From Hydrogenovibrio sp. SC-1 (GTDB lineage Bacteria; Pseudomonadota; Gammaproteobacteria; Thiomicrospirales; Thiomicrospiraceae): 39,521 nucleotides of DNA. Numbering within the stretch: position 1 is the stretch's first letter; the number at the start of each line of letters is the position of its first letter. Below, in pieces: positions 1 to 39,521 of the stretch. Under the pieces are notes generated by a model that had not been told where the DNA came from, did not search any database, and was given only the letters and a program-made list of their open reading frames with translations. The stretch lies in the NCBI RefSeq assembly GCF_002848135.1, contig NZ_PKGB01000018.1:1-39521 (forward strand), given 5' to 3'. The translations under genes and the position numbers were made by a program.

Positions 1-363
1 AACTTGACTGCGATTGAAGGATTGCAGGAACAGTTTGAAGGGTTGCAAATGGTTATCATCGAGTCGGGAGGGGATAACTTAAGTGCGACTTTTAGTCCGG
101 AATTGTCGGATTTAACCATTTATGTGATTGATGTAGCCGCTGGAGATAAGTTGCCACGAAAAGGAGGACCAGGTATTACTCAGTCAGATTTGTTGGTCAT
201 TAATAAAATCGATTTGGCACCTTATGTCGGCGCAGACTTGGCGGTGATGGATCACGATACCAAAATTCAGCGTAAAGAGCGGCCTTACGTTTTTACTAAT
301 CTAAAGACTCAGCAAGGCGTAGATGAGATTGTTGATTTTATTGTTGATAAGGGCATGCTCTAA
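1..363 (+). CDS. ureG: Urease accessory GTPase UreG, C-terminal part
   Basis: UreG is the GTPase that drives nickel delivery to urease, together with UreE, UreF and UreH/D. Only about the last 120 residues are here: the reading frame is open at base 1 and the gene begins before the window. Visible family features are the [14 protein letters not shown] stretch, the switch region [17 protein letters not shown] and the guanine-specificity motif [13 protein letters not shown]. The stop codon directly abuts the ATG of the next gene, so the two are translationally coupled. A urease operon should lie to the left. The family assignment is secure; the true start cannot be seen. Confidence 0.95.
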
Positions 364-1011
364 ATGTTGGAATTCGGGCTAGTCATTATTTTTTGGTATG
401 GAGTATTGCATGCCTTTGGCCCAGATCATTTGACTGCAATCGCAGATTTTTCCATTGGCAGGCAAAGAAAGAAAGTAATGATGGTCACCATGGGATTTGC
501 GATCGGCCATGGGGTTAGTCTGTATCTTTTTGCTCTGCTACTGTCATCGTTGCAAGTTCCTGAAAGCTGGTTGGCTTACGGCGATGTTATTGCCTCAAGT
601 ATCATTATTTTGATGGGACTATATTTGCTTTATTTGGTGGCGACGGATCGGATTAATGTGTCTAAACATGAGCATGAAGGTAGAGAACATGTCCATGTCT
701 GGTTTGGGAAGGAGCACCATCATAAACGACCGTTTTTTAGTTGGCTTTCTACCTCTGCTATGCTTGGTATTATGATGGGGATGGGCGGTGCACGGGGTAT
801 GCTGGTCAGTTTGTCCGCCATTTCCAGTGAAGATGTGAGCGGTTGGATGGTGTTGAGTTTCACGTTGGGGGTGGCTTTAGTGTTTATGGTTTTTGGTGCT
901 TTGCTGGCGATTTTGAATACAAAGTTGCTGAGTTCAAAAAAATGGCTTAAAGGATCGTTTACGTTCGCGGGTCTGGTCTCTTGTTTGGTTGGTGCTCAGG
1001 TGTTTTTATAA
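364..1011 (+). CDS. Probable nickel permease of the NiCoT/UreH-like membrane family
   Basis: A hydrophobic protein of 215 residues with about six membrane segments. Near the N-terminus it carries HAFGPDH, the HX4DH metal-binding signature of NiCoT and related nickel transporters, followed by a second polar site (GHGVSLY). A histidine-rich cytoplasmic loop (HEHEGREHVHVW then KEHHHKR, about residues 100-120) would suit nickel binding. It begins on the base after the ureG stop, so it is the last gene of a urease operon and most likely supplies nickel to urease. The exact subfamily (UreH-like, UreJ/HupE-like) cannot be settled by eye; transport of another divalent metal is possible. Confidence 0.75.
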   Translation: MLEFGLVIIFWYGVLHAFGPDHLTAIADFSIGRQRKKVMMVTMGFAIGHGVSLYLFALLLSSLQVPESWLAYGDVIASSIIILMGLYLLYLVATDRINVSKHEHEGREHVHVWFGKEHHHKRPFFSWLSTSAMLGIMMGMGGARGMLVSLSAISSEDVSGWMVLSFTLGVALVFMVFGALLAILNTKLLSSKKWLKGSFTFAGLVSCLVGAQVFL

Positions 1012-1045
1012 GTTGTTGTCCATCTGCACAGGATACTTTATATTT

Positions 1046-1062
1046 TGCACTGTTTTTGTGCC
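1046..1062 (+). promoter_or_regulatory. NtrC-like 17-bp dyad upstream of amiE
   Basis: The site reads TGCACT-N5-TGTGCC, close to the enteric NtrC consensus TGCACC-N5-GGTGCA. A near-identical dyad with the same spacing lies upstream of urtA at 10983-10999. It is about 170 bp before the candidate sigma-54 element at 1200-1215. Role inferred: nitrogen control of amidase expression. Confidence 0.45.
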
Positions 1063-1199
1063 ATGCCACTCATTTGGGAGTGGTTTACAGAGTCGATAGC
1101 TCTTGTAATCATTGATGCTTGTTTTTCATTTATTTAATTTTTCTGTTAAAACAATTGCTTATCTATTAATTTATTCCCGTTAGTAAAATTGGTTTTCTA

Positions 1200-1215
1200 T
1201 GGCATAGGTCTTGTT
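1200..1215 (+). promoter_or_regulatory. Weak sigma-54-like -24/-12 element before amiE
   Basis: TGGCAT-N5-TTGTT has the -24 GG and correct spacing, but the -12 GC is GT. That mismatch in the most conserved position makes this a weak candidate, kept only because an NtrC-like dyad lies upstream. Confidence 0.25.
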
Positions 1216-1229
1216 AGTGAATCCTAATA

Positions 1230-1280
1230 TTGGGTGCGCCTTAGGGCGCGTTTCGTTTGGTGGCGACAGCTCTGTCGTAG
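1230..1280 (+). other. Two small hairpins in the amiE leader
   Basis: The 339-bp gap 1012-1350 has no gene. It contains a GCGCC/GGCGC hairpin at 1236-1246 followed by TTTCGTTT, which could be a weak terminator for the urease operon, and a perfect CGACAG-CT-CTGTCG palindrome at 1264-1277. In Pseudomonas aeruginosa the amiE leader RNA is the target of AmiR antitermination; no amiR is present here and the loops do not match the ANTAR hexaloop pattern, so no such mechanism is claimed. Confidence 0.35.
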
Positions 1281-1350
1281 AGGTTCTGTTGCTTGATAAT
1301 AACGTAATCCAGTTTTTGTTCAATGAATTCAAAATTATGGGGTAAAAGTA

Positions 1351-2394
1351 ATGAGACATGGTGATATATCCTCCAGTAACGATACAGTGGGTGTCGCGGT
1401 TGTAAACTATAAGATGCCACGGTTACATACCAAAGCAGAAGTTTTAGACAATGCCCAGAAAATCGCAGATATGATGATTGGTATGAAGCAAGGTCTACCA
1501 GGTATGGACTTGGTGATTTTTCCAGAATATTCGACTCATGGCATTATGTACGATGCAAAAGAGATGTACGACACAGCTTCGACTGTTCCTGGTGATGAGA
1601 CTCGAATCTTTTCGGAAGCCTGTAAAAAAGCGAAAACTTGGGGGGTTTTCTCCTTAACTGGAGAGCAACATGAAGATCACCCTAATAAAGCCCCTTATAA
1701 CACCTTGATTTTAATCAATGATCAAGGCGAAATTGTACAAAAATATCGGAAAATTATGCCGTGGTGTCCGGTTGAAGGTTGGTACCCGGGTGATAAAACC
1801 TATGTCACCGAAGGACCTAAAGGCATGATGATCAGTTTGATTATCTGCGATGATGGTAACTATCCTGAAATCTGGCGTGACTGTGCCATGAAAGGGGCTG
1901 AATTGATTGTTCGATGTCAGGGGTATATGTACCCTGCGAAAGAACAGCAAATCATGGTCTCTAAAGCCATGGCCTGGATGAACAATACTTATGTTGCCGT
2001 CGCCAACGCAAGTGGTTTTGACGGTGTTTATTCTTATTTCGGCCATTCTGCAATTGTCGGCTTCGACGGGCACACGTTAGGCGAATGTGGCGAAGAAGAT
2101 TACGGAATTCAATATGCGGAACTGTCTGTTTCTCAGATTAGAGATTTTCGTAAAAACGCACAATCTCAGAACCATTTATTTAAATTATTACATCGTGGCT
2201 ATACTGGTAAGATCAATTCTGGAGAAGATGATCAGGGTGTTGCCGCGTGTCCTTATGATTTCTATTCAACTTGGATTAACGATCCTGAGAAGGCTAAGGA
2301 ACAGGTGGAAAAAATCACGCGTAAAACGGTTGGAACGGCTGAATGCCCGATTGATGGCATTCCAAACGAAGAGACTAAAAAAGAGCACCGCTAA
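1351..2394 (+). CDS. amiE: Aliphatic amidase AmiE
   Basis: AmiE hydrolyses short aliphatic amides such as acetamide and propionamide to the acid and ammonia, in the cytoplasm. The 347-residue protein has essentially the length of the Pseudomonas enzyme, and its first 27 residues look nearly identical to it. The nitrilase-fold catalytic triad is complete at the expected positions: Glu59 (FPEYS), Lys134 (KYRKIMP) and Cys166 ([10 protein letters not shown]). The N-terminus beginning [10 protein letters not shown] supports this start. The usual neighbours amiC, amiR and amiS are absent; instead a CbbO-like VWA gene follows after 24 nt in the same direction. Upstream NtrC-like and possible sigma-54 elements suggest nitrogen control. 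Formamide-specific AmiF is a close relative, but the N-terminus fits AmiE better. Confidence 0.95.
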
Positions 2395-2418
2395 GTTCAG
2401 TGGTCTGACGTTGTTTTC

Positions 2419-4164
2419 ATGAAATATAAGCTTTTTTTGAATGATGTACGGCGTCAAATAGAACTCACCCTGTTAGTGGTTTTTGAGAAGCACCTCCGAG
2501 TGCTCTCACTTTCTGAAAAAGGAATAGTGCCAACGGTTCGCTCAGGCACTATTTTTTTGCCCGAATTCATCGAATCAGATTCTGTGCGCAAAGCACAGCA
2601 ATACTTTCTCAGTGCAGCTCTTCATGGGGCAGCGCACCTTACATATTCCCAGCCATCAGATTCTTCTGGTCTTAATAATCGCCAGTTGGTGTTGAGTTCC
2701 TTAATGGAAGATGCTCGTGTCGAGTTGTTGGCTGCCCAAAAATTCCCAGGTATGTCGGCGTTTTTTAGTCGTCACTTTAATAAGCAGCCTTCTGGTTCCT
2801 TGTTGTTTGAGGAGGTGGCTTATTCAGTGGCTTATGCTTTGGCGACAAAGCAAACGGTCTTTAAAAGCCAATTTGTTTCGAAAGCGGTGAAATTGTTTAA
2901 TCAGGCAATCGTTGAGGATATTCATAACCCTCAGCTTTTCAAATCAATTGGATTGGCTTTGGCTAACGATATCGGTCAAATGCGAATTAGCATGAATGAA
3001 AAAGAGACCTTTGTTCTCGTACCATATCGAGATGATAATGCTTATCTGTGGAATGATTATGAGGAAACCGATGTGCAAAATAATGAATCATCGGATGGAC
3101 AGCAAACTGCCAGCGTGACCGGTATGGCTTATGATGAAGTTCTGGATGGAAGATCGGTGTCCGAGTTTAGTCATGACGCTACGTTAGATGAGGGATTGGT
3201 ATTTCAGCCCGTAAAACAAGATGCACAATCCAATCTGCTGTGTCAGCCACAATTGGTGAGTGAGTTTGTGTACCCTGAATGGGATTATAAAATTGCACGT
3301 TTGAAGCGCGACTGGTGCTCATTAAATGAGATCGTTTTTGTCGATAATTCTGAAAGAGGACTGGATCATCGAGTCGATAAATATCGTTCATTCATCAAGA
3401 AGCTTCAACAAATCATTCACCCTTACCAGTCAGAAATGCATCGTCGGAAAAAGCAAGAAGATGGAAATGAGTTGGATTTTGAGGCCATTATTCAATATAT
3501 GGTCGACTTTAAGATGGGTCGAGCTGGTTCAGAATCCAAAATATATATCGATCATGTTAAGGAAAGGCAGCAGGAGTTCTCTTTGTTGATTTTGCTTGAT
3601 TTGTCGGAGTCTATGAATGACCTTGATGTCGACAAGGAGAAGACCTTTCTTGATTTGACATTAGATTCAACGGTGGTGCTCTCAGAGTTATTGGATTCAT
3701 TGGGTCACAGTTATGCCTTACATGGCTTTAATTCAAATGGCCGTGGTGAAGTGTCATATTTTAATGTAAAGGACTTTGATCAGGCATCTGATAAATCATT
3801 GCGGTCATTAAACCAAGTTAAAGCTGGCTATTCAACTCGGATGGGCGCTGCACTTCGTCATGCTTTTTACAAAATTTCAAAACGCCGAGAGCGACATAAG
3901 TTGATCTTGGTAATTACAGATGGTCAACCGTCAGATATTGATGTCTATGATGCACAGTATTTGATCGAAGATTCTGCAATGGCTGCCAAAGAGATTGAAT
4001 CAACTGGTTGTAAGTTATTTTGTTTGTCTTTGGATAAAAATGCGGATGGGTATGCGAAAAAAATATTTAGGAAGGGGCATTATGAAGTGGTCGATCATCC
4101 TGGTAAATTACCGCAAGTGCTATCCAAACTTTATTTAAAAGTGTTCAAATCTCTTTTGTCTTAA
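2419..4164 (+). CDS. CbbO-like VWA-domain protein linked to amiE
   Basis: A 581-residue paralogue of the two CbbO proteins in this window (754 and 777 residues). It lacks roughly the first 170-200 residues of those but keeps their conserved blocks in order: an EDARVE motif near residue 97, VPYRDDN, a WDYKIARLKRDW block, QEDGNELDFEA, and a C-terminal VWA domain. The metal-ion-dependent adhesion site is intact: DLSES, then STRMGAA and a TDGQPSD loop. CbbO works with a CbbQ AAA+ ATPase to release inhibitors from RuBisCO, and related VWA proteins (NorD, GvpO partners, MoxR systems) act as adaptors. No AAA+ gene lies beside this one. The short gap to amiE implies one operon, so an adaptor role toward the amidase, perhaps sharing one of the CbbQ rings, is the simplest inference. 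It is unproven. Confidence 0.8.
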   Translation: MKYKLFLNDVRRQIELTLLVVFEKHLRVLSLSEKGIVPTVRSGTIFLPEFIESDSVRKAQQYFLSAALHGAAHLTYSQPSDSSGLNNRQLVLSSLMEDARVELLAAQKFPGMSAFFSRHFNKQPSGSLLFEEVAYSVAYALATKQTVFKSQFVSKAVKLFNQAIVEDIHNPQLFKSIGLALANDIGQMRISMNEKETFVLVPYRDDNAYLWNDYEETDVQNNESSDGQQTASVTGMAYDEVLDGRSVSEFSHDATLDEGLVFQPVKQDAQSNLLCQPQLVSEFVYPEWDYKIARLKRDWCSLNEIVFVDNSERGLDHRVDKYRSFIKKLQQIIHPYQSEMHRRKKQEDGNELDFEAIIQYMVDFKMGRAGSESKIYIDHVKERQQEFSLLILLDLSESMNDLDVDKEKTFLDLTLDSTVVLSELLDSLGHSYALHGFNSNGRGEVSYFNVKDFDQASDKSLRSLNQVKAGYSTRMGAALRHAFYKISKRRERHKLILVITDGQPSDIDVYDAQYLIEDSAMAAKEIESTGCKLFCLSLDKNADGYAKKIFRKGHYEVVDHPGKLPQVLSKLYLKVFKSLLS

Positions 4165-4207
4165 TTTTTGTAAGCGTTCCATGTAATTTAACGAAAAAAG
4201 CAGCTAT

Positions 4208-4231
4208 AAAAAACCCCACCAATAGGTGGGG
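4208..4231 (-). terminator. Rho-independent terminator of the urt-fmd operon
   Basis: A 7-bp stem CCCCACC/GGTGGGG (4214-4220 with 4225-4231) and a four-base loop. On the minus strand it is followed by six T (4213-4208), so it ends transcripts leaving fmdB. The plus strand has no T run after it. Confidence 0.85.
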
Positions 4232-4258
4232 CAGTTATTAATAGCTTACCTAGCTGAT

Positions 4259-4615
4259 TTAATGACTAATCATCCAAGGTCGCATTGATGGAAACATTTT
4301 CTTTCCATCTGCAGTCCACATGAGCTTTGATTTACCTTTTTTATGATATTGGCAACCACAGCCGTGTTTGAGCTTTTCTGCATTCTCTGCACGACTGTCC
4401 ACCGTCGATACCTGAGGTTCATGCTGGGCCGCTTCATTTTTTTCGATGGCATCTCGTTTTGCAGGAGCCATGTCTAAAACTTCAGGCGGAATCATAATGA
4501 TTCTAGGTGATAAGGTCTGGCAATGCGGACATTGCGCTGGCTTATTGGATTCGTCCAAGGTCGCAAGTTCATAAAAGATACCATGATCTGGACACTTATA
4601 ATCATAGACTGGCAT
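4259..4615 (-). CDS. fmdB: FmdB-family zinc-ribbon protein
   Basis: A 118-residue protein of the FmdB family, small zinc-ribbon proteins named from the Methylophilus methylotrophus formamidase locus where FmdB was proposed to be regulatory. It starts MPVYDYKCPDHG, and the ribbon ligands are probably Cys8, His11, Cys29 and Cys32; the usual second Cys appears as His. A C-terminal extension beyond the typical ribbon contains a second Cys/His cluster, HGCGCQYH (about residues 84-91), which could bind another metal. It is the last gene of the operon, 10 nt after fmdA, and a clear terminator follows. Its molecular role is not established. Confidence 0.85.
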   Translation of the reverse strand: MPVYDYKCPDHGIFYELATLDESNKPAQCPHCQTLSPRIIMIPPEVLDMAPAKRDAIEKNEAAQHEPQVSTVDSRAENAEKLKHGCGCQYHKKGKSKLMWTADGKKMFPSMRPWMISH

Positions 4616-4625
4616 TGGTAACTCC

Positions 4626-5858
4626 TTACTTCAAATCAGGTGCTAAAGGGACTTGGACACTATCGTCTACATGCTTTTTCGGCCCATCGGCACTTGGATT
4701 GACATCAAACTTGAAGATGTCGGTCGGTAGCCATAGTGTTGCACAAGAGTTTGGAATATCAACTACACCACTGATGTGACCTTGAACAGGTGCGGTTCCT
4801 AATAATGAATATGCTTGTGCACCAGAATACCCAAATTTCTTGAGATATTCGATCGCATTCAAGCAGGCCTGTCTATATGCGACATTGACATCAAGGTAAT
4901 GTTGCTTACCTTCCTCATCAACAGAGATACCTTCAAAGATTAGATAGTCGTCGTAGCGAGGCGTAATTGGACTTGGCTTAAAGACAGGGTTTTTGATGCC
5001 ATATTTTTTCATACCATCTTTTACTAGGTTGACACGAAGGTGAATCCAGCCGGCCATTTCAATTGCACCACAGAATGTAATTTCACCATCACCTTGGCTA
5101 AAGTGTAAATCTCCTACGGAAAGCCCTGCATCCTTAACGTAAACTGGGAAGTAGACTTTGGAGCCGCGAGATAAATCCTTGATGTCACAGTTACCGCCAT
5201 GTTCACGTGGTGGAACGGTACGAGCACCTTCAGCTGCCGCAGATTTTGCTTCATCTGGTTTCATGCGTCCCATGTGGGCGGTTTCTGCATAAGGTAGGGC
5301 TGCTAGCGGCGGGGTGCGCTCAGGATCTGTGTCAAAGAGTTCTTTTTCACGAGTGTTCCACTCATCCAGCATTTTTTTATCTGGTAAGCACCCAATCAGG
5401 CCTGGGTGAATTAAACCGGCGAATTCAACACCTGGAATGTGACGAGACTGTGTAAACATGCCGTTGAAATCCCAAATGGTTTTTTGGGCTTCAGGGAAAT
5501 GATCGGTTAAGAAACCACCACCATTTTGCTTTGAAAAGAAGCCGTTGAACCCCCACTGACTGTCGTCAAATGTTCCGATATCTAAAATATCCACTTCAAG
5601 TAAGTCGCCAGGTTCAGCGCCTTCGATTCCAACAGGACCTGATAAAAAGTGTACTTGGGTTAAGTCGACGTCACGAACGTCAGACGCATCGTCATTGTTT
5701 TCGATCTGTCCACCTGTCCAGTCCATGCATTCGATGATAAAGTCATCGCCAGGCTTAACCATTGAAACCATCGGAATGTCCGGGTGCCAACGGTTGTGGA
5801 TGTTGTCATGCTCATAGGCTGATTTGTTAAGGTCAATTTTAATAATTGTTTCGGCCAT
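4626..5858 (-). CDS. fmdA: Formamidase FmdA
   Basis: FmdA hydrolyses formamide to formate and ammonia. The 410 residues match the length of the FmdA/AmdA acetamidase-formamidase family, which is unrelated in fold to the nitrilase-type AmiE encoded nearby. Recognisable family stretches include HNRWHPDIP near residue 21, CMDWTGGQI near residue 44, HFLSGPVGIEGAEPGDLL and the GGNCDIKDL and HFSQGDGE blocks of the catalytic core. A good ribosome site (AGGAGA) precedes the ATG. It follows urtE by 38 nt and precedes fmdB by 10 nt, so it is co-transcribed with the importer. This arrangement resembles the amide/urea uptake and formamidase cluster described in Methylophilus. Confidence 0.93.
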   Translation of the reverse strand: MAETIIKIDLNKSAYEHDNIHNRWHPDIPMVSMVKPGDDFIIECMDWTGGQIENNDDASDVRDVDLTQVHFLSGPVGIEGAEPGDLLEVDILDIGTFDDSQWGFNGFFSKQNGGGFLTDHFPEAQKTIWDFNGMFTQSRHIPGVEFAGLIHPGLIGCLPDKKMLDEWNTREKELFDTDPERTPPLAALPYAETAHMGRMKPDEAKSAAAEGARTVPPREHGGNCDIKDLSRGSKVYFPVYVKDAGLSVGDLHFSQGDGEITFCGAIEMAGWIHLRVNLVKDGMKKYGIKNPVFKPSPITPRYDDYLIFEGISVDEEGKQHYLDVNVAYRQACLNAIEYLKKFGYSGAQAYSLLGTAPVQGHISGVVDIPNSCATLWLPTDIFKFDVNPSADGPKKHVDDSVQVPLAPDLK

Positions 5859-5896
5859 AGTGGTTCTCCTGTTGTATAAATGTAACGTGGTTTAGG

Positions 5897-6586
5897 TTAA
5901 ACAGATAAAAACGAAGAAACTTTTTCTTCATCAACTTCATTACGCGGCTGATCATGAATGATCTTGCCTTTTTCGATAACAATAATCCGATCGGCTACGT
6001 CCAGAGCAAAGCTTAAAACCTGCTCGGAAACAATGATTGATAAGCCTCTTGAGTCACGGATCTCTTTCAAGGTGTGAGCCATTTCTTTGATAATTGAAGG
6101 TTGAATCCCTTCAGTGGGCTCGTCCAATAATAGAACGTCAGGGTTGCTAGCTAGGGCTCTGGCAATCGCAAGTTGTTGTTGTTGTCCACCGGATAAGTTG
6201 CCTCCACGACGTTTTCTCATTTCACGTAATACGGGGAAGAGGTTATATAGATCTTCTGGCACTTCGGTTTCTTTGGTGCTAGTTAGGCCGGTTTCGATGT
6301 TTTCTTGAACGGTCATGGTCGAAAAGATCATTCGCCCTTGTGGAACATACCCCAAACCAGCTTTTACGCGTTCGTGGCTTTGCATTCCGAAGAGTTCTTT
6401 CTCTTCTAATTTAACGCTTCCTGATTTAGATGGAATCATTCCAATCAAGGATTTCATGAGTGTGGTTTTACCCATCCCATTACGCCCCATGACAGCGATA
6501 ATTTCATTTTTTTTAAGGGAGAGGTTCAAGCCTTTGATAACTTCACTTTCTCCATAAGCCACATGCAAATCTTGTATTTCTAGCAT
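5897..6586 (-). CDS. urtE: Urea/amide ABC transporter ATP-binding protein UrtE
   Basis: One of the two ATPase subunits of a branched-chain-amino-acid-type importer. The 229 residues contain Walker A GRNGMGKTT (about 34-42), the signature LSGGQQQQLA, Walker B VLLLDEPTEG and a switch-region His replaced by a Gln/Ser context (IIVSEQ), as in other LivF/UrtE proteins. It lies 11 nt after urtD. Order, subunit types and association with formamidase give the UrtE assignment; FmdF-like naming from methylotrophs would be an alternative. Confidence 0.92.
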   Translation of the reverse strand: MLEIQDLHVAYGESEVIKGLNLSLKKNEIIAVMGRNGMGKTTLMKSLIGMIPSKSGSVKLEEKELFGMQSHERVKAGLGYVPQGRMIFSTMTVQENIETGLTSTKETEVPEDLYNLFPVLREMRKRRGGNLSGGQQQQLAIARALASNPDVLLLDEPTEGIQPSIIKEMAHTLKEIRDSRGLSIIVSEQVLSFALDVADRIIVIEKGKIIHDQPRNEVDEEKVSSFLSV

Positions 6587-6597
6587 TTTTATCTCCC

Positions 6598-7368
6598 TTA
6601 GTGTCCCAGGTATACTTCAATGACTTTCGGGTCGTTTTGGACTTTGTCCATTGAACCTTCGGAAAGAACCTGCCCTTGATGAAGCACGGTGACTCTGTCT
6701 GCAATTTCCTCAACAAAATGCATATCATGTTCAATAACCAGTACCGATCGATCCTTGGTGATCCGCTGCAATAATTCAGCTGTTTGCTTCCGTTCTGAAA
6801 CAGACATCCCAGCGACAGGTTCATCTAGCATGAGTAATTCGGGGTCTTGGATTAACAGCATTCCAATCTCAAGCCATTGTTTTTGACCGTGACTTAAAAG
6901 GTTTGCTGGACTATTAAGTTTCTCCTGCAAGAAGATCATTTGTGCAATTTCATTGACCTTATCGATGACATCCTGGTCACGCCTGAAGGTTAGAGCGCCC
7001 CAAACTTTTTTGCCTTTTGGGTAGGAAAGCTCAAGGTTTTCGAAGACGGTCAAATCTTCATAGATTGAAGGGTTTTGAAATTTTCGGCCAACACCCGCAT
7101 GAACGATTTCATGCTCTTTAAGTTTGGTCAGTTCTTTTCCTTTAAACTTGATAGAACCTGCCGTTGCACTAGTACGTCCGCAAATCAAATCCAGTACAGT
7201 TGTTTTTCCCGCCCCGTTTGGGCCGATGATGACGCGGATTTCTTGTTCTTCAATGTATAAAGACACATCATTTACCGCTTTGAAACCATCGAACGAAACG
7301 GTAAGTCCTTCAATAGTTAATACAAAGTCTTTTTGTTGGTACATGGTTTTCTCCAATACCTTGGTCAT
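6598..7368 (-). CDS. urtD: Urea/amide ABC transporter ATP-binding protein UrtD
   Basis: The LivG-like ATPase partner of UrtE, 256 residues. Walker A is GPNGAGKTT (about 49-57), the signature motif is the UrtD-typical LSHGQKQWLE, and Walker B is LLMLDEPVAG, followed by VIEHDMHFVE with the switch His. The signature variant SHGQ rather than SGGQ is characteristic of UrtD. It begins 10 nt after the urtC stop. A later in-frame ATG at residue 9 is a possible alternative start. Confidence 0.93.
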   Translation of the reverse strand: MTKVLEKTMYQQKDFVLTIEGLTVSFDGFKAVNDVSLYIEEQEIRVIIGPNGAGKTTVLDLICGRTSATAGSIKFKGKELTKLKEHEIVHAGVGRKFQNPSIYEDLTVFENLELSYPKGKKVWGALTFRRDQDVIDKVNEIAQMIFLQEKLNSPANLLSHGQKQWLEIGMLLIQDPELLMLDEPVAGMSVSERKQTAELLQRITKDRSVLVIEHDMHFVEEIADRVTVLHQGQVLSEGSMDKVQNDPKVIEVYLGH

Positions 7369-7378
7369 TAATTGATAA

Positions 7379-8494
7379 TTATTTTTTGGCTTTTTTATCT
7401 TGTATGGCTTTTAACTTTTTATCTACCCAAGGCTGTACATAGCTTTCGTAGATTCCTGCCAACCCTTTAGGAAAGGCTAGTACAACGGCGATGAACATAG
7501 CTCCCATTGCGAACAGCCATAGTTCCGGATAAGATTCAGACAGAATGGTTTTTGCCCAGTTAACAATTAAAGCGCCGTAAATCGCGCCGAATATCGAAAG
7601 GTTTCCGCCGACGGCCGCAAAGATAACCATTTCAATTGACGGTACGATGCCAATCAGGGAAGGAGACATGAATCCGACTTGTAGCGTAAACATGGCACCT
7701 CCAATTGAAGAGAAAATCCCAGCAATACAGAAGATGAATATTTTGAAATTGGACACGTCGTAGCCAGAGAAGCGAACTCGATCTTCACTGTCTCTCATAG
7801 CCACCAGCAGCCGTCCCAGCTTGCTTTTACGGATGTATTGCGCCACGACTAAGGTTGCCAATAGTAAAATAACATTTATGAAATACAGTATATATTTGGC
7901 AGAATCGGTACGGATATCCCAACCAAGTAGCGTTCTAAGGTCAGTGATACCATTGACACCTCCTGTAAATCCTTGCTGTCCAATGATCAAGATTGTCAGG
8001 ATAGCGGCAATTGCTTGAGTGATAATGGCGAAATAGACCCCGCCCACGCGTCGTTTAAACATTGCAGCACCGATGATGTAGGCAAACACAGTTGGTAAAG
8101 CAATGATGGCAAATAGGGTGAAACCAAAACTGTGGAAGGGTTCCCAAAACCAAGGGAGTTCCGTGAGTTGGTTCCAATCCATAAAGTCTGGTATACCCGG
8201 TGTTGACTGAATGGCTGTATTTTCAGGGCTTGAAGCTTCAAGCTTTAAAAACATCGCCATGGCGTAGCCACCTAGGCCAAAGAAAATTCCTTGACCTAAA
8301 CTCAAGATACCGCCTAGTCCCCAAGAGAGAACCAGACCCAAAGCGACGAATGCAAATGTTAGATATTTTCCGATTAGATTTAATCTAAAAATATCAAACA
8401 GTATGGGTAAAGCGACCAGAAGAATCGCAGCCAAGATCAAAAATGATACGACATCATTTTTTGGGGCTAAAGAACGTAGTTTAGTTTGTAGCAT
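7379..8494 (-). CDS. urtC: Urea/amide ABC transporter permease UrtC
   Basis: The LivM-like inner-membrane permease, 371 residues with about ten hydrophobic segments. The ABC-contact loop is seen in LLVAMRDSEDRVRFSGYD, matching the LivM/UrtC EAA-type region, and the GLGGILSLGQGIFFGLGGYA stretch near residue 60 is typical of the family. It pairs with UrtB to form the channel. The C-terminus is rich in lysine (KKLKAIQDKKAKK), which places it in the cytoplasm. It starts 13 nt after urtB. Confidence 0.93.
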   Translation of the reverse strand: MLQTKLRSLAPKNDVVSFLILAAILLVALPILFDIFRLNLIGKYLTFAFVALGLVLSWGLGGILSLGQGIFFGLGGYAMAMFLKLEASSPENTAIQSTPGIPDFMDWNQLTELPWFWEPFHSFGFTLFAIIALPTVFAYIIGAAMFKRRVGGVYFAIITQAIAAILTILIIGQQGFTGGVNGITDLRTLLGWDIRTDSAKYILYFINVILLLATLVVAQYIRKSKLGRLLVAMRDSEDRVRFSGYDVSNFKIFIFCIAGIFSSIGGAMFTLQVGFMSPSLIGIVPSIEMVIFAAVGGNLSIFGAIYGALIVNWAKTILSESYPELWLFAMGAMFIAVVLAFPKGLAGIYESYVQPWVDKKLKAIQDKKAKK

Positions 8495-8507
8495 CTTTTT
8501 AATTCTC

Positions 8508-9434
8508 CTAGCGACGAACTTTGAGTGAGAAGAGTCCTTGTGGACGCAACATTAGGATCACTATGACCGTTAATAACGTTAAGACTTTTGCCATAGACCC
8601 ACTCAAGAAAAATTCCATAATGGACTGGGCCTGTGAAATACTGAATGCAGATGCGATGGTTCCAAGTAGGCTGGCTGCGCCACCGAATACCACGACCAGG
8701 AAGGTATCAACAATATATAGTTGTCCAGAAGTGGGGCCGGTTGAACCAATCATGGTGAATGTCGCTCCGGCAATACCTGCGATACCACAACCTAGCGCAA
8801 AGGTGAAGCGATCAACACGGGCTGTATCGATACCAACTGCTCCAGCCATTGCTCGGTTTTGAACGACCGCGCGGGACTGCTTTCCTTTTCTAGATTTTTG
8901 CAGGAATAAGAAAACCCCTACCGTAATGAAGAGTGTGATGACCATGACGATCATGCCATTAACAGGGACTTCAATCATTTCGCTGACTTGGAAAGAACCC
9001 ATCATCCAATCAGGTAATGTTACCCCGACCTCACGAGGACCAAAAACGGTTCTATAGAGTTGTTGCAGAATTAAGCTTAACCCCCAAGTTGCCAGAAGAG
9101 TGTCAAGTGGGCGTTTGTAAAGATGTCTAATTAATGACCATTCGACTAATGCGCCAAGCAGGAAAGTGCCTATAAAGGCAAAAATGATTGCTATGAAAAA
9201 GTAGGCACCAAATAACTCTGGAATATATGTGGAGAATAGATTCGAAGTTAGGTAGGTGATATAGGCTCCCAGAATCATAAACTCTCCGTGTGCCATGTTG
9301 ATCACGCCCATTTGGCCAAAAATTATTGCCAAACCAAGTGCCATGAGTAGTAATACAGAGAACAGAATAAGGCCTGAAAAGCCTTGCATCGCGAAAATTG
9401 AGCCTAGTTCAGCCCATGTATAGTCAGCAAACAT
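8508..9434 (-). CDS. urtB: Urea/amide ABC transporter permease UrtB
   Basis: The LivH-like permease, 308 residues with about eight membrane segments. Family hallmarks are FGQMGVINMAHGEFMILGAY (about residues 39-58) and the contact loop AVVQNRAMAGAVGIDTARVD. UrtB of cyanobacteria and proteobacteria often carries an extended N-terminus, which is absent here. It is separated from urtA by 147 bp that hold two strong hairpins, implying lower or separate expression from the binding protein. Confidence 0.92.
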   Translation of the reverse strand: MFADYTWAELGSIFAMQGFSGLILFSVLLLMALGLAIIFGQMGVINMAHGEFMILGAYITYLTSNLFSTYIPELFGAYFFIAIIFAFIGTFLLGALVEWSLIRHLYKRPLDTLLATWGLSLILQQLYRTVFGPREVGVTLPDWMMGSFQVSEMIEVPVNGMIVMVITLFITVGVFLFLQKSRKGKQSRAVVQNRAMAGAVGIDTARVDRFTFALGCGIAGIAGATFTMIGSTGPTSGQLYIVDTFLVVVFGGAASLLGTIASAFSISQAQSIMEFFLSGSMAKVLTLLTVIVILMLRPQGLFSLKVRR

Positions 9435-9500
9435 TTATTTTCCCTCCTGGCAGGTAAAATAATCTAAGTAAAAAGTTGTGTGTTTTTGGGGGTGTTATGA

Positions 9501-9547
9501 CACCTAATTAAAGACTCTATGCTGGTTTTAGAGCCTTTAATTAGGTG
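9501..9547 (-). other. Long stem-loop between urtA and urtB
   Basis: Arms CACCTAATTAAAG (9501-9513) and CTTTAATTAGGTG (9535-9547) are perfectly complementary, and after one mismatch the stem continues with CTCTA/TAGAG. No T run follows on the minus strand, so it looks like a transcript-stabilising or processing element downstream of urtA, not a classical terminator. Confidence 0.75.
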
Positions 9548-9570
9548 CAGCCCATATTTATATGGGCTGC
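9547..9570 (-). other. Second perfect hairpin downstream of urtA
   Basis: GCAGCCCATAT (9547-9557) and ATATGGGCTGC (9560-9570) form an 11-bp perfect stem with a two-base spacer, 11 bp after the urtA stop. It shares one base with the neighbouring stem-loop, so the two are stacked back to back. Confidence 0.75.
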
Positions 9571-9581
9571 ATCCAATGAGC

Positions 9582-10829
9582 TTATTGGTAACCCTTAGGG
9601 AATGGGTTTGGTTCAATTAACTCTTTAGACTCATAAACTACATCAAACTGTCCATCTTTCTTAGCATGACCAATTCGCGATTTAGACCATAAGTGGTGGT
9701 TAGGGTGAACTTTTACATAGCCTTCAGGAGCGGTTGTAAGTTCGATACCAGGAAGGGTTTTACGAATCTTATCGATATCGAACGAACCTGCCTTTTCAAC
9801 AGCGGCTTTCCATAACCAAGGACCTAGGTAGGCTGCTTGAGTTACGTCACCAATTACGATATCGTCTCCCCAGCGCTTCTTAAATGCTTTAACAAAAGCT
9901 TGGTTGTTGTCGTTTGGTAAGCTCTGGAAGTATTTCATTGAAGCATATAAGCCCTCAACGTTTTCACCACCAATACCTAAGATTTCATCCTCAGTTACAG
10001 ATAGCGTCAGAACTAATGGTTTTTCTTTAGTTAGATCAATACCTGCTGCATTTAGCTGCTTGTAGAATGCAACGTTAGATCCACCAACAACTGTTGTAAA
10101 GATGACGTCAGGTCTCTTCAGTTTGATTTTATTGATGACTGAGTTGAACTGAGTATGTCCTAGTGGGTAGTACTCTTCACCAACCACTTTCAAGCCAAGT
10201 TTTTCGATGTGCTTGCGAGCGATTTTGTTAGACGTACGCGGCCAGATGTAGTCTGAACCCAGCAAGAAGAATTTTTTAGCACCTTTTGTTTTCTTAGCCC
10301 AGTCAATTCCTTTAAGAATCTGTTGGGTTGCTTCTTGACCTGTATAGATAACGTTAGGAGATTGCTCTAACCCTTCATAGAAGGTTGGGTAAAAAAGCAT
10401 GCCATTGTATTGCTCCATAACCGGTAGAACAGCTTTTCGTGAAGCAGAGGTCCAGCAGCCCATGATTGCAGCAACCTTATCTTTAACTAGAAGTTTCTTA
10501 GCCTTTTCAGCAAAGGTTGGCCAATCACTTGCACCATCTTCTTGGATGTATTTGATCTGGCGACCTAGGACACCGCCTGAAGCATTGATTTGCTCGATAG
10601 CCAGTTTTTCTGCTTGAATGGAACCCGTTTCACTGATCGCCATCGTTCCAGTCGCTGAGTGAAGGATTCCGACCGTTACAGTATCATCTGTAACGGCTAG
10701 GCCCGTTGAGTTTACGTCAGATGCGTAAGCGCTTGTTGCAAGTAACATAGCTGCAGGAATTGCTGCCAGTCCCTTTAATAAAGTTCGACGGGTTGTCCCT
10801 GGTCGACTTGGAGAGATTGTTTTTTTCAT
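9582..10829 (-). CDS. urtA: Urea/short-amide ABC transporter substrate-binding protein UrtA
   Basis: The periplasmic binding protein of the importer, 415 residues. The N-terminus has a twin-arginine signal (TRRTLLKG followed by a hydrophobic run and a cleavage site near AYA-S, about residue 37), so it is probably exported folded through Tat, as is common for UrtA. The mature protein begins with VTVGILHSATGTMAISE and contains IMGCWTSASRKAVLPV and YWPRTS-like segments typical of the Urt/FmdD family. Which ligand is bound, urea or short amides, cannot be read from sequence; the operon includes formamidase, so amides are plausible. It is the first gene of the operon and has its own upstream regulatory region. 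Confidence 0.95.
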   Translation of the reverse strand: MKKTISPSRPGTTRRTLLKGLAAIPAAMLLATSAYASDVNSTGLAVTDDTVTVGILHSATGTMAISETGSIQAEKLAIEQINASGGVLGRQIKYIQEDGASDWPTFAEKAKKLLVKDKVAAIMGCWTSASRKAVLPVMEQYNGMLFYPTFYEGLEQSPNVIYTGQEATQQILKGIDWAKKTKGAKKFFLLGSDYIWPRTSNKIARKHIEKLGLKVVGEEYYPLGHTQFNSVINKIKLKRPDVIFTTVVGGSNVAFYKQLNAAGIDLTKEKPLVLTLSVTEDEILGIGGENVEGLYASMKYFQSLPNDNNQAFVKAFKKRWGDDIVIGDVTQAAYLGPWLWKAAVEKAGSFDIDKIRKTLPGIELTTAPEGYVKVHPNHHLWSKSRIGHAKKDGQFDVVYESKELIEPNPFPKGYQ

Positions 10830-10893
10830 GAAATATTAGCCTCGCTTGTTTTTGAACATTCAGGTGAATAAGGACATAAAGTCAGCTTTACAA

Positions 10894-10909
10894 AGCATAT
10901 AATAGGCCA
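10894..10909 (-). promoter_or_regulatory. Sigma-54-like promoter of urtA
   Basis: On the minus strand the site reads TGGCCTATTATATGCT, with the invariant GG and GC at the right distance for -24/-12. Transcription would begin near 10884, leaving a leader of about 55 nt before the urtA ATG. Bases between the two invariant pairs match only partly. Confidence 0.5.
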
Positions 10910-10982
10910 ATAAAAAAAATCCTTTTTAAACAAGTAGATATTGGCTTACATTGGCATTTTGTTTTATCGAAAAAATATAATA

Positions 10983-11021
10983 TGCACTTTTATTGTGCTT
11001 TGTTGCAAATAAAGTGGTGCT
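10983..11021 (-). promoter_or_regulatory. Tandem NtrC-like sites upstream of urtA
   Basis: The first dyad, TGCACT-TTTAT-TGTGCT (10983-10999), has 17-bp NtrC geometry. A weaker second one, TGCAAA ... GGTGCT (11004-11021), is one base longer. Their centres are about 21 bp apart, or two helical turns, and the first is about 100-115 bp upstream of the inferred start, the usual enhancer distance. The rest of 10830-11209 holds no gene; an AT-rich hairpin CTAATAA/TTATTAG lies at 11161-11181. Confidence 0.5.
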
Positions 11022-11209
11022 TTTTGGAGGTGCTAGGGCGCGTTAGATAAAAGTGAACTATGGAAATGATTTTTATTGGGGGGATAAGTTAAAAAGCAGG
11101 TAAGCCGCGTTATACCTATTGAAATTCGTTAACAAAGGATTATTGAGATGATTGATAGCGCTAATAACATTGCATTATTAGACGTTTAATTAACTTAAGT
11201 CTTTGTGTC

Positions 11210-12655
11210 TCAGGCTTTTGTGCGGAAGGTTTGGTTTTTACCAGCGCGTTTGGCTTGATACATGGCGTTATCTAAACGGCGGAAAATGGTATCGTAGTTA
11301 TCGGGAGTTCGGTATTCGGTAACGCCAATACTAATGGTCACGGGGTGGTGGGTTAGGGTTTGTAGCTGTGGGTCTTGTTCGATTTGTTGCCGCAAGCTTT
11401 CCGCGAGAATGTAAGCTTGATCTTCAGTTGTTCCAGGTAGGGCAATAACGAATTCTTCGCCTCCCCAGCGGGCAATGAGGTCTTCTTTACGGAATCGTTG
11501 TTTGAGTAGTTCTGCGACCCGCATCAAGGCTTGGTCGCCCGATTGGTGCCCGAATTGATCGTTAATGGTTTTGAAATTGTCGATATCGAAAAAGATGAGA
11601 CCTAAAGGTTGATTATGACGTTTGGTAAGCGCTAGCAAACTTTCAAAATCATCGTTAAAGGCGCGCCGATTTTTAAGCTGGGTTAGCGTGTCGTTGCGTG
11701 CTAGAAACTGCAGTTTTTTGTTAAATCGACGAACCATCGTTAAAATAATGAGTGTAATGATGAGGGTGATGACTAGCGAAATACTGAGGTTGACCAGGAA
11801 GGTTTGGCGAACGTCTTTGGTAAAGTCGTCTAGTTTGGCTTGCACGATTAAATAGGCATTAAGTTCGGGGATGAATTGGGATTTTAATAAATACTGTTCA
11901 TCTTGATCACTGTATTCTAATGTTTGGCTTTGGTCGGCTAAAATTCGATCTTTTAGGGCATAAAGCTGAGGGTTGTCGGAGAGGTTTTGCATAGCGATGG
12001 TGTCGCGTTCGCGCAGAATAATCTCTCCATTTGGATCAATAAAGAAGACAGTGAATTGATATTTTTCGCGGAACAATTTTAAGATGCTGTCAATATAGGA
12101 CATTTCCATGCCGATGCCGGTCGCGCCAAGTAGCTTTTGGTCTTGATCAAAAATTTTGTGGTTGATAAACATAATCATTGAATTGTGAAGCTGGTCGTTA
12201 TAGTCGAGATTAATTTCGTGATGTTTAGATTGTTCTTTAAAGCGAAAATACCACGCGTTGTCTGGGTCTGCTGTACTGAGTTTTTCTACAAAACCCTGTT
12301 GAGAGTAATAGTTTTGTGTTTTCTCAGAAACTAGAAAAGTGAGAAACATGCCATACTTTTGTTGAATTGAGGCGAGGTAGGTTCGGATTTTGGTTTGGTC
12401 ATCTTCTTGGTGATGTAGCCAGTCTTTTACAAAGGTGTCGTGCGCCATCATTGACGAAATCAGGTTAGGCTCAATAATATTGCGTTGGATTTCGGTGTAG
12501 ATGTTTTCGACGGATAGCGGTAGCGAGCGGTTTTTTAATTCATATTGCTTGGCATTCAGTGAGACAACGAAATTGATTAATGAAATTGAAATCGATAGCA
12601 CTAGCAGTAAGCTGGTAATGATAATGACGATTTTTGAATTGGCATTGAATTTCAT
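11210..12655 (-). CDS. Membrane diguanylate cyclase with periplasmic sensor domain
   Basis: A 481-residue protein predicted to make cyclic di-GMP. A first membrane segment lies at about 8-30, a periplasmic region of about 250 residues resembles a Cache sensor, and a second membrane segment lies near 285-308 (LSISLVITLIITLIILTMV). The C-terminal GGDEF domain has the active motif RWGGEEF and the inhibitory I-site RKED five residues before it, so product feedback is likely. DNDTLTQLKNRR-type entry is present as ARNDTLTQLKNRRAF. The ligand of the sensor is unknown. It lies downstream of the DUF218 gene on the same strand with a 143-bp gap. Confidence 0.9.
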   Translation of the reverse strand: MKFNANSKIVIIITSLLLVLSISISLINFVVSLNAKQYELKNRSLPLSVENIYTEIQRNIIEPNLISSMMAHDTFVKDWLHHQEDDQTKIRTYLASIQQKYGMFLTFLVSEKTQNYYSQQGFVEKLSTADPDNAWYFRFKEQSKHHEINLDYNDQLHNSMIMFINHKIFDQDQKLLGATGIGMEMSYIDSILKLFREKYQFTVFFIDPNGEIILRERDTIAMQNLSDNPQLYALKDRILADQSQTLEYSDQDEQYLLKSQFIPELNAYLIVQAKLDDFTKDVRQTFLVNLSISLVITLIITLIILTMVRRFNKKLQFLARNDTLTQLKNRRAFNDDFESLLALTKRHNQPLGLIFFDIDNFKTINDQFGHQSGDQALMRVAELLKQRFRKEDLIARWGGEEFVIALPGTTEDQAYILAESLRQQIEQDPQLQTLTHHPVTISIGVTEYRTPDNYDTIFRRLDNAMYQAKRAGKNQTFRTKA

Positions 12656-12798
12656 TGTTGCTAACCATTGTGCCTTATATTATTTGGGGAACAAGCAGAG
12701 CTGTCATGAGTGCTGTTCAGCTTGACGCGTTTCAGTCATTCTATACCAATTTGTTGATAAGAAACCAGCGGTTTTTGGGTTGATCAGCTTTAGCGGCG

Positions 12799-13629
12799 CT
12801 AATTTTGACCAGGCCTGGTTGTTTTAGGTGCTGGAAACCAGTCACTGGTCTTGCCTGTCCAGTAATAAACAGTAAGACCAATCCATTCTTTCCAGCCTGG
12901 CTCGATCGTTTCGAGATGCCCTGCCGTGTCAAAATCAAAGCCTCTATAGTCAGCATGGCTGGAACGATAATCAACAGGATAGGGGATGACATCAATATCG
13001 AGTTTGCGAGCAATGCCAATCGCGCGAGGCATATGAAATGCCGAGGTGACCACAAAATAGCGACCATTGGGTGTTGGCAGTAGGGGCGTGGTGAATTTGA
13101 AGTTTTCATAGGTATTGCGGGATTTCGATTCGATAATCAAACGCTGTGGCGCTATACCCAGTACGGTGAGCAGCTTTTTCGCTAAACTGCCTTCGCCTTG
13201 GGTATTCTGCAACTGTACCGAGCCGCTGCCCCCAGTAAAAATAACAGGAGCGGTTGGATAGTGATTAGCCAGTTCTTTTGCGCCAATATAACGATCGCCA
13301 CCACTGCCGAGTTCGGGTCGGTTCCAACTCAGACTACGTTGCAGATCTTCGCCACCGCCTAGAATAATAATGCCATCAATATGGCTCGGAAGCGGCTTGG
13401 GCGTTTCAAATCGTTTTTCCAATGGCTGTATGACAAAATCTCCGATGGGATAAATCCATACTGTCAAAGCAGCAATGCTGGTAGGAATAAGAAAGAATTT
13501 GGCTAGTCTAAGTCGGTTCTTGATTAAAAAAAGCGTGCCAAGCATTGCAAAAATAAGGATGAGATTAATCGGGCTTAACAATGCCCAGGCCAGCTTTGAC
13601 ATCAAAAAGAAGAGCGTATCGGTGTTCAA
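12799..13629 (-). CDS. DUF218 (YdcF/ElyC/SanA-like) membrane protein
   Basis: A 276-residue protein with two N-terminal membrane segments (about 8-35 and 42-62) and a C-terminal DUF218 domain. Visible family features are DGIIILGGGE near residue 86, VIFTGGSGS, IESKSRNTYEN and VTSAFHMPRAIGIARK. ElyC of Escherichia coli, with the same layout, acts in envelope and peptidoglycan maintenance at low temperature; the biochemical activity is not settled. The frame starts with TTG at 13629 preceded by AAGGA, and an ATG at 13599 is an alternative. It lies 20 nt after the PAS-GGDEF gene, so probably one transcript. The C-terminal codons include one of the CAGGCCTG palindromes. Confidence 0.8.
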   Translation of the reverse strand: MNTDTLFFLMSKLAWALLSPINLILIFAMLGTLFLIKNRLRLAKFFLIPTSIAALTVWIYPIGDFVIQPLEKRFETPKPLPSHIDGIIILGGGEDLQRSLSWNRPELGSGGDRYIGAKELANHYPTAPVIFTGGSGSVQLQNTQGEGSLAKKLLTVLGIAPQRLIIESKSRNTYENFKFTTPLLPTPNGRYFVVTSAFHMPRAIGIARKLDIDVIPYPVDYRSSHADYRGFDFDTAGHLETIEPGWKEWIGLTVYYWTGKTSDWFPAPKTTRPGQN

Positions 13630-13649
13630 AATGGAGGTTCCTTAAGAGG

Positions 13650-14921
13650 TTAGGCTTTTGCAATCAGGGTTTGATTACGGCCTTTGGCTTTAGCTTCGTA
13701 AACGGCGCGATCCGCACTTTGAAACAGTTGAAAAGGGGTGTCGCCGTGGGTGGGGTAAGCACTCAGGCCAATACTGATGGTAACGGGCGAGAGGTTATGT
13801 TCCGCCCAGTTGATTTGCTTTAAGGTTTGATGCCATTTGTTGGTGACAATCAGGCTATTATCCAATTCGGTTTCGGGTAACAGTATGACAAATTCTTCAC
13901 CACCCCAACGATATAAATAATCACTGCCGCGTAAACTTTCTCGCAGAACTTGGGTTATTAGAATGAGTACTTCATCCCCTTTTTGGTGGCCGTAAATATC
14001 ATTCACTTCTTTAAAGTTGTCAAAGTCGATCACGGCAAATGTCAGTGGGGTTTGCTTACGTTTTGCCATGGCTAATAAATAGGCAGCATGTTCTTCGCCA
14101 GCACGTCGGTTTGGCAGTTGCGTTAAGGCATCATGTGAGGCTAGGCGTTGCAGTTGCTCTTCCAATTGTTTCCGCTCGGTAATGTCTTGTACCATGCCTG
14201 CTACATGAGTAGGATTACCTTTGTCATCACGCTCACAAACCTTACCTTGGTCATGCACCCAAACAACATGGCCATTACGATTGAGTAGACGATATTCGGC
14301 TTCGTACTGGCTACGGCGACCTTGGATGTGGTCTTTTAAAGTGGTGATCACCCTGTCAATGTCCTCTGGATGCACATTGTTGCTCCAGGATTCCAGTGTG
14401 GGTGGCATTTCGTCTGGGCCGTAACCGAGCATTTTTTTGAGTTGTGGGCTAAAGAAAACATGGTCTGTCGCCAACTCCCACTCCCAAATGCCGTCCGAGG
14501 CTTCGTTGAGTGCAAACCAAATATTGTGGTTACGTGACTGCATATCTTTTTCAAGGGCGAGGCGATTATTGATATTGCGGGCGACTGACAAAAAATATAA
14601 ATGGCCCTGGTAGCTAAAATGGGTGGTAATCACTTCGATGGCAATTTCGCCCTTCTTTTTATGACGGTGACGTCCAACAAAGGTATAGCCATTATTATCC
14701 AAGATCACTTGTCGGACTTCTTGCCATTGGGGTAGGCCTTGAACATCTTTTTGCAGGCTTAAAACAGATTGGTTCAGAATTTCCTTTTTTTCAAATCCCA
14801 GCTCAATATAGCCGGAGCGATTGCACCAAAGAATTCTTGAGGTCTCTGGGTCAATTAAATAAACGCAATCAAGCATGTGATCGAAAAGGGTGGACAGTTC
14901 TTTGGTCTGAAGCTTTAACAC
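13650..14921 (-). CDS. PAS-PAS-GGDEF diguanylate cyclase
   Basis: A 423-residue soluble protein with two PAS domains (about 5-120 and 130-250; the second shows DGIWEWELATDHVFFSPQ and a PAC-type segment ending VAGMVQDITERKQLEE) followed by a GGDEF domain. The motif is RWGGEEF and the I-site is RGSD five residues before it. It therefore should make cyclic di-GMP in response to a cytoplasmic or PAS-bound signal such as oxygen, redox state or a small ligand. The start codon is GTG with AGGA about 10 nt upstream. It is the first gene of a likely operon with the DUF218 protein. Confidence 0.9.
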   Translation of the reverse strand: MLKLQTKELSTLFDHMLDCVYLIDPETSRILWCNRSGYIELGFEKKEILNQSVLSLQKDVQGLPQWQEVRQVILDNNGYTFVGRHRHKKKGEIAIEVITTHFSYQGHLYFLSVARNINNRLALEKDMQSRNHNIWFALNEASDGIWEWELATDHVFFSPQLKKMLGYGPDEMPPTLESWSNNVHPEDIDRVITTLKDHIQGRRSQYEAEYRLLNRNGHVVWVHDQGKVCERDDKGNPTHVAGMVQDITERKQLEEQLQRLASHDALTQLPNRRAGEEHAAYLLAMAKRKQTPLTFAVIDFDNFKEVNDIYGHQKGDEVLILITQVLRESLRGSDYLYRWGGEEFVILLPETELDNSLIVTNKWHQTLKQINWAEHNLSPVTISIGLSAYPTHGDTPFQLFQSADRAVYEAKAKGRNQTLIAKA

Positions 14922-15050
14922 GGATGGATTCCTGTTGCACGGGTTAGGCTGTTGTAATGTTCGGTTTTATTGTCCTATACTAATCTTTTAGTATTCTACT
15001 CACTTTTTATTCATATTTAAGTTTTGTTTTATCAATAATCGGCTCGGCTA

Positions 15051-15075
15051 TTGAATTATTTGTTTTTGGCCTTAT
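15051..15075 (+). promoter_or_regulatory. Possible heat-shock (sigma-32) promoter of clpB
   Basis: TTGAAT at 15051-15056 and CCTTAT at 15070-15075 are 13 bp apart, resembling TTGAAA-N13-CCCCAT with five of six and four of six matches. clpB is commonly under sigma-32. The rest of 14922-15143 shows nothing else. Confidence 0.3.
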
Positions 15076-15143
15076 TAGTTTGTTAATCAAATAATGCAGT
15101 TAAGTGAAAGGCTTAACGCGATCAGTTTATGAGGGTTTTAAAT

Positions 15144-17708
15144 ATGATGGATAAATTTACCGCTCAATTTCAGTCAGCTTTAGCGGAAGCACAATCGATC
15201 GCCTTGGGGTTAGAGAACCAGTTTATTGAGCCTGTGCATATTTTGTCAGCCTTAATCAACGGGCAAACGTCTCTGCTGCAACTGGCTGGCATGGATATCG
15301 CCCATCTAAAGCAAGCAGTTGAAGACAAGCTGCAAACCTTACCTAAGGTTTCAGGGCATGGCGGTGATGTGCAGTTGTCTCAGAGTGCCGGTCGGGTACT
15401 GAATTTAATGAATCAATTTGCGCAAAAGAAAGGCGATGCTTATATTGCCAGTGAACTATTTTATTTAGCGGCATTGCAGTCCAATGATTTGGTCAAAGAA
15501 TTATTAAGAACGGCTGGGGCAACTGAGCAAGCCATTGAAGCCGCCATTGAAAAAGTAAGAGGGGGTGAATCCGTGCAAGACCAGAATGCAGAAGAAAACC
15601 GACAAGCGTTAGATAAATATACCTTAGATTTAACCGAACGTGCGCGTAATGGGAAGTTAGATCCTGTGATTGGTCGTGATGATGAAATTCGTCGGGCGGT
15701 GCAGGTGTTGCAGCGCCGTACCAAAAATAATCCAGTCTTAATTGGTGAACCGGGCGTTGGGAAAACCGCAATTGTTGAGGGACTCGCACAGCGTATTGTC
15801 AATGGTGAAGTGCCTGAGGGGTTGAAAAATAAGCGCCTATTGTCACTGGATTTGGCCGGTTTATTGGCGGGTGCTAAATATCGAGGCGAATTTGAAGAGC
15901 GCTTAAAAGCCTTGTTAAAAGACTTAGAAAAGCAAGAAGGCTCGGTGATTTTATTTATTGATGAAATCCATACCATGGTTGGCGCGGGTAAAACCGAAGG
16001 CTCTATGGATGCTGGTAATATGCTGAAACCCGCTTTGGCTCGGGGTGAATTGCATTGTATTGGTGCCACTACGCTGGATGAATATCGTGAAAACATTGAG
16101 AAGGATGCGGCTTTGGAACGTCGTTTTCAAAAGGTATTGGTGGATGAACCAACCGAAGAAGATACGATTGCAATTTTGCGCGGCCTAAAAGAGCGTTATG
16201 AAGTGCATCATGGGGTGGCAATTACCGACCCTGCGATTATCGCGGCGGCGCATTTGTCGCAACGTTATATTGCCGACCGTCAGTTACCTGATAAGGCGAT
16301 TGATTTAATTGATGAAGCGGCATCGCGTATTCGGATGGAAATCGATTCGAAGCCGGAAGAAATGGATAAATTGGATCGTCGATTGATTCAGCTCAAAATT
16401 GAGCGTGAAGCTTTGAAAAAGGAAAAAGATGAGGCGTCTAAGAAACGGTTAGGGGTGTTGCAAGAATCCATTGATGAGATGGAAAAGACCTATGCTGATT
16501 TAGAAGAAGTCTGGAAAAAAGACAAAGCGGCGCTACAAGGTGCGAAGCAGTTTAAAGAGGAATTGGATAAGGCACGTATTGAAATGGATGCAGCGCATCG
16601 TGAAGGCAACTTGGGCAGAATGTCAGAATTACAATATGGCGTGATTCCTGAATTGGAAGCCAAAATCCGTGAGGCGGAAGCCGCGGAAGGGGAAGACGAT
16701 GGTCAAATGCATTTATTGCGCAATAAAGTGACCGAAGAAGAAATTGCTGAAGTGGTGGCGCGTTGGACGGGCATTCCGATTTCCAGAATGTTGGAAGGCG
16801 AGCGTGATAAGTTGTTGCGTATGGAAGAAGCGATTGGTCAAAAAGTGATTGGTCAATCCGAGGCAGTGGTCGCAGTGTCAGATGCGATTCGTCGTTCACG
16901 TGCGGGCTTGTCAGATCCGAATCGTCCGAATGGTTCCTTCTTGTTTTTGGGGCCAACAGGGGTTGGGAAAACTGAATTGACAAAAGCCTTAGCCGATTTC
17001 TTGTTTGATACAACCGATGCGATTGTGCGATTGGATATGTCTGAGTTTATGGAGAAACATTCGGTAGCACGTTTAATTGGAGCGCCTCCGGGGTATGTCG
17101 GATATGAACAAGGCGGGTATTTAACTGAGGCAGTGCGTCGTAAACCTTATTCGGTCATCTTATTGGATGAGGTGGAAAAAGCGCATCCGGATGTCTTCAA
17201 TATTCTATTGCAAGTATTGGATGATGGGCGTTTAACCGATGGTCAAGGCCGCACGGTAGACTTTAAAAATACCGTGATTGTTATGACCTCCAACTTAGGG
17301 TCGCACATCATTCAGGAAAAGGCGGGAACCGCGACATACGATGAAATGAAGCAGGATGTGATGACGGTAGTCGGCGGTCATTTTAGACCGGAATTTATTA
17401 ACCGGATTGATGATATTGTGGTGTTCCATCCATTGGATCAAGCCCAAATTCGGTCGATCGCTAATATTCAATTGAATCACTTGCGGAGTCGTTTGGCCGA
17501 TAATGACATGGCGCTGGAAGTCTCGGATGCCGTGTTGGATAAAATTGCTGAAGTTGGATTTGATCCAGTGTATGGCGCACGTCCATTAAAACGGGCGGTT
17601 CAGCAGTTGGTTGAAAATACCTTGGCGCAAAGATTATTGAAAGGGGAATTTGCCAGCGGTGACACCATTCACATCGGCCTAACGGATGGTGAAATTGATT
17701 TTCATTAA
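15144..17708 (+). CDS. clpB: ATP-dependent disaggregase ClpB
   Basis: ClpB works with DnaK to dissolve protein aggregates. The protein has an N-terminal Clp repeat domain (about 1-145), a first AAA+ ring with Walker A GEPGVGKT and Walker [13 protein letters not shown], a long coiled-coil middle domain (about 405-525) and a second AAA+ ring with GPTGVGKTE and [12 protein letters not shown]. The start at 15144 has GAGGG eight bases upstream and gives MMDKFTAQF, in line with the usual ClpB N-terminus and a length of 854; an upstream ATG at 15129 would include that ribosome site in the coding region and is less likely. A strong terminator follows, so it is monocistronic. Confidence 0.97.
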
Positions 17709-17733
17709 GATTAATTTGTTACAAGCATGATTG

Positions 17734-17759
17734 AAAAAGGGGCTTTTGCCCCTTTTTTT
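17734..17759 (+). terminator. Rho-independent terminator of clpB
   Basis: Stem AAAAAGGGGC (17734-17743), loop TTTT, and GCCCCTTTTT (17748-17757), ending in a run of seven T. It lies 25 nt after the clpB stop. Confidence 0.92.
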
Positions 17760-17801
17760 GTATAATGCCAGACAGTGCATTAGCGATATAAAGGGCAGAC
17801 C

Positions 17802-18230
17802 ATGAAAAATTCCATTGTAATTAAAATTCCATTCGGGTTTAAAGGGGAACTCTATGAACCCAAGAGTCGGATTGACTTGGATTTGTGGATGCGACGTGAA
17901 CAAGGGGATTTTGATAAACTGATTCGCCAAGTCGCTTATGAAAATGGCATAGGTAGTTACTCTTATGAACTGGAAGTGATGGAATCCTCAGAAGCGTTTT
18001 ACGAATCGCCAACTGGGTTGGCCAAACCCTTCTGGAATGAAGAAGCTGAACATTTTGATTTTGAAGGGTTTATGCAACATTGGCAAGAAATGCAGGCTCA
18101 AGCAGTGTTAAAGGACATTCACCAAGCCATTTTTGGTGAGCCGCTTGATGTTGATTCAGCGACCTATCAAGCGATGTTGAAAGCCTATTGGGCAGGCCAA
18201 AAAGCACGAACCACTAATAATCTTCTCTAA
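17802..18230 (+). CDS. Hypothetical acidic protein, 142 residues
   Basis: I do not recognise a family. The protein starts MKNSIVIKIPFGFKGE, a short beta-rich segment, and continues with an acidic, mostly helical stretch; no signal peptide, membrane segment or metal motif is visible. An AGGGCAG ribosome site precedes the ATG and a TATAAT box at 17761-17766 lies just after the clpB terminator, which suggests its own promoter. Its last 17 bp overlap the convergent carbonic anhydrase gene. Codon use and length support a real gene. Confidence 0.7.
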   Translation: MKNSIVIKIPFGFKGELYEPKSRIDLDLWMRREQGDFDKLIRQVAYENGIGSYSYELEVMESSEAFYESPTGLAKPFWNEEAEHFDFEGFMQHWQEMQAQAVLKDIHQAIFGEPLDVDSATYQAMLKAYWAGQKARTTNNLL

Positions 18231-18867
18231 GGACCGCTTTTTCAGCCGCAGCGATATCGGTAATGCTGATATTAAGGTTTTTTAAGCGGCCATCTTTAAT
18301 GTTGTAAATGAAACCATGAATCGCCAGCGGTTGGCCTTTTTTCCAGGCATTTCGTACCGCTGGAATATGGCAAATATTACGCACCTGTTCAATGACATTG
18401 ATTTCGCATAGGCGATTGACTCGGTCTTCATAAGACAGGGCATCCAGTTCTTGTTGTTTGCGTTGATAGTATTTACGAATGGGACGAACCCAATGGTCGA
18501 TTAAACTGGGGTTGTCTTCTGCCATAGAGGCCATGACGCCACCACACCCATAGTGACCATTGACGATAATATGCTTTACTTTTAAGACCTCAACAGCATA
18601 TTGAATGACAGACAGTACGTTCATATCACTGGAATTAACAAGGTTGGCAATATTTCGGTGTACAAAGATGGTGCCTGGGTCCATTTTAACCAATTCATTC
18701 GCCGGAACCCTGCTGTCGGAACAGCCTATCCATAAATACTCAGGCGTTTGTTGGTGGGACAGGCTTTCAAAAAAGTGAGGGTTAGCAGCATTGACCTCAT
18801 CGACCCAGGCCTGGTTATTTTTGAGGAGCTGGTCAATAGAGGGTTCACATCGACAGTTTTGACACAT
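18214..18867 (-). CDS. Beta-class carbonic anhydrase
   Basis: Interconverts CO2 and bicarbonate, here placed next to the CO2-fixing genes. With the ATG at 18867 the protein has 217 residues. The zinc ligands and catalytic pair are present: Cys49, Asp51 and Arg53 in IGCSDSR, and His105 and Cys108 in GHYGCGG. This is the Can-type pattern (Cys-Asp-Arg ... His-X2-Cys). AAGGAA seven bases before this ATG decides the start; the frame extends upstream only to a TTG without a good ribosome site. It begins just after the cbbO1 stop and has a candidate promoter in the gap. There is no signal peptide, so it is cytoplasmic. Confidence 0.95.
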   Translation of the reverse strand: MCQNCRCEPSIDQLLKNNQAWVDEVNAANPHFFESLSHQQTPEYLWIGCSDSRVPANELVKMDPGTIFVHRNIANLVNSSDMNVLSVIQYAVEVLKVKHIIVNGHYGCGGVMASMAEDNPSLIDHWVRPIRKYYQRKQQELDALSYEDRVNRLCEINVIEQVRNICHIPAVRNAWKKGQPLAIHGFIYNIKDGRLKNLNISITDIAAAEKAVLREDY

Positions 18868-18916
18868 AAGGCGTTCCTTTTTTGATAAGTCGTGCAATCG
18901 GCTTGTCAAAAACCAG

Positions 18917-18922
18917 ATTATA
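18917..18922 (-). promoter_or_regulatory. Candidate -10 box for the carbonic anhydrase gene
   Basis: On the minus strand a perfect TATAAT lies 50 bp before the ATG, between the cbbO1 stop and the carbonic anhydrase gene. No good -35 hexamer is seen 17 bp upstream. Confidence 0.35.
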
Positions 18923-18935
18923 CCGTCTTTAACTT

Positions 18936-21200
18936 TTATTGCGTGAGTTTCATAAACACTTGTGGCAACTGTTCTGGCAATTTATCGACATGATCGATGA
19001 CCGTATAGTGGTTGTCAAAAATCGTTTCTACATACTCATCGGCATCAGGGTCAAGTGTAATGCAATAGGAATAAATCCCTTGGCCTTTCAGCTCTTCCAC
19101 CGCTTTACGCGTGTCTTCAATTAACATTTGTGGATCTTTGACGTCAATGTCTGCCGGTTCGCCATCGGTTAATACCAACATCAGTTTCTTTTCAGCTTGT
19201 TGAGCATCCAAATAGTGTGCTGCATGTCGCATTGCCGCGCCCATACGGGTTGAATAGGATGCTTCCATCGCCGAAATACGGGCTTTGACTTCATCGCAAT
19301 AATTTTCTGAATAGCCTTTGATGTGCTGGTAGCGTACTTCATGGCGTGTATCTGAACTGAATCCTGCAATCGAAAACTTGTCGCCCAGTTGGTCAACGGT
19401 CCAAGCGGTAATGGCTAGCGCTTCTTGGCTGAGCTCTAATAAGGTTTGTCCCGTATCTGGGTTACGCTCATTTAAAGATTGCGAGGTATCAACCAGTAAC
19501 ATCACCGCAATATTGCGACTGTCGGTTGTGTGACTGGTATTGATTCGTGGGTCGGGCACTTGACCGGATTTGAAATCAATAATGGAACGAATCGCAATAT
19601 CCAAATCGAGTTCGTCGCCTTCTTCTTGGAAACGAATCCGTTTTTTGTTTTGCGGCTTGAGCGCTTCAATCATTTTTTTCAAACGTTTTGCTAGGTTATC
19701 ATGCTTCGCCATTAAGTAATCGATATAACCCGCATCGGCAGAAGGGTGTAGCCGTTCATACACGGTTGCCCAATCTGGACGATAGCTTTCAGAAATGTAA
19801 TCCCATTCATCATAGTGACGAGGGGGCAAGCTATTGGGGTCTTCAATAATCTTTTCTTCCGGCTCATATTCATTGGGCATGATTTCATCTGGCTCGTCAT
19901 ATTCTTCGTAGTGGAACCAGATGAAACGATTGTCGTCCCGATAAGACACTTCGGTATCGTCAAAAAACATCTTTGGCATACTGTCAGAAGATTGCTTGCG
20001 AGACTTAACATAAAATAACGACCCTAATTCCGCCATATCCCTGGTGGTTGAGTCTTCGCCTTTTTCTGACATCACCGCATGAAATTTTTGTCGAAATTCT
20101 TCAATCAATGGGTTTTCAGAGTCAAAGTTTTCATCCAATAGCGCTCTAGATAGGCGTGTCGCACGGTAGCGCAAACAAGAAAATTCTTTATCATTACAGG
20201 CGCCTTTTTCGGGGTAGGGGTGCAATGATAAAAACAGGGCTTTCAGGCCTGGGTATTTTTGGATGGCCAAATACTCTACCCGACTATCTTCAAATACCGA
20301 AATAAATAATTGGATGTGTGGCGCAAAGTTATCAGCCATCAACTTGGTTGACCATCTTTGGTGCGCCATCATATGAGCTAAGGTTGCACGATAACGGTTC
20401 AGCCCGCTGATGCCATTCTCATTTTCATACACGTCCGGTACCGCAATAATGGTTTCGTCCAAATAGGGCACGGGTTTGCGCAATTGATCAAAGGCTGTCG
20501 CAAACGTCTGAAAGGGTAGGTCGCAATCCCACATACAGTCCTTTAGCATTTCTAGATGACGAGCGACATCTTTAAAGGTCGTGCCTTGGCGTTCACGGGT
20601 GATAATGCTTTTGGCATCATGTGATTCGAGTTTGAAGTAAGCAATTTGGTCGTTCGGTGAGTTAGCGTAATTGCTCGCGCCATAGTGAATAAAGTTTTGA
20701 ATGCCTTTCAAACAGAGTTTGGAAATCAGTTGCGGCATGGATTCCAATAGAGCGACCATACCTGGGCTCTCGTGTACTGAGTGATGACCATGAATGACGG
20801 TTTGCGTTTTATCGACATATTCATCAATAATCTGTAAATAGAGCTCTAGGTCTTCAATTTTGTCTATCCGACGACAGACATGACCCAGTGTCGATAAGAA
20901 AGGAATGAGCGCTTTTTTATTGGGGCTGCGAGCCAATTGATAGCCGTAATCGGCAATCATTTTATTGGTGCCTTGCCCGAAATGCGCAGCAATATCTGGC
21001 ATGACTTCCATGTACACTAAAACTGGCTCAACACCCTGTCCAATTTTACACAGAAAGTTCGCTCCTTCCAAATAGGCTTCAACCCCTTGAGGGGACAATT
21101 TGGAGACGGCATCATTTAATAAGTCGGGGAAGAGTTCAACGGCTTTTGGAAATTTACAGGTAAACTTTTCCTGATATTCAGCAAACATTGCTTCATTCAT
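18936..21200 (-). CDS. cbbO: RuBisCO activation protein CbbO (cbbM-linked)
   Basis: CbbO is the VWA-domain adaptor that links the CbbQ AAA+ ring to RuBisCO so that inhibitory sugar phosphates can be released. The 754-residue protein has a long helical N-terminal region, an EDSRVEYLAIQKYPG segment near residue 300, the WDYISESYRPDW and EEGDELDLDIA blocks, and a C-terminal VWA domain with the metal site DTSQS, STRMGAA and TDGEPAD. Its place after cbbM and cbbQ1 implies service to the form II enzyme. The start ATG lies 194 bp after cbbQ1, an unusually long gap holding a nested hairpin. Confidence 0.93.
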   Translation of the reverse strand: MNEAMFAEYQEKFTCKFPKAVELFPDLLNDAVSKLSPQGVEAYLEGANFLCKIGQGVEPVLVYMEVMPDIAAHFGQGTNKMIADYGYQLARSPNKKALIPFLSTLGHVCRRIDKIEDLELYLQIIDEYVDKTQTVIHGHHSVHESPGMVALLESMPQLISKLCLKGIQNFIHYGASNYANSPNDQIAYFKLESHDAKSIITRERQGTTFKDVARHLEMLKDCMWDCDLPFQTFATAFDQLRKPVPYLDETIIAVPDVYENENGISGLNRYRATLAHMMAHQRWSTKLMADNFAPHIQLFISVFEDSRVEYLAIQKYPGLKALFLSLHPYPEKGACNDKEFSCLRYRATRLSRALLDENFDSENPLIEEFRQKFHAVMSEKGEDSTTRDMAELGSLFYVKSRKQSSDSMPKMFFDDTEVSYRDDNRFIWFHYEEYDEPDEIMPNEYEPEEKIIEDPNSLPPRHYDEWDYISESYRPDWATVYERLHPSADAGYIDYLMAKHDNLAKRLKKMIEALKPQNKKRIRFQEEGDELDLDIAIRSIIDFKSGQVPDPRINTSHTTDSRNIAVMLLVDTSQSLNERNPDTGQTLLELSQEALAITAWTVDQLGDKFSIAGFSSDTRHEVRYQHIKGYSENYCDEVKARISAMEASYSTRMGAAMRHAAHYLDAQQAEKKLMLVLTDGEPADIDVKDPQMLIEDTRKAVEELKGQGIYSYCITLDPDADEYVETIFDNHYTVIDHVDKLPEQLPQVFMKLTQ

Positions 21201-21293
21201 ACTTAAACGCTCTCATTCGTTTAATTGAAAAAATACGCTTTAGAAAGAATGTTGAGTACTATCTAAAGAGAGTAATCATCATACTGAGGCTTT

Positions 21294-21375
21294 TGTTTTT
21301 GGTGCTGTACAAAGCAAGTTGCGTGAGTGTACATAAGTACACGACCAAAACAAATGCAGTACAGTGCCAAAAACA
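21294..21375 (-). repeat. Nested inverted repeat between cbbQ1 and cbbO1
   Basis: Arms at 21294-21310 and 21359-21375 match over 17 positions with a two-base mismatch in the middle (9 bp and 6 bp stems). Inside lies a perfect GTGTAC-ATAA-GTACAC hairpin (21327-21342). Such a structure could lower cbbO1 expression relative to cbbQ1 or protect the cbbQ1 message. No T run follows. Confidence 0.65.
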
Positions 21376-21394
21376 GAAGAAATCAGTTGATGAT

Positions 21395-22195
21395 TTAGCC
21401 GATAATCATTTCGATTGCATTATCCAGCGTTTCACGAATGTCAGCATCATCGGTGATAGGGCGCACCAATGCCATTTTACAGGCTTCAACCGGTGCAATC
21501 CCTTGGTTGATCAAGGTTGCTGCATAGACCATTAAGCGGGTTGAGATGCCTTCATCTAAACCGTGACCCTTAAGGTTTCGCGCCGCTTCACCGATCTTGA
21601 CCAGTTTGGTTGCCGTTTCAGCATCAACCTTACCTTCTTGCTGCAAGATATGCGATTCTTTTTCGGCAGTCGCATAATCAAAGTCTAAGGCACAGAAACG
21701 CTGTTTAGTGGATTGCTTCAAATCCTTCATCAGTGACTGGTAGCCAGGGTTATAAGAAATAACCAATTGGAAGTCAGGGTGGGCTTTGATTAATTCGCCT
21801 TTTTTATCTAATGACAGTTCACGACGGTGATCGGTCAAGGCATGGATAACCACCATGGTGTCCTGGCGAGCTTCAACAATTTCATCTAAGTAACAAATGG
21901 CACCATAACGAGCGGCAAGCGTTAGCGGACCATCCACCCAGCGAGTTCCGTTTGCATCTAATAGGTAACGACCAACCAAATCGGAAGCGGTAATGTCTTC
22001 ATTACAGGAAACGGTGATAATGGGTTTGCCGAGTTTCCAAGCCATATGCTCAACAAAACGGGATTTACCGCAACCAGTCGGTCCTTTTACCATGACTGGA
22101 AGACGTGCGCTATAGGCAGCTTCATAGAGTTCTACTTCGTTTGATTGTGCATCATAAAATGGTTCGTTTTCAATTTTGTATTGTGAAATATCCAT
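21395..22195 (-). CDS. cbbQ: RuBisCO activase AAA+ ATPase CbbQ (cbbM-linked)
   Basis: A MoxR-family AAA+ ATPase of 266 residues that forms a hexamer and, with CbbO, remodels inhibited RuBisCO. Walker A is GPTGCGKS (38-45), Walker B is ICYLDEIVEA (about 100-109), sensor 1 is in [10 protein letters not shown], and the arginine-containing segment KQSTKQRF follows. The CbbQ/NorQ-type motif [15 protein letters not shown] is clear. It follows cbbM after the terminator region, so readthrough or partial termination would set its level. It is closely similar to the second CbbQ at 29243. Confidence 0.95.
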   Translation of the reverse strand: MDISQYKIENEPFYDAQSNEVELYEAAYSARLPVMVKGPTGCGKSRFVEHMAWKLGKPIITVSCNEDITASDLVGRYLLDANGTRWVDGPLTLAARYGAICYLDEIVEARQDTMVVIHALTDHRRELSLDKKGELIKAHPDFQLVISYNPGYQSLMKDLKQSTKQRFCALDFDYATAEKESHILQQEGKVDAETATKLVKIGEAARNLKGHGLDEGISTRLMVYAATLINQGIAPVEACKMALVRPITDDADIRETLDNAIEMIIG

Positions 22196-22323
22196 CTTCA
22201 GTTCCCCGTCGCTTTGATGAAAAGTTGGCTTTGGTCAAAATTAACAAAAGCAATTTAAGTTGTTTAAAACAAAGATTGAATCTGGCATTCAATCGCTGAT
22301 TTAAATAACCTAGTAAATAAAAA

Positions 22324-22377
22324 GGTTTTTAGTCAAAGGGCTAAAAAAACCCCTGCTTGAAGCAGAGGTTTTTTTGG
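22324..22377 (-). terminator. Overlapping terminators between cbbM and cbbQ1
   Basis: On the minus strand a hairpin with the core CTGCTT...AGCAG flanked by AAAAAAACC and GGTTTTTTT lies just after the cbbM stop. The same U-rich arm can also pair with a further CTAAAAACC segment (22324-22332), giving a second hairpin followed by T's. The two structures exclude each other. Probably a partial terminator giving more cbbM than cbbQ-cbbO message. Confidence 0.75.
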
Positions 22378-22406
22378 GTGATAAATAATCATTCAAACAG
22401 AATGGC

Positions 22407-23807
22407 TTATTTATGAACGCCCAATTTTTCTCTCCAATCAGGGAAGATTTTATCCGCATCATGAGGGAAAGATTCGAATGCACGAGCAAATTCAGGATGC
22501 TCTTTAGCGTATTCGATTGGGTCTGCACCCGTTTTCCAACACTCATAGGCTTGACCTAGAGAGATACCACCCGCTGCTGGGCTGTCGATGTGACCGAATG
22601 AACCACCACCACAAGTGTTGATAACGTTACCGTGACCTAGGTTTTCAAAGAAACCAGGAAGACGTAGTGCGTTCATACCACCAGAGATGATTGGTGTAGT
22701 CGGCTTCATACCATACCACTTCTGATAGAAGTAAGGTCCTTGACACTCATCACGCTCAAGCATATAGGCAAGAACAGTTTCACCAGCGTGACCTTCCATT
22801 TTACCGTAACCCATGGTTCCAGTGTGGATACCAGAAGCACCCATTAGACGAGCTAACTTCATGTAACATAGTGGATCCATACCCATAGGTGACTTATAAG
22901 AAGTCACAGCACCATGACCGGCACGGTGGAAATGTAGGTAAGTATCAGGGAAAGCACGGCGTGCAGTTGTAACACCAGCAGGACCGGTTACGAAACCATC
23001 AACTAGGAAAGCAACGTGTTTTTCGTTACCATACTTAGCGAATTCACCTAGGATGTACTCACCACGCTTAATCATTTCACCGTGGAAGTCAGCAGTCACG
23101 TTAGCAGAGAAAAGCTTAGCTTGACCTGTTGCTTGCTGTGCACGATCCATTGCTTCTGCAACCTTAGGAATAACAACTTCCATTGGGCAGAAAGGTTGGT
23201 TGGCTTGTGGCTCATCGTTCTTGATGAAATCACCACCTAGCCAGAAATCATAACAAGCTTTAGCGAAAGGCTCTGGACGAAGACCTAGCTTAGGCTTGAT
23301 GATGGTACCAGCGATGTAACCACCGTCAACTTCTGGGCGACCAAGAACACGCCATAGATCAGAAATATCAGTAGCTGGACCGTCAAACTTTTTAACCATT
23401 GTTTCTGGAACCATGAAGTCCAACATACGTAGACCTTCGTGGTCACCCATACCTTGGTTGTTCCCAAGGATCAAAGACCACATGTGAGAAACGTTATAGA
23501 AACCATCGATAAGGTTAGGATCGAATAGGTCAACAGGATAAGCGATCTTCATTAGACCACCTTTGTCACCAAACGCTGCTTCGTCAACTTCATATACCAA
23601 AGCGTCAACACCACGAGTGAAGTCATCAGTTGTTGAAACTTCAACGTTTGTTCCAGTTGAAGATTCAGCCGCAACGTGTGCAGCAACTTCTAGGAAACCA
23701 TAACCTGGTGCAGGCTTTAAACGGTATGCAACCAAAAGGTGATTGCCACCAGCAATTAAATCATCTTCATTCAAACTTAAGTCAGCGTAACGATTAGACT
23801 GATCCAT
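22407..23807 (-). CDS. cbbM: Form II RuBisCO, CbbM
   Basis: Fixes CO2 onto ribulose 1,5-bisphosphate as a homo-oligomer of large subunits. The 466 residues match form II enzymes. The catalytic lysine region TIIKPKLGL (Lys171) and the carbamylated lysine motif [10 protein letters not shown] (Lys196, with Asp198 and Glu199 as magnesium ligands) are intact, as are HFHRAGHGA and the loop 6 region with [13 protein letters not shown] before the ATG is a good ribosome site. cbbR lies upstream in the same direction and cbbQ1-cbbO1 downstream. Form II has low CO2 affinity and works at high CO2. Confidence 0.98.
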
Positions 23808-23902
23808 GTTTTATACCTCAAAAGTACCGTAGCTCAAAAGCCACTCTTTATTTTTGTTAAGTCATTTAAAAAAATGGCTTAACCCCGAAAACTTGAATGG
23901 AT

Positions 23903-23946
23903 ATTATAAGGAAACGACCAATAACTTCAAATCAATAATTTTGATT
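23903..23946 (-). promoter_or_regulatory. cbbM promoter with a CbbR-type box
   Basis: On the minus strand TTGAAG and TATAAT are 16 bp apart (23930-23925 and 23908-23903). Directly upstream is a perfect dyad AATCAA-N5-TTGATT (23930-23946) that contains T-N11-A, the LysR-family recognition pattern. The spacing suits activation by CbbR at about -45. Confidence 0.65.
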
Positions 23947-24011
23947 GTTAGTATAGCCTTTTATCTATATTAAAGTCGTTTTTTGTAGAAGCTTATCAAT
24001 TTGGAAAACGT

Positions 24012-24956
24012 TTATCTAAACTTATTAAAGGCCAGTTCGCTGAGCTTTTGGCCTTCTTGTTTCAGTAGTTCAATGAGTTTTTCAGCGGCAATCGAAAGAA
24101 CTTTCCCTTTTGGGTAGGTCAAGTACCAGTGGCGGTTAATGGGAAACCCTTTGACATCAAGAATTGAAATTTTGCCTTGATTGATTTCATCCATGAGAGT
24201 GGGGATGGAGGCAACCGTAATACCGAGGTTTTGCAGTAACCCTAATCGTATCGGTTCATTGCCGCCCAACACCATTTTAATATTGGGTTCAAATTGAAAC
24301 TCTTCAAACACCTTTTCCACTTGAGCACGAATGCCTGACCCCGTTTCTCGCATTAGAAAGGGTTCATCGCTTAAATCGCCAATGGATAAGACTTTGCCAA
24401 CCAAAGGGTGGTGGCTATTCGCAACAAACGCCAGCGGGTTAACTGACAATTGTGAGGATTCGACATTCAGGTCTTCTGGTGGTTGGCCTAGTAGATAGAA
24501 GTCATCCTTGTTTTGCTGAATACGTTCCAATAAAGATTCTTTATTGCCCACGCGCATAATAACGGTGACATCTGGGTAGGTTTGAGTGAATTCATGAATG
24601 ACTTTGGGGACAAAATATTGTGCGGTCGAAATAACCGTAAATCGCACACTGCCACCTGAAAATCCCTTTAAATGATTAATCTTTTGTTCGGCAATAGACA
24701 GTTGCTGTAGCGTATTATTCGCCGCTTCATAAAGGGCTTTACCTGCTGCGGTTAGATGAACTTTACGGCCAATTTGCTCAAATAAAGGGCTGTCTAAGAC
24801 TTCAGACAACTTTTTAACCTGCATCGACACAGTGGGTTGGGTCAGATGAAGCTCTTCCGCTGCTTTAGAGAAACTGCTATGGCGAGCAATACTCTCGAAT
24901 ACCTGTAGTTGTCGAAGGGTAGCACTGCGTGCAAGCAGCGAGTTTTTTTCTGGCAT
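24012..24956 (-). CDS. cbbR: LysR-type regulator CbbR (cbbM-linked)
   Basis: Controls Calvin-cycle genes in response to metabolites. With the ATG at 24956 the protein has 314 residues: an N-terminal winged helix-turn-helix (about 8-67, ATLRQLQVFESIARHSSFSK then LHLTQPTVSMQVKKL) and a C-terminal effector domain of the periplasmic-binding fold. Close similarity to the second LysR protein at 25876 supports CbbR. The frame reaches upstream only to a TTG; the GAGAGG just before 24956 favours this ATG. It runs in the same direction as cbbM, not divergent as is common. Confidence 0.88.
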   Translation of the reverse strand: MPEKNSLLARSATLRQLQVFESIARHSSFSKAAEELHLTQPTVSMQVKKLSEVLDSPLFEQIGRKVHLTAAGKALYEAANNTLQQLSIAEQKINHLKGFSGGSVRFTVISTAQYFVPKVIHEFTQTYPDVTVIMRVGNKESLLERIQQNKDDFYLLGQPPEDLNVESSQLSVNPLAFVANSHHPLVGKVLSIGDLSDEPFLMRETGSGIRAQVEKVFEEFQFEPNIKMVLGGNEPIRLGLLQNLGITVASIPTLMDEINQGKISILDVKGFPINRHWYLTYPKGKVLSIAAEKLIELLKQEGQKLSELAFNKFR

Positions 24957-25019
24957 TGGCCTCTCTTTCTTTTTATTCAGCAAGCATCGCAGCTTTGCAA
25001 AATTCGATTACCATCAATT

Positions 25020-25754
25020 TTATAGCGTTTCTTTGAGCTTTTTAAAGGTTTTTTTGCGCGAGTTGTAAAGCGCTTTGCATTCACTTGACGAATGGCTTTC
25101 GCAGAAATCTTTTAAAAGCGCAAGTTGATTGGCGGTGTCTTGGATGTCGCCAAAATGGTTTAGAATTTTCTTGCATTTCTTGATTTGTTTATTGACGTCA
25201 TGCAAGCCCTTGTCATGAATAAAATCTAGTGTATAGCGAGCCAATTTACAGTCAATCCGCACTTGGTGTATTTTTTTCGCACTGCTTTTGTGGCTGAGCT
25301 GTTTTTTTAAGGCGATGGCATTTTGGAATTGATTCAGAGCAATCTTGATGAGCGCTTCGTTCGATAGATCATATTGAAGTTGATTCAATTGTGTAATGGA
25401 CTGGTGTAGCTCGTTTTTATGCTTGTCTACAATTTCAATATGCCAGCGTTCCTGATACAAATTATTTCGGTACTGCACAAGATCTGAAAGTAGAGAAGGA
25501 TATTCCTCGGCATCGATACTCATCATCAGCACATCGATCTCACGCAATTCGTTGGTCGATTTGAGCAGCGATTTGAGCGGCGCATTAAAATCACGATGCG
25601 CTTTGAGATAGATCTTGATAAGCGAGTGTGCTCGTCTGAGGGAGACTCGGTATTTATGGAGATGTTCAACGTCACTGCCACTATGGATTTGCGGCAACAA
25701 AGACTCTGCATTTTGCAGAAGTTTCAACAAATAGGAAAACAGCAACTTGGAGTA
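25020..25754 (-). CDS. CHAD-domain protein
   Basis: About 244 residues, nearly all a CHAD domain (conserved histidine alpha-helical domain), known to bind inorganic polyphosphate. Hallmarks are HLHKYRVSLRRAHSLIK near the N-terminus and KKIHQVRIDCKLARYTLDF with ILNHFGDIQD later, the two histidine-arginine helical repeats, plus high lysine and histidine content. The ATG at 25754 starts where the domain does; a longer frame reaches only a TTG at 25898 that would overlap the next gene. A TATACT box lies seven bases before the ATG with no clear ribosome site, so a leaderless transcript is possible. It sits between two cbbR genes. The link to carbon fixation is by position only. Confidence 0.8.
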   Translation of the reverse strand, partial: YSKLLFSYLLKLLQNAESLLPQIHSGSDVEHLHKYRVSLRRAHSLIKIYLKAHRDFNAPLKSLLKSTNELREIDVLMMSIDAEEYPSLLSDLVQYRNNLYQERWHIEIVDKHKNELHQSITQLNQLQYDLSNEALIKIALNQFQNAIALKKQLSHKSSAKKIHQVRIDCKLARYTLDFIHDKGLHDVNKQIKKCKKILNHFGDIQDTANQLALLKDFCESHSSSECKALYNSRKKTFKKLKETL

Positions 25755-25875
25755 CATGACTAAAGTATACGACTTTTTTATCGGTGTTGATATGACAACT
25801 AGCGGTGAGTTTAACTTCTCAAACGTCACGTTTTGGATTGGCGGTTGTTCGTACGGCTTTGCTAAGAGAACGGAG

Positions 25876-26802
25876 TTAACGCGTATCCGACATCGCAAGC
25901 AGTCTATTAATATCCACTTCCTTTAAAAAATCCAGAAAAGCGACAGCGGGTGGCATTAATACTTTATCTTGCATTTTAGCAATATACCAGTCTCGGCTGA
26001 GAGGGAAGCCTTCTACATTTAAAATGGCCAAATGACCATACTTGGCTTCAATACGCACAGCGTGTCTAGGTATGACAGAAATGCCCAGGCCTGCCATCAC
26101 CCCTTGTTTTATAGCTTCAGTACTGCCCAATTCCATATAGGGACGAATCTCAAGACCTTTTTCGGCAAAGCGTTCTTCGGTGGCGATGCGAATGCCGGAA
26201 CCACTTTCTCGCATTAAGAAACTTTCATTGGCTAATTGATCTAGGCTGAGTTCACCTTTCTTGGCAAGGGGGTGATTCGGTGGGGCGACAATCACCAACT
26301 CATTTTTAAAAAATGGAAAGGCTTCCATTTTGAGCTCTGGCGGGACGCGCCCCATAATCGATAGATGATATTGGTTTTGTTTGAGTTCTGACAAAATCCG
26401 CCGGCGGTTCACCACCGTAATACTGGGTTGCACATCGGGATACCGGTTTAAAAAGGCTTTAAGCACATACGGAATGAAATACTTTGCGGGGGTTACGACG
26501 GCCAATTTCAGTTCACCCTCAATTTTATTTTGTTGACTACGAATATGGGCGGTCAGGTCTTTAAGTTCATCCAGAATGTGGCTGCAGGTTTTAAACATGT
26601 GTTCCCCCGCAGAAGTAAGAAACAGTTTTTTGCCAATCACTTCAATCAATTTGACATCATTATTTTCTTCTAAGCGTTTGATTTGTGCCGAGACAGCGGG
26701 TTGCGAAAGGCTGAGTTCTTCAGCGGCTTTGGTATAGCTTAAATGACGTGACACGGCTTCAAAAATACGAATTTGTTGTGCGGTAATGTGGAGGTTGTGC
26801 AT
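25876..26802 (-). CDS. cbbR: LysR-type regulator CbbR (cbbL-linked)
   Basis: A 308-residue LysR protein transcribed away from cbbL, the classic CbbR arrangement. It has an N-terminal helix-turn-helix (ITAQQIRIFEAVSRHLSYTK then LSLSQPAVSAQIKRLEE) and an effector domain with the CbbR-like sequence FLMRESGSGIR. AAGGAAATGAC before the ATG is a good ribosome site. The 197-bp gap to cbbL carries a LysR-type dyad, so it likely activates cbbLS and represses itself. It is clearly paralogous to the cbbM-linked regulator. Confidence 0.93.
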   Translation of the reverse strand: MHNLHITAQQIRIFEAVSRHLSYTKAAEELSLSQPAVSAQIKRLEENNDVKLIEVIGKKLFLTSAGEHMFKTCSHILDELKDLTAHIRSQQNKIEGELKLAVVTPAKYFIPYVLKAFLNRYPDVQPSITVVNRRRILSELKQNQYHLSIMGRVPPELKMEAFPFFKNELVIVAPPNHPLAKKGELSLDQLANESFLMRESGSGIRIATEERFAEKGLEIRPYMELGSTEAIKQGVMAGLGISVIPRHAVRIEAKYGHLAILNVEGFPLSRDWYIAKMQDKVLMPPAVAFLDFLKEVDINRLLAMSDTR

Positions 26803-26856
26803 GTCATTTCCTTAAGTGTGAAAAATTAAGTTATTGAAAATAAAGCTATTAAGTTT

Positions 26857-26889
26857 CAATCATAAGCATTTGTTTATGAATTGTATAAC
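26857..26889 (+). promoter_or_regulatory. CbbR-type operator and cbbL -10 box
   Basis: An imperfect dyad CAATCATAA-N8-TTATGAATTG (26857-26883) is followed at once by TATAAC (26884-26889). There is no good -35 box, as expected for an activator-dependent promoter. The divergent cbbR could share the site. Confidence 0.45.
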
Positions 26890-26945
26890 AAAGACTGAGT
26901 CAGTTGCTAGGGTATTTTCGATAAGATGCAAACCACTGGAAACAA

Positions 26946-26982
26946 AATCGTTTTTCAGACTCTTTTAACGATTAATTTTTTA
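26946..26982 (+). other. AT-rich leader hairpin before cbbL
   Basis: AATCGTT (26946-26952) pairs with AACGATT (26967-26973), and a T-rich run AATTTTTT follows, 20 bp before the cbbL ribosome site. It resembles a weak attenuator in the leader. Confidence 0.35.
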
Positions 26983-26999
26983 TAACGAAGAGGTATAAG

Positions 27000-28418
27000 A
27001 TGGCTAAGACTTATAACGCTGGTGTAAAAGAATACCGCGAAACTTATTGGATGCCGGAGTATGAGCCGAAGGATTCGGACTTTCTAGCGTGTTTTAAAGT
27101 AGTTCCACAGGATGGTGTTCCTCGTGAAGAGATTGCAGCAGCGGTTGCAGCAGAATCTTCAACGGGAACCTGGACAACGGTTTGGACCGATCTATTAACC
27201 GACTTGGATCATTATAAAGGGCGTGCTTATCGCATTGAAGATGTGCCAGGTGATGATGCTGCGTTTTACGCGTTTATTGCTTACCCAATTGACCTATTTG
27301 AAGAAGGGTCGGTGGTGAATGTGTTGACTTCCTTAGTGGGGAATGTATTCGGCTTTAAAGCTCTGCGTTCACTGCGTTTGGAAGATGTTCGAGTGCCATT
27401 GGCCTATGTGATGACCTGTGGTGGACCACCACACGGTATTCAAGTTGAACGTGACAAAATGGATAAATACGGTCGTCCGATGTTGGGTTGTACCATTAAA
27501 CCGAAACTAGGTTTGTCTGCGAAAAACTATGGCCGTGCGGTTTATGAATGTTTACGCGGTGGTTTGGACTTTACCAAGGATGATGAAAACGTTAACTCAC
27601 AACCCTTTATGCGCTGGCGTGATCGTTTCCTATTCTGTCAGGAAGGGATTGATAAAGCTGAGGCTGAAACAGGTGAGCGTAAAGGGCATTATTTAAATGT
27701 GACTGCACCGACGCCTGAAGAAATGTATAAGCGCGCTGAATTTGCGAAAGAAATAGGGTCGCCTATCATCATGCATGATTACTTAACTGGGGGCTTTACT
27801 GCGAATACAGGCTTAGCAAACTGGTGTCGTGATAACGGTATGTTACTTCACATTCACCGTGCCATGCACGGGGTGATCGACCGTAACCCACATCACGGGA
27901 TTCACTTCCGTGTCTTGACAAAAATGTTGCGTTTATCGGGGGGGGATCACCTTCACTCTGGAACCGTTGTTGGTAAGTTAGAAGGGGATCGTGAAGCAAC
28001 CCTGGGTTGGATCGATATTATGCGCGATAGTTATATTAAAGAAGATCGTTCACGCGGCATTATGTTTGACCAAGACTTTGGCGCCATGCCTGGCGTATTA
28101 CCCGTCGCTTCGGGTGGGATTCATGTTTGGCATATGCCTGCCCTGGTTTCGATCTTTGGTGATGATTCCGTACTGCAGTTTGGTGGAGGAACCTTAGGTC
28201 ACCCATGGGGTAACGCTGCCGGGGCCGCTGCTAACCGTGTTGCTTTAGAAGCGTGTGTACAAGCTCGTAATGAAGGTAAAGAAGTCGAGAAAGTCGGTAA
28301 AGAAGTCTTGACCGCAGCAGCTAAGCATAGCCCAGAGCTGAAAATCGCTATGGAAACTTGGAAGGAAATCAAGTTCGAGTTCGATACCGTTGATAAGTTA
28401 GACGTGAAGCATAAGTAA
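27000..28418 (+). CDS. cbbL: Form I RuBisCO large subunit, CbbL
   Basis: Large subunit of the hexadecameric RuBisCO, 472 residues. The catalytic lysine in TIKPKLGL (Lys167), the carbamylated Lys193 with Asp195 and Glu196 in LDFTKDDEN, and the HIHRAMHGV and [11 protein letters not shown] (loop 6) segments are intact. The linkage cbbL-cbbS-cbbQ-cbbO, without carboxysome genes, is typical of the IAq subtype. A good ribosome site (GAGG) precedes the ATG. Divergent cbbR upstream. Confidence 0.98.
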
Positions 28419-28441
28419 TTGAATTTAAAGGAGCATAAATT

Positions 28442-28795
28442 ATGAGTCAAGTACAAGATTATCCATCGCGTTTATCCGATCCGACTTCGCGTAAGGCTGA
28501 AACCTTTTCATACCTTCCGAAGATGACGGATGAGCAAATTAGATCCCAGGTTGAGTACATTATCAGCAAAGGGTGGAACCCTGCGGTAGAACATACCGAG
28601 CCGGAAAATGCCTTTTCGTATTACTGGTATATGTGGAAGTTGCCAATGTTTGGCGAAACGTCTGCCGATACCGTACTTGCTGAAGTAGCTGCCTGTATCA
28701 AAGCCAACCCAAACAATCATGTTCGTTTGATTGGTTACGATAACTATGCACAGTCACAGGGCGCTAATATGTTGGTGAAACGCGGCGATATTTAA
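28442..28795 (+). CDS. cbbS: Form I RuBisCO small subunit, CbbS
   Basis: Small subunit, 117 residues, which caps the large-subunit octamer. Typical sequence: [19 protein letters not shown] near the N-terminus, [11 protein letters not shown] in the middle and [14 protein letters not shown] near the end. It lies 23 nt after cbbL behind AAAGGAG. Its stop codon touches the edge of a large inverted repeat. The sequence of the N-terminus is compatible with the IAq type, but this was not checked by alignment. Confidence 0.97.
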
Positions 28796-28934
28796 AATGG
28801 GTTAAAACGCCCGCCAGCAACCCAAGGACGTTGTTGGGCGCGGCTCGAAATCTTCATATGCTCATGGCACACTCCGGTTTCTGCGCTGCGTCCGCCTAGC
28901 CCTTGAGCTACTGGCGAACGTTTTAATGCCATTT
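28795..28934 (-). repeat. Large imperfect palindrome between cbbS and cbbQ2
   Basis: Arms 28802-28829 and 28899-28926 match at 22 of 28 positions as an inverted repeat, and flanking AAATGG (28795-28800) and CCATTT (28929-28934) extend it. All six mismatches are transitions of one kind: in a minus-strand RNA each becomes a G-U pair, giving an unbroken 28-bp helix, while in the plus-strand RNA each is an A-C mismatch. The loop of 69 nt (28830-28898) can form a smaller hairpin (GCGCA/UGUGC). A structured RNA or a mobile-element remnant are the main ideas; no family recognised. The remainder of 28935-29127 has no gene. Confidence 0.75.
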
Positions 28935-29127
28935 GTTTACTGGCTGATTTTTGGGTTAGCCACAAATGTAAATCGCGGTTTAAGTTTTTGTTTAGATCGC
29001 GTCCGTTTTCCTGAGCTAAAAGTGAGGGGAGACGGCAATTGAATTTCGGCGGTTGCAGAGCCTGTTTTTGCAGTCGCTAACCGAGTTGATTGGGTCAGTT
29101 TTGATACCTCACTGGCCTAAGCAACAG

Positions 29128-29158
29128 CCAGCTAGCCCCGAAACTAGCTGGTTTTTTT
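29128..29158 (+). terminator. Rho-independent terminator after cbbLS
   Basis: CCAGCTAG (29128-29135), loop CCCCGAAA, CTAGCTGG (29144-29151) and seven T. It is 330 nt after the cbbS stop, so the cbbLS transcript would have a long 3' region containing the palindrome, unless a separate small RNA ends here. Confidence 0.9.
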
Positions 29159-29242
29159 AAGGTTTAGGTGTGTTTATTTGAAACAGTAAACACCCCTAAA
29201 CAGTAAAACCATTTGAAATGATTTGCCTACGGAGAACTGAAA

Positions 29243-30061
29243 ATGTCGGAAATTAATGCGTTAGATCCCAATCAATATTTAATTAAAGAAGCGCCGTTTT
29301 ATCGTCCGGTGGCGGATGAAGTTGCTTTGTTTGAGTCTGGCTATGCATCGAGAATGCCGATGATGCTAAAAGGCCCAACAGGGTGTGGTAAATCTCGGTT
29401 TGTCGAATATATGGCGCATAAACTTGGAAAGCCATTGATTACGGTGGCCTGTAACGAAGATATGACTGCATCGGATTTGGTCGGGCGGTATTTGATTGAT
29501 ATCAATGGCACCAAATGGCAAGACGGTCCTTTAACGGTGGCGGCGCGTATTGGCGCAATCTGTTATTTAGATGAAGTCGTGGAAGCCCGTCAAGATACCA
29601 CCGTGGTGATTCACCCATTAACCGACCATCGCCGTGTATTACCGTTGGATAAAAAAGGGGAACTGGTAGAAGCCCATCCGGATTTCCAGTTGGTCATTTC
29701 CTATAACCCGGGTTATCAATCGATGATGAAGGATTTGAAACAATCTACCAAACAGCGTTTTGGGGGCTTTAAGTTCGATTACCCAGAAGCAGAAATTGAA
29801 GCGGATATTGTCGCGAAAGAAGCGGGCATTGATTTGGAAACCGCGGAAAAGCTGGTGCAAATTGCACAACGTTCTCGGAATTTAAAAGGTCATGGTTTGG
29901 ATGAAGGGATTTCAACCCGATTGTTGGTGTATGCCGGGCAATTGATTAATAAAGGGGTTGATCCTAAAAAGGCCTGTTCAATGGCGCTGATTACCCCTTT
30001 AACCGATGATGATGATATTTTGGATACGCTATTAACCACGGTTGAAACCTTCTTTGAATGA
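29243..30061 (+). CDS. cbbQ: RuBisCO activase AAA+ ATPase CbbQ (cbbLS-linked)
   Basis: A MoxR-family AAA+ ATPase, 272 residues, paralogous to CbbQ at 21395. Walker A GPTGCGKS (about 44-51), Walker [11 protein letters not shown], the motif [15 protein letters not shown] and sensor segment [10 protein letters not shown] are intact. With CbbO it should activate the form I enzyme encoded upstream. The terminator before it means a separate promoter or readthrough supplies its message. GGAG lies before the ATG. Confidence 0.95.
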
Positions 30062-30083
30062 GTCAAATAAGCTCAAATGAGCG

Positions 30084-30103
30084 AAATTTTGACCAGGCCT
30101 GGT
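30084..30103. repeat. CAGGCCTG palindrome in the cbbQ2-cbbO2 gap
   Basis: A 12-bp palindrome ACCAGGCCTGGT preceded by AATTTTG. The same 19 bases occur at 12801-12819. It is one of eight CAGGCCTG copies in the window. Confidence 0.6.
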
Positions 30104-30136
30104 GAAAAATAACACAGATTAAAAGTGAGTTAAGCA

Positions 30137-32470
30137 ATGAGCTTTGATATGCAAGAAATCAAGGAATCCTTGATTGAAAGCGTTCCGCAATTAGACGAAA
30201 TGCTGGATTCATTGATTCAAGAAGCATCCCATCAGATGTCGGAGGCGACACGCGAGACTTGGTTGCAAAACGCCCAGGGAATCGCCTATTTGGGCAAAGG
30301 ACAGCAAATTGTCATTAGCTATCTTGAAGCCGTTCCTCAAGTCGTGGCACAGGTTGAAGATGAGATCCTGGATGATATTTTAGAAACGGTGATGAAATTG
30401 TCCTCGGTGACATCGGGAGAAGTGGTTTCTTTGACTCTGGATTCTCTGCCGTTGGTTGCTGAAAGAACGGGCGATATTGAGCTGCTGAGACAATATTTGG
30501 CCTTGATTTATCAGTTGGGTTCGAAAACACCGCGTGGCTTGCGTCCGATGTTAGGCATTATGGATGACTTGATGTCGAAGTTAACGGTGTCTGGTTTGCG
30601 GCGTTGGGCACAATGGGGTGCACAAGCGCATGCGCGTAACTTTCAAGCGCAGATGGATTATTTCGGTTTGCAATCGGAAGACTCAAAAGCGGTGTTTCAG
30701 CAACAGCGAAAAGGCTCACTGTTTATTGATTACCATCGCCCCATTAATTTTTATTTACGAGCTTTTTGGGCGCGAGATTTCTTTATTCGACCTACGGCAT
30801 CCGACTTTGATGACTTTAAGCCCTTTTATGAAAGGATGGCGATGCACTTGCCAGATGCATTAAATGATTTGGGCGACATTAAAGGTGCAGAATTGTATCG
30901 AGCCATGGCCGCACATATGGCTTCGCATATTATGTATAGCTCGGCCGCTATTTCAATGGAACAGTTGAATCCACAACAAATGTTTTTTATTGAGCTGATT
31001 GAAGATGCACGAGTTGAATACAATGCCATTCAGCAGTTTCCCGGTCTGAAGAATCTGTGGATGAAAGTGACAAAGGCGGCGATGGAGACCACGGATTTGT
31101 CAGAAAAATCGACTGCTTATCGGTTAGAAAAGTTGGCATTAGCCCTCATGGACTCATCTATTGAGTTGGGGGACGATTCGTTGTCTCTGATTGCTGAGCA
31201 ATTCCATGCTGAAATTGAAGCCAATTTAGATAATGAACAGTGGTCTTGGGACTTGGGGATGACACTCTATAACCATTTGAAACAAGCGACCAGTCGTTGG
31301 GAGTCGTTGACAGAAATTAAATGGATGCGCTTCCCTTATCGCGATGATAACCGATTGATATGGGCGTCAGAAGAATGGGGGGAAATGGATGGCGCTGCAT
31401 CAGGCTACCAAGAAACCGTCCGTAAGCATGTTTCCGTGATGGAAATGATCAATGAAATCGACTCAGAATTGGTCGATGTGGATCATGATGAAATTTGGGT
31501 GTTGGGATCTGAATTATTTCCTTATGAAGATCATGGTCAATCCTACAACGAATTGGAAGGGGTGGATCCAATTTCCGATCCGTTTCATTATCACGAGTGG
31601 GACTATCGTGTGCAGTTGAATCGCCCCAATTGGGCCACTTTGTATGAGCATCGTGCCAAAAAGGGCGACCCGGCTTTGTATGACCAGATCTTGGAGCAAA
31701 ATAAGGGCATTGCGCATCGTATTAAACAAATCGTTGATAAGTTACAAGCCGTTGGCTTACAGCGTGTTCGTCGGATTGAAGATGGTGACGAACTGGATTT
31801 AAATGCTTGTGTTGAAGCCATTACTGCATTAAGAATGGGGCAAGAACCCGATGCGCGCATTACCATGAAAAATATCATTCGCAGTCGAGAAGTGTCCGTA
31901 GTGATTTTGTTAGATTTGTCAGAATCGACTAATGAGTATGTGACAGGTGAAGATAAAACGGTACTACAAGTGACGCAAGAAGCGGCTATTTTGGTGGCAC
32001 ATGCGATTAACGGCATTGGTGATCAGTTTGCCGTGCATGGCTTTGCTTCGGATGGTCGTCATGATGTGCAGTACACTCGATTTAAACAATTTGATGAGCC
32101 TTTTGATGCCGATGTGCACGCAAAGTTAGCGGGAATGCAGGGCGGTTTGTCCACTCGAATGGGAACAGCCATGCGCCATGCAGGTCATTATTTAGAAAGA
32201 CAGTCGAGTAAACAGAAGTTACTGTTGGTGATTACTGATGGTGAACCAGCCGATATTGATGAAAAAGACAGTCAATATTTAAAACAAGATGCTAAAAAAG
32301 CGGTAGAAGAATTACAAACCAAAGGCGTGTATTCCTATTGCTTGACCATTGATCAGTTTGCCGATAAGTATGTGCAGCAGATTTTTGGCCAAAACCGTTA
32401 TGCGATTGTGGATGATGTTCTAAAGTTACCTGAGAAATTACCACAATTATTTGCCAACTTAACCACCTAG
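30137..32470 (+). CDS. cbbO: RuBisCO activation protein CbbO (cbbLS-linked)
   Basis: The VWA-domain partner of the preceding CbbQ, 777 residues. The N-terminal 250 residues are helical; then come EDARVEYNAIQQFPG, FPYRDDNRLIW, YHEWDYRVQLNRPNW and EDGDELDLNA, and the C-terminal VWA domain with DLSES, STRMGTA and TDGEPAD. These are the metal-site residues through which CbbO is thought to contact an acidic residue of the RuBisCO large subunit. It is 75 nt downstream of cbbQ2. The stop overlaps the start region of the next gene's ribosome site. Confidence 0.94.
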   Translation: MSFDMQEIKESLIESVPQLDEMLDSLIQEASHQMSEATRETWLQNAQGIAYLGKGQQIVISYLEAVPQVVAQVEDEILDDILETVMKLSSVTSGEVVSLTLDSLPLVAERTGDIELLRQYLALIYQLGSKTPRGLRPMLGIMDDLMSKLTVSGLRRWAQWGAQAHARNFQAQMDYFGLQSEDSKAVFQQQRKGSLFIDYHRPINFYLRAFWARDFFIRPTASDFDDFKPFYERMAMHLPDALNDLGDIKGAELYRAMAAHMASHIMYSSAAISMEQLNPQQMFFIELIEDARVEYNAIQQFPGLKNLWMKVTKAAMETTDLSEKSTAYRLEKLALALMDSSIELGDDSLSLIAEQFHAEIEANLDNEQWSWDLGMTLYNHLKQATSRWESLTEIKWMRFPYRDDNRLIWASEEWGEMDGAASGYQETVRKHVSVMEMINEIDSELVDVDHDEIWVLGSELFPYEDHGQSYNELEGVDPISDPFHYHEWDYRVQLNRPNWATLYEHRAKKGDPALYDQILEQNKGIAHRIKQIVDKLQAVGLQRVRRIEDGDELDLNACVEAITALRMGQEPDARITMKNIIRSREVSVVILLDLSESTNEYVTGEDKTVLQVTQEAAILVAHAINGIGDQFAVHGFASDGRHDVQYTRFKQFDEPFDADVHAKLAGMQGGLSTRMGTAMRHAGHYLERQSSKQKLLLVITDGEPADIDEKDSQYLKQDAKKAVEELQTKGVYSYCLTIDQFADKYVQQIFGQNRYAIVDDVLKLPEKLPQLFANLTT

Positions 32471-32494
32471 TGGATGGTTATCGAGGATGATGTT

Positions 32495-33034
32495 ATGAAT
32501 TCAAAACAGTTTATTGCCGCGTTAGAGGCGTTGGAACAAAGCCACTATCAAGCCATTTTAGAAGGTGCTGCGTTAGTAGTACAAAATGATGTGGCTCTGA
32601 CGGTGGGTAAAAGTGAACAGCCATTTGTCATTTTTGAATTGGGTGAGGAGTATTTTGAGTCGGATCAAGCCTTAAAAGCATCGTTAATCGAACGTTCAGA
32701 AGCGTTAGTTGCCGAGTATTATCAATTTAATCCGATGAGTAAACAGTGTTTTAATCAGCAATTGACGCAGTTGATTGCAGCGCATGGTGCTGACGCATTG
32801 GTTTCTATGCCAAGCAAACAAGCAGATTTAAAGCTGTTTGTGGATCAGGGCACCTTAACACTAGAGGGTGCGGATAGCCCCCGCTTTAAATATGGCATCA
32901 GCTTGGCACTTTCAGAAAATTACCCACCAATGGCGATAGAAAATAAGGTTAAAAATTGGTTAGCGTCTGACCATGCCTATGGTGATTATATTAGCGTAAA
33001 TGTTTGTCGCTTTAGTAGCATGGATGTGGCCTAA
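32495..33034 (+). CDS. Unrecognised protein downstream of cbbO2
   Basis: About 179 residues with the ATG at 32495, chosen because GAGG lies eight bases upstream; a longer frame starts at 32474 only 4 bases after the cbbO2 stop. I do not recognise a family. The N-terminus is helical (SKQFIAALEALEQSHYQAIL), then alternating strands and helices, with no signal peptide or membrane segment. Close spacing to cbbO2 suggests one operon with cbbQ2-cbbO2, so a role in RuBisCO activation or assembly is possible but is only guilt by association. Confidence 0.75.
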   Translation: MNSKQFIAALEALEQSHYQAILEGAALVVQNDVALTVGKSEQPFVIFELGEEYFESDQALKASLIERSEALVAEYYQFNPMSKQCFNQQLTQLIAAHGADALVSMPSKQADLKLFVDQGTLTLEGADSPRFKYGISLALSENYPPMAIENKVKNWLASDHAYGDYISVNVCRFSSMDVA

Positions 33035-33112
33035 ATGCGCTATCGAGTGTTGATGAATATTTGAAACGATTGCAACTTAAAAAAATGCATTTCCATTCCA
33101 ACTCGATATAGT

Positions 33113-33150
33113 CCCCCCTTGTCGGGGGTAAACATCTGGCTCACAGAGCC
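33113..33150. other. Two adjacent GC-rich hairpins in an AT-rich gap
   Basis: CCCCC-N-GGGGG (33114-33118 with 33124-33128) and GGCTC-ACA-GAGCC (33138-33150) lie in the 344-bp gap 33035-33378, which has no gene. No T run follows on either strand. The sequence does not match the cyclic-di-GMP riboswitch consensus, although a diguanylate cyclase gene lies downstream. Confidence 0.45.
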
Positions 33151-33378
33151 GATGAAAGTCCTTTAATATCAAATTAAACTATTTTTTGTTCACGCCGCAC
33201 TGAATGCCTCTATGCAATTCTGGAGTGCAGACATAGCAGATCATTCAAGTTTTGTTACGGGTGCTTAATGGCTATTTGTATGTCATAATAAGTAAAAAAT
33301 TTAGCTTGATGATGTCTTTGATGCTGCAATAAGGTGTTGTTAAGTATCAATAAGCGCTGAACAAAAAAGACCGTTATT

Positions 33379-35158
33379 ATGAAAATTCAATATAAAGCAG
33401 CAACCATTATGGCGCTATTTGGTGCTTTGATTGTTTTGCTACTATCCGCAGGCTATGATTCCATTAACCGTAAAATTGTTTTTAGCCAAGAACTTGAGTT
33501 ACAAAAAAATATTTCTGCTCAGGTTTCACAACATATTGACTCGCACCTAAAAGAAAAAGTTTCTGTTGCGATTACCTTAGCTTCCGCACCGATTATTAAA
33601 CAAGCGCTTCAAGATAGTAATCAGCATTTTGCACGATTGTCAGACCGCATATGTCAGCAAGAAATTAATACCTTAAATACGCAATGGAAAAAAAACGGCG
33701 TCCATTGATGATCCCTTTATTCAAAAGCACCTAACGAATGCTGTCGCTCAGTATTTGAGGTCTCAGCAAGAAATTTTACCAGGCGAATATGGAGAGATCT
33801 TTTTAACGAACCGTTTTGGCGTAATGATTGCATCAACCGGTAAACTGACGACGCTTGCACACGCTCATAAATATTGGTGGCAAGCTAGCTATGACGATGG
33901 TCAAGGTCGTGTTTTTTTGGATGATCGTGGTTACGACACCAGTGTCGATGGCTATGTGTTAGGCGTGGTCGTTCCCATAAAAGTAAACGGTCAGATTATT
34001 GGTTTACTCAAAAGTAATGTCAATATTATGGGGTCGCTAACGGGGTTTGTTCAAGATTTTGCTAAACATAATATTCGACAGTTAAAGATTGTTCGGACTG
34101 GCGGACTCATTGTTTCTGCAGCGAATGTGGTTCCATTAACCACCGAAGTTATTCCTTCATTACGCCCGCTATTGGCATCGAAGCAAGAAACGACAGCTCG
34201 GCTGGTAAATGTCGGCGAAACGTATTTAATGGCCGTTGCGCCGGTCAGCACAACCATGGGAACGAGGTCTATTGGCTTTGGCGGCAAAAAAGAATCGGTT
34301 GATCATTTAAAAGGGAATCAGGGTGAGGGCTGGCATATTGTTGTTTCAATTTCAGAGGATAAATTATTGTCTGAAACGGAGGATACAACGCAACTGATTT
34401 TAATTGTTGGGGTTATCTTTACCATCGCGTCTAGTTTGATTGCACTCTTTTTAGGAAAATTAATTTCCAATCCAATTGTCAGACTGGCACTAACAGCAAA
34501 GCGCATTGGTGAAGGTGACCTGGCTTCAAAAGCGGTTGTGGTTTCCAATGATGAAATTGGTGATTTGGCCAGTTGCTTAAATGCGATGTCACAAAATCTA
34601 AATGAAACCATGACCTCAAGGGAGCTACTGCTAAAAGAAATTAAGCAGCGTGAAAAAACCGAAAGGGCCTTAAAAAAACTGTCAATCACTGATGAATTAA
34701 CTGGGATTTACAACCGAAGAGCCTTTGACGAACAACTGGTAACTAACCTGGCACGAACAACGCGTTATCAGGAGTCTTTGTCTTTGTTGATAATCGATAT
34801 TGATTTATTTAAACAGGTCAACGATCATTATGGTCATTCTGTCGGTGATCTTGTTTTAAAAGAGTTGGTTGTTGAAATGAAAAACCATACTCGGGAGTCT
34901 GATATTTTAGCCAGGTGGGGCGGCGAAGAATTTGTAATATTATTGCCTCAAACCGCAACACCCGCCGCTATGCAATTGGCAGAGCGGTTAAGAGAGGGGA
35001 TTGCTGAGCATTTATTTCCATCGGTTGAGCATTTAACCGTGAGTATTGGTCATGCGGAAGCAAAACCAAATGATTCTAGTGATTCGCTATTAAATCGTGC
35101 GGATAATGCGTTGTACCAGGCCAAAGAAAATGGTCGTAATCAAGTGTTTTCAATATAA
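33379..35158 (+). pseudogene. Membrane diguanylate cyclase gene with a frameshift
   Basis: Two reading frames together encode one protein of about 590 residues: a membrane segment at 8-25, a Cache-type sensor, a second membrane segment (LILIVGVIFTIASSLIALFLG), a HAMP domain (NPIVRLALTAKRIGEGDLAS) and a GGDEF domain with RWGGEEF and the I-site RESD five residues before. The first frame (33379-33708) stops soon after a run of eight A (33688-33695); removing one A restores the reading TASIDDPFIQKHLTNAVAQY and joins it to the second frame. The second frame has no good start of its own. Possible explanations are a real mutation, slippage or phase variation at the A run, or a sequencing error. Confidence 0.85.
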
Positions 35159-35222
35159 GTATTTGTATTGATTTGTCTGCTATTGCGTCATTACGGATGG
35201 TCTCAACCCAAGCTTGAAGGGC

Positions 35223-35876
35223 TTAATAGCGTTGCTGGGCGTGCCATTCTGGATACCCTTCTATGAGACGCTTGGCATTAAACCCTTGTGAAAGCAAGGT
35301 TTCGACGGCTTGTTGCGACCACATGCAATAAGGGCCACGGCAATAGATAATCAGTGGGGTTTGGGGGCTAAGTGCTGCTAAGTTGTGTGTTAAGGTTTCA
35401 ATCGGAATATTAATTGCATTGGGTAAATGGCCTGCAGCAAATTCGTCTTCAGGTCGGACGTCCAATAATGTATAGTTTTGATTGTCACGTGTTAGCTTTT
35501 TGAGCGTATCGAATGAAACGGGCTCTAAAGGTGTGTTGGGTTGAAGGTGCGCTTGTAATAAGGCTTGCATGTCATCCAGCTGAGTTTCGGCCACTTGGCG
35601 AAGGCTGATAATTAACTGGAAAACGGATTCATCACTTAAACGATAAATTATTCGCTGTTTCTCTCGTCTATTTTTAACCAAGCCAGCTTGCTTTAGTGAT
35701 TGCAGGTGTTTAGAGACATTAGCAATACTGAGTTCTAACTTTTGATGTAGGCTGTCGACATCATTTTCGCCTTGCGCCAACACATCTAAAATCATTAGCC
35801 GATTGCTATGTCCCATTGCCTTGCTGACTTGGGCAAGCTGTTCGAAGAGACTGCGTTTAAGTGGGGTGTCAGACAT
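35223..35876 (-). CDS. ArsR-family regulator fused to a rhodanese domain
   Basis: A 217-residue protein with an N-terminal winged helix-turn-helix (about 10-95, with the recognition helix SIANVSKHLQSLKQAGLVKN) and a C-terminal rhodanese domain (about 110-215) whose active-site loop is IIYCRGPYCMWS, with the catalytic Cys at YCRGPYC. Such fusions probably sense sulfur species or persulfides, fitting a sulfur oxidiser, but the ligand is unproven. It lies 24 nt after the ComFB-like gene in the same direction, so they form an operon. Confidence 0.9.
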   Translation of the reverse strand: MSDTPLKRSLFEQLAQVSKAMGHSNRLMILDVLAQGENDVDSLHQKLELSIANVSKHLQSLKQAGLVKNRREKQRIIYRLSDESVFQLIISLRQVAETQLDDMQALLQAHLQPNTPLEPVSFDTLKKLTRDNQNYTLLDVRPEDEFAAGHLPNAINIPIETLTHNLAALSPQTPLIIYCRGPYCMWSQQAVETLLSQGFNAKRLIEGYPEWHAQQRY

Positions 35877-35900
35877 TGCTCGGTCTTATCATTCTGCACG

Positions 35901-36176
35901 TTAGTCCGATTCGATACCATCCAGCTTTTTCACTTTTTTATAGGCTTTGGCCACAGCTTTTTTAACACGTTCCTCAATTTCTAAATGTTCAGCCGCAGAC
36001 ATGTAAAAAGACATATCAATATCATAACGGATATAGCGTGGTGGAATTCGGTTGAGGGCAATGCAAGCCATATCGGCAAGTTGGTTCTCGGTTAAGCCAC
36101 AGTCATAATAATGTTCTTGGATATAGTTGAAGATAGGTCTTTCATAGTAGTTGTGAACCGTTTCTAAATCAGACAT
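35901..36176 (-). CDS. ComFB-family protein
   Basis: A 91-residue protein resembling the ComFB family (late competence). Features are the N-terminal NYYERPIFNYIQ segment, then LADMACIALNRIPPRYIRYDIDMSF, where LNRLPP-type sequence is the family hallmark. ComFB-like proteins have been reported to bind cyclic dinucleotides in cyanobacteria; three diguanylate cyclase genes lie in this window, so a receptor role is conceivable. AGAGGAA precedes the ATG. The assignment is by motif only. Confidence 0.7.
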   Translation of the reverse strand: MSDLETVHNYYERPIFNYIQEHYYDCGLTENQLADMACIALNRIPPRYIRYDIDMSFYMSAAEHLEIEERVKKAVAKAYKKVKKLDGIESD

Positions 36177-36276
36177 GCGATGATTCCTCTGATGATTGGG
36201 ATAAAGCCTAGCCGAGAATGAATGCAGGCTTTTGCGATAAAATCGACTTAATAAACTATACCGAACTTTGAGAGAT

Positions 36277-36301
36277 AAAAAAAGGGCTTTAAAGCCCTTT
36301 T
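36277..36301 (-). terminator. Rho-independent terminator after purD
   Basis: The palindrome AAAAGGGCTTT/AAAGCCCTTTT (36280-36301) lies just past the purD stop; on the minus strand a run of seven T follows. A small TGGCT/AGCCA hairpin lies at 36311-36323 before it. The rest of 36177-36332 shows no gene. Confidence 0.9.
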
Positions 36302-36332
36302 AAAACATACTGGCTTTTAGCCAACAGTGAGA

Positions 36333-37622
36333 CTACTTTTTCTCGCGTGCCACTGCGCGGTAACCAATATCGGTACGGTTAAAGGCACCTTGCCAATGGA
36401 TTTTAGCCAGGCCAGCATAGGCTCTCTGTTGTGCTTCGCTGACACTGTCACCCAAAGCGGTGACACACAGCACACGTCCACCAGACGTAACCAATTGATC
36501 GGAGTTATTCAGACTGGTGCCCGCGTGAAAGACTTTGGTATTGTCATTATTAGCCTCTTCAATGCCGGTTATCACATCGCCCTTATCATAGCTTTCAGGG
36601 TACCCTGCAGCCGCCATGACCACACCCAGTGCTGAACGGCTATCCCATTTGGCTTCAACTTGATCCAGTTTCTGCTCCAGTGCAGCTAAACACAGCTCTG
36701 GCAAGTCAGATTGTAAACGCATCATAATCGGTTGAGTTTCAGGGTCACCAAATCGGCAATTAAATTCAAGCACTTTGGGGGTGCCGTCTTCAGCAATCAT
36801 TACACCGGCATAGAGGAAGCCGGTATAAGGTAGACCGTCTTTAGCCATCCCTTCAATGGTTGGGTAGATGACTTCTTCAAGGATGCGTTGATGAATTTCA
36901 GGCGTGACCACTGGCGCAGGGGTATAAGCGCCCATTCCGCCAGTGTTGGGGCCGGTATCGCCGTTATCCCGAGCTTTATGATCTTGTGATGTAGCCATCG
37001 GTAATACGTGTTTGCCATCGGCCATGACAATAAAACTGGCTTCTTCACCCGTTAGAAATTCTTCAATTACCACGCGGGCACCGGCATCGCCAAACTTATT
37101 GCCGGCAAGCATATCTTTGACGGCGGCAATCGCTTCATCATTGGTTTGCGCTAGGATAACTCCTTTACCAGCGGCCAAGCCATCGGCTTTCACAACAATA
37201 GGGGCACCCATTTTGGTGATATAGTCGATGGCTGGATCAATCTCAGTAAACACAGCATAGGCGGCCGTGGGAATTTGATGTTTGGCCAGAAAGTCCTTGG
37301 AAAAGGCTTTAGAGCCTTCCAATTGTGCAGCGTCCTTGCTGGGACCAAAACACTTAAGGCCAGCAGCTTGAAATGCATCAACTACACCCAAAACTAACGG
37401 AACTTCTGGGCCAACGATGGTTAAGTCAATGTCATTCTGCTGTGCAAAATCTACCAGGCCTGGTAGATTTTCGACGGCAATATCAACGTTTTCTAGGTTG
37501 GGTTCTAAGGCGGTTCCGGCATTACCCGGCGCCACAAAGACTTGGTTTACTTGTGTCGATTGAGCCGATTTCCATGCCAATGCATGTTCACGTCCACCGC
37601 TACCAATAATCAATACGTTCAT
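36333..37622 (-). CDS. purD: Phosphoribosylamine-glycine ligase PurD
   Basis: Second step of purine synthesis: joins glycine to phosphoribosylamine with ATP. The 429 residues match PurD; the N-terminus MNVLIIGSGGREHALAWK, the ATP-grasp segment VKADGLAAGKGVILAQ and FNCRFGDPETQ are diagnostic. It follows purH by 12 nt and a terminator follows. A perfect 26-bp palindrome lies inside the coding region at 37446-37471. Confidence 0.97.
   Translation of the reverse strand: MNVLIIGSGGREHALAWKSAQSTQVNQVFVAPGNAGTALEPNLENVDIAVENLPGLVDFAQQNDIDLTIVGPEVPLVLGVVDAFQAAGLKCFGPSKDAAQLEGSKAFSKDFLAKHQIPTAAYAVFTEIDPAIDYITKMGAPIVVKADGLAAGKGVILAQTNDEAIAAVKDMLAGNKFGDAGARVVIEEFLTGEEASFIVMADGKHVLPMATSQDHKARDNGDTGPNTGGMGAYTPAPVVTPEIHQRILEEVIYPTIEGMAKDGLPYTGFLYAGVMIAEDGTPKVLEFNCRFGDPETQPIMMRLQSDLPELCLAALEQKLDQVEAKWDSRSALGVVMAAAGYPESYDKGDVITGIEEANNDNTKVFHAGTSLNNSDQLVTSGGRVLCVTALGDSVSEAQQRAYAGLAKIHWQGAFNRTDIGYRAVAREKK
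37446..37471. repeat. Perfect 26-bp palindrome inside purD
   Basis: Arms AAAATCTACCAGG and CCTGGTAGATTTT are exact reverse complements, with CAGGCCTG at the centre. It lies within coding sequence (encoding residues near LPGLVDFAQ). Confidence 0.8.
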
Positions 37623-37634
37623 AATGTTTCTCGT

Positions 37635-39197
37635 TTAATGTTTGAAGTGGCGCATGCCAGTGAAGACCATCGCGATACCATGTTCATTCGCCGCGTCGAT
37701 CACTTCTTGATCACGCATAGAGCCGCCAGGGTGAATCACGGCGGTAATACCAGCCGCCGCGGCTGCATCGATACCATCGCGGAAAGGGAAGAAGGCATCG
37801 GACGCCATTACCGAACCGGGTACAACCAAGCCTTCATCGGCCGCTTTAATACCAGCGATTTTGGCAGAATAAACACGACTCATTTGCCCTGCACCCACGC
37901 CAATGGTCATGCCATCTTTGACATAGACAATGGCATTGGATTTAACAAATTTAGCCACCTTCCAAGCAAATAATAGGTCTTGCATTTGTTTTTCGGTTGG
38001 TGCTTTTTCGGTGACCACTTTCAGGTCATCTGCGGTGACCATGCCTAAGTCACGGTCTTGAACTAAGAGTCCACCGGTAACGCGCTTATAGTCATAAGCC
38101 GCAAGTGGTTGTCCCAATTCACCACAGGCCAAGAGTCTGACATTTTGTTTGGCTTCAACAACGGCTTTAGCTTCTTCTGAAACGCTAGGTGCAATAATGA
38201 CTTCAACAAACTGCCGTTCGACAATTGCTCTTGCGGTGGTAGCATCCAATTCGGTATTAAAGGCGATAATCCCACCAAATGCTGAGGTTGGATCGGTTTT
38301 AAAAGCGCGTTCATAGGCTTCAAAAGCGGTTGAACCGACAGCGACACCACAGGGATTAGCATGTTTAACAATCACACAAGCGGTTTCATCAAATGTTTTG
38401 ACCAGCTCTAACGCGGCATCTGTGTCGGCAATATTATTAAAGGATAAGGCCTTGCCCTGAATTTGGGTGGCTGTTGAAATTGAGGCTTCAGCAGGTTGGC
38501 GTTCCGTATAGAAGGCGGCCTTTTGATGAGGGTTCTCGCCATAACGCATCGATTGTTTCTTAACAAATTGTGTATTGTAGGTGCGCGGGAAGGTATCTTC
38601 GGCATCTTCTGAGAAGAGAGCGCCAAAGTAATTGGCAATGGCACCATCATAACGTGCCGATTGTTCAAAGGTTTTGATAGCTAAATCAAAACGGGTTGCG
38701 TGGCACAGTTGACCTTCATTGTTTTGCAACTCTGAAAGGATCGGTGCATAGTCGTTAGGGTCGGTGACCACAGCAACGTCTTTGTGGTTTTTGGCCGCTG
38801 AACGTAACATGGTGGGTCCACCAATATCAATGTTTTCAACGGCGTCCTCTAAAGCACAATCCGGATTAGCAACGGTTGCTTCGAACGGGTATAAATTTAC
38901 GACAACCATATCTATTGGATCGATATTGTGTGCTTGCATCACGTCATCATCAATGCCTCGACGACCGAGCAAACCGCCATGAATTTTCGGGTGTAAGGTT
39001 TTAACACGACCATCCATCATTTCGGGGAAGCCGGTATAGTCAGAGACTTCGGTAACGGCAATACCGGCTTCTGATAGGGCTTTATAAGTTCCGCCAGTTG
39101 ATAGGATGGCAATATCCATCGCCACTAAGGATTCGGCAAATTCGATAATGCCAGTTTTGTCTGAAACACTAATAAGAGCGCGACGAACAGGTTTCAT
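37635..39197 (-). CDS. purH: Bifunctional purine biosynthesis protein PurH
   Basis: Last two steps of IMP synthesis: AICAR transformylase and IMP cyclohydrolase. The 520 residues have an N-terminal cyclohydrolase domain ([37 protein letters not shown]) and a C-terminal transformylase domain with the motif [10 protein letters not shown] and [19 protein letters not shown]. It lies 56 nt after fis and 12 nt before purD, the common gammaproteobacterial order. Confidence 0.97.
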
Positions 39198-39253
39198 AAG
39201 GATGTTTTCTCCAAAAGTTTAAAAATTTGAGTAATCAGATCGGTATCGTAAAT

Positions 39254-39514
39254 TTAGGCTTGGGCAATGTCGTAGGTTTGCATTTTCTTTCTGAGTGTAT
39301 TGCGGTTGATGCCTAAGATTTCAGCCGATCGACTTTGATTAAATTGGGTTTCTTGTAAAACGAATTCAATCATCGGACGTTCTACTTGACTGATGACCAT
39401 TTGGTAAACATCACTGGGCACTTCGCCTTCTAAAGTGGCGAAGTAGCTTTGCAAGGTTTGAGTGACGTGTTTGCTCAAACATTGAGAGGAAGATGTAGGC
39501 CTATCATTGATCAT
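39254..39514 (-). CDS. fis: DNA-binding protein Fis
   Basis: Nucleoid protein that bends DNA and regulates rRNA and other promoters. The C-terminal helix-turn-helix is clear: RSAEILGINRNTLRKKMQTY, preceded by the VERPMIEFVLQETQFNQ dimer helices. The 86 residues are shorter than the 98 of Escherichia coli. The ATG is seven bases from the window end, so a ribosome site and an alternative upstream start cannot be seen. fis usually lies after dusB. Confidence 0.93.
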   Translation of the reverse strand: MINDRPTSSSQCLSKHVTQTLQSYFATLEGEVPSDVYQMVISQVERPMIEFVLQETQFNQSRSAEILGINRNTLRKKMQTYDIAQA

Positions 39515-39521
39515 AAAGTGT

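Follow-up and report, generated by a model that had tools for sequence, protein, structure and literature searches.

A short CbbO/NorD-like VWA protein encoded behind an aliphatic amidase gene as a candidate adaptor linking the amidase to a CbbQ-type MoxR ATPase

Which enzyme is served by a VWA protein that resembles CbbO, the adaptor of a RuBisCO activase, when its gene lies directly behind an amidase gene and no CbbQ gene is next to it? The question is raised by a locus in a 39,521-nucleotide stretch of contig NZ_PKGB01000018.1 of Hydrogenovibrio sp. SC-1 (hereafter, the window). The original prediction, made from the sequence alone, was that the same MoxR-type machinery may serve the amidase, perhaps through a CbbQ ring encoded elsewhere. 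The analysis described here favors, at a rough probability of 0.6, a reading in which the VWA protein is a substrate adaptor coupling a CbbQ-type MoxR hexamer to the amidase AmiE, which the complex would reactivate. The relevant features of the window are the following:

1351-2394, + strand: amiE, aliphatic amidase of the nitrilase superfamily, proposed client (NF009802 equivalog, 724 bits; cut-off, 427)
2386-2391, + strand: the last two AmiE codons, His-Arg, directly 5' of the stop codon, candidate client tag
2419-4164, + strand: short CbbO/NorD-like VWA adaptor, 581 aa (Pfam VWA)
4213-4232, - strand: hairpin and T-run resembling an intrinsic terminator (consensus match only), between the VWA gene and convergent fmdB
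4259-4615, - strand: fmdB, zinc ribbon protein
4626-5858, - strand: fmdA, formamidase
5897-10829, - strand: urtE, urtD, urtC, urtB, and urtA, urea/short-amide ABC transporter
18936-21200, - strand: form-II cbbO, adjoining its CbbQ
21395-22195, - strand: form-II cbbQ, candidate ring donor
22407-23807, - strand: form-II RuBisCO, tail ...GVHK
27000-28418, + strand: form-I RuBisCO large subunit, tail ...VKHK
28442-28795, + strand: form-I RuBisCO small subunit, named by context
29243-30061, + strand: form-I cbbQ, the other candidate ring
30137-32470, + strand: form-I cbbO, adjoining its CbbQ

The amiE stop codon (2392-2394) and the ATG of the VWA gene (2419) are separated by 24 nt, as originally described. 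AmiE contains E59, K134, and C166, which we take to be the catalytic residues; solved structures of AmiE exist. The VWA gene is surrounded by a gene that, from its sequence, we take to be ureG, a NicO-family gene, amiE, fmdB, fmdA, and the urt genes, and lies about 15 kb or more from both RuBisCO loci on the same contig. Promoter and terminator scans gave regulatory sites at about the chance level (4 terminator-like elements by consensus, with 3.0 expected by chance).

The adaptor itself is organized as follows:

2419-3054, + strand: N-terminal domain, residues 1-212, aligned to CbbO beginning near CbbO residue 195
3055-3249, + strand: linker, residues 213-277 (residues 213-274 with pLDDT below 50 in the model)
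3376-3576, + strand: finger region, residues ~320-386, with EDGNELD, aligned with the pore finger of NorD
3598-3921, + strand: MIDAS metal site, D394, S396, S398, T473, and D501

All five MIDAS residues are invariant in 30 aligned rows, in agreement with the intact metal site noted at the outset, as are G349 and D353 of the finger region. A complete MIDAS in the C-terminal VWA domain is a CbbO feature; the CbbO-type size (~770 residues, including an extended N-terminal part) is not shared by the adaptor. The alignment of the adaptor and its orthologues to form-I CbbO starts only near residue 195 of the latter, so that ~195 N-terminal residues are absent, within the range of 170-200 initially estimated; because the ORF spans only 589 codons from stop to stop, this absence is real, and a misplaced start was ruled out as its cause. 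The description of the protein as CbbO-like was correct with regard to the VWA domain with its MIDAS and the 31-32% identity to CbbO, but not with regard to CbbO membership: in the tree, the 24 CbbO rows group together (SH-aLRT 100) to the exclusion of the window adaptor, which on this basis is not a CbbO. NorD rows group with the A-type adaptors at a support value of 92 (not starred), and in an AU test, from which row L145 was left out as a long branch, a single clade of adaptors with and without a ring gene was not rejected (p-AU 0.35); for the trees, some B rows were cut to the last 600 residues and ring rows to the last 285. The top structural match of the adaptor model was NorD (9qh6_G, Z 28.5, residues 281-577), with pLDDT below 50 at the finger tip (residues 344-354 and 367-383). 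Judging by its gene neighborhood, the adaptor belongs with an amidase-linked MoxR/VWA module, and the dN/dS of 0.15 against the nearest relative indicates that its gene is under purifying selection.

As described in the accessible text of the respective papers, the VWA adaptor with a MIDAS, the CbbQ-type ring, and a client C-terminal motif of the HK/R type are shared with the CbbQ/CbbO RuBisCO activase (PMC4660213, PMC8718961), from which the window adaptor differs in its position outside the CbbO branch, its shorter N-terminus, its proximity to amiE, and the absence of a ring gene of its own from the genome. In work on the RuBisCO activase, CbbO did not stay soluble unless its CbbQ was present (PMC4660213). 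The VWA fold, apparently including the finger stretch and the C-terminus, is shared with NorQ/NorD (PMC13036017, PMC9976466, accessible text), but NorD serves nitric oxide reductase, and there are no nor genes beside the window adaptor.

The pairing with amiE is not unique to this genome. An orthologue of the adaptor was detected in 9 of 62 genomes of the family, in all 9 with amiE directly upstream. In a broader survey of named amiE loci (the best 80 of 416), 64 contained a CbbQ-like (Q) and/or a VWA gene in the flank, namely, 46 amiE-Q-VWA, 2 amiE-VWA-Q, 12 amiE-VWA, one amiE-Q cut by the contig end, and three with Q/VWA on the opposite strand; 16 had neither. No ring gene was seen in 12 of the 80, 3 of which end within 1.2 kb. 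Among the sampled Burkholderiales and Rhodocyclales, most loci have a ring gene in the operon (amiE-Q-VWA); this organism, most of the sampled relatives possessing the adaptor gene, Acidithiobacillus, and several gammaproteobacterial MAGs have none beside it. Queries of the AmiB type, an AAA+ ATPase encoded behind other amiE genes (we take these genes, from their position, to be AmiB orthologues), produced no match in any of these best 80 of 416 loci. In a sample across the phylum, 15 of 31 amiE had no Q/VWA and no AmiB-type gene as a neighbor, and the 10 downstream proteins inspected at 9 such loci included no AAA+ protein.

From sequence comparison, the best evidence that the amidase is a client comes from its C-terminal tail. 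RuBisCOs served by CbbQO are described, in the available text, as carrying a C-terminal HK/R motif, KLDXXHK or KLDXXXR (PMC4660213, PMC8718961); the AmiE pattern, H[KR], is alike but not identical, the published motif being HK or R. Of the 29 window ORFs checked, only three end in H[KR], that is, both RuBisCOs and AmiE. Across 148 AmiE sequences, this ending is present in 88 of 91 with Q/VWA nearby versus 8 of 57 without. Within the genome set, it was found in 55 of 55 Q+VWA cases (including L124, L216, and L217, in which only Q was seen before the available sequence ended), 3 of 3 opposite-strand, and 2 of 2 VWA+Q cases, in 18 of 21 AmiE with VWA only (20 distinct genomes, L087 and L114 being one genome counted twice; the other tails are HS, HQ, and HQ), in 0 of 11 AmiB-linked cases, and in 8 of 30 with neither. 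Because the pattern was defined with the genome-set tails already in view, the only forward test is the plasmid set of 25 records, hand-picked out of 64, in which the outcome predicted beforehand was obtained: 10 of 10 linked versus 0 of 15 unlinked AmiE. The contrast is weaker when any terminal K/R is counted, with 11 of 30 AmiE with neither, 1 of 11 AmiB-linked, and 6 of 15 unlinked plasmid AmiE then qualifying. On the AmiE tree, counting independent changes left 6 pairs on supported branches, which hardly ever ran against the tail correlation (median p 0.0625, an underpowered comparison). Since the amidase tail is of the same kind as that recognized on RuBisCO, one type of machine probably acts on two very different enzymes. 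The conserved pairing and this tail support the proposal of MoxR-type machinery for the amidase.

Where would the ring come from? The whole genome yielded two CbbQ_C matches, both in the window and both RuBisCO-linked, and no third, hidden CbbQ, so the reported lack of a partner gene was borne out. A CbbQ-family protein is encoded elsewhere in 20 of the 21 genomes that have the adaptor without an adjacent ring gene, the exception being the MAG L103, in which no ring was found; a search with form-I CbbQ in 13 of these genomes identified a ring at least 68% identical in 12. This co-occurrence is weak evidence because the base rate is high (29 of the 34 genomes from the genus and family) and CbbQ_C matches NorQ as well. 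Two amidase operons include a RuBisCO-type CbbQ: both of these rings, whose neighbors are A-type adaptors, group within the CbbQ of RuBisCO operons in the tree (100/98), although the supported branches by themselves can be reconciled without assuming two independent captures. Ring sharing is therefore plausible, with indirect support, and an adaptor without an adjacent ring gene most likely borrows a RuBisCO CbbQ encoded elsewhere in the genome.

Under the reactivase mechanism, the VWA finger and the adaptor C-terminus would dock into the ring, as solved for NorQD; the MIDAS would bind an acidic residue on AmiE, and the machine would engage the C-terminal His-Arg. ATP hydrolysis would then distort the amidase, freeing it from a dead-end ligand or a closed conformation, in the manner of CbbQO acting on RuBisCO. 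Comparison of AmiE sequences revealed no clean signature of an acidic surface residue marking the linked amidases. The dead-end ligand might be derived from urea, a guess prompted by a paper of about 1979 that reportedly described urea inhibition of the amidase; a literature search for this idea found nothing.

An unlikely alternative is a role of the ring and adaptor in AmiE assembly or folding instead of reactivation. Many AmiE genes have no neighboring machine, the AmiE crystal structures were reportedly obtained with recombinant protein made alone, and we know of no metal centre in AmiE, all of which counts against such a role. Conversely, MoxR/VWA pairs function in maturation as well, NorQD being implicated in iron insertion into NOR (PMC13036017, accessible text), and an "assembly/activation" role is suggested, in the text available, by the authors of PMC13209695.

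It is quite unlikely that the protein is a third RuBisCO activase adaptor located behind amiE by chance, notwithstanding its similarity to CbbO, the common ring family, the finding of RuBisCO in all 21 genomes that have the adaptor without a ring gene next to it, and the genome of L104, where CbbQ-like and CbbO-like genes were found only in the amidase operon. Apart from the exclusion of the adaptor from the CbbO branch, RuBisCO is absent from the flanks of all 80 named amiE loci (best 80 of 416), the AmiE tail varies with whether the machine is encoded nearby, and related operons occur also in genomes without a RuBisCO match (among 23 Q-linked genomes examined, none in 6, only a weak match in 6, and a strong one in 11). 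We consider it very unlikely that a different member of the amide/urea cluster, such as the formamidase or the transporter, is the client in place of AmiE: although fmdA and urt genes are frequent neighbors of the amiE loci (best 80 of 416), and the VWA gene of the window is flanked by amiE and convergent fmdB-fmdA, Q/VWA are downstream of amiE on the same strand except in the three opposite-strand cases, fmdA is missing from the flank of some amiE-Q-VWA loci, and among the amide/urea cluster proteins of the window checked, AmiE alone ends in H[KR]. That the ringless VWA gene is a functionless relic of ring gene loss is most improbable, despite local decay (L102 retains a 178-aa remnant, the annotation of the VWA gene on the Acidithiobacillus caldus plasmid is split in two, and three of the 21 VWA-only tails deviate), given a full-length gene with an intact MIDAS and low dN/dS, its retention in the 9 family genomes and in distant lineages, and the RuBisCO-type CbbQ inside two amidase operons.

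The reading of the VWA protein as an amidase adaptor has a partial precedent. The original assertion that no amidase activator of this type had been described has to be amended, NorQ/NorD-like genes in an amidase operon being reported in a 2026 paper (PMC13209695), the only relevant one on an amidase/MoxR link in the open-access literature searched. The ami operon on a plasmid of Pseudomonas veronii Yu15 combines amiE with CbbQ/NirQ/NorQ-like and NorD-like genes, but differs from the window locus in having the ring gene in the operon and amiC/amiR regulators; the accessible text of that account includes no adaptor without a ring and no tail or ring-sharing argument. In the open-access literature searched, the AmiE tail, the orphan adaptor, and ring capture were not found.

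Should the reactivase reading be true, a simple amidase would be a new client of the CbbQ/NorQ branch of MoxR, next to RuBisCO and nitric oxide reductase, and nitrogen acquisition from amides and urea would be tied to the carbon-fixation machinery via a possibly shared ring. More tentatively, and with some doubt on our part, a common pool of CbbQ rings in one cell could be used by three VWA adaptors, each with its own client (form I RuBisCO, form II RuBisCO, or the amidase), the C-terminal His-Lys/Arg could be a portable client tag of this MoxR/VWA branch, and aliphatic amidases could need an AAA+ reactivase and could have recruited two unrelated ones, of the AmiB and CbbQ types, compared with three for RuBisCO. 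Under the reactivase reading, the C-terminal HK/R detail of RuBisCO would become a testable general code, such that clients of orphan MoxR/VWA pairs could be predicted from protein tails alone. It would also help to explain why many other bacteria, including plasmid-bearing Bacillota and Actinomycetota, have an AAA+ gene next to amiE.

In the amiEBCRS operon of Pseudomonas aeruginosa, AmiB is listed, in the text available, as "Probable chaperone" (PMC10213629). Like the machine proposed here, it is encoded directly behind amiE, and the AmiB-type genes in our set encode AAA+ ATPases; they differ in belonging to another, ClpB-D2-like subfamily, in having no VWA partner, and in the lack of H[KR] tails on the linked AmiE. 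The AmiB-linked AmiE are also set apart by strong sequence differences near E59, near K134, and towards the C-terminus.

The window, a complete contig of 39,521 bases from a genome totaling 2.45 Mb, carries the following genes and features:

1351-2394, amiE
2419-4164, VWA gene (581 aa), starting 24 nt after amiE
4213-4232, terminator-like hairpin between the VWA gene and the convergent fmdB
beyond the hairpin, fmdB, fmdA and urtEDCBA, convergent to the VWA gene
18936-23807, form-II RuBisCO locus including its own cbbQ and cbbO
27000-32470, form-I RuBisCO locus including its own cbbQ and cbbO

The genome encodes two CbbQ rings against three CbbO-like adaptors. Upstream of amiE are a NicO-family gene and the end of a gene that we take to be ureG. 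The closest named relatives of the AmiE protein, among the matches listed, come from Thiomicrorhabdus and another member of Piscirickettsiaceae.

A connection between AmiE and the RuBisCO activase is suggested by the C-terminus. According to two reports, the RuBisCO large subunits that are served by CbbQO (CbbQ ring with CbbO adaptor) carry a C-terminal HK/R motif, written KLDXXHK or KLDXXXR, and one residue fewer or more at the C-terminus abolishes activation (PMC4660213, PMC8718961). Among the 29 window ORFs checked, three end with H[KR] (His followed by Lys or Arg), namely, AmiE and both RuBisCO large subunits. In a first set of 122 AmiE proteins, this end, preceded by variable residues, is present in all 55 with a linked ring (CbbQ-like) and VWA gene, all three with such genes on the opposite strand, both with the VWA-ring order, 18 of the 21 with a VWA gene only, and eight of the 30 with neither. 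In L056, L054 and L107, three loci with an adaptor and no adjacent ring gene, AmiE ends with HS or HQ, that is, the histidine is kept and the basic residue is lost. For plasmids, the prediction was written before the tails of 25 records, picked from 64, were inspected: H[KR] ends 10 of the 10 AmiE encoded near ring or VWA genes vs 0 of the 15 others, a contrast that also holds within Burkholderia, Azospirillum and Agrobacterium. Altogether, the 148 AmiE rows include 88 linked with the tail, three linked without it, eight unlinked with it and 49 with neither property. Under a looser criterion (K or R end), 11 of the 30 AmiE with neither gene, one of the 11 linked to the AmiB-type gene described below, and six of the 15 unlinked plasmid AmiE also qualify. 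The AmiE rows are related, which weakens these statistics: supported branches yield only six independent pairs, in which tail and linkage are almost never opposed (median p 0.0625).

Among the eight tailed AmiE without ring or VWA genes nearby, two (L135, L143) come from genomes with an amidase-type ring/VWA pair elsewhere, three (L110, L125, L133) from genomes with CbbQ adjoining CbbO, one (L132) from a genome with a NorQ-like ring only, and one (L158) from a genome with a weak match only. The remaining genome (L102) encodes a form-I-type CbbQ with CbbO and retains a VWA remnant behind an amiE whose product still ends with HR, so that the loss of the VWA gene is probably recent:

L102 11045-11578, VWA remnant, 178 aa, behind amiE

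AmiE genes lacking ring and VWA neighbors often adjoin, in Pseudomonadota, Bacillota and Actinomycetota, a ClpB-D2-like AAA+ gene (AmiB-type), for example:

L093 10321-11511, AmiB-type gene beside amiE
L094 10455-11675, AmiB-type gene beside amiE
L095 10647-11771, AmiB-type gene beside amiE
L248, L253, L257, L260, L262, L263, L264 and L266, AmiB-type gene beside amiE on plasmids

None of the AmiB-linked AmiE tails ends with H[KR] (0 of 11 in the 122 set, 0 of 8 in the plasmid set).

An adaptor orthologue was detected in nine of the 62 family genomes, with AmiE (94-98% identical in the other eight) immediately upstream in all nine; one of these, G322 (locus L099), has cbbQ directly downstream. 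AmiE is encoded in 10 of 274 genomes sampled across the class (six with VWA only, one with ring and VWA, three with the AmiB-type gene behind amiE) and in 31 of 398 sampled across the phylum (the window genome with VWA, seven with a ring gene, eight with the AmiB-type gene, and 15 with neither, eight of these from one genus). The best 80 of 416 named amiE loci comprise 46 amiE-ring-VWA arrangements (some with one or two genes separating amiE and the ring gene), two amiE-VWA-ring, 12 amiE-VWA without a ring gene (three near a contig end), one amiE-ring interrupted by a contig end, three with opposite-strand ring or VWA genes, and 16 with neither. No RuBisCO was found in the flanks of these 80 loci, and of 23 ring-linked genomes examined, 11 gave a strong RuBisCO match, six only weak ones, which we read as RuBisCO-like proteins, and six none; therefore, the module occurs independently of RuBisCO. 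An Agrobacterium plasmid carries a second CbbQ-like/VWA pair beside hypothetical genes, about 3 kb upstream of its amiE-ring-VWA operon (L246 302-3120), and on an Acidithiobacillus caldus plasmid, the amiE-linked VWA gene, which has transposase genes in its vicinity, is annotated as two fragments, and AmiE retains its HK end (L180 6956-8746).

The AlphaFold2 model of the adaptor (mean pLDDT 77.7) comprises an N-terminal domain spanning residues 1-212 and a VWA part (278-581), joined by a low-confidence linker at 213-274. Its top structural match is NorD from the solved complexes of NorQD, the ring and adaptor of nitric oxide reductase (Z 28.5; residues 281-577, 267 aligned, rmsd 5.9). PMC13036017 describes the ring as held by the finger and extreme C-terminus of NorD, with iron insertion requiring the finger. 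The finger region of the adaptor contains EDGNELD, with G349 and D353 invariant across 30 rows and a low-confidence tip, and the GRxLL/IxxxxT insert, contacted in NorQ by the NorD finger, is present in both window CbbQ. The dN/dS of 0.15 (0.014 for AmiE; each against L106) indicates that purifying selection acts on the adaptor gene. In a quick-search tree of 82 VWA proteins, a single branch (SH-aLRT 100) unites all 24 CbbO rows and leaves out the window adaptor; the adaptors from amiE-VWA (A-type, 21 rows) and amiE-ring-VWA loci (B-type, 24 plus 3 rows) are compatible with a single clade (p-AU 0.35), the tree fixing neither one nor two origins. VWA proteins of 838-908 aa encoded near a CbbQ-like gene (L185, L186, L187, L192) group on the NorD side.

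By analogy with CbbQO and NorQD, the adaptor would bind the ring, MIDAS and the tail would mediate AmiE binding, and AmiE would be reactivated at the expense of ATP. A speculative candidate for the inhibition is a dead-end product that urea would form at the catalytic cysteine, consistent with the neighboring urea transporter and urease genes. The main rival explanation is that the machine assembles AmiE. A plasmid ami operon including CbbQ/NirQ/NorQ-like and NorD-like genes was reported in 2026, and the authors suggest that these could act in amidase assembly/activation (PMC13209695). Our search of the open-access literature found no account of the AmiE tail, of an adaptor that lacks a ring gene, or of captured rings.

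RuBisCO is encoded in all 21 genomes whose amiE-VWA locus shows no ring gene. In 20 of them (17 of 18 when the three loci near a contig end are left out), a protein matching the CbbQ_C profile, which also recognizes NorQ, is encoded elsewhere; 13 were searched with form-I CbbQ, and 12 of these have a ring sharing at least 68% identity with it. Taken alone, this is weak evidence of sharing because CbbQ is common among genus and family genomes in general (29 of 34). More telling is the placement of the rings that L099 and L104 encode next to their A-type adaptors: both fall within a 19-ring branch (100/98) whose other members are all form-I or form-II CbbQ, with the B-type operon rings outside the CbbQ branch. 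Both rings sit closest to form-I CbbQ rows, on long terminal branches (0.8 and 0.38 vs a median of 0.15). Of 200 bootstrap trees, only 2% unite the two, but separate origins are not required by the supported branches alone. These trees suggest that the RuBisCO ring was probably captured twice by an amidase operon that earlier used such a ring in trans. The L099 genome has three rings for three adaptors, compared with two for three in the window genome. In L104 (12842-13657; MAG G362), which encodes RuBisCO, the amidase operon holds the only CbbQ-like and only CbbO-like genes found, so either cbbQO is missing from the MAG or the amidase-operon pair serves both enzymes. In the close relative G339 (L106), the amidase adaptor is intact with no adjoining ring gene, and the one CbbQ found lies beside form-II RuBisCO; if rings are shared, this genome must rely on the form-II ring.
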